DNA from: Bacteroidia bacterium
GTDB taxonomy: Bacteria; Bacteroidota; Bacteroidia; 2-12-FULL-35-15
Direction: 5' to 3'
DNA: 64,000 bases
Assembly: GCA_030654175.1 (NCBI GenBank)
Contig: JAURXZ010000042.1
Coordinates: forward strand, 124,001 to 188,000
Shown here piece by piece: positions 1 through 64,000 of the stretch. The notes under the pieces were generated by a model, which had not been told where the DNA came from, made no database searches, and saw only the letters and a list, made by a program, of their open reading frames with translations. The translations under genes and the position numbers were made by a program. The first letter of the stretch is position 1. Each line of letters begins with the position of its first letter.

Positions 1-464
1 CCCGTGTTAGGATTTAAAATATAATTATTAATCTGATCGGTAACAGCTTGCGGCAATTTTATTCCCATTTCAAATTTTTCGAATTTACCAACAAGTGCCG
101 GGAAATTATTATCTTCCGGATTTATGATAACAACATCAAAGTCATTGGGAACAATCTGAGCATGAAAGTAACCATTTCCGGTAAATCCTGATGCAGAAAA
201 TCCCGGGCGTAACACAATAGCTTCCCCTGCTTTAAAATCAACCTGTGCTGTTCCTGAAACGCTAAAAGTGCCTGCGCCATAAGGAGCACCAATTGAAGTA
301 GGGTTAGCGTAAGTTTCACTACCGCTATTTATTCCATTGGGGTTATTATTTATATTTATCCCCGGCCAAGGAACCTGAGCTATAATACTTTGAGTATAAC
401 AACTAATTACGACTATGAATAAGATACGGATAATAGGTCCTTTTATTTTAAATAAGCTAATCAT
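1..464 (-). CDS. Secreted protein of unknown function (3' end outside window)
   Basis: Reading from an ATG at 464-462 an open frame continues off the left edge. The product starts with a hydrophobic stretch (about residues 9-29, ending SIIAQ) that looks like a signal peptide, then a Gly/Asn/Ser-rich region. A motif VLRPGFSASG near residue 85 is of a kind seen in Bacteroidota surface proteins (recollection, not searched). The gene lies 21 bp downstream of the collagen-like gene on the same strand, so the two are probably co-transcribed. No enzymatic motif is visible and the C terminus is missing, so function is unknown. Confidence 0.7.
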   Translation of the reverse strand, partial: MISLFKIKGPIIRILFIVVISCYTQSIIAQVPWPGININNNPNGINSGSETYANPTSIGAPYGAGTFSVSGTAQVDFKAGEAIVLRPGFSASGFTGNGYFHAQIVPNDFDVVIINPEDNNFPALVGKFEKFEMGIKLPQAVTDQINNYILNPNT

Positions 465-485
465 ATTAATTAATGAGATTAAAAA

Positions 486-2735
486 TTAATTTTTATTATT
501 CTCCAAGGCTTCAATGCGTTTATTTTGCTCAATAATTTTTTTATTTTGTTCAATAATATAAAGTGTAAGCTCTTCCACCTTTTGTAATAATTTTGTTTGC
601 ATTTCACCAACTAAAACACCATTCTCTTTTTTTACATTTTTCGCACTTGGTATATTTGGTAAATGCTTGTTCTTCTGTATATATTGTTCTAATTCATTGA
701 GTGGCAATAAAGAATATTTTTTTTCAAAAACATAATCGGGCCATGTGGAGCTATTAATTTCAATCTTTAACTCCTTTGCTCCAATTATTCCGTTAACGGC
801 TAACTTATAATTATTAGGATTGTTTGTTAACAGAGTTCCGATACCTACCGCGCCAACTACCCCATTCGATGGATCATTAATAGTATTACACATTAGTACA
901 TTCCCCGATCCATCGCCTGTACACATAAAAACGTTCCCCCCATTTGTCCCATTTGGTCCTGTACACATATAAACATCTTTACCGCATTGATTATTTATGA
1001 GTAAATTTGCTGGAGCTGGGGCACCTGAAGTAGTAGTGTTGCCGCCTGTACCGGCAAGTTCAATTATCCCATTATTGCCGTTAAATCCCATTGATAATAC
1101 ACCTTCGTTTGCCCCTGATTTTTTAAATGATTGTAAAATCCCCGCAAACTCATTTACAGTTCCATAATGACTATAATCGGTGTTATAACATTGGTCAGGA
1201 ATAGGATCAAACCAAGATCCAACTTTGCCAAAAGCAAAAACCTCTGGGTTTCCTCCAGATGCGGGTAAATAACTTATTGTTTTATTTCCTGCAAAACTAA
1301 AATTTCCCCCAACAGTTAAATCATTTGCAATTTTTGCACTTCCATTCACATCTAATTTGGCAGATGGTGTCACTGTGCCTACACCTACATTACCCGCAAC
1401 ACTAATCATAAATTTAGGATTAGCAGCATCATCGCTGTGGTTTACTATCAATAAATTTCCGCCACCACCTGTATTAGCCGTTCCTGTGCTTAGCATCCTC
1501 CAACTTTTGGTGTTTTCTAAAAACAGGCTAGTCCCTCCAGTATTGGTGGAAGCAACGTGAAGTGTTTTCCCAATGGAGTTGGGAGTAGCAGTACCAATAC
1601 CAATATTACCCGCAGGAGTAATCATTAGTTTTGGATTGGCAGAGTCGTCCGTGTGGTTTACTATCATAAAAGATCCTGCTCCTCCGGTATTGTTAGTTGC
1701 ACAGCTCAACATTCTCCAGTTTTTTCCTCCGGATACTGAGTTTTCCAAAAACATACTGGTTCCGCTCGCATCGTTAGAAGAAACCTGAAAAACCTTTCCG
1801 ATAGCAACAGGAGTAGCAGTGCCTACGCCTATACTTCCCGAAGGTAATATCCTTATTCGTTCTATGTTGTTGGTTCGAAATGATAAGGCAGTAGCATCAG
1901 TAGTTCCTAAGAAATCAGTGGCGGGGTTTGTTCCTGCGGTGCCTCCTTTGCCCCATGCGCTTAGTGCGCCATCTGCACCAGTTGCTCCAGTTGCACCAAT
2001 GGCACCTGTATTGCCCTGAAGACCTGTTGCACCTATTGTGCCTGTAGCACCTGTTACTCCCTGTATACCATCAGCGCCTGTAGAACCTGTTGCGCCCACG
2101 GCTCCTGTTGCGCCAGTAAGACCTGTTGGTCCAGTTGCTCCTGTAACGCCTTGGATGGTTACTGTTACGGTTGCAGTAGTTGTGCTGGAACAACCATTGC
2201 TTGTCCCTGTTACGGTGAATGTTGTAGTTGATGTAGGAGACAGAGAAATAGGATTTGTAGGATCTCCCATCATACCACCTATGTGCCACACATAACTTGT
2301 TGCTCCGGTAGCTGTAAGGATAGCTGTTCCCCCTGAAACAATAGTTGCTGAATTTGCGGTTACAATAGGTGGTGGGTTTATTGTAAGTGTTGCTGCATTT
2401 GATGTACTTGTATTCGCACAAGAATCAGTTACTACACAACGGAATTGATAGCCACTAAATGAAGGTGGGACAAATGTGATGTTTAGCAGATTCGATGTAA
2501 CTGAGCCATACGGAGGCATGTTGCCAAGGTCGGTAAATCCTGCACCAAGGTCAACCTGCCATTGATACGTTAAAAAATCTCCGTTTGCCATTATCGAAAA
2601 AGTAGCAATCATACCTGTACAAATGGCAACGTTGTTTGGCTGTTGTGTTATAATTGGAGTTGAACAAGATGGAGGCGAGATTGCAAGCGCATTAATACTT
2701 ATCAAAATCATCGCGAGTAAAGTAATTTTTTTCAT
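486..2735 (-). CDS. Secreted Ig-like / collagen-repeat surface protein with C-terminal coiled coil
   Basis: The 749-residue product has a signal peptide (residues 1-19). Two Ig-like beta domains follow at about 25-118 and 122-193 (WQ and C...C pairs, as in PKD/Ig folds). Residues 196-257 form a Gly-X-Y collagen-like stretch of GATGPTG-type units. The middle holds recurring IGIGTATP-type units, as in bacterial tail-fibre or adhesin stalks. Residues 706-749 form a charged coiled coil with EQNKKI/EQNKRI repeats, resembling the end of endosialidase-chaperone or tail-fibre proteins. It is probably an elongated surface adhesin. No T9SS tail is seen. It likely forms an operon with the downstream partial gene. 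Confidence 0.8.
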
Positions 2736-3393
2736 ATTGTTGGTTTTATTGTTTGTTTTATTGAAATTTTAGCTTTTTTGGGGCAAAAACAAAATTATCC
2801 GATAATCAGACATTATTTCCCCATAAATTGCTGTTAATTTTCGGCAAATGAAAACAATTTATTTAACAATTACAAATTTTTTTTTAATATCGGAATTGGA
2901 AGTATGTAAACAAGAGTTCTTTTTTAAATTCAATTTCGTCTGTGTTTTGCGAAATGTTTTTCTACTTGCTCTATTTTGTCAGTCCTTATTGGTTAAAGAG
3001 AGTCAATTTTTAAATTTTATGGGGGCTTTTACGAAACTCAATGTGTTTATCTAATTTTCAAATGTGATCCAAATAATACTATAATAGCCACAGTTTTTGC
3101 TAAAACCAATTAAATTGAATAAATTTGTTCGGTAATAAAAAAGAATTTTAGTTGTCCGGGATCAATACCCCCGGAACAACAAAAAAGGAGAAAAATCTGT
3201 GATACCAATGTGATACCAAAGGCTTAAAACGCTCACTAAACAAGGTTAATGTAAGTCCTAGTCGGACAACATTAAAATAAGAAAACCGCTTGTAAATCAA
3301 CAGATTGCAAGCGGTTTTTCTTTTGTTGTGTCCTGTTTTTTAAAATGGACATGTTTATTAGTCGAGATTGAACCTAAACCAGCCAATTCCCAA
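2736..3393. other. Intergenic region with two hairpins, no convincing gene
   Basis: This AT-rich gap separates two genes that point away from each other. It has a perfect-looking stem at 3151-3160 / 3171-3180 (GTTGTCCGGG with its partner), a tandem GTGATACCAA at about 3199-3219, and a strong terminator-like hairpin at 3282-3319. A 68-codon open frame at 2848-3054 has no ribosome site or recognisable product. The hairpins suggest the remains of a former gene or element end, but nothing identifiable is left. Confidence 0.5.
3282..3322. terminator. Rho-independent-type hairpin
   Basis: AAAACCGCTTG (3282-3292) pairs with CAAGCGGTTTT (3308-3318) and is followed by a T-rich run, with A-runs on the other side, so it could work on both strands. 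No complete gene ends directly upstream on the plus strand. Confidence 0.6.
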
Positions 3394-4644
3394 ATGGATA
3401 TTCAAATACCCTTTAAAGTTCTTTCAGTATCTGAATATGATGTATTATTTGAGGACATAAAAGCAATTCCCAAAAAGTATAGTCCTGAACAGATTCTCGC
3501 TATTCTTAACCGGACACTTATTCATCCTGCTGTCATTATGCAAGAAATTAATAAGGAGAGTAGAGATATAACCAATATTTATAGAGTTAGAGTTTTAAAG
3601 GAAAAAGAAATAATAAATGATATTAGTGATCCGCAGGAATTTTCATATCCCCCTAAAGAATGCTGTAAATTACAAAGATGCAATTTTGAAGGTGAACCTG
3701 TTTTTTATGGAGCAATGGACGCCAATACTCCATTAGAAGAAGCAAAGAAATCAATTATGCTAGGGAAATCGATTTGCTATTTGTCAAAATGGGGTATAAA
3801 AGAATGCCCTGAGCCATTATGGTGTCAACGGATGTTTTATGGTTTACCAGAAAATGAGGATTATGTTGCTGGTGTTTTTTCAACTGCATTGAGAGAAGGT
3901 ATAAGAAAGATCTTGCCTGCCTTATCCAAAGAACAGATGGATGGTATGTCATATTATTTAAAAAAATACCAAGAACTCTTTACATCTCCTGGAGAAGAAA
4001 ATTATCACATTACTGCATCAATTGTTAGTGATTTATTTAAGAATTACCATGGAAAAGAATTAGGTAACGCTCCTTACCATATCAATATGCCCATTTTTAC
4101 TTATCCATCAATAGCACGAAATAAAGAATCGTTGAATTATGCAATAACTACCGAGTTTGCAGACGAATATTTATACCTAAAATACGTAGACAAGATTATT
4201 GTCAAAAGCTTTGAAGGAGATCGAGTTAACTATGCTATTTCTGAGAGGGGAATCGTAGAAAACGGAAAAGTTGTATGGGTTAAGCGTGAAACCAAACTTT
4301 TAAATGATCCATTTTCCGAAGCTCGCCTATTTAGAGGAGAGGTGATGAATAATGAATATTATGCTGTTAAAGATACCGATCATAAATTTTTAAGGATGTC
4401 TAATGATAAGGTTATGAGTATTAGAGATTACTTTAAAATGAATAGCATTGATTTACAGGAGTATATCGATGAATTGTCTGCTAAAGAGGTAAACGATTAT
4501 AATGAATCGAATGTTTATGAAAAAAGTACAGGTATTGCAATTCCTGTTGAGAATATTTATATTGTAAATAAAGACAACACGCGCGAGAAAATTAATGCAA
4601 TTGGAGTCTCTGTTCATTATTCAACGGGCTTTCACTTTGATTAA
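3394..4644 (+). CDS. RES-domain-like protein
   Basis: The frame is open from 3328, but the first 22 codons look non-native, so the ATG at 3394 (protein starting MDIQIPFKVLS) is preferred. Residues about 60-140 carry a pattern like the RES domain, a NAD+-degrading ADP-ribosyltransferase-like fold: an early IYRVRVL, then FYGA followed by NTPLEEAKKS. The 416-residue protein is much longer than toxin-type RES proteins (about 150-230), and no small antitoxin gene is adjacent. The C-terminal half is unassigned. The RES call rests on motif recognition only and is moderate. Confidence 0.55.
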   Translation: MDIQIPFKVLSVSEYDVLFEDIKAIPKKYSPEQILAILNRTLIHPAVIMQEINKESRDITNIYRVRVLKEKEIINDISDPQEFSYPPKECCKLQRCNFEGEPVFYGAMDANTPLEEAKKSIMLGKSICYLSKWGIKECPEPLWCQRMFYGLPENEDYVAGVFSTALREGIRKILPALSKEQMDGMSYYLKKYQELFTSPGEENYHITASIVSDLFKNYHGKELGNAPYHINMPIFTYPSIARNKESLNYAITTEFADEYLYLKYVDKIIVKSFEGDRVNYAISERGIVENGKVVWVKRETKLLNDPFSEARLFRGEVMNNEYYAVKDTDHKFLRMSNDKVMSIRDYFKMNSIDLQEYIDELSAKEVNDYNESNVYEKSTGIAIPVENIYIVNKDNTREKINAIGVSVHYSTGFHFD

Positions 4645-4825
4645 AAAACTTTCAGTCAGTCCAATTAATAAAATCAAGGTATTTATCGGAGAGTGTAAAA
4701 TGAACTGTGCTATTTAAAGAATAAGAAAAAATCTTAACTTTAAATAACCACAGAATCATGACAGAATTCTGTCAATTTCTCCACAGTTTTCGGCAAGCCA
4801 ATTAAGTCCATTAATTAAAAAAAAT

Positions 4826-4833
4826 TACCTTTG
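4826..4833 (+). promoter_or_regulatory. Bacteroidota -7 box (TACCTTTG)
   Basis: TACCTTTG fits the TAnnTTTG -7 element and lies 17 bp before the ATG at 4851. This supports the downstream ATG over an in-frame GTG at 4833. No clear -33 TTTG is seen at the expected distance. Confidence 0.5.
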
Positions 4834-4850
4834 TGAAAAAAACATCCCAA

Positions 4851-5381
4851 ATGAAAAAAAGCCTTTTATTTATTCTATCCTTAACCCTGTTTGCAAACGC
4901 CTATTCACAAAAAGTGTATAAATATTGTGAGTTAGTTGGATATTCTAAATTCCTTAGCAATAAAGTTATTGTTGCTGTTGATTCTGGACAAGGTGTGGAT
5001 TTTAATATGATCAACGATACTGAAAATACTGATGTAGCTAATGCTAGTGCTAATGATGATGATGATGATTTCCCTCCGGTTGTTGCAACAAAGAATGAAA
5101 AATTCTACGTTAAGACTTCAGAAAAAACATACGAGGGAAAAACTGTTCAAACGGACGCAAAAGGAAGTTATATTTGGAAAAAGGTTGAAATCGTAGCCGC
5201 AAAAACAGAAAAACCAGAAAAAAAGGTAAAAGCTAAGGTAAAAGTTAAAGTACAAACTTTCCCTTCTATGATTGAAGCAATGAATTTTATGAGTAAGAAC
5301 GGATGGGAATTTGTACAAGCCTACGTCACTGCTTCCGGGAACGAAAGCATTAATAGGTGGTTACTGAAAAAGGCCAAATAA
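4851..5381 (+). CDS. Secreted protein of unknown function
   Basis: The product is about 176 residues with a clear signal peptide (MKKSLLFILSLTLFANAYSQ). An acidic patch (DDDDD) lies near residue 70, a Lys/Val-rich stretch near 125-140, and a C-terminal segment reads MNFMSKNGWEFVQAYV. A WEF(V/L) segment of this type occurs in small Bacteroidota periplasmic proteins, but no function is known to me. The gene stands alone with its own -7 box and a strong terminator after it. The start was set by the promoter and the signal peptide. Confidence 0.75.
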   Translation: MKKSLLFILSLTLFANAYSQKVYKYCELVGYSKFLSNKVIVAVDSGQGVDFNMINDTENTDVANASANDDDDDFPPVVATKNEKFYVKTSEKTYEGKTVQTDAKGSYIWKKVEIVAAKTEKPEKKVKAKVKVKVQTFPSMIEAMNFMSKNGWEFVQAYVTASGNESINRWLLKKAK

Positions 5382-5423
5382 AAAATTTTCTTAAGGAAAC
5401 CTGGAAATGCAAAAAACAAGGAG

Positions 5424-5453
5424 GACGAACTAAAATTTTAGTTCGTCTTTTTT
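5424..5453 (+). terminator. Rho-independent terminator
   Basis: A perfect 24-base palindrome (GACGAACTAAAA with its complement, 5424-5447) is followed by six T. It lies 43 bp after the stop of the secreted protein gene. Confidence 0.85.
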
Positions 5454-5533
5454 GTAAATTAGTTTAGCTTTTGTTGGTTTCGCACGTATTCTTTTTTCAA
5501 AATTCTACCCCTAAGGTTATTCTTTCAGCAAAA

Positions 5534-5562
5534 TTGTTTCATCCAATAAATTTGTATCTTCG
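5534..5562 (+). promoter_or_regulatory. Predicted promoter of the 5603-7911 pair
   Basis: TTG at 5534-5536 and TATCTTCG at 5555-5562 are separated by 18 bp. This fits the Bacteroidota -33/-7 pattern with one change in the -7 box. The start codon lies 41 bp downstream. Confidence 0.5.
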
Positions 5563-5602
5563 CTAATACCATCCTTTATAAAATAGATCGTAACACCATA
5601 TT

Positions 5603-6337
5603 ATGAAAAACTATTTTACATTTTTTATTTCTGCTTTATTGTGTGTAACCGCCTTTACCAGCTGCTTAAACTATAGAAAACTGATAACAGATGAAATTGT
5701 TTTAACAGATGGAAATTCTCAAACAGGTACCATCGTAAAATGTGATTCAATAAACCTGAAGATACAAAAAACAGATGAATCCATTGCCATTATTCCCTGG
5801 AACACTATTGATACCATACAAGGCAAAAAGCTTAAAACATTTTGGGTAGGTGCAAATTTTGGATATTACAACACCCCCTATTTCTCTGTATTCAGAAACG
5901 AATCCATGGTAGGTAAACAGTTGGGATCACAATACAAAATTGGTTTGGCAACCAGGGGGATCCGGCTATACTATTTGAATTTATCGTATTCGCCTGCCAA
6001 ACCGTATGCTGTTACAAAGTTTGGGGTGGGTTATCAACGATACGTTGTAAGTACCACCTATTTGAAAAAAAACAGTTTTTTCTGGGGCTCAGAATTAAAC
6101 CTGATGAATGCAAAGTATAACAATGGTTCTCAAACCACCCTTGAACCTTTTACAGGATTTGAGAGAAAATACAATGAGCGCCTAAGACTTCATTTTAAAT
6201 TTGGTTTACAATTTAATTTGGCAAATAAAAATAACCAGACAGGCTTTAACATGACCGTTGGAGTGCACTTTTTGAAAAGAGACTTTAATAAGTATTACAA
6301 AACACTTAATAAGGAACACAGGATATACCGTAAATGA
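5603..6337 (+). CDS. Lipoprotein with beta-rich body
   Basis: The 244-residue product begins with a lipoprotein signal (lipobox FTSC, Cys21). Residues 35-75 read like a small beta domain (ILTDGNSQTGTIVKCDS...IIPWNTIDTIQGKK), as in proteins that respond to gene dosage or stress. The C-terminal 150 residues alternate aromatic and polar residues (KFGVGYQRYVV, LRLHFKFGLQFNL), like an outer-membrane barrel. It overlaps the next gene by 4 bp (stop/start), so the two are translationally coupled. Function unknown. Confidence 0.75.
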   Translation: MKNYFTFFISALLCVTAFTSCLNYRKLITDEIVLTDGNSQTGTIVKCDSINLKIQKTDESIAIIPWNTIDTIQGKKLKTFWVGANFGYYNTPYFSVFRNESMVGKQLGSQYKIGLATRGIRLYYLNLSYSPAKPYAVTKFGVGYQRYVVSTTYLKKNSFFWGSELNLMNAKYNNGSQTTLEPFTGFERKYNERLRLHFKFGLQFNLANKNNQTGFNMTVGVHFLKRDFNKYYKTLNKEHRIYRK

Positions 6338-7911
6338 AAAACGTAACACTTTCCATCTTACTGTTTATTAGTTTTTGCGCCTCTTCTCAGCCCGGTGATA
6401 TGGTGTTCAACGACACTATTTTACACAACCTCACCATTGAAACTGACCTGCCCGATTGGTTTGAAACTTTAGAACAGGAGTTTCAATTAAGTATTGCAGA
6501 TCCTGAGTTATATCCTGAAATTTATCACAAATGCACCGTTACCTGGGATGGCATTGTACGAAACAATTGTGGGTTCAGAGAAAAAGGAAATGCGTCAAAC
6601 ACACTTGTCAATTTCGGAAAGAAAAAACCTTTTAAAATATCTTTTAATGAATACATAGACCAGGAATTAGACGGTTTAAAAAAAATGAACCTGAATAATT
6701 TCACAAACGACCCATCTTTGCTTCATGATGCAATAGCATTTAAACTCTTTCGTGATGCAGGGCTCATAGCTTCGCGTACATCATATACCAAACTATGGAT
6801 AAATGGTGAATATATCGGACTGTATGTTATAATAGAAAATGTAGACAAAACTTTTTTAAAATCTCATTTTGGAGGTTCCGGGAATGATGGTAATTTATAC
6901 AAAACCGACAGAGGTGCAGGAGTTCCCCTTGATTGGCTGGGGTCTGAACCAACTGGATATAAGGCACAGGGATTAAAATTAAATACCAATGAGAGCGAAG
7001 ATGATTGGACCAGATTGATCAGTTTTATTGATCTGATCAACAATAACCAATCGGCCGATTTTAAACAGCAGTTTGAAAGCAGCTTTGATGTTCATTCCTA
7101 CTTAAAAATACTTGCCATCGAAAAATGTATAAGGAGCTGGGATAGTTATTGGGGGGGAGGTAATAATTTTTATTTGTATGAACATCCTGATGGAAAAATA
7201 AGATGGATCCCCTGGGATATGAACGAAACATTTCAGGACTTAAAAATAATAAGCGGCACCTCCTTATTAACAAGCTATTTAGTGCCATCAAACAAATTTG
7301 ATGAACGGCCTTTATTAAAAAGAATATTTGAAATTGATGAATATAAAACCGAATATTTAAACTATGTATGCGAGCTGATACAAACAAAATATACTTTAGA
7401 TAATTTAGGAGAATATATATTAGACAGGCATAATTTAATTGATGAAGCCTACAAGATCGACACGTATAAATATAATACTTATGAATCATTTCAACACTCA
7501 TTGACCGAATATAATGAAGATGTTGTTTCACTTACCCATTCAGCTTATGTGCTTCGCTTGAATTACCCGGGCATTTACCCCTTCATTCAATCGCAAAGAG
7601 AATGGGCGGTAGCTCAAATGAATGGATGGGATCACGGCTGTTCTATTGAAGATGAAACAATATACAACCTCGTTGTTTATCCTAATCCTTCTTCTGCTTA
7701 TGTAAATATTTTAAATGACACTTCCGGTTTTGAATATGCCCAACTCAGATTATATAATTTTATGGGTACTCTGTATAGAACTACCAATTATGAATTAATG
7801 CAAGGGGCTTACTTTACTTTACCATTAGAAGGCGTTCCAGCAGGTATCTATATTCTGACTAAAAATTCAGCTGACGGCAGAATTGGAAGGGCAAAAATAA
7901 TTATAAAATAA
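6334..7911 (+). CDS. CotH-kinase family secreted protein with T9SS sorting domain
   Basis: The 525-residue product has a signal peptide ending CASSQ. Residues about 40-400 match the CotH protein-kinase-like fold: GFREKGNAS, then LKKMNLNNFTNDPSLLHD and LWINGEYIGLYVIIENVDK, with IRWIPWDMNETF further on as the usual acidic active-site segment. The last 80 residues form a type IX secretion (type A) sorting domain beginning LVVYPNPSSAYVNI and ending GRIGRAKIIIK. It is likely exported through the outer membrane and anchored at the surface. CotH homologues phosphorylate spore proteins; the substrate here is unknown. Coupled to the lipoprotein gene upstream. Confidence 0.88.
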   Translation: MKNVTLSILLFISFCASSQPGDMVFNDTILHNLTIETDLPDWFETLEQEFQLSIADPELYPEIYHKCTVTWDGIVRNNCGFREKGNASNTLVNFGKKKPFKISFNEYIDQELDGLKKMNLNNFTNDPSLLHDAIAFKLFRDAGLIASRTSYTKLWINGEYIGLYVIIENVDKTFLKSHFGGSGNDGNLYKTDRGAGVPLDWLGSEPTGYKAQGLKLNTNESEDDWTRLISFIDLINNNQSADFKQQFESSFDVHSYLKILAIEKCIRSWDSYWGGGNNFYLYEHPDGKIRWIPWDMNETFQDLKIISGTSLLTSYLVPSNKFDERPLLKRIFEIDEYKTEYLNYVCELIQTKYTLDNLGEYILDRHNLIDEAYKIDTYKYNTYESFQHSLTEYNEDVVSLTHSAYVLRLNYPGIYPFIQSQREWAVAQMNGWDHGCSIEDETIYNLVVYPNPSSAYVNILNDTSGFEYAQLRLYNFMGTLYRTTNYELMQGAYFTLPLEGVPAGIYILTKNSADGRIGRAKIIIK

Positions 7912-7941
7912 TTTTGTTTTATTGGTAAATATCTAAAAACA

Positions 7942-8178
7942 TCATTTTGTTTTTTCATCATATTCCCCTGAAAGCACATAGTAGCCGAATGTTACCAATC
8001 CTCCTACAATTATTGGAGTAAGAATAAATAAATTGATGATCCCAAATACAAGGTCCTCTTGTTTTCCGGATTGCAATTTTGGCAACCCGAATTCAATTAC
8101 ATTGAAGTAACCCACTCCAAGTCCTAATAACAGCCAAAATATACCTAAGTATCTTTTTATAGTTCTCATTGCTTTCAA
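7942..8178 (-). CDS. Small two-helix membrane protein
   Basis: The 78-residue protein has two hydrophobic helices (about 10-28 and 45-68) and a charged C-terminal end. It starts 3 bp after the stop of the MFS transporter gene, so it is almost certainly made from the same transcript and may be a transporter accessory protein. Small proteins of this type recur beside such transporters in Bacteroidota, but no role is known to me. Confidence 0.7.
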   Translation of the reverse strand: MKAMRTIKRYLGIFWLLLGLGVGYFNVIEFGLPKLQSGKQEDLVFGIINLFILTPIIVGGLVTFGYYVLSGEYDEKTK

Positions 8179-8181
8179 AGT

Positions 8182-9729
8182 TTAAAGTTCTTCTTCAATT
8201 TTATTATCGTTTTTATCTAAATACAAAACCCCTATAATGAAGCAAATCCCGCCCACTATGATAGGATACCACAGTCCTTGCAAATACCATTCGGGGTTAT
8301 TTGTCATTTTTGCAGTACTTACCAGGTAGGTGGCTACGGTAGGTAATAAACCTCCGAATATTCCATTGCCTATGTGATAGGGCAACGACATGGACGTGTA
8401 ACGAATTTTTGTTGGGAACATTTCTACTAAAAATGCTGCAATTGGGCCATAAACCATAGTAACAAATAGTATTTGAACAAATACCAGCAATATAATTATC
8501 CAATAATTGGGAGTGTTTAGCTGAATGGATTTTTTTTCATCAATCAGTGGTTTCTTCGTTTGATCCTGGTAGATAGTCACTTTCCTTGTAACATCCATGA
8601 TGGTGCCATCGCTAAACTCTTTATGCGTTTTTGTGGTTACTAACGAGTCGGACAGTGTGTTAGGTATCCAATTTGTTTTTACATCAAGAAAAGCTCTATT
8701 CAAAACCTCTGTCTTACCTGTACAATCAATGGTTGTATAAATTTTACTGTAAATAGGCCGGTACGAAATAATAGCAATGAACATACCTAACATCATTATT
8801 TTTTTCCTGCCAATTTTATCAGACAAACCACCAAAAACAATAAAAAACGGAGTGCCTAGCAATAAGGCAACAGCCATCAGCATATCCGTTTGCTGACTGC
8901 TGACACCACATACCTTACCAATAAAACTCATCGCATAAAATTGCCCCGTATACCAAATCACCCCCTGCCCCATTACTGCGCCAAACAAGGCTAACAGAAC
9001 AAATTTGAAGTTGTACTTGTTTCCAAAACTTTCTTTTAATGGGTTAAGTGATATTTTTCCTTCCGCTTTTACCTTAGCAAAAATGGGCGATTCGTGCATA
9101 TTTTTACGGATAAAGTAAGAAACTATAACCATTAGTATGGATACCAAAAAGGGTACACGCCAGCCCCAGTCTTCAAATGCCTCGGTACCTAATACAGATC
9201 GGGTTATTAATATAACTGTTAACGAAACAAACAGACCCAAGGTAGCCGTAGTTTGGATCCAGGAAGTCCAATAACCTCTTTCTTTTGGGGGTGCATGCTC
9301 TGCAACATAGGTTGCTGCACCACCATATTCTCCGCCTAAAGCCAGGCCTTGCAATAAACGTAATAATAAAACCAACAAAGGGGCAGCAAAACCTATTGTT
9401 TTATAATCGGGGATACAACCAATTAAAAAAGTGGATCCACCCATCAATAAAAGAGTTACCATAAATGTATATTTCCTGCCAATAAGATCTCCTAATCGTC
9501 CAAAGAATAAAGCGCCAAAAGGCCTTACAACAAATCCTGCTGCAAAGGTTGCTAATGTTGAAAGAAATGCTGCTGTTGGATTTTCCTGGGGAAAAAACTT
9601 AGTGGAAATAACCAGGGCCAGGCTTCCAAAAATATAAAAGTCGTACCATTCAATCAGAGTGCCAACAGAAGAGGCCATTATTACTGACCAGATACTGTTC
9701 TTTTTTGTTTCTGTTTTTTCCTCATTCAT
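8182..9729 (-). CDS. MFS transporter, metabolite:H+ symporter family
   Basis: The product has about 12 hydrophobic helices and the MFS signature GRLGDLIGRKYTF between helices 2 and 3, repeated as GGLSDKIGRKK in the second half. The start SVGTLIEWYDFYIFG is typical of the metabolite:H+ symporter (ProP/KgtP/ShiA) group. An ATG at 9729 (MNEEKTE...) is preferred to 9762 because the extra 11 residues are not typical. Unusually, about 75 hydrophilic residues are inserted after YRPIYSK, before the helix starting NYWIIILL. The substrate cannot be told. The gene shares a transcript with the small membrane protein. Confidence 0.88.
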   Translation of the reverse strand: MNEEKTETKKNSIWSVIMASSVGTLIEWYDFYIFGSLALVISTKFFPQENPTAAFLSTLATFAAGFVVRPFGALFFGRLGDLIGRKYTFMVTLLLMGGSTFLIGCIPDYKTIGFAAPLLVLLLRLLQGLALGGEYGGAATYVAEHAPPKERGYWTSWIQTTATLGLFVSLTVILITRSVLGTEAFEDWGWRVPFLVSILMVIVSYFIRKNMHESPIFAKVKAEGKISLNPLKESFGNKYNFKFVLLALFGAVMGQGVIWYTGQFYAMSFIGKVCGVSSQQTDMLMAVALLLGTPFFIVFGGLSDKIGRKKIMMLGMFIAIISYRPIYSKIYTTIDCTGKTEVLNRAFLDVKTNWIPNTLSDSLVTTKTHKEFSDGTIMDVTRKVTIYQDQTKKPLIDEKKSIQLNTPNYWIIILLVFVQILFVTMVYGPIAAFLVEMFPTKIRYTSMSLPYHIGNGIFGGLLPTVATYLVSTAKMTNNPEWYLQGLWYPIIVGGICFIIGVLYLDKNDNKIEEEL

Positions 9730-9861
9730 AAACAATATCTTTTTTTCAAAATTCGTGTTCAAAGTACAAAAAAAATATTTTGCCTAAATACCAGTTTTAA
9801 TTATTGAAAAAAAAAGTATGAGTAACCATAAATTCTCAAACTCAACGCAATTTCTCTTTCT

Positions 9862-9969
9862 GTCATCACGAGTTTTTCACGATCCCGCAGTACTGCGGGA
9901 TTGTATTTTATTAACATTATTACCTGTGATTGACAAGATCCTTCTTGGCGAAAAGCCAATCAGGATGAC
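9862..9969. repeat. REP/MITE-like intergenic element
   Basis: The element is bounded by GTCATC (9862) and GATGAC (9964-9969) as an inverted pair. Inside is a 20-bp palindrome ATCCCGCAGTACTGCGGGAT at about 9883-9902. The gap 9763-10066 has no other recognisable feature. Elements with these ends are widespread as intergenic repeats in bacteria; the copy number in this genome cannot be seen. Confidence 0.4.
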
Positions 9970-10066
9970 ATTACCGTCAAAAACTGCTCAATTGGTAATT
10001 TATTAAATCAATTAAATTCAATTTTTTTTTCAGAAATTGAAATATTTTGCTAATTTAGCTTTCGCT

Positions 10067-10942
10067 ATGATAAAGAACATTGTTTTTTTAACTCTTATTT
10101 TAAGTTTTTCATTCGTTGGATGTAAAAAAGACGATGAATTGGTTGTAGTGCCTGGTAATCAGGCCCCACCCGACTATACCATATCTTCCATAGTCAAAGA
10201 AAATTATGTAAATAAGGTTTACATCAGTGTTTTAGGTAGAAAACCGGAAACAATTGAGTTAAGTTCAGGTTTATCCATTATAAATCAACATAATTTATCT
10301 GAATTGGATAGGGCAGCTTTTTTAGATGAAGTTTTTGCTAAACCAACCTATAACCAGAGGCTTTATGAAATGGCTTCCATTAAATTACTTACCAGTTTTG
10401 ATACAAGCGCTATAACCGAGAGGATCGCTGTTTTTCAATTTCTTCTGACAGATTCCGCCTATGCTTCAGTTTTTGATGTTATAAACATGGAAATAGCAAG
10501 GTTAGAGCTGGTAAAAAGCATCCCAATAGACCTCAACAATGGCACATTAACCACTATCGGCATGCACAGAAGGTTAATTGACAATAATTTTTATGACGAT
10601 ATAAATATGGGAACTGAAAACTTTGTAGTTTCTTCTTTTCAACATTTTATGGACCGGTATCCTACCGAAAATGAATTGGAACAATCCAGCAACATGGTGG
10701 ACGGATTAAGTGCTGTCATTTTTTTCAGTCAGGGCAATACCAAAAGTCAATACATGGATATCATTTTCAATACCGATAACTATTTTGAAAGTGAAGTTAG
10801 AGAACTATATGTCAGGTATTTATTCAGAGAACCAACTTCAGCTGAAATGTCGAAATATGCCACAGAATATAAGACAGATCTGAATTATAAAAAATTACAA
10901 AAGACTATACTTTCACTGGACGAATATGTTGGGATCAAATAA
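10067..10942 (+). CDS. Lipoprotein, first gene of DUF1501 cluster
   Basis: An ATG at 10067 gives a clean lipoprotein signal (lipobox FVGC, Cys19), whereas a start 30 bp upstream would bury it. The 291-residue mature region is alpha-helical. Near residue 50 it has YVNKVYISVLGRKPE, and near 265 LYVRYLFREPTSAEM. Such (V/Y)(N)xx(Y/F)xxxLGRxPT-like repeats occur in proteins next to DUF1501/DUF1553 genes. It is probably an outer-membrane-anchored partner of the DUF1501 protein. Function unknown. Confidence 0.7.
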   Translation: MIKNIVFLTLILSFSFVGCKKDDELVVVPGNQAPPDYTISSIVKENYVNKVYISVLGRKPETIELSSGLSIINQHNLSELDRAAFLDEVFAKPTYNQRLYEMASIKLLTSFDTSAITERIAVFQFLLTDSAYASVFDVINMEIARLELVKSIPIDLNNGTLTTIGMHRRLIDNNFYDDINMGTENFVVSSFQHFMDRYPTENELEQSSNMVDGLSAVIFFSQGNTKSQYMDIIFNTDNYFESEVRELYVRYLFREPTSAEMSKYATEYKTDLNYKKLQKTILSLDEYVGIK

Positions 10943-10980
10943 AAAACAATTTGAAAATGTGATAATTTGCTAATTTGAAA

Positions 10981-11502
10981 ATGAAAAAAAACAATTTTAG
11001 TATCAAAATAAAAAACATAGCACTTTTTTTGTTTGTTCTTGTATCAGTTACAATAACAAGTTGTAAAAAAGAGGCCAATAAAAGTTATATCTATGATGTA
11101 AATAATGTTGGGGTTGCACAGGATGGTGTTGCAAAACCTAATGTTAAATCAACTGTTGAATTTATTTCAATTGCTTATTCTGACCTTTATGGAACCACCA
11201 TTGATCAAACAAAATTAACCGACCTGGGAACCGCCTACAATGCTTTTGGCGACAAAAAACTGATCGAGGACCTGATCATACGAAATTTCCTGAATGCCAA
11301 TGGAGTATCGATCCCTACTCTTGCTGCAATGAATACCGATGTGAATCAATTTGTGATAAACACCTATAAAAAATTCTTTAACCGCGAACCGAATGAATTT
11401 GAGTTATGGCAAATGAAAAGTCTTATTCAAACAGATGTAAATACCACACCGGAGCTGGTTTATTATGCATTTATGACTTCGAATGAATACAGGTACTATT
11501 AA
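10981..11502 (+). CDS. Small lipoprotein, second gene of DUF1501 cluster
   Basis: An ATG at 10981 is used because the six bases before it form a TTG-AAA read-through. The signal ends at a TSC lipobox (Cys28), followed by KKE. Near residue 130 the protein has FVINTYKKFFNREPNEFEL, the same type of motif as in the preceding lipoprotein (VYISVLGRKPE), which suggests the two are distant relatives. It lies in a tandem with four other envelope genes. Function unknown. Confidence 0.68.
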   Translation: MKKNNFSIKIKNIALFLFVLVSVTITSCKKEANKSYIYDVNNVGVAQDGVAKPNVKSTVEFISIAYSDLYGTTIDQTKLTDLGTAYNAFGDKKLIEDLIIRNFLNANGVSIPTLAAMNTDVNQFVINTYKKFFNREPNEFELWQMKSLIQTDVNTTPELVYYAFMTSNEYRYY

Positions 11503-11583
11503 AATAATTTGAAGATGTGGTAATTTGAAAATGGGTAAATTATTTTTCAAATTGTTAAATACTCAAATTCTCAAATTAAAAAT

Positions 11584-12909
11584 ATGGACAGGAGAAATTT
11601 TCTTAAAAAAACGGTAATGGCTTCAGCAGGGGCATTTGCTGTCCCGTATATTTTACCATCGGGTAGATTATTTGCTGCATCAGGCGTAAGAAGAGCCGAC
11701 CACGTGGTGTTTTGTCTGTTTGCAGGTGGTGTAAGAAACTTTGAATCAGTTCACAAAGTTGATGGAAACCTTATGCCCAACATGCTTACCGGTTCCGAAG
11801 CAATTTCAGGAGATATGGTCGGTGCTATGGATTTTTTACCCTCTATTGGAGGTGCAGCACTTCAAACACAAGGAACATTATTTAAAGAATTCAGATATGC
11901 ACAAGGCCCAACAGGCCATTTTAACGGTCATACCACTGCTATGACCGGTGTTTATACCACCACCGATCTTAATATAAAGGCACCTCCTGTAAATCCAACA
12001 ATTTTTGAATATTACAGAAAGCACAATTCACCCACTATGTCGGCCCTCAACTCCTGGTGGGTATCAAATGCATTGGGACCTTATCCTGCTTTAAATTTCA
12101 GTTCCGATTCAAATTACGGAGCCTTGTATGGTGCTAACTATGTTCAGCCATTGTCTTTAATAAGCCAGGAGGCATACAATGTTTTAGGAACTCCCAAAAA
12201 CTTTAATCCAAATGAAAAGGTCAGCTCTTCAAAACTAAGAGATGTATTGAATAAAAACTTTGGAAGCCAGTCTAAACCAGGTGATGCTGGTATTGAGAAC
12301 ACCTCTGCAGATGCCCTTACGTTGGAAACGTTTATAAATGCCAGTTACGCAACCGCCAACAGTGGAGGCTTTAACGACCCCTGGGGAGTAGGTGGGAATG
12401 TTATGAATAGTGATATGCGAAATGTATTTTTTGCTGAAAACATCATTACCAATTTTAAACCTGAATTGCTTGTTGTAAATATGCAGGACGTTGATGTTTG
12501 TCATTCTGATTTCACCGGCTATTGCAACAATCTTAGAAAAGCAGATTACGCATTGGCTCATTTATGGCAAACAATACAAAGTACTCCCGGCATGGCAAAC
12601 AATACCATTCTGATAGCTGCTCCGGAGCACGGAAGAAACGAAACAAGTAATACACTAATGGATGCTCAGGGCCGTTATGCACTTGATCATACCGGTGAGA
12701 TCGTTAACGGAAGAGCCCTGTCGAGAGAAATATTTTGTTTAATGCTTGGCCCTGCAGGCGTGGTAAAACAAAATCAATTATTTTCAACGGTACAAGGCGA
12801 AAGTATTGATATTGTTCCAACAATAGCAGACATACTAGGATTTTATGGTGATATCCCGATGAACTATCGCGGCAATATGGGTAATGTTTTAACTCAAGCT
12901 TTTGTATAA
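11584..12909 (+). CDS. DUF1501 family protein, Tat-exported
   Basis: The N terminus MDRRNFLKKT followed by a hydrophobic stretch (to about residue 32) is a twin-arginine signal. The 441-residue body resembles DUF1501 and alkaline-phosphatase-fold proteins. It has DVDVCHSDFTGYCNN near residue 302, PEHGRNE near 347 and GESIDIVPTIADILGF near 400, in the positions of metal-binding segments in sulfatase-like folds. DUF1501 proteins usually sit beside DUF1549/DUF1553 cytochrome-like partners in Planctomycetes and Bacteroidota. The lipoproteins here take that place. The enzymatic role is not established. Confidence 0.82.
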   Translation: MDRRNFLKKTVMASAGAFAVPYILPSGRLFAASGVRRADHVVFCLFAGGVRNFESVHKVDGNLMPNMLTGSEAISGDMVGAMDFLPSIGGAALQTQGTLFKEFRYAQGPTGHFNGHTTAMTGVYTTTDLNIKAPPVNPTIFEYYRKHNSPTMSALNSWWVSNALGPYPALNFSSDSNYGALYGANYVQPLSLISQEAYNVLGTPKNFNPNEKVSSSKLRDVLNKNFGSQSKPGDAGIENTSADALTLETFINASYATANSGGFNDPWGVGGNVMNSDMRNVFFAENIITNFKPELLVVNMQDVDVCHSDFTGYCNNLRKADYALAHLWQTIQSTPGMANNTILIAAPEHGRNETSNTLMDAQGRYALDHTGEIVNGRALSREIFCLMLGPAGVVKQNQLFSTVQGESIDIVPTIADILGFYGDIPMNYRGNMGNVLTQAFV

Positions 12910-13871
12910 TGATGAAAAACTTTTCATATAAACTTGTTTTAGCAATTACCACAGTTATAGTAGTGGTGATGATCCAAAATGGCTGTAAAAAAAAGGAGGA
13001 GCCTGCTCCTGCCAATCCATTTGCAGCTATCGATTATGGCACGGTGCCTGTTGTCCCGAATCCCGACCCAAATTCATTAGTTGGAATCCATACCAATATT
13101 TTACAACCAAAATGTGCTGTTCCCGGATGTCACGATGGTAACTTTGAACCGGATTTCAGAACACCGCAGTCTTCATACTCAACACTGGTGTATCATCCGG
13201 TGAAAAAAAACAATACTGATGAAACATTCACTTTCAGGGTTGTTCCTTACCAACCTCTTGAGTCAGTGCTTTATGAACGTATCACCAATTGCTGTTTTGT
13301 AAATCAGGACGACAGGATGCCTCAGGATAATATTGGTGTGCCCCTTCCTGCCGGAGATGTTCAGGCAATAAAAAACTGGATAACTGCAGGAGCCAAAGAT
13401 ATGTTTGGCAATGTGCCCACTTACCCTAATTTTGAACCTACAATAAATCCTTATTATGCGGTTGTTGATGCTGCAACATACCAGATCCAATACACTGCCC
13501 AAAACAATAGAATTGATAGTGTTCCTTACAATTCCTTTCTTCTTCCAACCAATACCAATGTGGTTTTTGCATTTATCATATCGGACGACAGCACCGATTA
13601 TCCTCAACTCCAGGTGAATCAAATGAAATTATCTTTTGACCCCAATGATTTCAGCAACCCTATTGCTTTTACAGCTCAATATATTCATGTGCCACCACCA
13701 AATGAAAATGACTTTTTTGGTATAACCATTAATACTGCCGATTTACCACAAAATCAGGTAGTGTATATGCGTTATTTTGTGAATGATGGTGATCATACCA
13801 ATAACACCCAGTTCCCTACCGATAATTTACAAATTGAGTATAAAACTTTTTGGTCCTTTTACGTTTATTAG
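12909..13871 (+). CDS. Lipoprotein with CX4CH cytochrome-like motif
   Basis: The start overlaps the stop of the DUF1501 gene by one base, so the two are translationally coupled. A lipobox NGC (Cys26) is followed by KKKEE. Near residue 73 ILQPKCAVPGCHDG has a heme-c-like spacing but with four residues (CX4CH) instead of two. Near residue 140 PAGDVQAIKNWITAGAKD matches the end of planctomycete-type cytochrome domains. The C-terminal half is beta-rich. Whether heme is bound is open. It probably works with the DUF1501 protein at the outer membrane. Confidence 0.72.
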   Translation: MMKNFSYKLVLAITTVIVVVMIQNGCKKKEEPAPANPFAAIDYGTVPVVPNPDPNSLVGIHTNILQPKCAVPGCHDGNFEPDFRTPQSSYSTLVYHPVKKNNTDETFTFRVVPYQPLESVLYERITNCCFVNQDDRMPQDNIGVPLPAGDVQAIKNWITAGAKDMFGNVPTYPNFEPTINPYYAVVDAATYQIQYTAQNNRIDSVPYNSFLLPTNTNVVFAFIISDDSTDYPQLQVNQMKLSFDPNDFSNPIAFTAQYIHVPPPNENDFFGITINTADLPQNQVVYMRYFVNDGDHTNNTQFPTDNLQIEYKTFWSFYVY

Positions 13872-13873
13872 CC

Positions 13874-14314
13874 ATGAAAAAAAATTTAATTCTATTTATT
13901 TTTTTGGGTGTGATCTCCTCGTGTAAAAAGGATGATTCAATTGAAATTTCTACAACTCCCGCCATTGAATTTGTAAGCATTACACCTTCAACAGCAGTTG
14001 AATACCAGGATAAGATCACGGTTACAATATCCTATAAAGATGGGGATGGTGATCTGGGAGAAAATACACCTGATGTAAAAAATCTTTTTTTAACGGATAC
14101 AAGAAATAATGTAATGTATCAATACCGGATATCTCAGCTGGCACCTACCGGAACAGCCACAGCAATACAAGGGACCTTAACTATTGAATTAAAAAACACT
14201 GCTATTACCAATGGAGCAACTTCTCAAGCTGTTTCATTTTCTGTGTTTCTAAAAGACAGAACAGGAAATGTAAGCAATACGGTATCTACGTCAGCGATCA
14301 CTGTTACCAATTAA
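13874..14314 (+). CDS. Small lipoprotein, last gene of DUF1501 cluster
   Basis: The ATG at 13874 lies 2 bp after the previous stop and gives a short lipoprotein signal (ISSC, Cys17). The remaining about 130 residues look like one beta-sandwich domain (ITVTISYKDGDGDLGENTPD, an acidic loop that could bind Ca2+). A hairpin terminator follows at 14445. It closes the five-gene envelope operon. Function unknown. Confidence 0.72.
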   Translation: MKKNLILFIFLGVISSCKKDDSIEISTTPAIEFVSITPSTAVEYQDKITVTISYKDGDGDLGENTPDVKNLFLTDTRNNVMYQYRISQLAPTGTATAIQGTLTIELKNTAITNGATSQAVSFSVFLKDRTGNVSNTVSTSAITVTN

Positions 14315-14444
14315 ATTCGTTCAAAAATAATTTTGAATGCCGTTTCACAACTCTTCGACTTCACCCGAACAGCACACTAAAGTTAAGCGAAAGGTGCACA
14401 AAAGATCCTATTAATGATATTTTATAGTTTAAAAGGAAGTTATT

Positions 14445-14471
14445 AGCCTCTAAACAGAGGCTATTTCTTTT
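14445..14471 (+). terminator. Terminator after DUF1501 operon
   Basis: AGCCTCT (14445-14451) and AGAGGCT (14456-14462) form a 7-bp stem with an AAAC loop, followed by ATTTCTTTTT. It also overlaps the stop codon of the convergent gene at 14461. Confidence 0.7.
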
Positions 14472-14802
14472 TAATATCGGTAAGCTCCGCTGGAATTCCT
14501 TTACTACACCCAACAGGGAGAGGCATTTTCAGTTTTCTATAATTAAAAGAAATCTCCAAACCATTCACATCCATATTGTCAGGTAATTTATTTTTTGGAA
14601 TGAGTATTAAAGGAGGAGAGGTACCTGCAACAACAATAACTGTGGCGCATCCCGTAACTCTGAATTGATGAGAAACCATGCCGCTAGTTTTGGATGCCGC
14701 AGTTGGCTGTTCGTCCTTAGGGCTTGATACAATGTCTTTTTGCCTTGAATGACATGACATTATTGAAATGTAGATTACAAAAAAACAAAAAACATTCTTC
14801 AT
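14461..14802 (-). CDS. Small lipoprotein, unknown function
   Basis: The 113-residue product has a lipoprotein signal with lipobox IMSC (Cys17). The mature part has two Cys (near residues 52 and 100) and a central hydrophobic segment CATVIVVAGTSPPLILIPKN. Proteins of this size with GCATVIVV are common in Bacteroidota, but no role is known to me. It is convergent with the DUF1501 operon. Confidence 0.6.
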   Translation of the reverse strand: MKNVFCFFVIYISIMSCHSRQKDIVSSPKDEQPTAASKTSGMVSHQFRVTGCATVIVVAGTSPPLILIPKNKLPDNMDVNGLEISFNYRKLKMPLPVGCSKGIPAELTDIKKK

Positions 14803-14881
14803 AAATTCTCTTTTTTTATGACTGGTTTAAAATCCAACGTTTTTCCTTTTTTAGTAGGAGATTAAGATTTAGAAAATTAAA

Positions 14882-16714
14882 TTAATTTACAAATGCCTTT
14901 ACAACTCTTTGAAAACTGTTGTTCCCAACTCTTACAAGATAAGCCCCTTTCGCCAAACCACTAACATCAATAGTTGTATCGAATTTATATAAAACAGGTG
15001 TGATTTTTTTACCATTAATCTGTTTCCCTGTAATATCAAAAAGATCAACAACAAACTCCTCATTTGAATGAAGTTTCTCTGCTTTAAAAATCAATTTATT
15101 TTCTGATTGAAAAACGGTAAATACAGGTTGGTTTTGGATGTTGTCAACACCAACACTTCCGGCAGGAAGTTGGAAGGAATAGATCCTTGTGGCCGGATTC
15201 CCTGATAAAACATACTCTCCTGTATGCCAAAAGGTAATGCCATCAGGATCCAATGAGGTTTGAGAATAATCTCCGAATCGGTTTACTCCTGTTTGTGCGC
15301 CACTGCCCGCAATTGCAGTTTGTTCAGCAAATGTCATTGTTCCTAAAGGATCACTGGCTAACCTCCCTGTATAACATAAGCTGGGAGAAACAGAAGTTGA
15401 TGATTTTGCGTAACATAAAGCAATGCTGCCATTATCATCCATTGCAATACTTCCCAACCATCTGCTATGCGAATCAGGGGTATAGGTTCCTTCCTGCATT
15501 AAGCTCCAAATGCCTGTACCTTGATTCTGCCTCAATTCGCACCACCTGATGCTGTGCTGTGTTGCGCTTAATTTAATTGAAAAATTCAGAACTACTGAGT
15601 TGTATCCTACCCATTTTCTCCAGGGTGCCCTATAAGTTAACAGGCTACCCAGGCCATCCAGTTTGTCTGTTGTTCCGGGCTGTGAAATATCATCCCAATT
15701 GGGATCGGATGAGGAATCGAATGCCGAGAGAGGAACAGTACCATCAGTTGAAATAGTGGCACTTGGAGTGACTCCCCAAGCTACAGCCATTTTGTATATT
15801 AATATTGCATCAATATTACCACCGCCCCATGCATCATCGGAAAAAGCAAAAAACGGACAAGGTGTTCCGGCCGGAGGTAATTGTCCATCTGCATCACCCG
15901 GTAATGCACAGTACATTTCAGGGCCTAAAGGAGGAGGTGTATACAATGAGTAAACTGATCTTGAAGCAGCATTACCGATCAACATCTGATCTCTTTCAAA
16001 GCAAAAAACCTTTGGAGTTTGATTGGAAGTCATGTAATAACCATCGGCCCAAATGGAAAATTTTAAATAATCAGGAAATTCAGGTGATGTGAACGTATAA
16101 GCATAATAAGCCCCTGTGGGATCATTGGTTTGCGAAATTGCTATATAAACTTCATTCCCTATATCTGAAAACTGGCTAAGAAACCAACGGTCAGCATATT
16201 TATCATACATTACAATGGGATCACCCGCATCACCGGTAGCAGGGCTCCATAAAGAACCTAAACTACCTGTCAGTTGTGTTACACCGGTTTTACTGTAAAC
16301 TTTAAAAGTGGTAGAATTTACTAACTGTACATAATTATCAGGTCCCGCAGCACCACTAGGGTCAGGAGGATAAGATCCGTTACCATCCTGGCCAAGCCAA
16401 TTTACAAGTGGCGCTTGCTGTTGCCTGTCCCCCATAATGGTTTGCTGCACAGTAGTTTCTTCTCTGTCTTGATCACTATCAGCATCATTAAAAAGAATAG
16501 CGTGAGGTCTTCTATTTTTACGGTCCTGGAATTCTCTTTTGTCTTTAGAGATAAAATCCGCTTCAATTTGATTTTCAGCAAATAATTCGGATAGAGGTTT
16601 GGTAATGTGAAACTCAGAACATGTTATCACTGGCAACTTGCTGTCATTTTGTGTTGTTTGAGCACAAACACCCGAAACAGCAAGCAGGCCTGAAAAAAGG
16701 ATAGATTTTTTCAT
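14882..16714 (-). CDS. Large secreted protein with T9SS sorting domain
   Basis: The 610-residue product has a signal peptide (to about residue 19, VCAQ). Its main body has many Trp/Asp/Gly loops (PIVMYDKYADRWFLSQF, DPNWDDISQPG), as in beta-propeller or lectin-like surface proteins. The C-terminal 90 residues form a T9SS type A sorting domain without the YPNP lead but with FDTTIDVSGLAKGAYLVRV. It is likely exported to the surface. No catalytic residues can be assigned with confidence. Confidence 0.78.
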   Translation of the reverse strand: MKKSILFSGLLAVSGVCAQTTQNDSKLPVITCSEFHITKPLSELFAENQIEADFISKDKREFQDRKNRRPHAILFNDADSDQDREETTVQQTIMGDRQQQAPLVNWLGQDGNGSYPPDPSGAAGPDNYVQLVNSTTFKVYSKTGVTQLTGSLGSLWSPATGDAGDPIVMYDKYADRWFLSQFSDIGNEVYIAISQTNDPTGAYYAYTFTSPEFPDYLKFSIWADGYYMTSNQTPKVFCFERDQMLIGNAASRSVYSLYTPPPLGPEMYCALPGDADGQLPPAGTPCPFFAFSDDAWGGGNIDAILIYKMAVAWGVTPSATISTDGTVPLSAFDSSSDPNWDDISQPGTTDKLDGLGSLLTYRAPWRKWVGYNSVVLNFSIKLSATQHSIRWCELRQNQGTGIWSLMQEGTYTPDSHSRWLGSIAMDDNGSIALCYAKSSTSVSPSLCYTGRLASDPLGTMTFAEQTAIAGSGAQTGVNRFGDYSQTSLDPDGITFWHTGEYVLSGNPATRIYSFQLPAGSVGVDNIQNQPVFTVFQSENKLIFKAEKLHSNEEFVVDLFDITGKQINGKKITPVLYKFDTTIDVSGLAKGAYLVRVGNNSFQRVVKAFVN

Positions 16715-16841
16715 TTTGTAAATTTGAATTAAATGAAATTACATTTTATAAAAATAAATTCTGCATTTCCAATTACACAACTGATTTACATAAGAATTTT
16801 GAACTAAGAAAAAGAAAAAAAGTTTCTCATTTCAATCAAGC

Positions 16842-17264
16842 CTATAGTTTAGGCAGCTCTATCTCATCTTGTACTAAAAAAGCAGAAGGGAATTCTACCT
16901 GTACCTCTTTTAAAAATTTATATGCTTCCAGTTTTGTTCTGAAATCACCCACACGGATATTAAAATTTGGTTGGTCATACTTTTCATAGGCAGGAACATC
17001 CGGGAACTTTGCAATAAAATTTCCTTTAATTTCCCTGGCCTTATTTTTATCTGAACCAAAATGGATCTTCACACGGTAGCCTTTAATAGGTGCTTTCGAA
17101 TTGATCTCAACATGTTTATTCAGCAATTCCTGCACCTTGTAATCCTGCACAAACTCTACCTTACCTGTATCTGCAGCAGCTTTTTGAGCGTACACAAAAT
17201 GGCATGACAATACCATAAACACTGCACTTAATGCTACTCTTATTATTAATTTTGAATGCTTCAT
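16842..17264 (-). CDS. SPOR-domain protein
   Basis: A start at 17264 (MKHSKLIIR...) gives a signal peptide ending VYAQ; the five codons upstream add nothing typical. Residues about 65-140 match the SPOR fold: KGYRVKIHFGSDKNKAREI, then FNIRVGDFRTKLEAYKFLKEV. SPOR domains bind denuded peptidoglycan glycans, usually at division sites. The protein is only the domain plus a linker, and probably works in the periplasm. It is divergent from the respiratory operon. Confidence 0.8.
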   Translation of the reverse strand: MKHSKLIIRVALSAVFMVLSCHFVYAQKAAADTGKVEFVQDYKVQELLNKHVEINSKAPIKGYRVKIHFGSDKNKAREIKGNFIAKFPDVPAYEKYDQPNFNIRVGDFRTKLEAYKFLKEVQVEFPSAFLVQDEIELPKL

Positions 17265-17496
17265 ATCCGTATTATTCATTCAACAAAGTTAATTTATTAA
17301 ACTTTTAAAGCAAAAGTTTATATCTATTTTAAAATAACAAATGGAAGTATTTCAAAAAAACACCTTCGACAAATAATTGATTTCATCAGACAAGAAACAC
17401 CTTTTTATTGACAAATTTTCAAAAAAAACAAAGAAGAAATCCAGCCTTATTAAGAACGATTATAAACTGTACATATTTTATAAAATTTTAACATTT

Positions 17497-17530
17497 TTTG
17501 AACCTACAATTAATGTTTCTTATAATTTTG
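17497..17530 (+). promoter_or_regulatory. Predicted promoter of the act-cox operon
   Basis: TTTG at 17497-17500 and TAATTTTG at 17523-17530 fit the Bacteroidota -33/-7 elements, with a 22-bp spacer that is slightly long. The first gene starts 66 bp downstream. Confidence 0.5.
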
Positions 17531-17596
17531 CCCCGCGAGTTTTAGAACTCTCCCCCAAAAAAGGGATATCATTGGATTTAACAATTAGATTTATAT

Positions 17597-18850
17597 ATGG
17601 ATACAATTTTCGTTACACCACAAAGAAAATTTCTGGCAATTCTTTCCCTCCTCTTCTTCTCATTTTTTATTAATTACAACGTTGCTTCCGCACAGGATGC
17701 TGAAAAACTATTTAAACAAAACTGTGCTGTTTGCCATAGTTTAGGTAAAAATAAAGTTGTAGGCCCTGGTATGGAAGGCATTGGTACACGTGCTCCAAGT
17801 GATGCATGGTTGGCAAAATGGATCAAGAACAATCTGGAAGTGCTGAAAAGTGGGGATGCCTATGCAAAGAAGATCTTAGCTGAAAACAATGGGGCGGGCA
17901 TGACCACGTTCACTGATTTGAAAGACGAAGAAATTACCGCACTTATTGCGTATATCAAAAACCCGCCTAAGGCAGTAGAGGTTGTAGCTCAAGGTCCTGC
18001 AGGTGGCGCAGCTAAAGCAGAAGAAAAAGGTGTTAATCCTTTAGCAATTCTAATTGGAGTAATTGCATTTTTAGTGATCATTATTGGAGTATTACGTGGT
18101 GTTAGCCACTCATTAAAGAACATCCAAAACGAAAAACAAGGTTTACCTGAAGAAGAAGCTGTTGGTCCTTGGCATGAAATTAAAACATGGATGGGCTTCC
18201 ATAAAAGAACAGTTGCTGTTATCATCCTGTTTATTATTGGTGGATTACTTTCATCAGGCTGGTATGCTTTAAAAGACATTGGAGTTTACACCGGATACCA
18301 ACCTACACAACCTATTGCTTTTTCTCACAAAATTCACGCTGGCGACAACGCTATTAACTGTCAATACTGCCATTCCGGTGTTGAAAAAAGCAAAACAGCA
18401 GGTATTCCTTCTGTAAATGTTTGTATGAATTGCCACAAAGGTATTTCAAAAGGACCAACTACCGGAACAGCTGAAATTGCAAAAATATACGAAGCTGCCG
18501 GATGGGATGCTGATAAAGGAGAATACAATAAACCACAAAAACCTATCGAGTGGGTAAAAGTTCACAATCTTCAGGACTTTGTTTATTTCTCTCACCAGCA
18601 ACACGTGAAAGTTGGTAAGCAAGACTGTGCTACATGCCACGGTGATCTAAAAGAAATGACCACTGCAAAACAAGTAAGCCCTTTAACAATGGGATGGTGT
18701 GTTGATTGCCACAGAAAAACAGAAGTACCGGGCATGAAAGACAATCCATACTACGAAAGTCTACACAAAAAATTAGCTGAAAAATACAAAGGACAAACGA
18801 TCACCGTTGATAAAATGGGCGGTATTGAGTGTGGAAAATGCCACTACTAA
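17597..18850 (+). CDS. actA: ActA, multiheme cytochrome c of alternative complex III
   Basis: The 417-residue product has a signal peptide, a monoheme cytochrome c domain (CAVCH, residues 43-47), transmembrane helices near 150 and 210, and a C-terminal multiheme part with five CXXCH motifs (CQYCH, CMNCH, CATCH, CVDCH, CGKCH). A fusion of a cytochrome c domain with the pentaheme ActA is typical of Bacteroidota. It passes electrons from the iron-sulfur subunit to a downstream cytochrome or oxidase at the periplasmic face. It is the first gene of the act-cox operon. Confidence 0.93.
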   Translation: MDTIFVTPQRKFLAILSLLFFSFFINYNVASAQDAEKLFKQNCAVCHSLGKNKVVGPGMEGIGTRAPSDAWLAKWIKNNLEVLKSGDAYAKKILAENNGAGMTTFTDLKDEEITALIAYIKNPPKAVEVVAQGPAGGAAKAEEKGVNPLAILIGVIAFLVIIIGVLRGVSHSLKNIQNEKQGLPEEEAVGPWHEIKTWMGFHKRTVAVIILFIIGGLLSSGWYALKDIGVYTGYQPTQPIAFSHKIHAGDNAINCQYCHSGVEKSKTAGIPSVNVCMNCHKGISKGPTTGTAEIAKIYEAAGWDADKGEYNKPQKPIEWVKVHNLQDFVYFSHQQHVKVGKQDCATCHGDLKEMTTAKQVSPLTMGWCVDCHRKTEVPGMKDNPYYESLHKKLAEKYKGQTITVDKMGGIECGKCHY

Positions 18851-18989
18851 AAAGTACTCTTCGGCTCTTATCTTCAATTGAAGAGGCTTTGCTGAGGTGT
18901 TAAAAAAAGAACAGATACAAAAAACACAAAACTTAGAATAGAAAACACAGATTAGTAAATTCGTTTTCATTCGTTATTAGTAACCAAAT

Positions 18990-21900
18990 ATGGCAACAAA
19001 AAAATACTGGAAAGGATTAGAAGAGCTAAAAAACAGTCCTGAATTTGTTCAAAATGTAAATAATGAATTTACAGAGCAAATACCTGTAGCAGAATTTTTA
19101 GACGACAATAACCTTACAAATAGCGGTACCAACCGTAGAGATTTTTTGAAGTTTTTAGGATTCAGTGTTGCTGCAGCATCTTTGGCTTCATGTGAAACAC
19201 CTGTAAACAAAGCTATCCCTTATTTAAATAAACCAGAAGAAATTACCCCTGGTGTTGCCAACTGGTATGCTTCTACTTATTTTGATGGTAGAGATTACTC
19301 TTCTATATTGGTAAAAACCAGAGAAGGCCGCCCTATTAAAATATCCGGAAATACGCTTTCAAAAGTAACAAATGGTGCTACCAATTCCCGTATTCAGGCA
19401 TCTGTACTTTCATTATACGATTCATCCCGTTTAACGGGCCCTGTAACACAAAACGGAGAGTCCATTAAATGGTCGAAAGTAGATAAAGAAGTTCGTGCTA
19501 ATTTAGCTGCTATTACTGCAAAAGGTGGTGCTATCCGTATTTTATCTTCAACAATCATCAGCCCTTCAACAAAGGCTGCTATTGATGAGTTTACTGCTAA
19601 ATACCCAACAACAAAACATGTAACGTATGATGCTATTTCATTTGCAGGTATTGCAAATGCAAATGCTCAAACATTCGGACAAGCAATTATCCCTACCTAT
19701 CATTTTGAGAACGCACAGGTAATTGTAAGTATCGGAGCTGATTTCCTTACTAATTGGGTTGAGAATTTTTCTTTGGCATATGCTAAAAACAGAAAAGTTA
19801 GCAAAGAAAAACCGGAAATGTCCAAACATTACCAATTCGAATCTAACTTATCATTAACAGGTGCAAATGCAGATGAACGTATCCCTGTTAAGGTATCTGA
19901 ACAAGCAAAAGTAGTTGTGAATTTATACAATGCAATTGCTAAACTTGTTAGTGTTTCCACTTTACCTAAAACAGAATTAGCATGTGATGCAATGATCACC
20001 AAAGTTGCCAAAGATCTTGTGGCAAACAAAGGAAAATCATTAGTAGTATGCGGATCTAACGATACCAATGTTCAGTTAATAGTAAATGAGATCAATACCC
20101 TGATAGGTAGCTATGGTAAAACCATCGATACAGAAAACCCAAGTTATTTAAATCAAAGCAATGATAAAGCCTTCGCTGATCTGACTGCTGAAATGGCTGC
20201 CGGAAAAGTGGATGCGATCATCACTTACAACACAAACCCTGTATATTCTGCTCCTGCTGCTTTGAAATTTCCAGAAGCTTACAATAAAGTTGGTTTACGT
20301 ATTTCTTTTGCCGACAGAGCTGATGAAACAGCCTCTTTAGCAACTTTCATCTGTCCTGATCACCATTACCTTGAATCATGGAACGATTTTAATCCTAGAA
20401 AAACACATTTCAGCTTATCACAACCTACTATTTCTCCTTTATTTGCTGAACAAAATTCAGGAACACGTCAGGCTCAGCAAACATTATTAAAATGGTCCGG
20501 TAACTCCAGCGATTATCATTCATACATTCAAAAGATATGGGCAGAGCGCGTATTCCCTATGCAAGGTAAATACATGACCTTTACCGAATTTTGGAATAAT
20601 TCATTACATGATGGCGCTATAGAAGTTGGAAAAGGAACTGAAACAGCGGCTCTAACTGAAAAAGACAAGACTAAAGCAGTTGCTGCAGAAGAACCAAAGA
20701 AAGAAGAAACAAAACCATTAGAACCAGTAAATTTAATTGTTGCTGCAAGAGAGATCAACGCTGTTACAGGTGGAGAGTTTGAATTGGCACTTTACGAAAA
20801 AGTAGCAATTGGTAACGGTAACCAGGCAAATAACCCTTGGCTACAGGAACTACCTGACCCTATTTCAAAAATCACCTGGGATAACTATGTTACCATGTCC
20901 CCAAGTGAAATGGCGAAAAAAGGCTACAATTTGATGGAGCGCCAGGACAGAGAAGCAAGTGTAGTTAATGTAACTGTTAATGGTGTTACCGTTGAATTAC
21001 CCATAGTGCCTCAACCAGGACAAGCAAACGGAACAATTGGAATTGCGGTAGGATACGGAAGAGATAAAGCCGGAAAATTAAGTACCCAAACAGGAAGTGT
21101 TATCGGTAAAAATGTGTTCCCATTTGTTCAATTAGTGAATGGAACACTTAGTTACGCTGCATTGAATGTGAAGATCGAAAATGCAAATAAAACAACCGAA
21201 ATAGCCGGTACTCAAATTCACCATACCTTAATGGGGCGTGAAATTGTGAAAGAAACCAATTTAGAGAACTATAAAAAGAACCCTAAATCAGGTAATGCCG
21301 ATGAAATGCTTGTTACACATTCAGGTGTTAAAAAAGCATCTACTATCGATTTGTGGGATGAGCACGAAAAATTAGGTCACCGCTGGGGTATGACCATTGA
21401 CTTAAATTCATGCATCGGTTGCGGTTCTTGTGTAGTAAGTTGTACTGCAGAGAACAATGTGGCTGTTGTTGGAAAAGATCAGGTAATAAAAACCCGCGAA
21501 ATGCACTGGTTACGTATCGATCGCTATTACAGCAGCGATATGAATAAAGAAGTTGCTAAAGAAGAAGGTATAGGCGCAATTGATATGTATTTGGATATGG
21601 AAAACCCTTCGGCAGCAAATCCGAAAGTAGTATTTCAACCAATGATGTGCCAGCACTGTAATGCAGCTCCTTGTGAGAACGTTTGTCCGGTATTGGCAAC
21701 AAATCACAGTTCTGACGGATTAAATCAAATGACTTATAACCGTTGCGTTGGTACTCGTTACTGCGCTAACAACTGTCCTTTTAAAGTAAGACGTTTCAAC
21801 TGGTTCAACTACAACGAGAACACAGACTTTACTTTCAATCCAACACAAGACGATCTGGGACGTATGGTATTAAACCCTGACGTAGTAGTTCGTTCACGTG

Positions 21901-22232
21901 GTGTTATGGAAAAATGCTCTATGTGTGTTCAACGTATACAAGGCGGTAAATTGGAAGCTAAAAAAGCAGAACGCAAATTGGTTGATGGTGACGTAAACAC
22001 TGCTTGTGCAGAAGCTTGCCCTACCAACGCAATTCTATTTGGTGACTTGAACGATGCAGACAGCGCCATCAGCATATTAAGAAAACAAGAAGCTGAAGGA
22101 CGTAACTACTTTATATTGGAAGAACTTGGAATTAAACCAACAGTATCTTATTTAACGAAAGTAAGAAATTGCGAAGAAACAATAGAAGAAGGAAGAAAAG
22201 CAGAAACTCATTCAGAAAAAACAGAAGCATAA
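18990..22232 (+). CDS. actB: ActB, molybdopterin-like / iron-sulfur subunit of alternative complex III
   Basis: The 1080-residue product carries a Tat-type signal (NRRDFLKFLGF near residue 49) ending at a LASC lipobox. The first two thirds resemble molybdopterin oxidoreductases. In ActB this half is known to lack the cofactor. The last third holds four Fe-S cluster motifs: CIGCGSCVVSC near residue 810, CQHCNAAPCENVCP near 887, CVGTRYCANNCP near 918 and CSMC near 972 with its partner CAEACP near 1008. It feeds electrons to ActA. The gene is 139 bp after actA. Confidence 0.93.
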   Translation: MATKKYWKGLEELKNSPEFVQNVNNEFTEQIPVAEFLDDNNLTNSGTNRRDFLKFLGFSVAAASLASCETPVNKAIPYLNKPEEITPGVANWYASTYFDGRDYSSILVKTREGRPIKISGNTLSKVTNGATNSRIQASVLSLYDSSRLTGPVTQNGESIKWSKVDKEVRANLAAITAKGGAIRILSSTIISPSTKAAIDEFTAKYPTTKHVTYDAISFAGIANANAQTFGQAIIPTYHFENAQVIVSIGADFLTNWVENFSLAYAKNRKVSKEKPEMSKHYQFESNLSLTGANADERIPVKVSEQAKVVVNLYNAIAKLVSVSTLPKTELACDAMITKVAKDLVANKGKSLVVCGSNDTNVQLIVNEINTLIGSYGKTIDTENPSYLNQSNDKAFADLTAEMAAGKVDAIITYNTNPVYSAPAALKFPEAYNKVGLRISFADRADETASLATFICPDHHYLESWNDFNPRKTHFSLSQPTISPLFAEQNSGTRQAQQTLLKWSGNSSDYHSYIQKIWAERVFPMQGKYMTFTEFWNNSLHDGAIEVGKGTETAALTEKDKTKAVAAEEPKKEETKPLEPVNLIVAAREINAVTGGEFELALYEKVAIGNGNQANNPWLQELPDPISKITWDNYVTMSPSEMAKKGYNLMERQDREASVVNVTVNGVTVELPIVPQPGQANGTIGIAVGYGRDKAGKLSTQTGSVIGKNVFPFVQLVNGTLSYAALNVKIENANKTTEIAGTQIHHTLMGREIVKETNLENYKKNPKSGNADEMLVTHSGVKKASTIDLWDEHEKLGHRWGMTIDLNSCIGCGSCVVSCTAENNVAVVGKDQVIKTREMHWLRIDRYYSSDMNKEVAKEEGIGAIDMYLDMENPSAANPKVVFQPMMCQHCNAAPCENVCPVLATNHSSDGLNQMTYNRCVGTRYCANNCPFKVRRFNWFNYNENTDFTFNPTQDDLGRMVLNPDVVVRSRGVMEKCSMCVQRIQGGKLEAKKAERKLVDGDVNTACAEACPTNAILFGDLNDADSAISILRKQEAEGRNYFILEELGIKPTVSYLTKVRNCEETIEEGRKAETHSEKTEA

Positions 22233-22234
22233 AT

Positions 22235-22355
22235 AGTAATTTGAAAATGTGCTAGTGTAATAATGTGCTAATGAAATTTTCAAATTATTGAATGAATAGA
22301 ATGCGCTAAAATAATTATCAAATTATCAAATTGTTGAATTATCAAATTAATAAAT
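22235..22355. repeat. AT-rich intergenic inverted repeat (actB-actC)
   Basis: Short units such as TTTGAAAATGTGCTA and their complements (AAATTTTCAAATTATT, ATTATCAAATT) alternate here, so the transcript could fold into an imperfect hairpin. The same units appear at 10948-10983, 11505-11583 and 23736-23836. Confidence 0.5.
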
Positions 22356-23735
22356 ATGCAGCACGAATCGGAAATTAGAGAGCCCTTAATTATTGGTAAC
22401 AAAACGTATCATCAGATCAGCGAAGATATTGTTAGACCCATAGAAGGCAAAGCTTCAAAGTATTGGTACATGCTTTTTACAGCTTCTGTTATTTGTTTTA
22501 TATGGGGTTTGGCTTGTTTATCTTATACCATTGGTACAGGTATCGGTGTTTGGGGATCAAACAATGGTGTAGACTGGGCTTGGGATATCACCAACTTTGT
22601 ATGGTGGATCGGTATCGGTCACGCAGGAACACTTATTTCAGCGGTATTATTATTGTTCCGTCAAAAATGGAGAATGGCTATTAACCGCTCTGCGGAGGCA
22701 ATGACCATCTTTGCCGTTATGTGTGCCGCTATCTTCGTATTGCTTCATACAGGCCGTCCATGGTTAGATTATTGGTTGTTCCCATTGCCAAATCAATTTG
22801 GTTCTTTGTGGGTGAACTTTAACTCACCATTGATGTGGGACGTATTTGCGGTTTCTACTTATTTTTCTGTATCATTAGTATTCTGGTACACCGGTTTGGT
22901 TCCGGATTTTGCAATGATACGCGACAGAGCTGTAAAGCCATTTTCAAAAAAGATGTACAGTCTTTTAAGTTTTGGATGGGGCGGAAGTGCCCGTCACTGG
23001 AGTCGTTTTGAAGAAGTATCATTAGTACTTGCAGGTTTATCAACTCCTCTTGTATTCTCGGTTCACTCTATTGTATCCATGGACTTTGCTACCTCTGTAG
23101 TTCCGGGATGGCACACCACTATCTTCCCTCCTTATTTCGTTGCAGGTGCCGTTTTCTCTGGTTTTGCGATGGTATTAACGCTTTTGATCATTATGCGTAA
23201 AGTATATCATTTAGAAAACTATATCACTATCAAGCACATTGAATATATGAACATCGTTATTATTGTAACGGGTTCTATTGTAGGTGTAGCTTATTTAACA
23301 GAATTATTCATCTCCTGGTACTCAGGTGTGGAATACGAACAGTATGCATTCCTGAACCGTGCTACCGGTCCATACTGGTGGGCTTATGCAGCCATGATGA
23401 CCTGTAACGTAATTTCTCCACAGTTATTCTGGTTCAAAAAATTACGTACCAGCTTAACCTTCACCTTCATTATGTCCATTATTGTGAACATTGGTATGTG
23501 GTTCGAGCGTTTTGTGATCATCGTACCCACATTGTGCCGTACGTTCCTTCCTTCATCCTGGAACATGTATCATCCAACATTTATTGATATTGGAATCTAT
23601 ACCGGAACAATCGGAATGTTCTTTACTTTTTTCTTGTTATTTACCCGTTACTTCCCGGTAATTGCACAGGCGGAATTAAAAACGATCGTGAAATCATCCG
23701 GACAGGAGTATAAGGAAAAAGCAAAACATCATTAA
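22356..23735 (+). CDS. actC: ActC, NrfD-like quinol-binding membrane subunit
   Basis: The 459-residue protein has about ten hydrophobic helices and the NrfD/PsrC pattern (WVNFNSPLMWDVFA, VHSIVSMDFATSVVPGWH). In alternative complex III, ActC and ActF are paralogous membrane subunits, and the quinol site lies in ActC. It sits in the cytoplasmic membrane and contacts the Fe-S subunit. The order between actB and actD is the usual one. Confidence 0.92.
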   Translation: MQHESEIREPLIIGNKTYHQISEDIVRPIEGKASKYWYMLFTASVICFIWGLACLSYTIGTGIGVWGSNNGVDWAWDITNFVWWIGIGHAGTLISAVLLLFRQKWRMAINRSAEAMTIFAVMCAAIFVLLHTGRPWLDYWLFPLPNQFGSLWVNFNSPLMWDVFAVSTYFSVSLVFWYTGLVPDFAMIRDRAVKPFSKKMYSLLSFGWGGSARHWSRFEEVSLVLAGLSTPLVFSVHSIVSMDFATSVVPGWHTTIFPPYFVAGAVFSGFAMVLTLLIIMRKVYHLENYITIKHIEYMNIVIIVTGSIVGVAYLTELFISWYSGVEYEQYAFLNRATGPYWWAYAAMMTCNVISPQLFWFKKLRTSLTFTFIMSIIVNIGMWFERFVIIVPTLCRTFLPSSWNMYHPTFIDIGIYTGTIGMFFTFFLLFTRYFPVIAQAELKTIVKSSGQEYKEKAKHH

Positions 23736-23836
23736 ATAATTAATTGATTAGACAATGTGCTAATGTGCTGATGATATCACATTAACAAATTAGCACATCG
23801 GCACATTTACAAATCAGGACATTAATACATTAAAAT
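23736..23836. repeat. AT-rich intergenic inverted repeat (actC-actD)
   Basis: AATGTGCTAATGTGCTGATG at 23755-23774 is mirrored by CATTAACAAATTAGCACAT and CGGCACATTT just after, giving a long imperfect hairpin inside the operon. It belongs to the same family as the repeat at 22235. Confidence 0.6.
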
Positions 23837-24355
23837 ATGAGTACAGTAGCGATACACGCAATTTATGATGATGAAGAGCCATTAATGGCATCAGCTAAGG
23901 AACTTCGTACAAAAGGAATAAAAGTAAAAGATGTTTATTCTCCTTTTCCAATTCACGGAATTGACTCCGTTATTGGAGTACCAAGAACACGTTTGGCTAT
24001 TTGCGCTTTCATTTATGGCATCACAGGAACCTGCCTGGCTACATTAATGATGTGGTACATGATGATCCATGACTGGCCAACAGATGTGGGTGGTAAACCA
24101 AGTTTTGCATATTACATGAACGTACCTGCATTTATTCCAATTACGTTTGAATCAACCGTACTTTGTGCTGCACACGGAATGGTTATTACCTATTACTTAA
24201 GATGCTGGATGCTTCCGGGAGTAAAAGCAAAAAATCCGGATCCAAGAACCACGGATGATAAATTTTTGATGATCGTTGAAACTAAAGAAGAAAATAAAAG
24301 TACTATCGAAGCATTATTAAAAAACGGTGGTGCATCTGAAATTTCTTTCAAATAA
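23837..24355 (+). CDS. actD: ActD, DUF3341 membrane subunit of alternative complex III
   Basis: The 172-residue protein starts with a soluble domain (AIYDDEEPLMASAKELRTKG) and has two transmembrane helices (about 53-78 and 95-120), matching the DUF3341 family. In the known complex it binds ActC and the membrane surface. The gene has the conserved place between actC and actE. A separate inverted repeat (TAATACAAAG type) follows the stop. Confidence 0.9.
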   Translation: MSTVAIHAIYDDEEPLMASAKELRTKGIKVKDVYSPFPIHGIDSVIGVPRTRLAICAFIYGITGTCLATLMMWYMMIHDWPTDVGGKPSFAYYMNVPAFIPITFESTVLCAAHGMVITYYLRCWMLPGVKAKNPDPRTTDDKFLMIVETKEENKSTIEALLKNGGASEISFK

Positions 24356-24446
24356 ATAAAGTACAATGTACTTTGTATTAATTAGGATGAAACAGGTCTA
24401 ATACAAAGCACTTAATACAGAATACTAAATACATAATACTTTTACA

Positions 24447-25094
24447 ATGAATAAAAAAGTAACAAGAATTATTTCATTAATGACGATGTTCAGCTGTGTA
24501 ACAATAGGCTTTACATCTTGCGAAAAGCATGACGCTAACAGCCCCGGGGTTGAATTTATGGCCGATATGTATCGTTCTCCATCTTTGGAAAGCAACATGT
24601 CTTATACATCCCTTACAGATAGTACTGTAATGCAAGCCAACCGATTACCGGTGGAAGGATCAATAGCCAGAGGATTTATGCCTTATATGTATGCCAATGA
24701 TACTGCAGGTTATGCAAATGCAGGGCGTTTTTTACATAATCCGCTTGAGAAAAATGAAATCAATTTGAAGAAGGGTGAAGAACTTTACGGTAAATTCTGT
24801 GTTCACTGCCATGGCGCAGCTGGAGCTGGAGATGGTCTTGTAGGCGCTAAATTGCCCGGTGCACCACCATCTTACACAGGTGCTGCGTTGAAAAACTTAC
24901 CTGAAGGAAAAATATTTCATTCCATCACTTACGGTAAAGGACTAATGGGGCCTCATGCATCATTATTAGACAAAGAGGAACGTTGGAAAATAGTACAATA
25001 TGTTCAGAAATTGCAAAATCCGGAAGGAGCAGCTCCGGCAGCAGCAGCCCCTGTGACTGCAGAAGCACCAACAGCAACAACCGAAGCAAAATAA
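24447..25094 (+). CDS. actE: ActE, monoheme cytochrome c lipoprotein
   Basis: The 215-residue product has a lipoprotein signal (lipobox FTSC, Cys25) and one cytochrome c domain with CVHCH near residue 117 and the distal Met segment YGKGLMGPHAS near 165. The C-terminal tail is a low-complexity Ala/Pro/Thr stretch. In alternative complex III, ActE accepts electrons from ActA. The gene lies in the standard order. Confidence 0.92.
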   Translation: MNKKVTRIISLMTMFSCVTIGFTSCEKHDANSPGVEFMADMYRSPSLESNMSYTSLTDSTVMQANRLPVEGSIARGFMPYMYANDTAGYANAGRFLHNPLEKNEINLKKGEELYGKFCVHCHGAAGAGDGLVGAKLPGAPPSYTGAALKNLPEGKIFHSITYGKGLMGPHASLLDKEERWKIVQYVQKLQNPEGAAPAAAAPVTAEAPTATTEAK

Positions 25095-25137
25095 TTTAAA
25101 AGATATTTTTGAGAATAAAAGATTAAAGCAAACACCT

Positions 25138-26370
25138 ATGAATAATTCGAACTATACATTTACTAAAAAAACAAAGAACATCACCATTGGTTTAATGGTT
25201 ATAGGCTTAATTACCCTCATTGCAGGTTTTTTAACCGACCACGCACCCGAAGGTGTTAGCCACGAAGAATACCACCATACACGTATCTGGGCAAATTTGC
25301 TTGTTAACGGTTGGTTTTTTATGGGGATAGCATTGTTAGCTACTTTTTTTATGGCGTTACAGTATGTTGCGGAAGTGGCCTGGTCAGTAGCTGTAAAAAG
25401 AGTGTATGAGGCAGTTTCGAGTTACTTACCGGTTGGTGCTGTCATTATGTTCTTGATATTACTTGCAGGGCAGTTTCATCTTCACCACTTATATCACTGG
25501 ATGGATCCGGAGGTAATTAATCCTGAATCACCAAAATATGACGAAGTTATTGCTAACAAACACGGTTATTTTACTCCCTGGTTCTTTTGGTTAAGAACAA
25601 TTGCCTATTTAGTGATCTGGAATTTATTTCAAAGAGGTTTTATTAAACGTTCACTGGAAGAAGATCTTCAGGGCGGCACAGCTCTTCACTTCAAAAACAT
25701 GGCTAAAGGTGCAATGTTCCTTGTGTTCTTTGCTGTAACTTCTTCAACAGCAGCATGGGATTGGATGATGTCGATAGATGTGCATTGGTTTAGCACCATG
25801 TATGGCTGGTATTCATTTGCCGGAATGTGGATCTCTGCAATGATCACCATTATTTTATTTGTTCTTTTCTTAAAACGTAAAGGATATTTGCCACAGGTAA
25901 ACGATAGCCATATTCACGATCTTGGAAAATGGGTATTTGCAGTTAGCTTTTTGTGGAGCTACTTATGGTTCTGCCAGTTCATGTTGATCTGGTATACCAA
26001 CATCCCTGAAGAAACGATTTACTTCCAGGAGCGTTTGCACGATTTTGGGTATATGGGTTTAATGTGGACCGTGTTTGTTTTGAACTTTGTTTTCCCAATG
26101 ATCTTATTAATGAGCCGTGATGCAAAACGCAATTATTTTTTCTTAACAATTGTTGGTTGTATTATTTTTATTGGACACTGGTTAGATGTTTTTATGATGG
26201 TAATGCCAGGAACAGTAAACGGGGCATGGCATTTAGGCTGGGTAGAGATCGGAATCGCTTTAGGTTTCCTTGGTTTACTTCTGTTTACAATTAACAGAGC
26301 ACTTACAAAAGCACCGTTGATGGTACAGAAACATCCTTACCTGGATGAGACAATACATCATCATTTTTAA
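25138..26370 (+). CDS. actF: ActF, second NrfD-like membrane subunit
   Basis: The 410-residue protein has about ten helices. It shares an ActF-type start (KKTKNITIGLMVIGLITLIAG) and the helix segment WMMSIDVHWFSTMYGWYSFAG. It is the paralogue of ActC that completes the membrane core, with the proposed proton path shared by the two. The gene is 43 bp after actE and precedes the oxidase genes. Confidence 0.92.
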   Translation: MNNSNYTFTKKTKNITIGLMVIGLITLIAGFLTDHAPEGVSHEEYHHTRIWANLLVNGWFFMGIALLATFFMALQYVAEVAWSVAVKRVYEAVSSYLPVGAVIMFLILLAGQFHLHHLYHWMDPEVINPESPKYDEVIANKHGYFTPWFFWLRTIAYLVIWNLFQRGFIKRSLEEDLQGGTALHFKNMAKGAMFLVFFAVTSSTAAWDWMMSIDVHWFSTMYGWYSFAGMWISAMITIILFVLFLKRKGYLPQVNDSHIHDLGKWVFAVSFLWSYLWFCQFMLIWYTNIPEETIYFQERLHDFGYMGLMWTVFVLNFVFPMILLMSRDAKRNYFFLTIVGCIIFIGHWLDVFMMVMPGTVNGAWHLGWVEIGIALGFLGLLLFTINRALTKAPLMVQKHPYLDETIHHHF

Positions 26371-26496
26371 AGATCACCGATTAAAAAGAAGAAAAGAATT
26401 AACACGAGATAACAAAAAAAATTAACTCAACTCACCTGATTCCCCATAACAATTTGAAATGGGGATAAAGGGGTGAGGCTAACAATAATAAATACT

Positions 26497-27519
26497 ATGA
26501 TAAAGTTTTTAATTTACGTTGCCATAATTTTAACGGTTTTTGCGATCGGTTATTTAGTAAGAGTATTTGAGCTTTCGTCCAGCTTAAAAGGCGATAAGCC
26601 CCACGAAGTAACAGAAAAAGACAATCGGTTAATGTCAAAGATCATGTTGACGTTTTTGGGTGTTTTCTTCTTATTTGTGATCTACAATTTAGTAAGCTAT
26701 ATACCTTTAATGTTACCTGAATCAGCTTCTGAGCACGGTGTTGGCCTGGACTGGCTTTTTAATTTCAACATGGCTATTATCTTTTTTGTATTTACCATCA
26801 CTCACATTTTATTATTCTATTTTTCGTATAAATATTATGGCCGTAAAGGGAATGTAGCTACCTATTTTACACATAGCAATAAATTAGAAATGATATGGAC
26901 AATAATACCTGCTGTTGTACTTGCCGTTATCATTATTTTCGGATTAAAAGCATGGAATAAAATTACTGAACCGGCTTCAAAAGAAGCGATCGTTATTCAG
27001 CTTTATTCAAAACAATTTGACTGGACTGCACGTTACGCAGGGAAAGACAACGAATTAGGTGCATCCAACTATAAACTTATCACTGATGAAAATTCATTAG
27101 GGATGGATATTAAAGACAGTAAAGGTGCTGACGATATTATCGTTAAAAACGAATTTCACATTCCATTAAATAAAGAAATTGAATTCAAATTGAACGCAAG
27201 AGAAGTTATCCATAGTGCTTTTTTTCCTCACTTTAGAGCTCAAATGAACTGTGTACCCGGAATGACAACTATGCTGCACTTTACTCCGATCATTACCACA
27301 GAGGAGATGCGCAAAAAACCATATGTTATCGAATTGATGAAAGGCATCAATGAAAAAAGAGCGGCACGTGGTGAAAAGCCTGAAGAATTCAATTACATAC
27401 TCTTATGTAACAAAATATGCGGTAATAGCCACTATAATATGCAAATGACCGTAGTAGTGGAATCAGAAGCAGATTACAATAAATGGTTGAAAAGCAAAAA
27501 ACCATATTTCAAAAAGTAA
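26497..27519 (+). CDS. coxB: Cytochrome c oxidase subunit II (CuA)
   Basis: The preferred ATG at 26497 gives a membrane start MIKFLIYVAI; an in-frame GTG at 26473 would add eight unlikely residues. There are three N-terminal helices instead of the usual two, and then the CuA domain. Its ligands are the His in HSAFFPHF and the block LLCNKICGNSHYNM (CxxxC, His, Met). Electrons reach CuA from the alternative complex III, with or without a soluble cytochrome. The gene is directly downstream of actF, as in other Bacteroidota. Confidence 0.93.
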   Translation: MIKFLIYVAIILTVFAIGYLVRVFELSSSLKGDKPHEVTEKDNRLMSKIMLTFLGVFFLFVIYNLVSYIPLMLPESASEHGVGLDWLFNFNMAIIFFVFTITHILLFYFSYKYYGRKGNVATYFTHSNKLEMIWTIIPAVVLAVIIIFGLKAWNKITEPASKEAIVIQLYSKQFDWTARYAGKDNELGASNYKLITDENSLGMDIKDSKGADDIIVKNEFHIPLNKEIEFKLNAREVIHSAFFPHFRAQMNCVPGMTTMLHFTPIITTEEMRKKPYVIELMKGINEKRAARGEKPEEFNYILLCNKICGNSHYNMQMTVVVESEADYNKWLKSKKPYFKK

Positions 27520-27596
27520 AAATTCAATGGTTATCAGGTTATATAGTAAAACCTACGGTACAAAATTAGTTTAACATACAAAATTCAATAAACAAT

Positions 27597-29408
27597 ATGT
27601 CAATGGAGAATCACGATCAGCACGCTCAGGCACATCACGGTCACGAAGAGGAACATCATCACACAGAATCATTTGTATCCAAACACATTTTCAGTATGGA
27701 TCACAAAACCATTTCACGTCAGTTTCTTATAACTGCTGTGTTAATGGCCTTTATCGCAATGACGATGTCTTTCCTGTTCCGCTTGCAATTAGCCTGGCCA
27801 GGAGAACGTTTCTGGATCATGAATTTTTTATTAGGTGATAAATGGGCTCCGGATGGAATACTTGACCCTGGAATGTATATGCAGCTTGTTACTATCCATG
27901 GTACCATCATGGTATTTATGGTACTTACAGGAGGACTAAGCGGTACATTCAGTAACCTCTTAATCCCATACCAAATTGGAGCACGCGATATGGCATCGGG
28001 ATTTTTAAATATGTTATCCTATTGGTTCTTCTTCTTGTCGAGTGTTATTATGTTATGCGGCTTTTTTGTTGAAACAGGTGCAGCATCAGGTGGTTGGACC
28101 GTTTACCCTCCATTAAGCGCATTGCCTCAAGCAATGGAAGGATCAAGATTAGGGATGACCTTATGGTTGGTTTCCATGAGTTTATTCATCGTTTCAGCTT
28201 TACTTGGTGGTTTAAATTACATCGTTACGGTAATAAATCTTCGTACAAAAGGAATGTCGATGACACGTATGCCGCTTACAATCTGGGCTTTCTTTGTAAC
28301 AGCAATACTTGGTGTACTTTCATTTCCTGTATTATTTTCAGCAGCTTTATTGTTGATTTTTGACAGAAGTTTCGGAACCTCATTTTATTTATCTGATATT
28401 TATATTGGCGGACAAGCATTAGAGCAAACTGGTGGTAGCCCGATCTTATATGAGCATCTATTCTGGTTTTTAGGACATCCTGAAGTATATATCATTATTT
28501 TACCTGCATTAGGACTTACATCAGAAATCATTTCGGTAAACGCCCGTAAACCAATTTTCGGCTATCGTGCAATGATCGGTTCAATTATGGCAATTGGTTT
28601 CCTTTCATTTATTGTATGGGGGCATCATATGTTTATTACAGGGATGAACCCCTTCCTGGGCTCGGTATTCGTATTTACCACCCTATTGATCGCTATTCCA
28701 TCGGCAGTAAAAGCATTTAATTACATTACTACATTATGGAAAGGTAATATTCAATATACTCCTGCAATGTTATTTGCGATCGGATTGGTCTCTACCTTTA
28801 TTTCAGGTGGTTTAACAGGTATCATCCTTGCCGATTCAGCACTTGATATTCCTGTTCACGATACACTTTTTGTTGTAGCGCATTTCCATATTGTAATGGG
28901 TGTTTCGGCAATATTAGGGATGCTTGCAGGTGTTTACCATTGGTTCCCTAAATTATTTTTGCGCCACATGAATAAAAAATTAGGGTATATCCATTTCTGG
29001 GGAACATTTATTTCCGCTTATGGAGTATTCTTCCCAATGCACTTTTTAGGCCTGGCCGGATTACCTCGTAGATATTATTCAAACAGCGCATTTCCAATGT
29101 TTGATAATTTAGTGGACATTAATATCCTGATCACAGGATTTGCTATCCTTGCTGCATTGGTACAAATAGTTTTCTTGTTTAACTTCTTCTATTCTATGTT
29201 CCGCGGACCAAAATCAGAACAAAACCCATGGAAATCAAACACCTTGGAATGGACAACTCCTATGGCGAATACACATGGAAACTGGCCAGGTAAATTGCCG
29301 GTAGTACATCGCTGGCCGTATGATTACAGTAAACCAGGCAAAGAACACGATTTTGTTCCACAAACTGTACCTTTAGAAGAAGGTGAAGTTGATGGCGGAG
29401 GGCATTAA
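27597..29408 (+). CDS. coxA: Cytochrome c oxidase subunit I
   Basis: The 603-residue protein has a His-rich N terminus (residues 7-22), then 12 helices. Heme a ligands are His101 (TIHGT) and His431; heme a3 is bound by His429 (VAHFHIVMG). CuB ligands are His294 of the GHPEVY motif, with the cross-linked Tyr298, and His343-His344 of WGHHMFITG. It reduces oxygen to water and pumps protons. No subunit III or IV gene follows in the window. A strong terminator lies 43 bp after the stop, so those subunits must be elsewhere. Confidence 0.95.
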   Translation: MSMENHDQHAQAHHGHEEEHHHTESFVSKHIFSMDHKTISRQFLITAVLMAFIAMTMSFLFRLQLAWPGERFWIMNFLLGDKWAPDGILDPGMYMQLVTIHGTIMVFMVLTGGLSGTFSNLLIPYQIGARDMASGFLNMLSYWFFFLSSVIMLCGFFVETGAASGGWTVYPPLSALPQAMEGSRLGMTLWLVSMSLFIVSALLGGLNYIVTVINLRTKGMSMTRMPLTIWAFFVTAILGVLSFPVLFSAALLLIFDRSFGTSFYLSDIYIGGQALEQTGGSPILYEHLFWFLGHPEVYIIILPALGLTSEIISVNARKPIFGYRAMIGSIMAIGFLSFIVWGHHMFITGMNPFLGSVFVFTTLLIAIPSAVKAFNYITTLWKGNIQYTPAMLFAIGLVSTFISGGLTGIILADSALDIPVHDTLFVVAHFHIVMGVSAILGMLAGVYHWFPKLFLRHMNKKLGYIHFWGTFISAYGVFFPMHFLGLAGLPRRYYSNSAFPMFDNLVDINILITGFAILAALVQIVFLFNFFYSMFRGPKSEQNPWKSNTLEWTTPMANTHGNWPGKLPVVHRWPYDYSKPGKEHDFVPQTVPLEEGEVDGGGH

Positions 29409-29450
29409 GGACGATTTTAGATTCAAGAATCAAGATTTTAGATTTTAGAA

Positions 29451-29485
29451 AATTCCCTGAACAAATTTTTGTTCAGGGAATTTTT
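29451..29485 (+). terminator. Terminator of the act-cox operon
   Basis: AATTCCCTGAACAAA (29451-29465) pairs with its complement and is followed by five T. It is flanked by a further imperfect inverted pair (ATTCAAGAATCAAGATT upstream, CATCTTGATTCTTGAATC downstream). Confidence 0.88.
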
Positions 29486-29578
29486 ATTTAACCCATGTTT
29501 TCCTTGAATCTTACATCTTGATTCTTGAATCTCCTTTCATTGCCTCATTTCTTGAATCAATATAGCTATCTTTGTGCC

Positions 29579-30247
29579 GTGCATAAACGCCTTAAAATAT
29601 TTTTATTTGTTCTGTTCTGCTGCTCATCCCTTCAAACAATAGCACAACCAACTCTTGATACCATTAGAGGCTGCCTGAAACAAAAACCACAATTGTTTGG
29701 CAAACTTGACTCCCGTAATTCTTTTATCAGCAACAGCCGGGCAAAAATTTTCGGTGTAAAAATTGGCTTGAACTATGGGAACCGCCTTCATTTTGGGATA
29801 GGCTATAATCAACTCTCCAAACCGGCAAAGGGATTCAATAAACAGGTGTATTACAGAAATTCAAATAATATGGCCGACAGTGTAACAGCACAGCTTAAAC
29901 TATATTATTTTTCTACCCATGTAGAGTATATTTATTATCAAAATCAACAATGGAGATTAAGTATTCCATTGCAGCTTGGCTTTGGCAAAACATATTATCA
30001 ATACCTGTTGTTTGGAAAAAAGAAGGAAGCGGAACGTACTTTTGTTTTTATTTACGAGCCGGCAGTTTCTGTAGAATATAAATTCGCACGTTGGGCTGGA
30101 GTGGGTGCTGATATTGGCTTTAGATTTATGGTAACGGATTACAGGCGACTCAATCAAAAATTTAATTCACCAACCTATGCCTTCAAACTATTGATCTATT
30201 ATAACGAAATATATAAATCAATTTCAAAAAAGGTAAAAGGCACATAA
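29579..30247 (+). CDS. Predicted outer membrane beta-barrel protein
   Basis: The frame is open from 29525, but a -7 box TATCTTTG at 29567-29574 lies inside it, so the start must be downstream. A GTG at 29579 gives a good signal peptide (IFLFVLFCCSSLQTIAQ). The mature part alternates residues in strands (IGLNYGNRLHFGIGYN, GVGADIGFRFMVTDY) and ends in a barrel-like C terminus. It stands alone between the oxidase operon and a convergent gene. Function unknown. Confidence 0.68.
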   Translation: MHKRLKIFLFVLFCCSSLQTIAQPTLDTIRGCLKQKPQLFGKLDSRNSFISNSRAKIFGVKIGLNYGNRLHFGIGYNQLSKPAKGFNKQVYYRNSNNMADSVTAQLKLYYFSTHVEYIYYQNQQWRLSIPLQLGFGKTYYQYLLFGKKKEAERTFVFIYEPAVSVEYKFARWAGVGADIGFRFMVTDYRRLNQKFNSPTYAFKLLIYYNEIYKSISKKVKGT

Positions 30248-30280
30248 CAACTCAGGGATAGGCTGTTCAATTGAAATAAT

Positions 30281-30637
30281 CTATTCTTCGTGGTCAGAAT
30301 CCCAGGCAAAAAATAATTCTTTTAAATATTTATTTTCTTCAGTAGTAATTTTTTTATCTGCTTTTACCATCATTACAGCCAACTTCAAAAAATCATTGCG
30401 CTCTTTTTCAGTGGAATCTTCGTAAAAATCATTCATCGAATTGTTAAAATGCAAAAAATAATCCTCTTTTGGCAATGCGCTTAATTCAGCCACTTCCCTA
30501 TCCAAATCAACTCTAAAGGGAAAAGCACTTTTTAAATAATTAACAATTACTTTACCCTCTGGTTTTGCAAATTCCCCATCTACCTCCGAAAGTATCATTA
30601 ACATGTGATACCCTGCCATTACTTTGTTCTTTTTCAT
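30281..30637 (-). CDS. TerB-like helical protein
   Basis: The 118-residue protein is alpha-helical with the TerB/DjlA-N pattern: an acidic start ILSEVDGEFAKPEG near residue 15 and the repeat LAVMMVKADKKITTEENKYL near 85. TerB-like domains bind metals and appear in stress-response proteins. It is a single gene in the chromosomal flank. The match is by pattern only. Confidence 0.62.
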   Translation of the reverse strand: MKKNKVMAGYHMLMILSEVDGEFAKPEGKVIVNYLKSAFPFRVDLDREVAELSALPKEDYFLHFNNSMNDFYEDSTEKERNDFLKLAVMMVKADKKITTEENKYLKELFFAWDSDHEE

Positions 30638-30732
30638 AATTCTTACAATATTAAAGCATAAATATACATACTCTGAACAATTGAACTCAAAAAAGATAAA
30701 AAAATTAATATAAATGATTTTAATAAAAATTC

Positions 30733-30762
30733 TTTGCAGAACTAAAAAAATACTTACTTTTG
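30733..30762 (+). promoter_or_regulatory. Promoter of the tRNA locus
   Basis: TTTG at 30733-30736 and TACTTTTG at 30755-30762 with an 18-bp spacer match the Bacteroidota promoter consensus well. It directs transcription through the tRNA-like remnant into tRNA-Gly. Confidence 0.7.
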
Positions 30763-30778
30763 CAAACCAAATTATGAG

Positions 30779-30830
30779 AATTAACTCAGATCGGTAGAGT
30801 GTTCCGAATTTATCCGGAAGGTGCCATTTG
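30779..30830 (+). pseudogene. tRNA-like remnant
   Basis: After the promoter comes AACTCAGATCGGTAGAGT, which reads as a D arm, then TTCCG...CGGAA as an anticodon stem with an 8-base loop, and then an AT-rich stretch that lacks a T arm (no GTTCGAAxC). It looks like a decayed tRNA placed in front of tRNA-Gly. It could also be a chance likeness. Confidence 0.4.
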
Positions 30831-30847
30831 ATTAATAGTAATAATAT

Positions 30848-30923
30848 GCGAAAGTAGCTCAGTTGGTAGAGCGCGACCTTGCCAAGGTCGAGGTCGCGAG
30901 TTCGAACCTCGTCTTTCGCTCCA
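30848..30923 (+). tRNA. tRNA-Gly (GCC)
   Basis: The acceptor arm GCGAAAG pairs with CTTTCGC (30913-30919). The D arm is GCTCAGTTGGTAGAGC, the anticodon loop CTTGCCAAG gives GCC (glycine), and the T arm holds GAGTTCGAACCTC. The discriminator T and an encoded CCA (30921-30923) follow. Confidence 0.95.
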
Positions 30924-30930
30924 AAAAGTG

Positions 30931-30959
30931 ATCCCTCTTATTTGAGAGGGATTTTTTTT
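30931..30959 (+). terminator. Terminator between the tRNAs
   Basis: ATCCCTC (30931-30937) and GAGGGAT (30945-30951) form a stem that is followed by eight T. It lies just after tRNA-Gly. Confidence 0.75.
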
Positions 30960-30971
30960 GAATGCCGGAAT

Positions 30972-31056
30972 GCCCAGGTGGTGGAATTGGTAGACACGCA
31001 GGACTTAAAATCCTGTAATCATTGCGATTGTATCGGTTCAAGTCCGATCCCGGGTA
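30972..31056 (+). tRNA. tRNA-Leu (UAA)
   Basis: The acceptor arm GCCCAGG pairs with CCCGGGT (one A-C mismatch). The D region GGTGGAATTGGTAGACAC is leucine-like. The loop CTTAAAA carries the anticodon TAA, there is a long variable arm, and the T arm is ATCGGTTCAAGTCCGAT. No CCA is encoded (CTA follows). The 3' half is also read in reverse as the end of the serine recombinase gene. Confidence 0.93.
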
Positions 31057-32626
31057 CTAAACGGGACTTTTCAACAAAATTTTGAGAAGTCCCGTTTTCA
31101 TTTTCGCTCCAATCCTTTGATAATCCTGAGATTAGAGAGAATACACAATTAACTTCTGTGGTTCGATAATGCTCAATTTTTGCATCATAACCCAAACCGG
31201 CAGGAAACATAGTGTTTTGTAACATCTGTTTTTGGTAGAAGTCACCACAATCCCACATTTTAGTGAGGTTACAAGCCATTTTGCAGGTGTAATTTATGAG
31301 ATCTTTTGGGTTCGATAAATTTTGTTCCAATTTTGCCAACTCTTCGGAAATGGCTTTAATCTTCTTTTCCATTTCCTCGCCAAACTCGGTATAAACATCC
31401 AAACTTACCTGACCTAAAGCATGTCTTTTGCGAAGTACTTTGAACTCTTCCTCTGCTGAATGCAATTGCAAGGAAAGCCCCTTTTTATCGCTTGTGTTGC
31501 TTTCGGTCAGGTTTTCCCAAGTGTAGCCTAGTTGTGCCTTTAAAGGCTCTAAATAGGCAGGGTTTACCTCGTATTGGGACAATAGTTCCTGAAACTTAGA
31601 ATGCATAATCTTGACGCTTCTATTGACGTGTATGCCAATCTTGTTGACTTTATAGTAATAAAGCCCTTTCTTTCTTACAAGATAACCCGTAAATGGAACA
31701 CCTGTTTCAGCATCTTTTACAAATACCCGTAGTGGTAGATTGTCATTTACTTTGTTGCACTTGAAGCCTTCCGTTTTTTTAAGCTCATTAACCCTGAAAA
31801 ATAATTCCTCGCTGATAAGAGCGGGATGTTTTCCTTTGGCTAATTCGCCATTTAGAAGGTTGTGCGAAAGATACCCGCAGTAAAAAGGATTTCTAAAAGT
31901 GTCAGTCAAGGTTTGCTTTGGTAGTTTCATCCCATAGGCAGCTAACTTTTCTACGATTTGATCGTAGGTCATTCCATTAGCACGCCATTCAAATGCTTGC
32001 CGAACCAACTCTCCTTGTTCATTGATAATGATGGTTTGCTTTTCTGCTCCTTTTACATAACTGTAACCTTTTGGAGCTACACCAATCCATTCACCACGCA
32101 ATAATTTTTCACGCATCCCGTCAATGGTTTTTTGCCTTCGCAAATCATTGTCGTACTTGCTAAAAATAAACTGGATGTTTTGTTGTAAAGCTCCAGCGTG
32201 AGAATTGGTATCTATTGGCTGTGTAACCGCCATAATATTTACGCCAACCTTTTTTAACTCACTGGCAATATAAATGGCACTGTCTCCGGTTCTGCTAAAC
32301 CTATCCAAACTGTAAACAAGAATGTAAGTTATTTCTTCTTTACTCGCTTTTACAAATTTTAGCATTCGGTTGAACTCTTTACGCTCGTCACTTTTTGCAC
32401 TTTCATAAGTTCCACCAAAATAACCTTTGATGTTGAGTTTGTTTTTAATTGCGTACTCCTCGCAATATTTTTTTTGCCATTCAAGACTTTGGTTTGTGTC
32501 CATCTGCTCTTTTGAGCTTACACGAGTGTAGATGACACAATTTAGTACCTCAGTTATAGTGGTATCCGCTTGTTTGCCTTTTGCAAATTTATTAAGCAGC
32601 AAGGCGTTGTTGTTGTTCTGTTTCAT
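31019..32626 (-). CDS. Large serine recombinase (resolvase/recombinase family)
   Basis: The 535-residue protein has an N-terminal serine resolvase domain (about 30-170) with YTRVSSKEQ (likely nucleophile Ser37) and YSLDRFSRTGD. A recombinase DNA-binding domain follows (about 185-290, RGEWIGVAPKGYSYVKG). The zinc-ribbon stage has lost its Cys residues: FVKDAETGVPFTGY replaces the usual CPxCG form. A coiled coil runs near 375-425. The last dozen codons (VPGIGLEPIQSQ) are the reverse reading of tRNA-Leu. This suggests the element inserted at the tRNA 3' end and took its recombinase tail from it. Confidence 0.88.
   Translation of the reverse strand: MKQNNNNALLLNKFAKGKQADTTITEVLNCVIYTRVSSKEQMDTNQSLEWQKKYCEEYAIKNKLNIKGYFGGTYESAKSDERKEFNRMLKFVKASKEEITYILVYSLDRFSRTGDSAIYIASELKKVGVNIMAVTQPIDTNSHAGALQQNIQFIFSKYDNDLRRQKTIDGMREKLLRGEWIGVAPKGYSYVKGAEKQTIIINEQGELVRQAFEWRANGMTYDQIVEKLAAYGMKLPKQTLTDTFRNPFYCGYLSHNLLNGELAKGKHPALISEELFFRVNELKKTEGFKCNKVNDNLPLRVFVKDAETGVPFTGYLVRKKGLYYYKVNKIGIHVNRSVKIMHSKFQELLSQYEVNPAYLEPLKAQLGYTWENLTESNTSDKKGLSLQLHSAEEEFKVLRKRHALGQVSLDVYTEFGEEMEKKIKAISEELAKLEQNLSNPKDLINYTCKMACNLTKMWDCGDFYQKQMLQNTMFPAGLGYDAKIEHYRTTEVNCVFSLISGLSKDWSENENGTSQNFVEKSRLVPGIGLEPIQSQ
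31062..31098. terminator. Bidirectional hairpin after tRNA-Leu
   Basis: CGGGACTTTTCAA (31062-31074) pairs with TTGAGAAGTCCCG (31082-31094), followed by TTTTC on the plus strand. It can end the tRNA transcript; on the minus strand it lies inside the recombinase tail. Confidence 0.7.
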
Positions 32627-32807
32627 GTTCTTCTGTTTGTTTTAAATGTTTTACATTTTCACTCTTCTCTTTCATGAACAGTTCGTAAAGAAGAATAGAT
32701 AAGCTTTCTAATGATTTGATAGCCTGCTCTGCTGCTTCTTCCGTAAAATTTTCAAAGCCCGGATAAGCCTTTAGTTCTTCTATGCTCAGTTTTTTATGTT
32801 TTTTCAT
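32592..32807 (-). CDS. Small protein overlapping the recombinase start
   Basis: The 71-residue protein begins MKKHKKLSIEELKAYPGFEN and has a helical, charged body. Its end overlaps the recombinase start by 35 bp, so it is probably translated from the same transcript. It could be a regulator or a directionality partner of the recombinase, but no motif proves this. Confidence 0.55.
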   Translation of the reverse strand: MKKHKKLSIEELKAYPGFENFTEEAAEQAIKSLESLSILLYELFMKEKSENVKHLKQTEEHETEQQQRLAA

Positions 32808-32958
32808 TTTTCACCTCCCAGCATGTCAAAGAACTCTTGTACCCAATAAAACTGGGTGTTAATGTCTAAGATAATCAAATCTTTCCACACACAAAAGTTC
32901 TTTTTTTAACAGCCCAAATAGGCTGTAAATACTGCTATTTTCTTGTTTATAAATTTGT

Positions 32959-33642
32959 TTATTCAAAATCTAATTGACTGAACTTTGCTTTTCTAAAGAA
33001 TTGGGCAAGCTCATACCTAACAGCTATTACTTCTATTTTATCCTGTTCTTTCATGCTAAATTTTATTTGTTCTACTTTTTGTGCTTTAATGCAAAGAGTC
33101 CTTAATTTATAATGGACATTTTCCATGGTGCTCCTATAAGGAAATAATTCTGGTAGATTTTGGTAATGTCTGGATTTGCGAACCTGAGTAAAGGCATTGC
33201 ATAATTCCATTAAATCACTAATCTGCGTGAACTTTGCCTCAGAAAACAGTAACAAGCATTCCAGCAAACAACGCAGTCTTAAACCAACCCAATAAGTATG
33301 AATATCCTCTTGAGTATTTATGCAGGTATTGAGAGCTAACAGTTTTTTATCATCATTAATACGGTCTTGAATCAAGTTCAATATTCTGCTTCCATACGGT
33401 TCATACGTTTGTTCTTCTTTGGATGCTAATATTTTTTCTTGTTTGAATGGAGAAAGCTTATCCTCTGTTAAAGTTGCTGTTGCATTTAAAGTTGTGGGTA
33501 TATCTCCTTCCATCTCCATAACTTTCGGTTTCGTTGCTTTTCGCGCCATATAAGCCATCTGCCTGCAAGAACGGGAACAATAGACTGAGTCAATCCGCTT
33601 TACAGTAAATGTTTTTTTACAATGTTGGCATTCTTTTTCCAT
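32959..33642 (-). CDS. Zinc-finger protein of mobile-element type
   Basis: The first 30 residues hold a treble-clef-like zinc finger, CQHCKKTF...VYCSRSCRQ, of a kind found at the start of short Bacteroidota proteins. The remaining about 190 residues are helical with no recognisable domain. It is followed at a 1-bp gap by another small gene on the same strand, so it is part of a run of element genes. Function unknown. Confidence 0.6.
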   Translation of the reverse strand: MEKECQHCKKTFTVKRIDSVYCSRSCRQMAYMARKATKPKVMEMEGDIPTTLNATATLTEDKLSPFKQEKILASKEEQTYEPYGSRILNLIQDRINDDKKLLALNTCINTQEDIHTYWVGLRLRCLLECLLLFSEAKFTQISDLMELCNAFTQVRKSRHYQNLPELFPYRSTMENVHYKLRTLCIKAQKVEQIKFSMKEQDKIEVIAVRYELAQFFRKAKFSQLDFE

Positions 33643-33643
33643 G

Positions 33644-33904
33644 TTAATCTTTCCAGTTTAGTTCTTCGGTTTCCGAGTAGCGGTATTCATTATACTCGTC
33701 TATGATACTTTGTATATTATGTAATACTTTTTGATGTTTAAACACATTTTCATTGAGATAAAGAGATACCTTAACTATTCCTCTACTCTCCAATACATCA
33801 GCGACTTCGTGACGGATGTTTTCTTTTACAATTATGGTCAACACATCCAATAAAATGTCCGTAGGGATTTTAAGGCATTCTTCCTTTGTATTTCTTGGTT
33901 TCAT
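33644..33904 (-). CDS. Small hypothetical protein of the element
   Basis: The 86-residue protein is helical and acidic (EYNEYRYSETEELN near the end) with no known motif. It lies between two other element genes with gaps of 1-3 bp and is likely part of one operon. Confidence 0.5.
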   Translation of the reverse strand: MKPRNTKEECLKIPTDILLDVLTIIVKENIRHEVADVLESRGIVKVSLYLNENVFKHQKVLHNIQSIIDEYNEYRYSETEELNWKD

Positions 33905-33907
33905 TGT

Positions 33908-34273
33908 TTAAAGTCTTAAATGAGTTGGCTTACTTGCTTTACTTGAGTTAAAAGGCTTACGTTTAATATTAAACAGTTTATCATCCTGCTCATTATCGTC
34001 ATCATCATCATTTTCATCGTCATGTTCCTTGTAAATGGTTCTTTTGGTTTTGCGTTTATTTTGAATTAACTCTTCCAAAGCTTCTATCCGTTCACTTTGT
34101 TCGTTAATTAACTTCGTCTGTAACTCCATCTTTTCCTGCAAGGGTTTAATGAATAACATATACTCAGCTCCCATTGTACCCAAGCCCGTTAGCAAATGCA
34201 TAACCCATTCAGGAATATTAGGCGTTGCATTATTAGGTGGTGGGCTTTGATTATTTTCCTTTTTCGTTTCCAT
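33908..34273 (-). CDS. Hypothetical protein with acidic low-complexity stretch
   Basis: The 121-residue protein has a predicted short helix (PEWVMHLLTGLGTMGAEYML), then a coiled coil (LINEQSERIEALEELIQ) and a run of Asp/Glu residues (DENDDDDDNEQDD). It ends basic. It overlaps the next gene upstream by one base. Function unknown; the helix could insert in the membrane. Confidence 0.5.
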   Translation of the reverse strand: METKKENNQSPPPNNATPNIPEWVMHLLTGLGTMGAEYMLFIKPLQEKMELQTKLINEQSERIEALEELIQNKRKTKRTIYKEHDDENDDDDDNEQDDKLFNIKRKPFNSSKASKPTHLRL

Positions 34274-34659
34274 CAGTTTTTTGATTTGTTTATGTTTTCG
34301 ACTATACCATTAGTTGAAAGTTTTTTATCGGCATATTTTTCTTGTAATTTTTCAAGAGCTATTTCTGCTTCTTGGCCAAAAGCTTTTAAAAACTTTAATA
34401 TCAAAGGCATAAATAAGGCAGCTGCATCTTCAATAAAATTGATAAGAAGTTGAAGGTCCTCAACAACTGGCTGCTGCTCATCTGTGTAAGAGAGTTGTAA
34501 AACAGTGTTTCCTTTTTGATCTTTTCCTAACTCTAAATAGGTGATCTTGTTTTCGATTAAGATTTGTAGCACTGTTTCGTGCGTTGCATTATTTGTGCTA
34601 ATCATGGTTGTTCTAGTTGTTGTTTCCATACTTGTCGTTTTTTTGCTTGTTGTTGTCAT
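34273..34659 (-). CDS. Hypothetical protein, Thr-rich start
   Basis: The 128-residue frame begins with a Thr/Lys/Ser-rich stretch of about 25 residues that looks non-native, so the true start may be internal (MISTNNATHE, at 34602). The rest is helical with a hydrophobic segment FIEDAAALFMPLILKFLKAF. It is coupled to the gene downstream by a one-base overlap. No function is evident. Confidence 0.45.
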   Translation of the reverse strand: MTTTSKKTTSMETTTRTTMISTNNATHETVLQILIENKITYLELGKDQKGNTVLQLSYTDEQQPVVEDLQLLINFIEDAAALFMPLILKFLKAFGQEAEIALEKLQEKYADKKLSTNGIVENINKSKN

Positions 34660-35037
34660 ATTGATTTTTTAGTTTAACAACACAAAGGTAGAGGCGGAAT
34701 TAGGGCATGGACTAAGCCTATGGGGTATACCCATTTGCATAAGACTTTGATAATCAACGGTGAAATTTTGATGTTGTTTTTAAAAAGAAATGTCAAAAAT
34801 GTATTGCGGGATTATTCCGGGAGGAATTAAAAACGGAGTAGTAAATAATTTGAATTGATGGGTAAATCCAAGAAATTGGATTTCAATTGACGGATAACTT
34901 AAAGCAATGACAGATAATTTTCTACCAATTGACGCATGGTAAAAATCAATTGATGCTTTTTTAATAAAATATTGACGGATAATTAAAGCCAATGACGGCT
35001 TTTTGACGGATAAATGCAGTAAAATGGATGGATATAA
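34660..35037. other. Non-coding region of the element carrying direct repeats
   Basis: There is no convincing gene in this stretch. A weak 70-codon frame on the minus strand (34780-34992) runs across the repeats and is rejected. The right half holds the TTGACGGATAA cluster; the left half is plain AT-rich DNA with the start region of the upstream operon. Confidence 0.6.
34885..35014. repeat. Iteron-like direct repeat cluster (TTGACGGATAA)
   Basis: TTGACGGATAA occurs exactly at 34887-34897, 34972-34982 and 35003-35013. Related copies are AATGACAGATAA (34906-34917), CAATTGACGCATGG (34926-34939), CAATTGATGC (34947-34956) and AATGACGG (34991-34998), all in the same direction. The stem AAAGCC...GGCTTT at 34985-35002 could act as a weak terminator. 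Such a cluster could be an origin, a transfer site or an operator region of the element. Confidence 0.6.
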
Positions 35038-35862
35038 CTACTTCTTAGCGTTTTTCTTATCGCTTTCAGCAGTTTTTAAGTCTTTATTAATTAGATCAAC
35101 AATGCTTTGTAGGTCTAATTTCTCGAAATAAGGGCGGATATGCTTTAAATCTTTGACAAGCTGTGAAGGACTATCAAAATTAGGTAGCTTTTTGTATTTC
35201 TTATAGATACTTGAGTTTTGCAAGTTGGTAAATTTCTTTCCCAAAAGCATATGCGCCAGTTGTGTCATATCGCTAACAGAGTTACTTCCTCTTGCTTGGA
35301 TTTCAAATCCTGCTTTTAAGAGGTAATGCAATGCTAATAGTTGTTGCATCTCTGTACTTTCTTTGTCATTTTCTTCTCTTGAATCACTTTCAGTATCTGA
35401 AAATTGTGGTTCACGATCCAAATACAGAAAGTGAAGTTCTCCATCTAAAAAATTACGCATAGAAGTGGTGAGTTCGTAAATATCTTGCTCGATTAAATCT
35501 TCGTTGCTTTCTAGTTGATTGTATTCTTCTGCTGTGTAATAGTTCTTTATGCTTAAAATGCGGTTGAAATCAAAGTAATTATCAAAACGTTTGTTGGCAA
35601 ATGGTTTAAATAGTTTGCCATATTTTTTTAGTAGCTGTTGTTGTCTATCTGAGTAGCCTCTGTATATACTTTCTTCATTATTGGTTTTATAGTATTCTGC
35701 TATTTCTTTAAAAATTTGTTGTAAATGTTCAATTAATTCTATCTTTTGTTCTGTATCATAATGGGTTAAAACTTCTGTAATCTCCTTTAATGCTATATCT
35801 GATAAGTAAACACCTTTTCGAGGTTTGCGTTCTTTTGAATCTTTGTCTTCGGATTTAGGCAT
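35038..35862 (-). CDS. Hypothetical mobile-element protein
   Basis: The 274-residue product is charged and helical throughout, with a basic start (KDSKERKPRKGVYLSD). Near residue 205 there is a segment MTQLAHMLLGKKFTNLQNSSIYKKYKKLPN. It has no known motif. It stands directly beside the iteron-like cluster and 130 bp from the tyrosine recombinase gene, so it could be a DNA-binding or replication-type protein of the element. This is inference from position only. Confidence 0.5.
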   Translation of the reverse strand: MPKSEDKDSKERKPRKGVYLSDIALKEITEVLTHYDTEQKIELIEHLQQIFKEIAEYYKTNNEESIYRGYSDRQQQLLKKYGKLFKPFANKRFDNYFDFNRILSIKNYYTAEEYNQLESNEDLIEQDIYELTTSMRNFLDGELHFLYLDREPQFSDTESDSREENDKESTEMQQLLALHYLLKAGFEIQARGSNSVSDMTQLAHMLLGKKFTNLQNSSIYKKYKKLPNFDSPSQLVKDLKHIRPYFEKLDLQSIVDLINKDLKTAESDKKNAKK

Positions 35863-35992
35863 GGTATAAAATTAAAAAATAAAACGACTATTACAGTTCT
35901 AAATAGAACTTTAAAATTAATTATACATTCCGTTTTAATTACAAATATGCATTCCTTTACAACTAATTATAAATTGGGATATAATACCAAGT

Positions 35993-37072
35993 TTACATAT
36001 TATCTAATGGACTTCTAACATTTTGAACTTCTTTTTTACCAATCTGTGCATAAATCATGGTTGTTTTCATATCGCTATGGCCCAATAGTTTTTGAATAAA
36101 AGCCATATCCGTGCCATACTCTAACAAATGTGTGGCATAACTGTGCCTTAAACTGTGAATGCCAACGGGTTTGTTAATTTTAGCTAATCGCATTCCGTTT
36201 TTAAAAACAGCTTGTACACTCCGTATTGAGTATTGTCCGCCGTATTGCCCTTCAAACAAAAAATGTTTGGGTTGGTAGGTTTTGTAATAGCTACGAAGTA
36301 ATGTTAAAACCGATTCGGGTAAGTTAACATACCTATCGCTTTTACCTTTTGAGTTTTCGATAAGTACTTGCATGCGTTTACTATCAATATCGGATATTTT
36401 TAGATGCACGATTTCGCTTACCCGTAAACCCATTCCATAGCATAATTGAAGCATTAATTTATGTTTGCTGTTGCTTGTAACATCAAACAATTTTTGAATG
36501 TCCTTTGTGCTTAGTACTTTTGGCAATTTACTTTTTGATTTAGGGCGTGGGATTTCGATAAAAAATTTATCTTTTAAGAGTACTTGTTCAAAGTAAAATT
36601 TTAGTGCATTTAATCTACTATGCAAATGTGCTTCGGAAAGTTTGAGTTCATTTACACAATAGAGCATGTATGATTTTAACCGGTCGGGTGTTAGTGTGTC
36701 AACTGGATGATTTTTGAGCATGACTAAAAGTTGAGAAAACTCGCCTAAATAAACTTTTGCTGTATTAGTACTGTATGCTTTTAGTTTTAGTTGATTTTCC
36801 ATACTTTGCAAAGCGGGTTGATTGATAGGATGTATTTTGTGTAATATAGTTTCAGAAGGTTCTTTAAGAGCAAGCCCCACTTGTTTTCGTATTTCCTTAC
36901 TATCGGTAATATACCAACACTTATTTGTATTGCTCCAACGGCAAAAGGGATATTGCTTTTTAAGTGCAGCTAATACAATATCGTTTTTAGGGAATTTACA
37001 CCATATAACCTGTTTATCTTTGTGTTTACCAGTTAAAAAGTCAATTTCATTTTTTAAATCAACACTGCGCAT
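35993..37072 (-). CDS. Tyrosine recombinase, candidate integrase of the cassette array
   Basis: The 359-residue protein has a catalytic domain with Arg217 (GLRVSE), Lys243 or Lys245 (SKGKSDR), His306 and Arg309 (HSLRH), His332 (LGHSD) and nucleophile Tyr341 (TTMIYAQI), and it ends in VRSPLDNM. The Arg217-His306 spacing (89 residues) is like XerD (96) and lacks the extra segment of IntI1 (131). The core-binding domain is at about 91-175. An N-terminal extension (1-85) has FCRWSNTNKCWYI. It diverges from the array and is 150 bp from the first core site, as an integron integrase is. Confidence 0.9.
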   Translation of the reverse strand: MRSVDLKNEIDFLTGKHKDKQVIWCKFPKNDIVLAALKKQYPFCRWSNTNKCWYITDSKEIRKQVGLALKEPSETILHKIHPINQPALQSMENQLKLKAYSTNTAKVYLGEFSQLLVMLKNHPVDTLTPDRLKSYMLYCVNELKLSEAHLHSRLNALKFYFEQVLLKDKFFIEIPRPKSKSKLPKVLSTKDIQKLFDVTSNSKHKLMLQLCYGMGLRVSEIVHLKISDIDSKRMQVLIENSKGKSDRYVNLPESVLTLLRSYYKTYQPKHFLFEGQYGGQYSIRSVQAVFKNGMRLAKINKPVGIHSLRHSYATHLLEYGTDMAFIQKLLGHSDMKTTMIYAQIGKKEVQNVRSPLDNM

Positions 37073-37122
37073 AATGTATATTTTTTAGAAGTACTAATGT
37101 ATAAATATTTGTAATGCGCAGT
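37064..37122. promoter_or_regulatory. Inverted repeat around the integrase start codon
   Basis: ACTGCGCATAA (37064-37074) and TAATGCGCAGT (37112-37122) are inverted copies with one mismatch. One arm includes the integrase ATG (37070-37072). Two direct copies of TAATGTATA (37072-37080, 37095-37103) lie in the same space. This could be an operator, an integrase-binding (attI) region or a leader hairpin that hides the start codon. Confidence 0.5.
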
Positions 37123-37223
37123 ACGTATTTTATGTATTTATATTTTGTTTAGTTTGATAATCAATAGTTTGTGCAATTTTGCTTATTCGTGCTTTATTTT
37201 GTATTATTGCGTATAATATAGAG

Positions 37224-37559
37224 TTATGCCGCACCGTTGGACAACCAAGTAGAAACTTTACGGTTGACAAGAAAACTCAACTTATTTCAGTTTAAAACAA
37301 CAATTCGTGGCGACAATTACAATACAAAAAACTAAACGTGTTGACCTCACTAAACTCGGCTGACCTTGACGCAGAACTCACAAAACGTATCGACCTAAGC
37401 GCAGACACAAAAAATTGTGCTGACCTGTGTGTAAGTTTTGTGGCGACACATAACCAAGTTTAGAAAACTGCATTTGAAAATCGTTTAGTAAAATTACTTG
37501 TATTGTATGCGGACACGAATGCTGTGTTTAAACTAACCGCAGAAAAGAAAACGGCGGCA
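37224..37559. other. Cassette 1 body, no gene seen
   Basis: Before its attC the first, integrase-proximal cassette has no open frame longer than about 60 codons on either strand. The sequence is rich in TGAC/GACA words (TGACCTCACTAAACTCGGC near 37340). It may be an empty cassette, a decayed gene, a small RNA or a promoter cassette. Confidence 0.6.
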
Positions 37560-37733
37560 GCATAACAGCACCTAAAACTTATGCGGGCGACATCAAAGCA
37601 TTTGCAAATTTCAAGGTCGCTCCGCGAAAGTTGTTTTCATTTTGCAAATGCATAGAAACATAGTATCTTTATTTAAACGTTTCGGTAGACAGTGTTTCAA
37701 ATCCGCACAAGTTCTAGCTGCAAACCGTTATAT
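37560..37733 (+). repeat. attC-like site 1 (long type)
   Basis: It begins GCATAACAGCACC and ends AGCTGCAAACCGTTATAT. Outer arms pair (AAAACTTATGCGGG with CCGCACAAGTT). The inner part has TTTGCAAAT...ATTTGCAAA and the block TTTCGGTAGACAGTGTTTC at 37680-37698, which recurs in site 2. Confidence 0.8.
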
Positions 37734-37779
37734 GCAACCAGCCGACTGGAAAATCAAACTTTCACTTTAGACACAAAAC

Positions 37780-38769
37780 TTAATTTTTCATCACTTTTTT
37801 CGTGACAACTAACTGCTTATTTTTATAAAGCAATAATGTGTAGATACCTTTGTCGAAATAAGAAATATCAATTTCTTCTTTGAGGACTTCGCTAACTATT
37901 TCTTTGCCAAATAAATCTAATATCTTAAAAGTATATTCTCCGTGACTATATCTTTCATCACTAAATTTAATTAGACCTGTGGTTGGGTTCGGATATATTT
38001 CAAAGCTATTGCCATTATTGACATCTTTTATGCCTACAGTAGCTTGGTCTATTAAAGTAATATCGTCAATGAAATAATATGAATAATAAAGATTAGAACC
38101 AGGATAATTAGGGTCTGGGTTGTTTGTTCCTACAAATAAAGTATCAGTGTTAGCATTTTTATTAAAATTACCAATTGTCATATACTGTTCGCCACCAACA
38201 GCAGTGAAACATCCTTGTATTTGAGTCCACCCAATCGTATCTGTTATAAAACCAGTTTGATTCACTATTTGCGGGATTTTATTTACGTAGCCTATAGCAC
38301 CTGTTGTTTGCGGATTAACAGAAAAATAAGCTCCAATAGAATGTACTGCATATTGATTTCTATCGGCTCTCGAAACATAAAACGAAAGACAATATACCTT
38401 ACCCGCAACTAATGGCGAACTTAAATGCTGATATATATACTCTTTTAAATCTGACTGAACTTGAAATGGCGTTAAGCCAACGTAATTATTTCCGTCTTTA
38501 GCCTGACAATAACCAAATACATTTACTGGAGCACCAATATATGTGTTTGTACAAACACTTCTCAAAAAATCTGGGCTCTCTAGCGGCTGCCAATTATCTA
38601 ATATATGAACATATGGAGGAAGAGTATAATAATCTTCAAACCCCATAGCGTTACAATTCATATTTGAATAATTTTCAAAACTACCATTTGCAATTAGGTT
38701 TTGACTCCTACAATTAAAGACTGTAAGAGATATTATAATGGTATTTAATATTTGATTAAACTTAGCCAC
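37780..38769 (-). CDS. T9SS-sorted secreted protein (cassette 2)
   Basis: The 329-residue product has a signal-like start. The first 220 residues read as a lectin or MAM-like beta domain: LIANGSFENY, then LSSPLVAGKVYCLSFYVSRA and YSYYFIDDITLI near residue 230. A T9SS sorting domain (EIYPNPTTGLIKF) covers the last 75 residues. It belongs to a Bacteroidota surface family that often carries an OmpA or carbohydrate-binding part. It is the only gene of its cassette and runs opposite to the cassette direction, so it needs its own promoter. The start region lies 174 bp before attC site 2. Confidence 0.8.
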   Translation of the reverse strand: MAKFNQILNTIIISLTVFNCRSQNLIANGSFENYSNMNCNAMGFEDYYTLPPYVHILDNWQPLESPDFLRSVCTNTYIGAPVNVFGYCQAKDGNNYVGLTPFQVQSDLKEYIYQHLSSPLVAGKVYCLSFYVSRADRNQYAVHSIGAYFSVNPQTTGAIGYVNKIPQIVNQTGFITDTIGWTQIQGCFTAVGGEQYMTIGNFNKNANTDTLFVGTNNPDPNYPGSNLYYSYYFIDDITLIDQATVGIKDVNNGNSFEIYPNPTTGLIKFSDERYSHGEYTFKILDLFGKEIVSEVLKEEIDISYFDKGIYTLLLYKNKQLVVTKKVMKN

Positions 38770-38942
38770 AAATTACATTTAGCTTTTACTAAGATAGTAC
38801 AAAAACTAATACGTCCATTACTTCTCGTAAAAGCAATTTTTCAAATTGCAAAAGGTGGCTTTGGTTCCTGTTAGACATATGAGTTCGTATCTAGAAACAT
38901 TAAGTTGCCATTGATATTGTTCTCACTAAATGCGGCTGGCAT

Positions 38943-39123
38943 CATATAACACACGCTTTATTCAATTTGGGCGGAAGTATAAGGCATTTGCAAAAGTTGT
39001 CCCTTCGGGAAAGACAATTATTTATGCTTTGCAAATGGCTAAAAAACATTTAGCTTTGTTAGTAGCATTTCGGTAGACAGTGTTTCAAATCCCAAACTGA
39101 AATAAAGCGCGAAAACGTTAGCT
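38943..39123 (+). repeat. attC-like site 2 (long type)
   Basis: CATATAACACACGCTTTATT at the left pairs with AATAAAGCGCGAAAACGTTA at the right, and CAATTTGGG pairs with CCCAAACTG. It shares TTTCGGTAGACAGTGTTTC (39069-39087) and TTTGCAAA words with site 1. Confidence 0.85.
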
Positions 39124-39443
39124 GCAAGCGTAAAGACAGACCGTGCAACCCTGACAGTAACGGACGGACAGACAAGAGAAGCGTAAACCATTTTGACAGA
39201 TAAACAAAGACATACAGACCATATTACAAACGGACAAGAACTAAGCCGACACACCTTGCCGACCCTTCTGTATTTTTTCTTTTCCCCACCGCACATTTTT
39301 TTATTCAATTTTTTGCCACCGCACAATGGCACATTGGCTTTTGCCCCGACACACAAAAGCCCACGCTTCGGCAAAATCCAAAGAGCCATTTTTCCCAACG
39401 CTTTTTTAACTTTGCATTTATAAACATCTATAAAGAGAACACT
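39118..39443 (+). repeat. Left arm of cassette 3 (long inverted terminal arm)
   Basis: This 326-bp non-coding leader starts TTAGCTGCAAGCG and contains GTAAACCATT, TATTTTTTCTTTT (39271-39283) and a 19-base AT block at 39296-39314. All of these return as reverse complements in the right arm of the same cassette. A hairpin TTTTGCC...GGCAAAA follows (39332-39376), with CCGACACACAA in its loop. Confidence 0.75.
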
Positions 39444-39779
39444 ATGCTATCAACAGAGAAAACATTATCAGAAGTAATAGAAATACTAAGACAACGTGGT
39501 TATACAGAAGACTTTAACTTGTTGGAAGAAAACATATCTTACAAAAAAGGAGGCGAAAAAGTTGATTTGAACGACATCGTTATTGACAAAATATATCGTT
39601 TTACAGGACAAAACGACTTGGAAGACGAAGCTATTTTATACGCAATGACAAATCAGAAAGACGGAGCTAAAGGCGTATTTGTCAATGGGTATGGAACTTA
39701 CACAGACTCAGGAGCAAACGCTGTTATCAGTAAAATAACTGTTAATGAAAATGATAATGACGATTGGACAATCAAATAA
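39444..39779 (+). CDS. Small conserved Bacteroidota protein (cassette 3)
   Basis: The 111-residue protein starts MLSTEKTLSEVIEILRQRGY and has a beta-rich second half (VDLNDIVIDKIYRFTGQNDL, EAILYAMTN). Similar proteins are often labelled phosphoribosylpyrophosphate synthetase in databases. I see no PRPP-synthetase motif here, so that name should not be used. It is the first gene of a four-gene cassette and probably shares its transcript. Function unknown. Confidence 0.65.
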   Translation: MLSTEKTLSEVIEILRQRGYTEDFNLLEENISYKKGGEKVDLNDIVIDKIYRFTGQNDLEDEAILYAMTNQKDGAKGVFVNGYGTYTDSGANAVISKITVNENDNDDWTIK

Positions 39780-39801
39780 TGAATTATACTAACTTTGCAC
39801 C

Positions 39802-40110
39802 GTGAAATATTTCTCCTTCATATTAGCCCTTTATGTTTTGTTGCTGACAGCAGCACCAAATTTGGTGGAGGACAAATGTTTTCAGGAGCAAACAACCGAA
39901 CAATCACAAGACAATAAAAATGACAAAGATTGCAGCGATTGTTGTTCACCATTTATGAGTTGCAATACCTGTTTAGGTTTTACTTTCCCAATAGCAAATT
40001 TTTCAATACACTCTATCCTCACTTATTCAGACAAAAAAGTTTCTATTTACAAGGAAAATACAACGTCTGACTTTTTCTCTTCCATTTGGCAACCGCCCAA
40101 GATTAGTTAA
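39802..40110 (+). CDS. Cys-rich small exported protein (cassette 3)
   Basis: The 102-residue product starts with a signal peptide (MKYFSFILALYVLLLTAAP). It has a cluster of Cys residues at about 46-64 (CSDCCSPFMSCNTC) that could bind a metal. Small proteins of this kind precede TonB-dependent metal receptors in Bacteroidota. With the receptor and the CDF exporter downstream it may take part in metal sensing or buffering (inference). Confidence 0.6.
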   Translation: MKYFSFILALYVLLLTAAPNLVEDKCFQEQTTEQSQDNKNDKDCSDCCSPFMSCNTCLGFTFPIANFSIHSILTYSDKKVSIYKENTTSDFFSSIWQPPKIS

Positions 40111-40140
40111 TGTTTCCGTGCCTTTGGCACAATAACAAAT

Positions 40141-40165
40141 TGCGGTGCTACGCACCGCCAATTCT
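40141..40165 (+). terminator. Hairpin between Cys-rich gene and receptor gene
   Basis: GCGGTGC (40142-40148) pairs with GCACCGC (40152-40158) around a TAC loop, followed by AATTCTTATTTTTC. It could be a weak terminator or attenuator 40 bp before the receptor gene. Confidence 0.5.
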
Positions 40166-40196
40166 TATTTTTCAAACATTAATAATCATTTGAGCG

Positions 40197-42365
40197 ATGA
40201 AGTTTAAAATCATTTTGCTACTAATGGTAGCATTCAACATACATACAGTTTTCGGACAGAATACATTTAAAGCGGTCATAAAAGACAGCGAAACAAAAGA
40301 ACCGTTAATCGGTGCGACAGCTATTTTATCGGGAACAACAGGAGCAACCGCAGACATTGACGGGTTAATAACTTTAATCAACATTCCGAACGGAAAGCAA
40401 ATAATTGAATTTCGTTATATCGGTTATGAAATACGAAAAGACACGTTTGAATTTCCTTTAGCTACATCAGACCCGATTGAAATTTTTCTGCAATCAGAAA
40501 CAGACGAGTTAGACGAGATTGTGATTTCATCTACCCGAAGTTCCAGAACCATAAAGGACATTCCGACAAGAATTGAATTTATTGCAGGGGAAGAATTAGA
40601 GGAAAAAGCGAATATGAAAGCAGGTGATATTCGTATGCTTTTGAGCGAAAGCACAGGCATACAAACGCAACAAACTTCCGCAACATCTGCCAATGCTTCC
40701 ATTCGTATTCAGGGGCTTGACGGACGATATACACAAATTCTTAAAGACGGATTTCCGCTATATGCAGGAGCAGCAAGCGGACTTGGACTTTTGCAAACGC
40801 CACCGCTTGACTTAAAGCAAGTAGAAATTATTAAAGGTTCTTCATCTACACTTTACGGAGGCGGAGCAATAGCAGGATTGGTAAACCTTATTTCCAAAAC
40901 ACCGACAGATGAAAAAGAATTAGGTTTTCATTTAAACGGAAGTTCGGGCAGAGGTTTTGACATTAACGGTTTTTACGGACAGCGATTTAACAAAATCGGG
41001 ACAACTATTTTTGCCGCACATAACCGCAATTGGGCTTATACCCCATCGGGTGATTTTTCAGCTATTCCAAAATTTGACAGGTATGTTTTCAATCCCAAGT
41101 TGTTTGTTTATTTCAGCGATAAAACAAAACTGAATGTTGGAATAAACACAGCTATTGAAAACCGTATCGGTGGCGACATACATTTTATACAAGGAAAAGG
41201 CGACACTATCCACAGTTATTTTGAAGAAAACAAAACACAACGCTATTCCACGCAATTATCTTTTGACCATAAGTTTAACGACAAAAGTTTTTTCAATTTT
41301 AAAAACAGCGTGAGTTACTTTAACAGGATAATCAATATTCCGAATTATAGCTTTGAGGGCAAACAAACAGCATCTTTCAGCGAAGCAAGTTATACTCACA
41401 TAAAAGAAAAAACTGAATGGGTTGCAGGTGCAAATCTTTGGTCGGATAATTTTCAGGAAAAGCAGTTAGATACTTTTCCGTTGAGAAATTACAACCAAAT
41501 TACTTTTGGTGCATTTGCTCAAAATTCGTGGAAAGCAACCAAATGGCTCAATCTTGAAACAGGTTTCAGAGCCGACTATGTTATTGATTATGGTATTGCT
41601 TTGCTGCCAAGAGTTTCAGCATTATTCAAAATAACAGACAAATTTTCTTCACGGCTTGGCGGTGGCTTTGGCTATAAAACACCAACCATATTTACAGAGG
41701 AAAGCGAACGCATACAATACCAAAATGTAATGCCCATTGATAAAAACATCAACAAATTGGAACGCAGTTACGGAGGAAATGTTGATTTTAATTACAGAAC
41801 GGTTTTGGGCGAAAAAGTAACGTTCAGTATCAACCAACTTTTCTTTTACACCTATTTGAATAACCCTTTGTTGCTTGAATATCAAACGGGCGGATTATAC
41901 CAATTTATCAATTCGTCAGGACACATTGATACAAGAGGAACGGAAACCAATATCAAAATCGGCTATGATGATTTTAAATTGTTTTTGGGTTATACATTTA
42001 CCAATACCCGCTTGCATCAAAACGGAATTTTGACAAACACACCGCTTACGCCAAAGCACAGGATAAATTCAGTTTTAATGTATGAAGTAGAGGACAAATG
42101 GAAAGTAGGTTTGGAAGCGTATTATTTCAGTCCTCAAAAATTGAGTGACGGAGCAACAGGAAAACAATATGTGCTTTGTGGTTTTATGGTTGAAAAGCTA
42201 TGGGAGAAATTTTCGGTTTACATCAACTTTGAAAATTTCCTTGACGCAAGGCAAACCCGATTTGACACTATTTATACAGGCACAGTAACTAATCCTGTTT
42301 TCAGGGACATTTATGCACCGCTTGACGGTTTTTTAATTAATGGTGGTATCAAACTAAAATTGTAG
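40197..42365 (+). CDS. TonB-dependent outer membrane receptor (cassette 3)
   Basis: The 722-residue protein has a signal peptide (ending VFGQ) and a carboxypeptidase-regulatory-like beta domain (about 23-95, DSETKEPLIGATAIL). The plug follows (about 110-225, ISSTRSSRTIKDIPTRIEFI, then LQTPPLDLKQVEIIKG), and then a 22-strand-type barrel to the end. It takes up a metal chelate or another ligand using TonB energy. Because it sits with a Cys-rich protein and a CDF exporter, a metal ligand is likely. The CDF gene follows 5 bp after its stop. Confidence 0.9.
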   Translation: MKFKIILLLMVAFNIHTVFGQNTFKAVIKDSETKEPLIGATAILSGTTGATADIDGLITLINIPNGKQIIEFRYIGYEIRKDTFEFPLATSDPIEIFLQSETDELDEIVISSTRSSRTIKDIPTRIEFIAGEELEEKANMKAGDIRMLLSESTGIQTQQTSATSANASIRIQGLDGRYTQILKDGFPLYAGAASGLGLLQTPPLDLKQVEIIKGSSSTLYGGGAIAGLVNLISKTPTDEKELGFHLNGSSGRGFDINGFYGQRFNKIGTTIFAAHNRNWAYTPSGDFSAIPKFDRYVFNPKLFVYFSDKTKLNVGINTAIENRIGGDIHFIQGKGDTIHSYFEENKTQRYSTQLSFDHKFNDKSFFNFKNSVSYFNRIINIPNYSFEGKQTASFSEASYTHIKEKTEWVAGANLWSDNFQEKQLDTFPLRNYNQITFGAFAQNSWKATKWLNLETGFRADYVIDYGIALLPRVSALFKITDKFSSRLGGGFGYKTPTIFTEESERIQYQNVMPIDKNINKLERSYGGNVDFNYRTVLGEKVTFSINQLFFYTYLNNPLLLEYQTGGLYQFINSSGHIDTRGTETNIKIGYDDFKLFLGYTFTNTRLHQNGILTNTPLTPKHRINSVLMYEVEDKWKVGLEAYYFSPQKLSDGATGKQYVLCGFMVEKLWEKFSVYINFENFLDARQTRFDTIYTGTVTNPVFRDIYAPLDGFLINGGIKLKL

Positions 42366-42370
42366 CAATT

Positions 42371-43165
42371 ATGCAAAAGACAATATTTATCATCACAAAA
42401 ATGGATTGCCCAAGCGAGGAGCAACTAATACGGATGAAACTACAAAAGTTTGATGAAATAAAATTTTTGGAATTTGACATTCCAAACCGAAAATTAGCAG
42501 TTCATCATAACGGAAAAACAGAGCCGATACACTTGGCTTTAAATACGCTAAACCTTGATACTTCTTTGGTTTCAACGGAAGAAAGCAAAGTAGAAATTGA
42601 AACGGACACAAGCAATAAACAACGGAAATTGTTGTGGACGGTTCTTGTTATCAATTTTCTGTTTTTCGGATTGGAAATGCTGTTTGGGATTTTTTCCAAC
42701 TCAATGGGATTGGTGGCAGACAGTTTAGATATGCTCGCAGACAGTATTGTTTACGGATTGGCATTATTTGCGGTAGGTGGAACAATAACGAGAAAAAACA
42801 ATATCGCAAAATTTGCAGGATATTTTCAAATACTTCTTGCTGTAATCGGTTTTGTAGAAGTAGTCAGACGATTTATAGGAGTTGAGAAAATGCCTGATTT
42901 TCAAACAATGATTATCGTTTCTGTTTTGGCTCTTATCGCTAATGTGATTTGTCTTTACTTATTACAAAAAGGTAAAAGCAAAGAGGCTCATATGCAAGCA
43001 AGTATGATTTTCACTTCCAATGACGTAATTATTAATTCGGGTGTTATCGTTGCAGGACTTTTGGTTAATTGGCTTAATTCAGGTTATCCCGACCTGATTA
43101 TTGGAGCAATCGTTTTTATAATTGTTGCAAGAGGAGCATACAGAATATTACAATTAGCGAAGTAA
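42371..43165 (+). CDS. Cation diffusion facilitator with N-terminal HMA-like domain (cassette 3)
   Basis: The 264-residue protein begins with an HMA-like ferredoxin-fold domain (about 1-70) that has only MDCPSEE and no CXXC. From residue 85 it has about six helices of a CDF exporter. The metal-site pattern SMGLVADSLDMLADS has Asp residues where CzcD-type proteins have D/H, and the second site is SMIFTSNDVIINSG near residue 215. CDF proteins export Zn, Co, Fe or Mn in exchange for protons. The short 5-bp gap suggests coupling to the receptor. Confidence 0.85.
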   Translation: MQKTIFIITKMDCPSEEQLIRMKLQKFDEIKFLEFDIPNRKLAVHHNGKTEPIHLALNTLNLDTSLVSTEESKVEIETDTSNKQRKLLWTVLVINFLFFGLEMLFGIFSNSMGLVADSLDMLADSIVYGLALFAVGGTITRKNNIAKFAGYFQILLAVIGFVEVVRRFIGVEKMPDFQTMIIVSVLALIANVICLYLLQKGKSKEAHMQASMIFTSNDVIINSGVIVAGLLVNWLNSGYPDLIIGAIVFIIVARGAYRILQLAK

Positions 43166-43377
43166 AAAGCCAACGCACACAAGCACACACATTTTGCAGC
43201 CGCTACAAGCCGACACACAAGCCAAAGCTGCAAAAAGAGTGTGCTTGTTTCCCTAAAAAAAATTGAATAAAAAAATTTTCCTGCCCTTCTGAAAAAGAAA
43301 AAATACCCGAACGCACAACCCGACACTTGGACGACATACAGACAATGGTTTACTAAAACGGTGGACAGAACGCCAGC
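43166..43377 (+). repeat. Right arm of cassette 3
   Basis: The 19-base AT block at 43257-43275 is the exact reverse complement of 39296-39314, and AAAAGAAAAAATA (43293-43305) that of 39271-39283. AATGGTTTAC (43353-43362) mirrors GTAAACCATT. A TTTTGC...GCAAAA hairpin with CCGACACACAA in its loop lies at 43191-43234. Confidence 0.8.
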
Positions 43378-43509
43378 AGCTAACAACGGTTTGGCGTAAT
43401 GGGGGCGGACGTTCTCCGTATGAAAATTTGTGCTAAATTTGAACTGTGTGCTTCGTATGAAGTGTAGTGCTGAAAAGACCCCACTACGCCAAGCCGGATT
43501 CCGTTATGG
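43378..43509 (+). repeat. attC-like site 3
   Basis: It begins AGCTAACAACGGTTTGGCG and ends GCCGGATTCCGTTATGG. TTTGGCGTAATGGGG pairs with CCCCACTACGCCAAG. The inner hairpin has GTGCTTCGTATGAA and TAGTGCTGAAA words shared with sites 5 and 9. Confidence 0.9.
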
Positions 43510-43531
43510 CAAATGCTAAAAGACCGACATA

Positions 43532-46120
43532 GTGAAGCAAGGAAAAGTTAAGACAATAGAATTTTTAATTAACAGGGTTCAGACAAGACACCCTGAATTT
43601 GACAGTATTCCAAAGTTTTCATTATTGTTAGGTGCAGGCTGTTCAAAAAGCTCAGGTATTCCGACAGGATGGGAAATTATTAATACTTTAAAAAAGCTAT
43701 GGTTCCTAGACAACTTCCCAAAAGGAAATATTCATAAAATTGGTAATTACGAGTATAACGAAGATTTCTTTAAAGAAAATGCCGACATATTTGAACAAAA
43801 GACAATTGAACAAGAACTACAGCTAAAGGAATACATTCTAGAAAACAAAGACAAGTTTCTAAAGACAATACCTCAAATATTACGAGTTGGCAAGACAGAC
43901 GACCAAGTATTTCAAGAAAACATTGACAACATTTTTAATGACCATTTGTATGGGTTTTGGTTCAATCAGTTTTCTGAAAGCCCACGAGACAGACAAAAAT
44001 TTATTGAATATTTAATTGACAAATCAGAACCCAAAGGAGCCTACTTATTGCTTACTCATTTAATTGCAAGCGAAGTAAATCTGTTCTCAAACATCTTTAC
44101 AACTAATTTTGATGACTTAATAAACGACTCTCTTGTTAGGTATAGCAACAAAAAGCCAAGGGTTTATGCTCACAATGAGATTGCGAAATACATCAATGCT
44201 TACAGTACAAGACCAAATATTATAAAACTTCACGGAGACTTCTTGTTTGAAAACATAAAAAACACCACTGACGAAACAAGTAGCCTTTGGGAAAATATGG
44301 AAGTTAAGCTCGGTGAAGCTTTAAATACACTTGACATTGTAATAGTTGGATATAGTGGTGGAGATGTTTCCATAATGCAAGCCCTGACCGCATTGAAAAG
44401 GAAACATAATTTTTGCGTCTTTTGGTGCAGCAGAAACTATGAAAAGCTTAATTGGCGAGCCAAAGCATTTTTAGAAGAATTTGATAATTCTTATTTCGTT
44501 GAAATTGATTCTTTTGAATACTTAACCTACAAAATGTACGAAAGTGTAAAAGATTCGATAAAACCAATTGATATAGTAGAGACATCTAAAACAAAACAAC
44601 AAGAATTTGAAAAGTATATAGAGCAATACAGTGAAGAACTGATAACAAGTACAGAATTAAATGAAGCTGAAAAAGAATCAATAAAAGAATCTTTGGAGAT
44701 TATTTTAGAGAGAAATAGCTTTTTTCAATTTAATGAAATCAAAGATTATGAAGAAAAAAAGGAGTTCCTAGGAAAGTTACGAATTGACGGAATTTCGAGA
44801 GTACTCAAAAACATCTATTCAAATATTAGTTGGGAAGAAGCCAAGTTCCTTTATGGCGAAATTGACAAGGATAATTTTTTCATTACTAAAATTGAAAAAG
44901 CCCCAATTCAACATATTTCAAATGCACTTACCAATTTGAATACAGTTGACAGCATCAGGACAAAAGCAATTTTGGAAAGCATTCCAGACGAGTTGCTTTT
45001 AGCAAAACTTGAAAAATCAAGTGATGGAGACGCTTATTCTGCACTTGGAGAATTGGCTTCAATATCACCCGAAAAAATTGATTCTATTAAAAGAAGTCGG
45101 AAGGTTGAGTATAAATCTGAAGATTTTGAAAAGCTTGATTTAAGAGCTATTATCATAAAAATAAAAACAGGTTCAAAAGAATCAGCTATCAGTACAGTTC
45201 GCAACGAAGAGACTATAATTATTGACAAGTTATCAAAAGAATCTATAAAGGAAATTGCGATTTTCTTGAGTAATCTGAGTGAGCTTTCAGACAAACTTTC
45301 GAAGCAACTTTTTCTAAAGTTGAATGATGATTCATTAAAGCTACGGATTGAAAAAGAGAATTTCAATCAAATTGGCATTGCGATAAACTTGTTTACCAAA
45401 CTTGACAAGAACAAAACATTTAAAATTTGCGAAGAACTTGATTTTAACCAAATCGCCAAAAAGACCGAAAAACTGAATCTTGCAGCAATACAAAACGGAC
45501 TTAGAGAAATAAATGGATCAAATAATTTTCTTGCGTTTCAACTATTCAATCGTTTGACAAATGACTTTTTAAAATTGAAATTTGAACAAGCCGATTTTCA
45601 ATCAGTTGGTGAAGCTGCAAGTAACTTGATAAAAATAAACAGACAGAAAACAATTGAGCTTATAAGGCTCATCCCAGACGAGTTCTTTAAAACACTAATA
45701 AGCGATTCGGATTACACTTACCAACAATTTGCAACGACAATTGAAAAATTAACGCAAATAGATTTTGGTCGTTTCGCTAACATAACAAGGGACTCAGACA
45801 CGGAAAAGATAGCTTCAAAAATATTGGCATCAATCAACAAGACAGGACAACAAATATTTATTCATCACTTCCCGACATTAGCGAATATTGATTGGAAAAT
45901 TACAAATAAGATAATTTCAGAATTAAGTACTGAATATTTGTATAATCTTTTAAGATGGGAGAAACTTGACTTGTACACTGTCAATTTGCCATCTTTAAAA
46001 TTAGCTCTTGACCATTGTAAGAAGACCGAAGAATCAAAATTTATTGAAGGAATTATAAATAAAAACAAGTACAGGTTTGACAAGTACAGAAAACAAAACT
46101 ACAAGAAGCACTTGCCATAA
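43532..46120 (+). CDS. SIR2-domain protein with long helical-repeat C terminus (cassette 4)
   Basis: The 862-residue protein starts at a GTG 28 bp inside its cassette. Residues about 5-345 form a SIR2-like NAD-binding domain: LLLGAGCSKSSGIPTG (34-46), FTTNFDDLIND near 190, IIKLHGDFL near 230 and IVIVGYSGGD near 272. The remaining about 510 residues are helical with repeating units (KLDKNKTFKICEELDFNQ-type) and could sense an invader. Bacterial SIR2 proteins with large C-terminal parts often act in anti-phage defence by removing NAD+. The single gene fills its cassette; its stop codon lies in the core site (46118-46120). Confidence 0.85.
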   Translation: MKQGKVKTIEFLINRVQTRHPEFDSIPKFSLLLGAGCSKSSGIPTGWEIINTLKKLWFLDNFPKGNIHKIGNYEYNEDFFKENADIFEQKTIEQELQLKEYILENKDKFLKTIPQILRVGKTDDQVFQENIDNIFNDHLYGFWFNQFSESPRDRQKFIEYLIDKSEPKGAYLLLTHLIASEVNLFSNIFTTNFDDLINDSLVRYSNKKPRVYAHNEIAKYINAYSTRPNIIKLHGDFLFENIKNTTDETSSLWENMEVKLGEALNTLDIVIVGYSGGDVSIMQALTALKRKHNFCVFWCSRNYEKLNWRAKAFLEEFDNSYFVEIDSFEYLTYKMYESVKDSIKPIDIVETSKTKQQEFEKYIEQYSEELITSTELNEAEKESIKESLEIILERNSFFQFNEIKDYEEKKEFLGKLRIDGISRVLKNIYSNISWEEAKFLYGEIDKDNFFITKIEKAPIQHISNALTNLNTVDSIRTKAILESIPDELLLAKLEKSSDGDAYSALGELASISPEKIDSIKRSRKVEYKSEDFEKLDLRAIIIKIKTGSKESAISTVRNEETIIIDKLSKESIKEIAIFLSNLSELSDKLSKQLFLKLNDDSLKLRIEKENFNQIGIAINLFTKLDKNKTFKICEELDFNQIAKKTEKLNLAAIQNGLREINGSNNFLAFQLFNRLTNDFLKLKFEQADFQSVGEAASNLIKINRQKTIELIRLIPDEFFKTLISDSDYTYQQFATTIEKLTQIDFGRFANITRDSDTEKIASKILASINKTGQQIFIHHFPTLANIDWKITNKIISELSTEYLYNLLRWEKLDLYTVNLPSLKLALDHCKKTEESKFIEGIINKNKYRFDKYRKQNYKKHLP

Positions 46121-46246
46121 CAGGCGTTTGGCTCAATGGCGGGTGAAGTGGTTAATTGAACATTCTACCTCGCATCAACTTTTGTGGTGTATTGACAGTT
46201 TTGTGCTCCGAAATCCGCCACTGCGCCAAGCGCCAAACCGTTAGCA
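46114..46246 (+). repeat. attC-like site 4
   Basis: It begins GCCATAACAGGCGTTTGGC and ends GCGCCAAACCGTTAGCAG. GCTCAATGGCGG pairs with CCGCCACTGCGC. The inner 120 bases are nearly the same as site 7 (five differences). Confidence 0.92.
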
Positions 46247-46280
46247 GCCATTTTAGGACGACCACGCATAGACAGACTCT

Positions 46281-46667
46281 CTAATGAAATATTTTATCGC
46301 TGTGTTTCTTAATATGACCTTCACCCCAACCAAATAATGTTTCCAATACTGGGCGGACAGACTGACCATATTTCGACAATGAATATTCAACCTGTGGCGG
46401 TATTGCTTCGACAACTGTTCGGACAACAATATTGTGATGTTCCAATTCTTGCAAAGAGCTAATCATCATCTTTTCGCTTATCTCTGGTATTGACCTCTTC
46501 AATTCTGAATAGCGTTTTTTACTTTTAAATAACTCTGCAACAATTAACAATTTCCATTTGCCACCTAACACTTCCATTGAACAACGAATACCACAATAAT
46601 CTAATGGACGACCATTGACTGTTTCAATATTTCTTGGATAAAGTGTTTTGAATTGTTTTTTCTTCAT
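46281..46667 (-). CDS. HxlR-family winged-helix regulator (cassette 5)
   Basis: The 128-residue protein matches the HxlR (DUF24) family: the MEVLGGKWKLLIVAELF helix, RYSELKRSIPEISEKMM and the wing RTVVEAIPPQVEYSLS. Two Cys residues near the start (Cys25, Cys29) could be a redox or electrophile switch, as in YodB/HypR. It is divergent from the neighbouring NAD(P)-binding gene, and the shared gap has a palindrome at 46676-46689. It is the classic arrangement of a regulator with its target. Confidence 0.9.
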   Translation of the reverse strand: MKKKQFKTLYPRNIETVNGRPLDYCGIRCSMEVLGGKWKLLIVAELFKSKKRYSELKRSIPEISEKMMISSLQELEHHNIVVRTVVEAIPPQVEYSLSKYGQSVRPVLETLFGWGEGHIKKHSDKIFH

Positions 46668-46675
46668 ACCTACTT

Positions 46676-46689
46676 ACTAAAATGTTAGT
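46676..46689. promoter_or_regulatory. Candidate HxlR operator
   Basis: ACTAA-AATG-TTAGT is a palindrome in the gap between the divergent HxlR and NAD(P)-binding genes. A -7-like TACTTTTG (46722-46729) for the right-hand gene follows 33 bp later. Confidence 0.5.
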
Positions 46690-46750
46690 GCCTTACTTTT
46701 TATCAGTTTGACAAATGTAACTACTTTTGACAAACAAAATTTTACAAAAA

Positions 46751-47608
46751 ATGAAGAAAATAGCAATTATCGGTTCAACAGGTATGTTAGGTCAACCTGT
46801 AACAAAAGCATTTATAAATGCTGGCTTTGAAGTAACCCTTTTAGTTCGTAATGCCGACAAAGCAAAAACTTTGTTTGGTTCAAATGTTCGCATTGTAAAA
46901 GGCGACATCAAAGATGCTGCTAGTTTAAAAGAATTATTAACTGGTCAGGATGCCGTTTACCTAAATTTATCAGTAGAGCAATCAAGCGGTGTAAATGACT
47001 TTCAAGCCGAAAGAGAAGGATTAAAGATTATTCTCCAACTTGCAAAAGCCTCAAACATAAAAAGAGTTGGCTACTTGTCCTCTTTGGTTCAGTTTTATAC
47101 AGGTATAAACTGGTGGGTTCTTGACATAAAAAAAGAAGCTGTTAAAAACATCAAACAATCGGGACTTAATTATTCTATCTTTTATCCTTCTACTTTTATG
47201 GAGAGCTTTGACAAAGGTGCATATAGACAAGGAAACAACATCAATCTTGCAGGCATATCAAAATATCCGATGTATTTGATTTCGGGAGCAGACTATGGAA
47301 AACAAGTTGTAAAAGCATTTGAAAACGACAATGGAAACAACGAGTATGTGGTTCAGGGACAAGACAGTTATATTGCTGACGATGCAGCCAAATTGTTTGC
47401 CGACAATTACAAAAAAGCAAAAATAAAGGTTGCTAAACTTCCTTTCGGACTTCTAAAATTCTTCGGACGACTTTCAAAGAAGTTTAACTATGCTGCTAAT
47501 ATTGTTGACACATTGAACAATTACCCTGAGAAATTTGAAGCCGAAAAAACTTGGCAAGACTTGGGTAAACCACAGACAAAATTCATTGACTACATTAAGA
47601 CTGCTTAA
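46751..47608 (+). CDS. NmrA/SDR-type NAD(P)-binding protein (cassette 5)
   Basis: The ATG at 46751 gives a normal Rossmann start MKKIAIIGSTGMLGQPV; the eight codons upstream are unlikely since a -7 box overlaps them. The 285-residue protein is an extended-SDR/NmrA-like member with GSTGMLGQPV at residues 8-17 and SGLNYSIFYPSTFME near 140. It probably reduces or binds a quinone, aldehyde or similar compound with NAD(P)H. It is under the divergent HxlR regulator, and the pair fills the cassette. Confidence 0.85.
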   Translation: MKKIAIIGSTGMLGQPVTKAFINAGFEVTLLVRNADKAKTLFGSNVRIVKGDIKDAASLKELLTGQDAVYLNLSVEQSSGVNDFQAEREGLKIILQLAKASNIKRVGYLSSLVQFYTGINWWVLDIKKEAVKNIKQSGLNYSIFYPSTFMESFDKGAYRQGNNINLAGISKYPMYLISGADYGKQVVKAFENDNGNNEYVVQGQDSYIADDAAKLFADNYKKAKIKVAKLPFGLLKFFGRLSKKFNYAANIVDTLNNYPEKFEAEKTWQDLGKPQTKFIDYIKTA

Positions 47609-47630
47609 CACCGAAAGAAGAAAAACGGCT

Positions 47631-47761
47631 GCTAACAGCGGTTTGGCGTAATGGCGGGTGACGTGCTTCGTAGAAACATTTTTGCTATATTTGAAGTGTG
47701 TGCTTCGTATGAACATTTGTGGTTAAAATCCGCCACTACGCCAAGCCGCAAACCGTTAGCG
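47631..47761 (+). repeat. attC-like site 5
   Basis: It begins GCTAACAGCGGTTTGGCGTA and ends CCAAGCCGCAAACCGTTAGC. TTTGGCGTAATGGCGG pairs with CCGCCACTACGCCAAG. Inner words GTGCTTCG and GTGCTTCGTATGAA link it to sites 3 and 9. Confidence 0.92.
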
Positions 47762-47959
47762 GCAATGGTAGGACGACCCCGCAACCCCAACCGACCGACC
47801 TCTGACAGACACACGACCCGACAACTGCCGACACAGAAAAAATTAAAAAAAGCCCACCGCACGGAAAATTTTTAGCCAACGCCATTGGCACATTTTGTTT
47901 TGCCCCAACACACAAACCCACCCTTCGGCAAAACAAAAAGAGCCAATCCCAACGCTTTG
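47756..47959 (+). repeat. Left arm of cassette 6
   Basis: It starts TTAGCGGCAATGGTAGGACG. GAAAAAATTAAAAAAAG (47836-47852) and GGAAAATTTTT (47863-47873) reappear as reverse complements in the right arm (51623-51640 and just before). A TTTTGCCCC...GGCAAAAC hairpin with CAACACACAAA lies at 47900-47936. Confidence 0.72.
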
Positions 47960-48349
47960 TTAAACCCCGACAGCTTCCGCAATCTTCTGCCCTTTTCCAA
48001 TGATTCTTTTTCGGTGTTGTAAACCCCATTCAACCATTACGTCCAACACGTCTTTAAACGATTCGCCCGATTTGGTCAATTCATATTCAACGGTAACAGG
48101 AATGGAATCATACACCGTTCGTGTTACAATTCCGTTTACTTCCAAATCTTTTAACTCTTTGGAAAGCATACGGGGCGTGATTTTAGGAATTTCCCGTTCC
48201 ATTTCTTTGAAACGCTTTTTGCCGTAAAGTAATGAACCAATAATCGGCAACTTCCATTTACCGCTAATGACATTCATCGTATCATTTACGGCTAACACAA
48301 AAGTTCCCGAACACTTTTTTACCTGTTCTAATTGTGATATTCTGCTCAT
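47960..48349 (-). CDS. HxlR-family regulator, QorR/YodB-like (cassette 6)
   Basis: The 129-residue protein is an HxlR/DUF24 regulator: MNVISGKWKLPIIGSLLYGK, RFKEMEREIPKITPRML, and the wing RTVYDSIPVTVEYELT. A single conserved N-terminal Cys13 (KKCSGTF) is where YodB and QorR sense quinones or electrophiles. It is divergent from a five-gene set that starts with a QorB-like gene, and a near-perfect palindrome lies between them. The match with QorR-qorB is family knowledge; the target here is inferred. Confidence 0.9.
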   Translation of the reverse strand: MSRISQLEQVKKCSGTFVLAVNDTMNVISGKWKLPIIGSLLYGKKRFKEMEREIPKITPRMLSKELKDLEVNGIVTRTVYDSIPVTVEYELTKSGESFKDVLDVMVEWGLQHRKRIIGKGQKIAEAVGV

Positions 48350-48371
48350 TTAATCTCTGTTTTTATGGTTG

Positions 48372-48405
48372 CTATACCAGAGTATAGTGATATACTTTGG
48401 TATAG
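48372..48405. promoter_or_regulatory. HxlR operator palindrome
   Basis: CTATACCAGAGTATA (48372-48386) and TATACTTTGGTATAG (48391-48405) are inverted copies with one mismatch, around GTGA. The palindrome lies in the gap between the divergent genes, 28 bp before the -7 box of the right-hand gene. Confidence 0.8.
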
Positions 48406-48432
48406 TAGTAACAAATGTATAGCAAAGGTAGG

Positions 48433-48440
48433 TATCTTTG
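48433..48440 (+). promoter_or_regulatory. -7 box of the cassette 6 operon
   Basis: TATCTTTG is a perfect TAnnTTTG, 38 bp before the first start codon. The operator palindrome covers the -33 side, so the regulator could block the polymerase. Confidence 0.65.
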
Positions 48441-48478
48441 CCGTATCAAAAAATGTTTCACAAAAAAAATAATAAACA

Positions 48479-49351
48479 ATGATTTTAATTACAGGAGCAA
48501 CAGGACATCTTGGAAAGGCAACAATTGACTTTCTATTACAAAAAGGCATTTCGCCAGACAACATTTCTGCATTAGCGAGAAGTGCTGAAAAAGCGGAAGA
48601 GCTAAAAGCCAAAGGCATCAACATTAAAATAGGCGACTATGATAATTACGCATCATTAGCAGAAGCCTTTAAAGGAGTTGATAAATTACTGTTGGTTTCA
48701 GGCAGTGATTTGGTTAAGCGTGGAGAGCAACACAAAAATGCCATCAACGCAGCAAAAGAAGTTGGCGTAAAGCATATTATTTACACAAGCGTTCTTCGCA
48801 AAAACGAAACCGAAACTTCGCCCATTGCATTTTTGACACAGCAGCACATAGAAACCGAAAAACTCATTAAAGCAACCGGCATTCCTTATACGTTACTTCT
48901 CAATTCACTTTATGCTGATGTCCTGCCGGGATTTTTTGGCGAAAAGGTATTGGAAACAGGTGTTTTTCTCCCCGCAGGAAATGGCAAGGCTACTTTTACT
49001 GCCCGTACAGATATGGCGGAAGCAACAGCAAATATCTTAATCACGGAAGGACACGAAAACAAAGAATATATTATTGCCAATACTGAAAACAACGATTTGC
49101 ACGAAGTGGCAACCATACTCGGAGAACTCTCAGGCAAGCGGGTAAATTATCTCAGTCCTTCAAAAGAAACCTACTTGGAAACAGTAACCAAAGCGGGGTT
49201 GCCACAGGAATATGCAGGAATTTTCGCATCATTCAGCGAAGCCATTGAGCAGGGAGAGTTTGAAACAGCAAATACCGATTTGGAAAATCTGTTGGGCAGA
49301 AAGCCGACTACGATAAAAGCGTTTTTGACACAGGTCTATTCAAAAAATTAA
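48479..49351 (+). CDS. NAD(P)H:quinone oxidoreductase-like, QorB family (cassette 6)
   Basis: The 290-residue protein is an SDR-type Rossmann enzyme: ILITGATGHLGKATIDFLL (residues 2-20), then IKIGDYDNYASLAEAFKGVD and a segment LVSGSDLVKRGEQHKNAI near 85. This pattern is that of QorB/NmrA-type quinone oxidoreductases. It likely uses NAD(P)H to reduce quinones. It is the first of four co-directional genes with gaps of 6-7 bp or an overlap, under a divergent HxlR regulator. Confidence 0.87.
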   Translation: MILITGATGHLGKATIDFLLQKGISPDNISALARSAEKAEELKAKGINIKIGDYDNYASLAEAFKGVDKLLLVSGSDLVKRGEQHKNAINAAKEVGVKHIIYTSVLRKNETETSPIAFLTQQHIETEKLIKATGIPYTLLLNSLYADVLPGFFGEKVLETGVFLPAGNGKATFTARTDMAEATANILITEGHENKEYIIANTENNDLHEVATILGELSGKRVNYLSPSKETYLETVTKAGLPQEYAGIFASFSEAIEQGEFETANTDLENLLGRKPTTIKAFLTQVYSKN

Positions 49352-49358
49352 TCATACA

Positions 49359-49772
49359 ATGACAAATCAAAAAACGACTTCAAAAGCATTAAATATTTCT
49401 TTGTGGATAGCACAAGCAATCTTAGCAATAATGTTTATTATGGCAGGAGTAATGAAATCAACCCAACCTATTGAACAATTAGGCACTTCATTGCCGTGGG
49501 TTAATGACGTTTCATCAGGATTGGTAAGGTTCATCGGTATTTCCGAATTGTTGGGCGGTATCGGGCTTTTGCTTCCTGCATTGTTGCGTATTAAACCAAT
49601 GCTTACACCATTAGCGGCTTTAGGCATTTTCACTATAATGGTATTCGCATTTGTGTATCATATTACCAAAGGAGAATATGAAGCGTTGGGCTTTAATGTG
49701 ATTTTGGCAGCCATAGCATTTTTTATAGCGTGGGGCAGGTATAAAGAAGTTCCTGTTCAGCCTAAATCATAA
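49359..49772 (+). CDS. DoxX-like membrane protein (cassette 6)
   Basis: The 137-residue protein has four helices of the DoxX family (ALNISLWIAQAILAIMFIMA, FIGISELLGGIGLLLPALL, MLTPLAALGIFTIMVFAFVY, NVILAAIAFFIAWGRY). DoxX proteins occur in redox-stress modules, and some are tied to thiol or quinone metabolism. The gene starts 7 bp after the QorB-like gene. Confidence 0.85.
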   Translation: MTNQKTTSKALNISLWIAQAILAIMFIMAGVMKSTQPIEQLGTSLPWVNDVSSGLVRFIGISELLGGIGLLLPALLRIKPMLTPLAALGIFTIMVFAFVYHITKGEYEALGFNVILAAIAFFIAWGRYKEVPVQPKS

Positions 49773-49778
49773 ATTACT

Positions 49779-50672
49779 ATGGAACGCAAAGAATTTCTTC
49801 AATCAATTTTAGCGTTAACAGCGATGGGAACATTAGGCAGTTTTAAAAATTTCACTAACGCGCTTCCTATTCAAAGTAAAAAGATGCCTGTGCTGTTTAC
49901 TTCTCATGGTAATCCGATGGATATTCCTGTTTCAAGAAACGAAAGAGCGTTTTGGCAAAAGTTGTTTGAGCTGGGGATTGACTTGCAGAAGAATTATGAT
50001 GTAAAAGCAGCGTTGGTTGTATCAGCCCATTGGTGCACAAAAGGGACATTCGTAAACATATCGCCCGAACAAAAACAGATTTACGATTATTACGGTTTCC
50101 CCGAAGAATATTATAAGGTGTATTACAAAGCCAAAGGTTCGCCCGAAATAGCCCGCGAAGTGAAGAAAATCGTTTCTTCCGTTTCCGAAACAACCGACTG
50201 GGGATTAGACCACGGTGCTTGGCCTATGCTGATGCACTTATTCCCTGATTCAAACATTCCTGTTTTCCAGATGAGCATTGACTATTACGCCAAGCCGGAA
50301 TATCATTATGAGCTGGGCAAGCAACTGAAATCGTTGCGTAACAAAGGCGTGTTGATTATCGGCAGCGGGTCGCTTATTCATAACTTGCAGTTGGCAATGC
50401 AAAAAATGCGTAAAAATGATATGACCGCTTACGGTTGGGAAACAGAATACGATGCGTGGATAAAAAAGCAAATTGCTGAACGGAATTTTGCGAACATTAT
50501 CAATTACGAAAACAGCCATAAGTTGGGCAAGTTAGCCGCCCCCACCCCCGACCATTACGTGCCTGTGCTTTACAGCTTGGGGCTTGCGGACAACAGTGAT
50601 GAAATTAAATATTTCTACGAAGCCGAACCAACACTACCTGCATTTAGCGAACGAAGTTTCATAATAGGATAA
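49779..50672 (+). CDS. LigB-type extradiol dioxygenase (DODA class) (cassette 6)
   Basis: The 297-residue protein matches the 4,5-DOPA dioxygenase (YgiD/LigB) class, with LFTSHGNPMD near residue 40, VVSAHWCTKG near 84, DHGAWPMLMHLFPD near 146 and HYVPVLYSLG near 260. The His residues in these segments bind the non-heme iron. A short hydrophobic start (MERKEFLQSILALTAMGTLG) suggests export or a degenerate signal. Extradiol cleavage of catechol-like compounds would fit a cassette against quinones or catechols. It overlaps the next gene by one base (TAATG type). Confidence 0.85.
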   Translation: MERKEFLQSILALTAMGTLGSFKNFTNALPIQSKKMPVLFTSHGNPMDIPVSRNERAFWQKLFELGIDLQKNYDVKAALVVSAHWCTKGTFVNISPEQKQIYDYYGFPEEYYKVYYKAKGSPEIAREVKKIVSSVSETTDWGLDHGAWPMLMHLFPDSNIPVFQMSIDYYAKPEYHYELGKQLKSLRNKGVLIIGSGSLIHNLQLAMQKMRKNDMTAYGWETEYDAWIKKQIAERNFANIINYENSHKLGKLAAPTPDHYVPVLYSLGLADNSDEIKYFYEAEPTLPAFSERSFIIG

Positions 50673-51487
50673 TGACGACAAGAACTTATTTGATTGCCTC
50701 ACTTATGTTGTTTTCTCTCGCAGCTTGCGGACAGAACACTAACAGCAAAACAAAAATACTAACAATAACAAGTGCTAAAATGAAAGTAGAAATATGGAGT
50801 GATGTAATGTGTCCGTTTTGTTACATCGGCAAACGAAAATTTGAAACGGCATTGGCTCAATTTTCGCATAAGGACAAAGTAGAATTGGTTTGGAAAAGTT
50901 TCCAGCTTGCACCTGAAATGAAAACACAACCCGATAAAAACACACATCAGTTTTTGGCAGACCATAAAGGAATGAGCTTAGAGCAAGCCAAAGGAATGAA
51001 TGACCAAGTAACACAGCTTGCAAAACAAGTGGGGCTGACTTATAATTTTGACAAATCTATTGTTGCTAATTCGTTTAATGCACATCGTTTCACGCATTTT
51101 GCAAAACAATACGACAAACAAAATGAAGCGGAAGAAATACTTTTCCGTTCTTATTTTACTGATGGAAAGAACATAGATGATTATCCAACGCTTATTCAGT
51201 TAGGTGCAGAAATTGGCTTAGACACAACTGCCCTGAAAACCGCATTGGAAAAAGGAAGTTATGCAGACGAAGTTCGTGCCGATATTTACGAAGCCCAACA
51301 AGTTGGCGTTCGTGGTGTTCCGTTTTTTGTGTTTAACAGAAAATACGCTGTATCAGGAGCACAGGAAAGCAAGACATTTCTGGAAACGCTTGAAAAGGCT
51401 TTCGATGAATGGAGAAAAAGTAATCCCGAAAATGCGATTGAAGTTATTGAAGGAAAAATATGCACACCCGAAGGAGAGTGTAAATAG
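50672..51487 (+). CDS. DsbA/FrnE-like oxidoreductase, lipoprotein form (cassette 6)
   Basis: The 271-residue product has a lipoprotein signal (LAAC, Cys19), then a DsbA-like thioredoxin fold with CPFC at 47-50 (VMCPFCYIGKRKF), the insert helices and the cis-Pro segment GVRGVPFFVFN near residue 211. It belongs to the FrnE/2-hydroxychromene-isomerase-like branch. A role in thiol oxidation or polyketide/quinone metabolism is possible. It is the last gene of the operon, and the right arm of the cassette follows. Confidence 0.87.
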   Translation: MTTRTYLIASLMLFSLAACGQNTNSKTKILTITSAKMKVEIWSDVMCPFCYIGKRKFETALAQFSHKDKVELVWKSFQLAPEMKTQPDKNTHQFLADHKGMSLEQAKGMNDQVTQLAKQVGLTYNFDKSIVANSFNAHRFTHFAKQYDKQNEAEEILFRSYFTDGKNIDDYPTLIQLGAEIGLDTTALKTALEKGSYADEVRADIYEAQQVGVRGVPFFVFNRKYAVSGAQESKTFLETLEKAFDEWRKSNPENAIEVIEGKICTPEGECK

Positions 51488-51712
51488 TAAAAACACATAA
51501 ACAAAGACAGCTACTACACAGGGACAAGCACTTATGCAAGTCCCGCAAAAGCCAACCCACAGACCAAAACTTGCAAAAGAGCTTGCCCCTTTTAAACCCG
51601 ATTAAAAAATTTCCCTTCCCTTCTTTTTTTAATTTTTTTCCCCGACCCGCAAGCCGACACAGACAACCATAACCTGACAACGGCTGACCACGAACTACAA
51701 AGAACCACATGC
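51488..51712 (+). repeat. Right arm of cassette 6
   Basis: CTTTTTTTAATTTTTTTC (51623-51640) is the reverse complement of the left-arm block at 47836-47852 with one base extra, and AAAAAATTTCC just before pairs with GGAAAATTTTT. A hairpin region with TTGCAAAAGAGCTTGC lies at 51570-51590. The end CATGCCGC matches the cassette start in reverse. Confidence 0.72.
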
Positions 51713-51845
51713 CGCTAACAAGGACTTGCCGCAATGCGGGGTGAAGTGCTAAATTGAACAGTAGTGCTTTTTATTTACATTTGTGCTAAGGCGAAAGTTT
51801 GTGCTTCTAATCCCCGCACTGACGCCAAGCCCCGAAACGTTATCG
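51713..51845 (+). repeat. attC-like site 6
   Basis: It begins CGCTAACAAGGACTTGCCG and ends GCCCCGAAACGTTATCG. CTTGCCGCAATGCGGGG pairs imperfectly with CCCCGCACTGACGCCAAG. The words AGTGCTAAATTGAAC and TTGTGCTAAG are shared with sites 3 and 9. Confidence 0.88.
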
Positions 51846-51939
51846 TTCAGCATAATAAGAAAGGATTCATAGAAATCAATTTTGTAGGCATAATTGATTT
51901 GAAAGCAAATTTTAAGTATCCATACATTAATAATACAAT

Positions 51940-52389
51940 ATGTTAACATTAATCAGAACGAATTCAGAAAATAAAAACTTTCAAGATTTAGTTTTAGAAC
52001 TTGACAAAGACCTGGCAAAGAAGAATGGAGATACAAATGACTTTTTTGCACAGTATAATAAAACTGACCTTATTAAAAACGTAGTTGTTGCTTTGAATGA
52101 CTATTTACCAGTTGGTTGTGGTGCAATGAAAGAATTTGACAATTCGACAATGGAAATAAAAAGAATGTATGTAACAATTGAGATGCGAGGAAAAGGTGTG
52201 GCTGTTGCAGTTTTGAATGATTTGGAAAGTTGGGCAAAGGAATTAGGTTATAAAAAATGTGTGTTAGAAACGGGCGACAAAATGCTTGAAGCAATTGGCT
52301 TATATAAAAAGAGTGGTTACAAAATCATCAAGAATTATGGACAATATGAAAATATTGAAAGTAGCATTTGTTTTGAAAAAGAGCTGTAA
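51940..52389 (+). CDS. GNAT acetyltransferase (cassette 7)
   Basis: The 149-residue protein has the GNAT fold: the acetyl-CoA motif VTIEMRGKGVAVAVLNDLE near residue 80, the LGYKKCVLETG strand near 107 and AIGLYKKSGYKII near 123. It acetylates an unknown amine. It is the first gene of cassette 7, 100 bp after its start. The gap holds no clear promoter. Confidence 0.88.
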   Translation: MLTLIRTNSENKNFQDLVLELDKDLAKKNGDTNDFFAQYNKTDLIKNVVVALNDYLPVGCGAMKEFDNSTMEIKRMYVTIEMRGKGVAVAVLNDLESWAKELGYKKCVLETGDKMLEAIGLYKKSGYKIIKNYGQYENIESSICFEKEL

Positions 52390-52430
52390 TTGACCTTGTT
52401 AAATAGAGAAAAAACAGTCCAAAAATAATT

Positions 52431-53192
52431 ATGAAAGAAATACATCATTTAAACTGCGTAAAAATTATTTCACCAATTAACGATAATGTTTGCGGACATT
52501 GTTTGTTAGTAAATGAAAATGGAAGGCTTATTCTTATTGACACGGGTATTGGACTATTAGATACCCTAAACCCATCTGAAAGAATTGGGCAACAATTAAT
52601 TGAGCTTGTAGGTTATCGTTTTGACGAAAACCAAACTGCGGTACGACAAATTGAAAATTTAGGGCTTAATCCTAAAAACGTAACAGACTGTATCATCTCA
52701 CATTTGGACAACGACCACATTGGCGGACTTGCAGACTTTCCCAAAGCGACAGTTCACGTTAGCATTGAAGAACTTGACAACTTCAATTCGGACAATCAAA
52801 GATATTTGAAACTTCCTTTGGCACATAATCCAACTATTAAAACTTATGAGAAATCAGACTTTGATTGGTTTGGTTTTGAAGCAAGAAAAATTATTGCCAA
52901 CATTGAAACCGAAATTTTCCTTGTTCCTCTTTTCGGACACACTTTGGGACAATGTGGTGTTGCATTAAAAACAGACAATAAATGGTTGTTTTATGTAGCG
53001 GACGCATACTATATGAGAGTAGAACTTACAGACGAACAGCACCCGGTAAATGAGTTGGCAAAAATGCGTGCAGACGACAATAATTTGAGATTAACAACAC
53101 TAGGTAAAATTCGTAAACTTGCAATTGACCATCCTGAAATTGAAATTTTTGGATATCATGACATTGAAGAATTTAAACTTTATAAAAATTAA
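52431..53192 (+). CDS. MBL-fold hydrolase, AHL-lactonase-like (cassette 7)
   Basis: The 253-residue protein is a metallo-beta-lactamase-fold enzyme. It has GRLILIDTGIGL near residue 28, the metal site SHLDNDHIGG near 90 (HxDxDH, where the lactonases have HxHxDH), PLFGHTLGQCGV near 167 and FYVADAYYM near 184. A final His lies in GYHDIEEF. Members of this branch open lactones or cut phosphodiesters. The Asp in the second metal position is typical of one MBL subgroup rather than a loss. Confidence 0.85.
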   Translation: MKEIHHLNCVKIISPINDNVCGHCLLVNENGRLILIDTGIGLLDTLNPSERIGQQLIELVGYRFDENQTAVRQIENLGLNPKNVTDCIISHLDNDHIGGLADFPKATVHVSIEELDNFNSDNQRYLKLPLAHNPTIKTYEKSDFDWFGFEARKIIANIETEIFLVPLFGHTLGQCGVALKTDNKWLFYVADAYYMRVELTDEQHPVNELAKMRADDNNLRLTTLGKIRKLAIDHPEIEIFGYHDIEEFKLYKN

Positions 53193-53387
53193 CAGCACCT
53201 TTGCCAGCCCCTGAAAAATGTCGATTCAGTGATTAATTCAAGTTGTATGATTTTTTTTAAATATGTATGAGTTACCTTAAAACAGAGCGCAAAATGCTTA
53301 AGGCATGCATTAATGCAAAGGCAATATTTTGGGGTTATTTACGCTGGAAAAACAGAAAATAAAATTGACAATCAAACAAGAATAAAT

Positions 53388-53735
53388 ATGAGCACACAAA
53401 ATTTTGCTAAAGAGTGGATCAATTCCTGGAATTCACATAACCTTGAAGAAATACTATCGCACTATTCTGAGGATATTGAAATTACAACCCCTATGATTAA
53501 ATTAGCCACCGGTAGTGATACGGACATGTTAAAAGGAAAGGAAAATGTGGCAAATTATTGGAAAAGGGCACTGGATAAAATACCCAACCTTCACTTTGAG
53601 TTGTATGATGTAACCTATGGTGTTAATTCCATTGCTATATACTATAAGTCAGTAATGAATAAAAAAGCAATTGAAGTGATGTTTTTTGACCAAAATGGGA
53701 AAGTAAACAAAATGTTTGCTCATTATACAGAATAA
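53388..53735 (+). CDS. SnoaL-like (NTF2-fold) protein (cassette 7)
   Basis: The ATG at 53388 (MSTQNFAKEWINSWNSHNLEE) is preferred because the 25 codons upstream look non-native. The 115-residue protein has the NTF2/SnoaL pattern: WNSHNLEEILSHYSEDIE, then GKENVANYWKRALDKIPN and an end FFDQNGKVNKMFAHYTE. Such proteins isomerise or hydrolyse small molecules or only bind them. The ligand is unknown. Confidence 0.78.
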   Translation: MSTQNFAKEWINSWNSHNLEEILSHYSEDIEITTPMIKLATGSDTDMLKGKENVANYWKRALDKIPNLHFELYDVTYGVNSIAIYYKSVMNKKAIEVMFFDQNGKVNKMFAHYTE

Positions 53736-53899
53736 CAACTATTTCTCAACAATGTATTTGCAAATGCAAAACTTAAGAGGTTTCGTATGAACCTTTAAAC
53801 GGTTAACTTTCGTTTTCCGTCTATATAGTAGTGAAATGCATCCAGCGCATATCCTAATCGTAGGGGGCAACATAAAATGAAACAATAAAGATTTAAAAA

Positions 53900-54428
53900 A
53901 TGACAGTTGCAGACTTTCCAATTATAAGGATAGATAGACTTTTACTAAGGCAATTTGTTGATAGTGATATAGAAAATGTTTACAAAGGACTTTCAGACCC
54001 TGAAATTATTAAATATTACGGAGTTAGTTATAAAACGCTTGAAGACACCAAAGCTCAAATGCGTTTTTTTTTCAGACTTAGAAAAAGAAGGGACAGGTAT
54101 TTGGTGGGCAGTATGCTCATTAGACAACAAAACATTTTACGGTGCAGGCGGGCTAAACAGTTTAAGCAAAGAACACAAAAAAGCAGAAATCGGTTTTTGG
54201 CTTTTGAAAGAGTTTTGGGGACAAGGTGTAATGCCAGTAATTTGCAATTACGGTTTTGACAACTTAGGACTACATAGAATTGAAGGGCTTGTTGAAACAG
54301 ACAATTTGAACTGTAAAAACGCAATGAAAAAACTTGACTTCAAGCACGAAGGAACAATGCGAGACTGTGAAATTAAAAACGGAAAATTTATAAGTTTGGA
54401 CATTTACGCTAAACTGAGAAGCGAATGA
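53900..54428 (+). pseudogene. GNAT acetyltransferase (RimJ type), frameshifted
   Basis: An ATG at 53900 starts MTVADFPIIRIDRLLLRQFV, a typical RimJ/RimL N terminus. At a run of nine T (54064-54072) the frame shifts. The C-terminal GNAT part (DLEKEGTGIWWAVCSLDNK, then AEIGFWLLKEFWGQGVMPVI near residue 95) continues in the next frame to 54428. Eight T would restore one 175-residue protein. It may be a real break, slippage during expression or a sequencing error at the homopolymer. Confidence 0.8.
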
Positions 54429-54456
54429 AATCAGACGACCGAAAAGAATGCCGAAC

Positions 54457-54588
54457 CGATAACAGGCGTTTGGCTCAATGGCGGGTGACATGGTTAATTG
54501 AACATTCTACCTCACATCAACTTTTGTGGTGTATTGGCAGTTTTGTGCTCCGAAATCCGCCACTGCGCCAAGCGCCAAAACGTTATAG
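54457..54588 (+). repeat. attC-like site 7
   Basis: It begins CGATAACAGGCGTTTGGC and ends GCGCCAAAACGTTATAG. The inner 120 bases are the same as site 4 except for about five positions, although the outer core bases differ. This fits sites that share a body but close different cassettes. Confidence 0.92.
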
Positions 54589-54646
54589 CCAATGGTTGCC
54601 GATGAAAATGACGAAAAATAATAAATAACAAAAAATAGAATTAAAT

Positions 54647-55762
54647 ATGACTAAATTAAAATTGTATAGAATAAGTTTAATAATTATTATTTCAATTGTT
54701 TTTACATCATGTAAACTTGGACGATTTGTGGTTTATAACTTTGCTGATATAAAAGATTATAAAAAATTCCCATCAAGAACATTGACAAGTAATGAGGCTA
54801 AATTTAAGTTCAATTCAACTTCAAAAGGTAAATATCCAGATACATTAAAATTAGGTAATAAATCTGTTGCCTTTGATAAAGTATTAGAAGACAATAAAAC
54901 CGTAGCTTTTTTGATAATTAAAAATGATACCATTCAATATGAAAAATATTTTAAAGGATACAATCAAGAAAGCATTATTCCATCGTTTTCTATGGCTAAA
55001 TCAGTTACGTCTATTTTGATAGGTTGTGCAATTGATGAAGGTTTAATAAAATCTATAGACGAACCAATAATAAACTATATTCCTGAATTGAAAAAGAATG
55101 GATTTGAAAAAGTTACCATTAAGCATTTATTACAAATGACTTCTGCATTAAAATTTAGTGAAAGTTATATAAATCCATTTGGAGAGGCTGCATCATTTTA
55201 TTATGGAAGAAATTTGAAACATGAGATTTCTAAACTGAAACTAAAAGGCACACCAGGAGAAAAAACGGAATATGTTAGTGGAAATACACAACTATTAGGT
55301 TTAGTTTTAGAGCGCGCTTTAAAAGGTAAAACGATTACAGAATATTTTCAAGAAAAATTGTGGACACCACTAGAAATGGAATATGATGGATCTTGGAGTA
55401 TTGATAAAAAAAAGAATGGAACAGAAAAAACGTTTTGTTGCATCAACGCACGAGCAAGAGATTTTGCTAAAATTGGACGGTTATATTTGAATAAAGGGAA
55501 TTGGAATGGTAAACAGATAGTGTCAAAAAAATGGGTAGAAGAATCTACAAAAGTTGATTCAACAGAAGGTAGTGTTGACGAATATCAGTACCAATGGTGG
55601 TTACCATCGAATGATGGTGATTTTATGGCAGAGGGAATATTAGGTCAATTTATTTATGTTAATCCATCTAAAAACATTGTCATTGTAAGAATGGGTAAAA
55701 ATTACGGAAAAATTAATTGGTCTGACTTATTTAGTTTATTATCGAAATATCCTAAAAAATAA
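54647..55762 (+). CDS. Beta-lactamase-fold serine hydrolase, lipoprotein (cassette 8)
   Basis: The 371-residue product has a lipoprotein signal (FTSC, Cys22). The serine hydrolase motifs are SMAK at 115-118 (nucleophile Ser115, Lys118) and YVSGN near residue 204 in the place of the YxN motif. It resembles class C beta-lactamase/6-aminohexanoate-dimer hydrolase-type esterases. It probably hydrolyses an ester or amide in the periplasm; true beta-lactamase activity is not shown. It is the only gene of its cassette. Confidence 0.87.
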   Translation: MTKLKLYRISLIIIISIVFTSCKLGRFVVYNFADIKDYKKFPSRTLTSNEAKFKFNSTSKGKYPDTLKLGNKSVAFDKVLEDNKTVAFLIIKNDTIQYEKYFKGYNQESIIPSFSMAKSVTSILIGCAIDEGLIKSIDEPIINYIPELKKNGFEKVTIKHLLQMTSALKFSESYINPFGEAASFYYGRNLKHEISKLKLKGTPGEKTEYVSGNTQLLGLVLERALKGKTITEYFQEKLWTPLEMEYDGSWSIDKKKNGTEKTFCCINARARDFAKIGRLYLNKGNWNGKQIVSKKWVEESTKVDSTEGSVDEYQYQWWLPSNDGDFMAEGILGQFIYVNPSKNIVIVRMGKNYGKINWSDLFSLLSKYPKK

Positions 55763-55773
55763 AATACCACTGG

Positions 55774-55906
55774 CTATAACAGCGCAGTTAAGCAATTGCT
55801 GGTTTTTCGGTAGCCGGAAGTTGTGGTTTCACGAAGAAATAGTATCTTCGGCAGAGAGAACTCAGTTCGCTTTTACGCAACTGCGTAACTGCGCGAAACG
55901 TTATAG
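55774..55906 (+). repeat. attC-like site 8
   Basis: It begins CTATAACAGCGCAGTTAAGC and ends TGCGCGAAACGTTATAG. GCGCAGTTAAGCAATTGC pairs with GCAACTGCGTAACTGCGC. It contains ATAGTATCTTCGGCAG and TTTTTCGGTAGCC, the second recalling the TTTCGGTAG of sites 1 and 2. Confidence 0.88.
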
Positions 55907-56209
55907 CCAATGGTAGGACGACCGTTCCAAAGACGATAGACCGACCAAAATTTAAACATTAAAACAAAAACAAACCATTTTGACAGGTGACCAAAAACAT
56001 ACAGACCATATTGAAACGGGACAGCGAGTAATCCGACACTCAAGCCGCCCCAATGTTTTTTTATTTTTTTTTGCCGCCCCGCATTTTTTAAAAACAATTT
56101 TAGGCAGCCGCACAAGCGGCACATTTGGTTTTGCCCCGACACACAAACCGACCCTTCGCAAAACCAAAAGAGCCACTTTTTTGCCATCGCACGACATAAA
56201 CATTAGCAT
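55901..56209 (+). repeat. Left arm of cassette 9
   Basis: It starts TTATAGCCAATGGTAGGACG. AAACCATTTTGACAGGTG, a TTTTTTTATTTTTTTTT run and TTTTTTAAAAACAATTTT (56084-56101) reappear as reverse complements in the right arm. A TTTTGCCCC...GCAAAACC hairpin with CGACACACAAA lies at 56129-56165. Confidence 0.75.
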
Positions 56210-56770
56210 ATGAAAATTTATATTAAAAATATGGTTTGTAATCGCTGCATAATGGTAGTGAAAAATGAATTAGAGAAACTATGTTTTCAAACTTTGAATA
56301 TTAGTTTAGGTGAAGTTGAACTCAAAAACGACTTGACTGAAATTGAGAAAACTAACCTTGACGATCATCTAAAAACGTTTGGATTTGAATTGATTGATGA
56401 CAAAAAAAGTCGCCTAATCGGACAAATTAAGTCTTCCATTATTGAAATTATACACCAAAACAACAGCGAATTAAAATCGAATTTATCTGACTATTTGAGC
56501 AGTAAACTTCATCACGACTATACTTACTTATCAAATCTGTTTTCCGAAGTTGAAGGAACGACTATTGAAAAATATTTCATTGCTCAAAAAATTGAGAAGG
56601 TGAAAGAACTTTTGGTTTATGACGAATTATCATTAAGCGAAATTGCTTATCAAATGAATTATTCGAGTGTTGGATATTTGAGCAATCAGTTTAAAAAAGT
56701 TACAGGACTTACCCCTACTCACTTTAAGAATATCAAGGAAATAAAGCGCAAACCACTAGACGAAGTGTAA
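56210..56770 (+). CDS. AraC-family regulator with N-terminal HMA domain (cassette 9)
   Basis: The 186-residue protein starts with an HMA-like metal-binding domain (1-65) whose CXXC is Cys10-Asn-Arg-Cys13. Residues about 85-180 are an AraC helix-turn-helix pair (DLSNL-type YTYLSNLFSEVEGTTIEKYF and LSLSEIAYQMNYSSVGYLSN). A copper-binding N domain on an AraC protein suggests a metal-sensing activator for the operon that follows. Its 3' end overlaps a repeated box (56767-56781) that may be its binding site. Confidence 0.85.
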   Translation: MKIYIKNMVCNRCIMVVKNELEKLCFQTLNISLGEVELKNDLTEIEKTNLDDHLKTFGFELIDDKKSRLIGQIKSSIIEIIHQNNSELKSNLSDYLSSKLHHDYTYLSNLFSEVEGTTIEKYFIAQKIEKVKELLVYDELSLSEIAYQMNYSSVGYLSNQFKKVTGLTPTHFKNIKEIKRKPLDEV

Positions 56771-56781
56771 ATGTTACAAAT
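56767..56781. promoter_or_regulatory. Repeated box upstream of copA
   Basis: GTAAATGTTACAAAT here recurs exactly at 59272-59286 before the HMA gene, and in both places CAAT(C/T)CAAAA follows. A -7-like CACCTTTG at 56823-56830 lies downstream. It is a candidate site for the AraC/HMA regulator. Confidence 0.55.
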
Positions 56782-56853
56782 ACAATCCAAAATCAGGTAA
56801 CGGGTAAGAAATGTAATGTTGCCACCTTTGCCTTGTAATTAAATAAAAAAGGT

Positions 56854-59265
56854 ATGGCAACAAATAATAATGAATTTAGGATACCACTTGAAGGCGTTGA
56901 AAGTGAACACTGTGCTTTAATTGTGGACAATGGATTGGCAAAACTTAATGGTGTTGAATCACACCGAGTGGAACTCAACAATAAGGAAGCAATCATTGAA
57001 ACTCAAAATCGGGAAACAGTTTCAGAAGCTGTAAAAACTATTCGAGATTTGGGTTATGGAGTAACTACCGTAAAGAAATCATTCCCTGTATTACAAATGA
57101 CGTGTGCTTCTTGTGCGATTAGTGTGGAGAGTATGCTTAAATCTCAGGCAGGAGTTGTGAATGCAAGCGTGAATTATGCAAATGCAAAGGTCTCAGTAGA
57201 ATTTATACCGAGTTTGATACAAGTAGAGCATTTGAGAAAAGTTGTTCAAAGTATTGGTTACGATTTGTTAATTGATGAAAGTCCTTCTGGTGATGAGACC
57301 ATTGAGCATATTCAGAAAGAAAACTTTAAAACTCTCAAAAAGAAAACCTATTGGGCGTTGATACTATCCATTCCTGTAGTAGTAATCGGAATGTTTTTTA
57401 TGAATATGCCCTTTGCGAATGAAATAACGTGGTTTTTAAGTACCCCAGTTTTATTTTGGTTAGGGAGAGATTTTTACATCAATGCTTGGAAACAAGCCAA
57501 ACATCGATCTGCCAATATGGATACTTTGGTGGCATTAAGCACAGGTGTTGCTTACATTTTCAGTGTTTTCAACACACTGTTTCCTGAATTTTGGCACGAA
57601 AGGGGATTACACGCTCACGTTTATTTTGAAGCTGCATCTGTTATCATTGGCTTTATATTATTGGGTAAACTATTGGAAGAAAAAGCCAAAGGAAATACTT
57701 CATCTGCAATAAAGAAATTGATGGGTTTACAGCCAAAAACAGTAACGATTGTACAGGATGGTGGTTATCAAATGGAAATCCCCATTGAGCAAGTTGAAAT
57801 AGGTAATACAATTGTGGTAAAACCAGGCGAGCAAATTGCGGTAGATGGAATAGTAATTAACGGAAACTCTTTTGTTGACGAAAGTATGTTGAGCGGTGAG
57901 CCTGTTCCTGTGTTGAAAAATGAAAACGACAAAGTATTTGCGGGAACTATTAATCAAAAAGGTAGCTTCCAATTTAAAGCCGATAAAGTAGGCAGTGAAA
58001 CTATGCTTGCACACATTATCAAAATGGTGCAAGACGCACAAGGCAGTAAAGCTCCTGTCCAAAAATTGGTGGATAAAATTGCAGGAATTTTCGTGCCCAT
58101 TGTAATTGTAATTGCCGTTGCTTCATTTATAGTATGGAACATCTTTGGCGGAGACAATGGCTTTACTCAGGGATTGTTAGCTCTTATTACCGTATTGGTT
58201 ATTGCCTGTCCTTGTGCTTTAGGTTTAGCTACTCCGACTGCAATTATGGTTGGTGTGGGCAAAGGAGCTGAAAAAGGAATCTTAATTAAAGATGCAGAAA
58301 GTCTTGAGTTAGCAAAAAAGGTAAATGCTGTAATACTCGATAAAACAGGAACCATCACAGAAGGTAAACCTGTTGTAACGAATGATTTTTGGACTGAAGA
58401 AACCCCGATATTAAAACAAATACTATTCAGCATTGAAAAACAATCTGAACACCCATTGGCAGATGCGGTTGTTTCTCATTTAAAAAATCAGAATACCGTT
58501 TCAATAACTCAATTTGAAAGTATCACAGGAAAAGGAGCAAAAGCTGAGATTGACGGTATAACTTATTTCATTGGAAACAAAAGACTGATACAAGAAAATG
58601 AAATTTTGATTGAAAATGCGGTTGCTCAAAAAGCCAATCAATGGGGCAATGAAGCCAAAACAGTAATTTGGTTTGCCAATACGAAAAAAACAATAGCCAT
58701 ATTAGCAATAGCTGACCAGATTAAAGCAACTTCTAAAAAGGCAATTGAAGAATTACAGCTATCAGGCATTGAAGTTTATATGCTCACAGGCGACAATGAA
58801 ATGACAGCCAAAGCTGTTTCAGAAAAAGTTGGTATCAAACATTACAAAGCAGAAGTACTGCCTGAACATAAAGCTGCATTCGTTAAACAATTGCAGCAAC
58901 AAGGAAAGGTTATAGCGATGGTTGGCGATGGTATCAATGACAGCACAGCATTGGCACAAGCAGACGTGAGTATAGCAATGGGCAAAGGAAGCGACATTGC
59001 AATGGATGTAGCTAAAATGACTATCATTTCATCAGACCTTACAAAAATTCCCGAAGCAATTCATTTATCAAAATCAACAGTTCGCACCATTAAACAAAAC
59101 CTGTTTTGGGCATTTATTTACAATTTGATTGGTATTCCAATTGCAGCAGGGATTTTATACCCGTTTAACGGTTTCTTACTCAACCCGATGATTGCAGGTG
59201 CGGCAATGGCATTGAGCAGTTTAAGTGTAGTAAGTAATAGTCTGTGGTTGAAGTATAAAAAATAA
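56854..59265 (+). CDS. copA: Copper-exporting P-type ATPase (cassette 9)
   Basis: The 803-residue protein has two HMA-like domains. The first (about 8-72) has SEHC and no CXXC; the second has MTCASC (Cys84, Cys87). The membrane CPC motif is at 452-454, the phosphorylation site DKTGT at 496-500 (Asp496), then MLTGDN and GDGINDSTAL. Eight helices are expected. It pumps Cu+ out of the cytoplasm. It is the second gene of the copper cassette. Confidence 0.93.
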   Translation: MATNNNEFRIPLEGVESEHCALIVDNGLAKLNGVESHRVELNNKEAIIETQNRETVSEAVKTIRDLGYGVTTVKKSFPVLQMTCASCAISVESMLKSQAGVVNASVNYANAKVSVEFIPSLIQVEHLRKVVQSIGYDLLIDESPSGDETIEHIQKENFKTLKKKTYWALILSIPVVVIGMFFMNMPFANEITWFLSTPVLFWLGRDFYINAWKQAKHRSANMDTLVALSTGVAYIFSVFNTLFPEFWHERGLHAHVYFEAASVIIGFILLGKLLEEKAKGNTSSAIKKLMGLQPKTVTIVQDGGYQMEIPIEQVEIGNTIVVKPGEQIAVDGIVINGNSFVDESMLSGEPVPVLKNENDKVFAGTINQKGSFQFKADKVGSETMLAHIIKMVQDAQGSKAPVQKLVDKIAGIFVPIVIVIAVASFIVWNIFGGDNGFTQGLLALITVLVIACPCALGLATPTAIMVGVGKGAEKGILIKDAESLELAKKVNAVILDKTGTITEGKPVVTNDFWTEETPILKQILFSIEKQSEHPLADAVVSHLKNQNTVSITQFESITGKGAKAEIDGITYFIGNKRLIQENEILIENAVAQKANQWGNEAKTVIWFANTKKTIAILAIADQIKATSKKAIEELQLSGIEVYMLTGDNEMTAKAVSEKVGIKHYKAEVLPEHKAAFVKQLQQQGKVIAMVGDGINDSTALAQADVSIAMGKGSDIAMDVAKMTIISSDLTKIPEAIHLSKSTVRTIKQNLFWAFIYNLIGIPIAAGILYPFNGFLLNPMIAGAAMALSSLSVVSNSLWLKYKK

Positions 59266-59271
59266 GCAGAC

Positions 59272-59286
59272 GTAAATGTTACAAAT
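59272..59286. promoter_or_regulatory. Repeated box upstream of the HMA gene
   Basis: GTAAATGTTACAAAT is the same 15 bases as at 56767-56781, followed by CAATTCAAAAA. It lies 6 bp after the copA stop and 77 bp before the HMA start. Confidence 0.55.
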
Positions 59287-59362
59287 CAATTCAAAAATAC
59301 AGTAATGTATTTAGTTTGAATGCTATCGAAATTTGCAGTATATAATTTAAACAAACATTAAA

Positions 59363-59590
59363 ATGAAAACGAACGATAAAACATTAAAATTCAAAACCAA
59401 CATCAACTGTAGTGGATGTGTGGAAAAGGTAACTCCATTTCTAAATGATGCAAACGGAATTTGCCATTGGGATGTGGACACTGCAAACAAAGACAAAATT
59501 CTTTCTGTGCATTCCGAAGGAATTACCGAAGAAGAAGTAATCCAAAAGGTGCAAGATGCAGGATTTAAAATTGAATTATTAACCCAATAA
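59363..59590 (+). CDS. HMA-domain copper chaperone (cassette 9)
   Basis: The 75-residue protein is a single HMA ferredoxin fold with CXXC in NINCSGCVEKV (Cys16, Cys19). Such small CopZ-like proteins carry Cu+ to the ATPase. It is co-directional with copA and lies 97 bp after it, behind the second copy of the box. Confidence 0.85.
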   Translation: MKTNDKTLKFKTNINCSGCVEKVTPFLNDANGICHWDVDTANKDKILSVHSEGITEEEVIQKVQDAGFKIELLTQ

Positions 59591-59600
59591 AAAAACAGAT

Positions 59601-60455
59601 ATGAACATAGTATCAAAAATATCAGCTGCAACTTTATTGCTGTTTTCATCCTCCTCTTGCAACGCTCAAATTAAAAATGCAAAAACCGAGATCGTGAAAA
59701 TTTATGGCAATTGCGAAATGTGTGAAAAGACGATTGAAACAGCAGGAAATGTAAAGAAAGTTGCTAACGTAGAATGGAACAAAGACAGCAAAATGGCAAC
59801 AATAACTTACGACAGTATCAAAACAAATCAAGATGAAATCTTGAAACGCATTGCTTTGGCTGGTTATGATAGCGACAAATTCCTCGCTCCAGATGATGTG
59901 TATAGTAAACTTGCTGGATGTTGCCAATACGAAAGGGTAAAGAAAACTGCAATTGTTTCAACCGCAGTTATTGAAGACCACTCAATGCACAATCAAGAAA
60001 ACGTAGTTGAAACGAAGCAAGAAGTAAATCAACTGAAAACGATTTTCGAAAGTTACTTTGCTTTAAAAGATGCTTTGGTAAAATCAGACGGTAAATTAGT
60101 TTCAACATTAGCTAAAGACGTACTTGCAAATATCAATTCGGTTAAAATGGAAAAACTCTCATCAGAAGAACACACTGTTTGGATGAAAGTGATGAGTAGT
60201 TTAAAATCAAATACCGAAAAAATTGTAGCTACTACAATTATAGAAAAACAGCGTGTCGTTTTTATGGATTTGTCAGCAAACTTTTATGCTTTGCTCAAAG
60301 TCAGTAAACAGGATTATTCTATATACTATCAAAATTGCCCAATGTATAACGATGGTAAAGGAGCAAATTGGTTGAGCAAAGAAAACGCAGTAAAAAATCC
60401 ATACTACGGTTCGCAAATGCTTACTTGTGGCAAAACAGTAGAAACCATTAAATAA
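59601..60455 (+). CDS. HMA-DUF3347 lipoprotein (cassette 9)
   Basis: The 284-residue product has a lipoprotein signal (SSSC, Cys20), an HMA domain with CEMC (Cys38, Cys41) and a C-terminal DUF3347 region (about 140-284: YFALKDALVKSD, then YSIYYQNCPMYNDGKGANWL and YYGSQMLTCGK). DUF3347 proteins are periplasmic partners of CusB-type copper efflux. It probably binds copper outside the cytoplasm. It starts 10 bp after the HMA gene. Confidence 0.85.
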   Translation: MNIVSKISAATLLLFSSSSCNAQIKNAKTEIVKIYGNCEMCEKTIETAGNVKKVANVEWNKDSKMATITYDSIKTNQDEILKRIALAGYDSDKFLAPDDVYSKLAGCCQYERVKKTAIVSTAVIEDHSMHNQENVVETKQEVNQLKTIFESYFALKDALVKSDGKLVSTLAKDVLANINSVKMEKLSSEEHTVWMKVMSSLKSNTEKIVATTIIEKQRVVFMDLSANFYALLKVSKQDYSIYYQNCPMYNDGKGANWLSKENAVKNPYYGSQMLTCGKTVETIK

Positions 60456-60521
60456 ACTCCAATTTGGCGTAATCGAAAACGGTTACGCCATTTCTTAAAC
60501 TCAACAAATGAAAATCTTAAA

Positions 60522-62771
60522 ATGGTTCTACAAAATATTCTTTCAAAAAAATTGCTGCCGATAGTATTTTTACTATTGGTCAGTAATAATATATCCGCTC
60601 AAAAAACAGTTCGTTACGACCTTTATGTAAAAGACACTTTGGTAAACTTTACTGGGAAATTCAAAAGAGCCATAGCCGTAAACGGACAAATCCCTATGCC
60701 AACGCTCGTCTTTACAGAAGGCGACACAGCAGAAATTTACGTTCATAATTTGCTTAAAGAAGAAACATCTTTGCATTGGCACGGCTTATTTTTACCCAAC
60801 AAAGAAGATGGCGTTCCTAATTTGACGCAAATGCCAATCAAGCCAAATACTACACACGTTTACCGTTTTCCAATTATTCAAAATGGCACACATTGGTATC
60901 ACAGTCATTCGGGTTTGCAAGAACAAATAGGAATGTATGGCAATTTTATAATGCTCAAAAAATCTGATGACAAAACATTTCGAAAGGGAATTGATGATTT
61001 ACCTACCGTTCCCATTGTATTAAGCGAATGGACAGACTTAAAACCTGAAAACATTCACAGAATGTTGCATAATGCCAACGATTACCCAGCATTGAAAAAA
61101 AATGCCGTTCAAAGTTATGCAGAAGCCATTAAAGCTGGGCATTTCAAAACCAAACTAAAAAACGAATGGAAACGAATGTTGGCAATGGATGTAAGCGATG
61201 TGTATTACGAAAAAATATTGATGAATGGTAAACCGAGTACAGACCTTACAGCCATTGACGGAAAGGAATTAAAGGCAGGTGACAAAGTGCGTTTAAGAAT
61301 TTCAAACGGTGGAGCATCATCTTACTTTTGGCTCACTTATGCAGGTGGCAAAATTACAGTAGTAGCCAACGATGGCAACGATGTAGAGCCTGTTGAAGTA
61401 GATAGATTGATTATTGCTGTTTCTGAAACCTACGATATTATTGTAACTATTCCTGCCGAAAATACGGCTTTTGAATTTTTGGCAACCACCGAAGACAGAA
61501 CCAATTCTGCATCATTATACATTGGCAACGGCATAAAACAACTGAAATCATCACAACCAAGATTGAAGTATTTTGAAGGAATGAAGATGATGAATGATAT
61601 GATGAAAATGAATGGCGATTTGGACGATATGGGAATGAATATGAGCCTAAATCAAATGGATATGAATGTGGTAATGTATCCGGAAATTACTGGAGACAGC
61701 AAACCAAAACAAAGTGATAACGACCCAAACCGATACAACGCCAATGCTTTGGCAGATATTGTTACGTTAAACTATGCAATGTTGAAATCACCCAACAATA
61801 CTTCACTTCCAAAAGATGCACCCGTAAAAGAGTTAAAATTTACACTAACAGGAAATATGAACCGCTATGTTTGGAGTTTAGATAATAGAGTAATATCTGA
61901 AACTGATAAAATTCTAATCAAAAAAGGTGAAAATGTTCGTATCGTTTTATATAACAACTCTATGATGCGACATCCAATGCACTTGCACGGACACGATTTT
62001 CGTTTACTCAATGGTCAAGGCGCCAATGCACCCTTAAAAAATGTTGTGGACATTATGCCAATGGAAACCGATACATTGGAATTTAACGCCAATGTAGAAG
62101 GCGATTGGTTTTTTCACTGTCATATTCTCTACCATATGATGAGTGGTATGGGCAGAGTATTTACTTATGAAAATCAAGCTCCAAATCCTTTAATAACAAA
62201 TCCTAAATTGGCTCAACGTAAACTATTTGCAGACGACCGTAAATTTCATTTTATGGCAGACAACGATTTTGCTACCAACGGAAACGATGGAATGGCAATG
62301 TTACAAAACACTCGTTGGAGCATAGGTTCAGAATGGCGTTTAGGCTACAATGATATGCACGGCTATGAAACCGAAACACATATAGGACGATACATTGGAA
62401 AAATGCAATGGCTGATGCCGTTTATTGGTTTTGATTGGCGTTACAGAAAAATGGGAATTGATGAACAAGAAGAAAATTTATTCGGACAAGTAAATAAAAA
62501 AGACAACAGAACTGCTGTAAGTTTAGGGTTTATGTACACGCTTCCAATGTTGGTGAATTTTCAGGCAGAAGTGTATCACGATGGAATTGTTCGACTTTCT
62601 TTAATGCGAGAAGATATACCGATTACGAAAAGAATAAGAGCTGGTTTTATGGTAAATACAGACAAAGAATTTATGGTTGACTTGCGTTATATCATAAATA
62701 GAAATATGGGGATTAGAACACACTACGATAGCGATATGGGATTTGGAGTTGGACTGACATTAAATTATTAA
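60522..62771 (+). CDS. Multicopper oxidase with extra C-terminal region (cassette 9)
   Basis: The 749-residue product has a signal peptide (ending ISAQ) and a cupredoxin-type multicopper oxidase part with HWHG (His85, His87), HWYHSHSG (His124, 127, 129), HPMHLHGH near residue 486 and HCHILYHMMSGMG near 531. A Met-rich stretch (MMNDMMKMNGDLDDMGMNM) near 363-381 is typical of CopA/CueO-like copper resistance oxidases. The last about 190 residues are unlike the oxidase and alternate in a barrel-like way (RWSIGSEWRLGYND, MGIRTHYDSDMGFGVGLTLN), as in CopB. It could be a natural CopA-CopB fusion. It oxidises Cu+ in the periplasm. Confidence 0.88.
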   Translation: MVLQNILSKKLLPIVFLLLVSNNISAQKTVRYDLYVKDTLVNFTGKFKRAIAVNGQIPMPTLVFTEGDTAEIYVHNLLKEETSLHWHGLFLPNKEDGVPNLTQMPIKPNTTHVYRFPIIQNGTHWYHSHSGLQEQIGMYGNFIMLKKSDDKTFRKGIDDLPTVPIVLSEWTDLKPENIHRMLHNANDYPALKKNAVQSYAEAIKAGHFKTKLKNEWKRMLAMDVSDVYYEKILMNGKPSTDLTAIDGKELKAGDKVRLRISNGGASSYFWLTYAGGKITVVANDGNDVEPVEVDRLIIAVSETYDIIVTIPAENTAFEFLATTEDRTNSASLYIGNGIKQLKSSQPRLKYFEGMKMMNDMMKMNGDLDDMGMNMSLNQMDMNVVMYPEITGDSKPKQSDNDPNRYNANALADIVTLNYAMLKSPNNTSLPKDAPVKELKFTLTGNMNRYVWSLDNRVISETDKILIKKGENVRIVLYNNSMMRHPMHLHGHDFRLLNGQGANAPLKNVVDIMPMETDTLEFNANVEGDWFFHCHILYHMMSGMGRVFTYENQAPNPLITNPKLAQRKLFADDRKFHFMADNDFATNGNDGMAMLQNTRWSIGSEWRLGYNDMHGYETETHIGRYIGKMQWLMPFIGFDWRYRKMGIDEQEENLFGQVNKKDNRTAVSLGFMYTLPMLVNFQAEVYHDGIVRLSLMREDIPITKRIRAGFMVNTDKEFMVDLRYIINRNMGIRTHYDSDMGFGVGLTLNY

Positions 62772-62996
62772 TTGCTACCCAATTTGCAAGCACATTGCCA
62801 AAGCCCCACAAAGCCAACACGCAGACCAAAGCTTTGTCAAAGAGCTTGCAAAGCCAACGCAAGACAAAATTGTTTTAAAAAATTTACCGACCCTTCAAAA
62901 AAATAAAAAACGCAACGCACAACCCAACAGACAATGACACTGACACTGAATCTCAACAATCACAATGGTTTACAAGGACAGACGACAAGAACCACT
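62772..62996 (+). repeat. Right arm of cassette 9
   Basis: AAAATTGTTTTAAAAAA (62867-62883) is the reverse complement of 56084-56101 with one base missing, and CAAAAAAATAAAAAACG pairs with the left T-run. AATGGTTTAC (62965-62974) mirrors AAACCATT. CTTTGTCAAAGAGCTTGC forms part of a hairpin at 62832-62849. Confidence 0.75.
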
Positions 62997-62998
62997 GG

Positions 62999-63132
62999 CT
63001 ATAACAGCACCTACAAGCAAGCAGGGGTTTCGTGCTTCGTATGACAGGAAAGTGCTAAATTTAAAGTTCAGTTCTTCGTATGAAGTTTAGTGCTAAAAAT
63101 CCCTGCCTGCGTGTAGCTGCAAACCGTTATAG
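62999..63132 (+). repeat. attC-like site 9
   Basis: It begins CTATAACAGCACCTACAAGC and ends GTAGCTGCAAACCGTTATAG. CAAGCAGGGGTTT pairs imperfectly with AAATCCCTGCCTGCG. The words CGTGCTTCGTATGA and GTTCTTCGTATGAAG are shared with sites 3 and 5. Confidence 0.9.
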
Positions 63133-63163
63133 GGCATTTTAGGACAACGACAACAAAATTGAA

Positions 63164-63709
63164 ATGGAAGGCAGAGACGATATCATTCCCAATTACAAAG
63201 ACATCAATGATTTTCTTAGTTCTATTCCTTCAAATTACAAGACAAAAAACCCAAATTTCTTTTGCCTAAGACTAAAAGAGAACGAAGGCTCAATCAGCAA
63301 TTACAAACCGCCCTTTCGTAAAGACTTTTATTTCATTGCCTTAGTTTCAAATGCGGGCAAAACAAAAATAACTTATGACAACACGAATGTTACCAAACTT
63401 AATTCTTTCCTTGTCTTTCAATCACCCGGACTGCTTTATAGTTTTTACAGAGACAATTCGGCAAACGGTTATTTGATTTATTTCAAAAAAGAATGTTTTT
63501 CATTTTTTAAACCCGACTTTGAAAAGGAGTTTCCATTCTTCAATATTCTGCATACCAATTTTTTTAAGCTGAATGAAGCGAAGTTTCAGGAGTTTGCTCC
63601 CCATTTTGAAGAAGTATTTTCCGCATACGAAAACACGAATGACAATCAACATAAAGTTGCTTCAATAAAACTTCTTGCTTTGTTGTATTGTAAGCTCCCC
63701 AAAAATTAG
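63164..63709 (+). pseudogene. AraC-type regulator, broken by an IS3 element (cassette 10)
   Basis: The ATG at 63164 starts MEGRDDIIPNYKDINDFLSS. Residues 20-140 form an AraC-type cupin domain of the Bacteroidota type (FFCLRLKENEG, FIALVSNAGK, SFLVFQSPGLLYSF, GYLIYFKKECFSF). The frame ends LLALLYCKLPKN, and the last five or six codons belong to the insertion sequence that starts near 63689. The DNA-binding domain is therefore cut off. Its rest should lie beyond the window, after the other end of the element. Confidence 0.75.
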
Positions 63710-64000
63710 GACTATTTGTTAGTAGAAAAAAAACTAATAAATTAACCTAATCAAAAATGAAGAAAAAAAGATTCAGCCCAGAACAAATTGCCGCAATTCT
63801 TAAAGAGTTTGATAACGGCAAATCAGTAATTGAAATAGTAAGAGATCATGGCGTTAGTAAAGCGGCGTTTTACAAGTGGCGCGAGCGTTATGGCGGAATG
63901 AACTCTGATGAGCTAAAGAAAATGAAGTCTCTTGAAGAGGAAAACCGTCGCTTAAAGCATATGTACGCTGAATTAGCTTTGGATTTAAAATTAGCAAAAG
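63689..64000 (+). mobile_element. IS3-family insertion sequence, left part
   Basis: The presumed left end TGTAAGCTCCCCAAAAATT begins at 63689 inside the AraC-type frame. The OrfA gene starts at 63757 and runs to the window edge. The right end and target duplication are outside the window. Confidence 0.75.
63757..64000 (+). CDS. IS3-family transposase OrfA (3' end outside window)
   Basis: An 81-codon frame starts MKKKRFSPEQIAAILKEFDN and has the helix-turn-helix VIEIVRDHGVSKAAFYKWRE (about residues 23-42) and a leucine-zipper-like end (EEENRRLKHMYAELALDLKL). This is typical of the OrfA of IS3/IS911-type elements, which binds the IS ends; the catalytic OrfB would follow after a -1 frameshift. 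The gene is cut by the window end. Confidence 0.92.
   Translation, partial: MKKKRFSPEQIAAILKEFDNGKSVIEIVRDHGVSKAAFYKWRERYGGMNSDELKKMKSLEEENRRLKHMYAELALDLKLAK

Follow-up and report, generated by a model that had tools for sequence, protein, structure and literature searches.

Organisation of the locus

The window, by which is meant the whole 64,000-nucleotide stretch of DNA that was analysed, contains the gene of a tyrosine recombinase and, divergent from it on the plus strand, nine complete cassettes of 0.5 to 7.2 kb, which together span positions 37224-63126 (Table 1). The cassettes end in nine attC-like sites of 124-172 nt, which stand in tandem on one strand and each of which folds as a long imperfect hairpin. 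Of a tenth cassette only the start is seen, and there are no more sites in the 40 kb of contig beyond this start. An IS3-type element at 63713-64000 appears to split the AraC-like gene of the tenth cassette.

Table 1. Coordinates of the integrase gene, the attI-like junction and the cassettes of the array. A slash marks the position of the junction.
Feature	Position	Strand	Remarks
Tyrosine recombinase (integrase), array-associated Bacteroidota family without I2	35993..37072	minus	359 aa; catalytic R217, K242, H306, R309, H332, Y341; N-terminal domain, residues 6-65
attI-like junction ...TTGCGTATAATATAGA/GTTATGCC	37190..37235	plus	Junction at 37223, which precedes the integrase start by 151 nt
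attC-like site 1	37559..37735	plus	Closes cassette 1, 37224-37727
attC-like site 2	38943..39125	plus	Cassette 2, 37728-39117
attC-like site 3	43377..43511	plus	Cassette 3, 39118-43503; TonB-dependent receptor, cation efflux
attC-like site 4	46114..46248	plus	Cassette 4, 43504-46240; SIR2-like protein
attC-like site 5	47629..47763	plus	Cassette 5, 46241-47755; HxlR regulator, NmrA-like protein
attC-like site 6	51712..51847	plus	Cassette 6, 47756-51839; HxlR, NmrA, DoxX, LigB, DsbA
attC-like site 7	54456..54590	plus	Cassette 7, 51840-54582; two GNATs, metallo-beta-lactamase fold, SnoaL
attC-like site 8	55773..55908	plus	Cassette 8, 54583-55900; serine beta-lactamase-fold protein
attC-like site 9	62998..63134	plus	Cassette 9, 55901-63126; copper/heavy-metal module (AraC regulator, heavy-metal P-type ATPase, DUF3347, multicopper oxidase)
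Tenth cassette, start only	63127..63725	plus	Apparently broken by IS3-type element

The attI-like junction was located by a rule, according to which the first cassette's site points to the junction through its left box. In the window it is GTTATGCCGC at the junction that matches the left box of the first site. The flank to the left resembles that of L049 (TTGCGTCTATTTTAGA/GTTACAAG), the closest named relative, which has the same layout as the window, with an attI junction adjoining its integrase. In those relatives where integrase and cassettes are co-oriented, the attI lies 37-303 nt past the integrase stop, and 6-7 of 7 positions agree in 15 of 17 loci. There are, accordingly, two platform layouts within one family: most relatives (L042, L043, L052, L077 and others) are co-oriented with attI past the stop codon, and the divergent layout is that of the window, L049, L050 and L087.

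At 30848-32626, a tRNA-Gly and a tRNA-Leu are followed by a large serine recombinase (31019-32626, minus strand), the reading frame of which overlaps the 3' end of the tRNA-Leu. From this overlap it is likely that a separate integration has occurred at the tRNA, so that the integron proposed below may sit on a genomic island.

The integrase lacks the segment specific to IntI

According to the original prediction, the recombinase has R217, H306, R309, H332 and Y341, and the translated reading frame contains all five at the positions claimed, with K242 in addition. The same five residues are invariant across an alignment of 8 relatives. The C-terminus reads ...NVRSPLDNM, as had been noted, and the IntI1 end to which it was likened, ...GVRSPLDALPPLTSER, had been given correctly. 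Pfam matches are to Phage_integrase and to Phage_int_SAM_4, the latter starting at residue 88, and an AlphaFold model (pLDDT 88) can be aligned with XerA, IntI and XerH from about residue 82. As a phage integrase the protein had to be rejected, with only 3 phage records, all distant, at E <= 1e-30. The host genome has a single copy of the integrase and 3 other related proteins, which are more distant and 2 of which group with Xer. XerC- and XerD-like proteins are encoded in this genome; IntI is absent from it by a search across the genome.

The Arg-His distance was correctly given as 89, against 131 in IntI. Almost all relatives have 89-90, the phylum's own Xer proteins have 90-96, and plasmid IntI1 and nearly all of about 30 IntI proteins compared have 131. 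The top match among solved structures is the V. cholerae IntI (2a3v), with an alignment in two pieces where query residues 90-282 correspond to IntI 8-202 and query residues 287-358 to IntI 248-319. IntI residues 203-247, which make up the IntI-specific segment of about 45 residues, are in this alignment without counterpart in the window integrase. An additional segment near patch III (I2) has been described as defining the IntI integron integrases (PMC9668308), and by this definition, as well as by its Arg-His distance, the protein is not an IntI. Nor does it pass the curated cut-off of TIGR02249, where it scores 190.8 bits against the 265 needed, in two stretches.

In the tree, IntI (100/100), chromosomal Xer (100/99) and the array-linked family (97/95) are separate groups. 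The IntI clade thus leaves the family of the window integrase outside, identity with XerC or XerD also fails, and the phylogeny called for in the original prediction places the integrase apart from both families. That prediction would have been refuted had the protein fallen among phage or transposon integrases from genomes without arrays. It does not, although related recombinases that have no such sites form a proteobacterial subclade nested next to the array-linked family. Members of this proteobacterial clade (L092-L120, from Sphingobium, Mesorhizobium, Devosia and others) are closely related simple recombinases with no such sites nearby. In an earlier classification of integron-like simple tyrosine recombinases (Smyshlyaev 2021, PMC8138268) the insertion is called essential for integron function, whereas the family described here is linked to arrays without it. 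IntI proper occurs within the phylum, where 105 of 395 sampled genomes are over the cut-off, only 1 of them from the class of the window.

The N-terminal extension of 85 residues, also predicted, is real, since both Pfam and the AlphaFold model place the start of the core-binding domain at about residue 82-88. Its domain has the order alpha-beta-beta-alpha-beta-beta-alpha with a conserved Trp and is present in 1-3 copies in nearly all array-linked relatives, L087 being without it. When the domain was modelled alone (pLDDT 75), comparison with the PDB gave no convincing match, and its similarity to Pfam DUF5710 is weak only and below the cut-off (E 0.0068 to 0.4). The absence of a structural match is not proof of a new fold.

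Architecture of the sites

The attC of an integron is complete only when its cassette is circular, and for this reason its left box pairs with the start of that same cassette. In the window, 57 of 63 positions are paired when the left boxes of the sites are compared with the starts of their own cassettes, where 31 are expected (p about 1e-5). Across many arrays, 44 consecutive sites, of which 8 belong to the window, show the same: on average 6.7 of 9 positions pair with the own start and 3.4 of 9 with the next start (z = 16), and the own start is the better partner in 38 cases and the worse in 1. Over the R'' boxes of all arrays, the pairing between start and left box reaches about 14 nt. An A-versus-G difference that recurs near position 11 would, in the circular site, make another A.C mismatch, outside the core.

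A covariance model was built from seven window sites, and weak hits elsewhere are therefore biased towards the sites of the window. The 74 sites used for covariation come from 28 other loci and plasmids; 92% of their cells are paired, and double changes are found in 20 of 23 pairs. The palindrome has 430 cells with double changes against 138 when shuffled, and every slid register gives a far lower number. These counts rest on an alignment fitted to the covariance model. Low sequence conservation combined with strong pairing suggests that a folded strand is what is recognised, an inference drawn from the conservation of structure.

The central spacer, which was measured without the model alignment, is asymmetric in 62 of 62 sites, with the right side 2-5 nt longer than the left. 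The commonest lengths are 1 nt left and 5 nt right, and most sites have 1-3 nt left and 5-7 nt right. In the 31 sites of one register, position 14 is always A (31/31), and the nucleotide opposite is C in 27. Canonical attC sites, with roughly symmetric central spacers between the R and L boxes, are excluded as a description by this asymmetry. The comparison is small, being made with the estX attC of one class 1 integron (spacers of 9 and 8 nt), and few canonical attC were detected in IntI loci by the hairpin detector, so that the contrast in geometry rests on little data. A search of Rfam gave no match at the sites.

Association of the sites with the integrase family

With the family profile, 80 named loci were collected, 42 from Bacteroidota and 38 from elsewhere. 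Sites are present at 20 of the 42 Bacteroidota integrase loci and at none of the 38 others (p = 1.5e-7); the 22 Bacteroidota loci without a site in the available DNA are often on short contigs. Downstream of the integrase and on its strand lie 46 of 49 sites, and two are divergent as in the window. Sites are, at the same time, dispersed in most Bacteroidota genomes at a density of about 1.5 per Mb, and in many of the genomes that have sites no family integrase was detected. As far as can be judged from sequence, such sites fit lone or orphan cassettes but weaken a simple one-to-one link. Outside the array, the genome of the window has further attC-like sites that stand singly or in pairs (contigs C6, C16, C19, C21, C27, C31 and C44 of G000), which are probably lone cassettes elsewhere in the genome.

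Exchange of cassettes and resistance genes

To see how a cassette may appear in two arrays, consider cassette 9. A homologue of this 7.2-kb cassette is the first cassette in L087, from a Saprospirales MAG, where it adjoins a different integrase, and the homology starts exactly at C/GTTA (window position 55899) and runs through the closing site. For cassette 8, comparison of its DNA with 395 genomes gave homologues of up to 75%, one of which (L174) has two clear sites; the other eight homologous loci, available with short flanks only, have zero or one weak site match. Between the window and plasmids, what is shared is limited to genes of 76% identity, with the cassette boundary not included.

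Another case is the start of the tet(X) cassette. Over 30 nt it is identical in four plasmids, namely p80-1-2-tetX3 of Acinetobacter, two plasmids of Empedobacter brevis and pWB8 of Sphingobacterium faecium, which have four different left neighbours, and the identity breaks exactly at /GTT. The left neighbour is attI-like in the Acinetobacter plasmid, and in the other plasmids it is one of three different site arms. On the two Empedobacter plasmids, one and the same cassette comes after the tet(X3)-type and the tet(X2)-type site, and on pWB8 the next cassette is a different one. The Acinetobacter gene upstream of tet(X3), which goes under the names xerD and tnpF, encodes a truncated integrase of the present family, with 48% identity over residues 124-357; only half of the tet(X3) site remains ahead of res. 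The arrangement xerD-tet(X3)-res-ISCR2 has been described as an ISCR2-mobilised unit and not as the remnant of an integron (PMC8635130).

Sites also follow blaOXA-347, floR and lnu(H). On the plasmid loci L130 (8010-10180), L132 (7223-10676), L183, L184, L185 and L186, genes that end in sites are tet(X2), tet(X3), lnu(H), blaOXA-347 and floR, and mef(C)/mph(G) and erm(F) are between or beside sites. The hosts of such resistance plasmids are Empedobacter, Riemerella, Sphingobacterium and, in truncated form, Acinetobacter.

Discussion

An integron in the functional sense is here taken to have an integrase with its catalytic residues, an attI beside the integrase gene that bounds the first cassette, structured attC-like sites that pair with the starts of their own cassettes, and cassettes that move individually between arrays; catalysis of attI x attC recombination through a folded single strand, and a platform promoter Pc for expression of the cassettes, would also belong to it. 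In the sequences, the 35993-37072 recombinase has the residues, the attI is indicated by its signature, the pairing is found as expected, and the natural exchanges are those of individual cassettes. The system would thus be integron-like in its workings, with catalysis inferred, and yet it fails the tests for membership of IntI. The array, the attI, the G/TT junctions, the covariation, the linkage to an enzyme family and the past exchange of whole cassettes at the junctions all support that the locus belongs, very probably, to an IntI-independent class of integrons, a second kind that is widespread in Bacteroidota, where recombination by the enzyme remains an inference. The proposal that this recombinase is a cassette integrase in spite of the missing IntI segment draws its support from the linkage and orientation of the sites, the attI, the pairing, the tree and the exchanges.

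It could be objected that cassettes are moved by the host XerC/XerD or some other recombinase in trans, and that the neighbouring integrase is a passenger. The genome does encode XerC- and XerD-like proteins, a serine recombinase is nearby, and many genomes have sites and no family integrase. We nevertheless find this unlikely: 15 of 17 loci have attachment junctions adjoining the integrase gene, the sites follow the integrase in strand and side, and the family has kept its catalytic residues. The genome, moreover, has no IntI, which also disfavours the suggestion in the original prediction that another integrase acts in trans.

The order of the genes, which is that of integrons, and the closeness of the VchIntIA structure could also be read as signs of a degenerate true IntI, which has lost I2 and is dead, with the array as a relic. 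Such a history is very improbable when IntI forms a clade of its own (100/100), when the I2-less form is common to a whole family with invariant catalytic residues, and when the geometry of the sites is distinct; the tet(X) junctions, moreover, are identical on present-day plasmids, which shows recent activity somewhere in the family. Still harder to credit is that the palindromes are REP- or MITE-like interspersed repeats, unrelated to site-specific recombination. Their dispersal over most Bacteroidota genomes would agree with it, but pairing with the own start across cassettes of up to 7.2 kb is not expected for dispersed repeats, and neither are attI junctions and clean G/TT exchanges of gene cassettes.

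For an IntI-independent integron the following scheme can be proposed. The 35993-37072 recombinase, which is Xer/IntI-like but without I2 and with a small N-terminal domain of its own, would capture circular cassettes at the attI (37223), and the same enzyme would excise and shuffle them. The single imperfect palindrome at the 3' end of each cassette would be read as a folded single strand, and the choice of strand may be set by the asymmetric spacer and the fixed A.C mismatch. Where the I2 helix reads extrahelical bases, the N-terminal domain perhaps reads spacer and mismatch instead. Strand exchange by the window integrase is in this scheme only inferred, and that one folded strand is the substrate is taken over by analogy from the IntI systems. 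A more far-reaching idea, to which we give somewhat less than even credence, is that folded-site cassette capture arose a second time, in an IntI-independent clade of tyrosine recombinases, and that the resulting system, which uses a separate site code (asymmetric spacer, A.C mismatch and N-terminal reader domain), spread through Bacteroidota and was the source of mobile tet(X) and other resistance genes.

With the IntI integrons (class 1 IntI1, V. cholerae VchIntIA) the system shares a tyrosine recombinase adjoining an attI, tandem cassettes ended by palindromes, the G/TT junction, a left box that pairs with the start of its own cassette, and a single strand orientation. It differs from them in an integrase with the shorter Arg-His distance (89, not 131), an extra N-terminal domain and a clade of its own, and in sites with an asymmetric spacer and a fixed A.C mismatch; further, the integrase gene of most relatives points the same way as the cassettes, which are often large and multigene with genes in both orientations. 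The integrase-less sites among relatives are like CALIN elements, i.e., attC clusters without integrase, in contrast to the many arrays here where an integrase is present. In the Acinetobacter unit (PMC8635130), "xerD" is a truncated member of the family, and tet(X3) comes after an attI-like junction.

A supporting observation was reported in 2026 for Riemerella anatipestifer, where aph(3')-IVb was inserted independently of homology with a 27 bp 5' flank and a 140 bp 3' flank, which folds like attC; the enzyme was unidentified, and lnu(H) and blaRATA were cited as similar (PMC13148043). The short 5' flank, the attC-like 3' flank and the Bacteroidota host are as in the present system, and lnu(H) is site-ended here too, but the study neither generalises nor mentions an integrase, an attI or an array. 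Apart from those of Chlorobi and Ignavibacteriae, IntegronFinder 2.0 reported a single complete integron for Bacteroidetes proper, that of Salinibacter ruber (PMC9024848). In the literature searched, no description of Bacteroidota integrons without IntI was found; preprints and many journals were outside this search, and priority is uncertain.

A large system of gene capture may, then, have gone unnoticed, since searches that need an IntI profile or the specific segment would miss it. With the additional segment being a described hallmark of integron integrases, an array-linked family without I2 provides a natural contrast for how folded attC is recognised. The machinery seems to have moved resistance genes such as tet(X), and because tet(X2), tet(X3), blaOXA-347, lnu(H) and floR end in sites or are flanked by them on Bacteroidota plasmids, it bears on the mobilisation of tigecycline resistance and on its surveillance.

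One further feature of the array is a non-coding segment of about 220 nt, which recurs with 76% likeness at 39185-39401 and 55972-56190, near the starts of different cassettes. It is also found at 47887-47916 and in another genome (L087, 9528-9772), and is possibly a cassette-borne promoter region or some other mobile signal.
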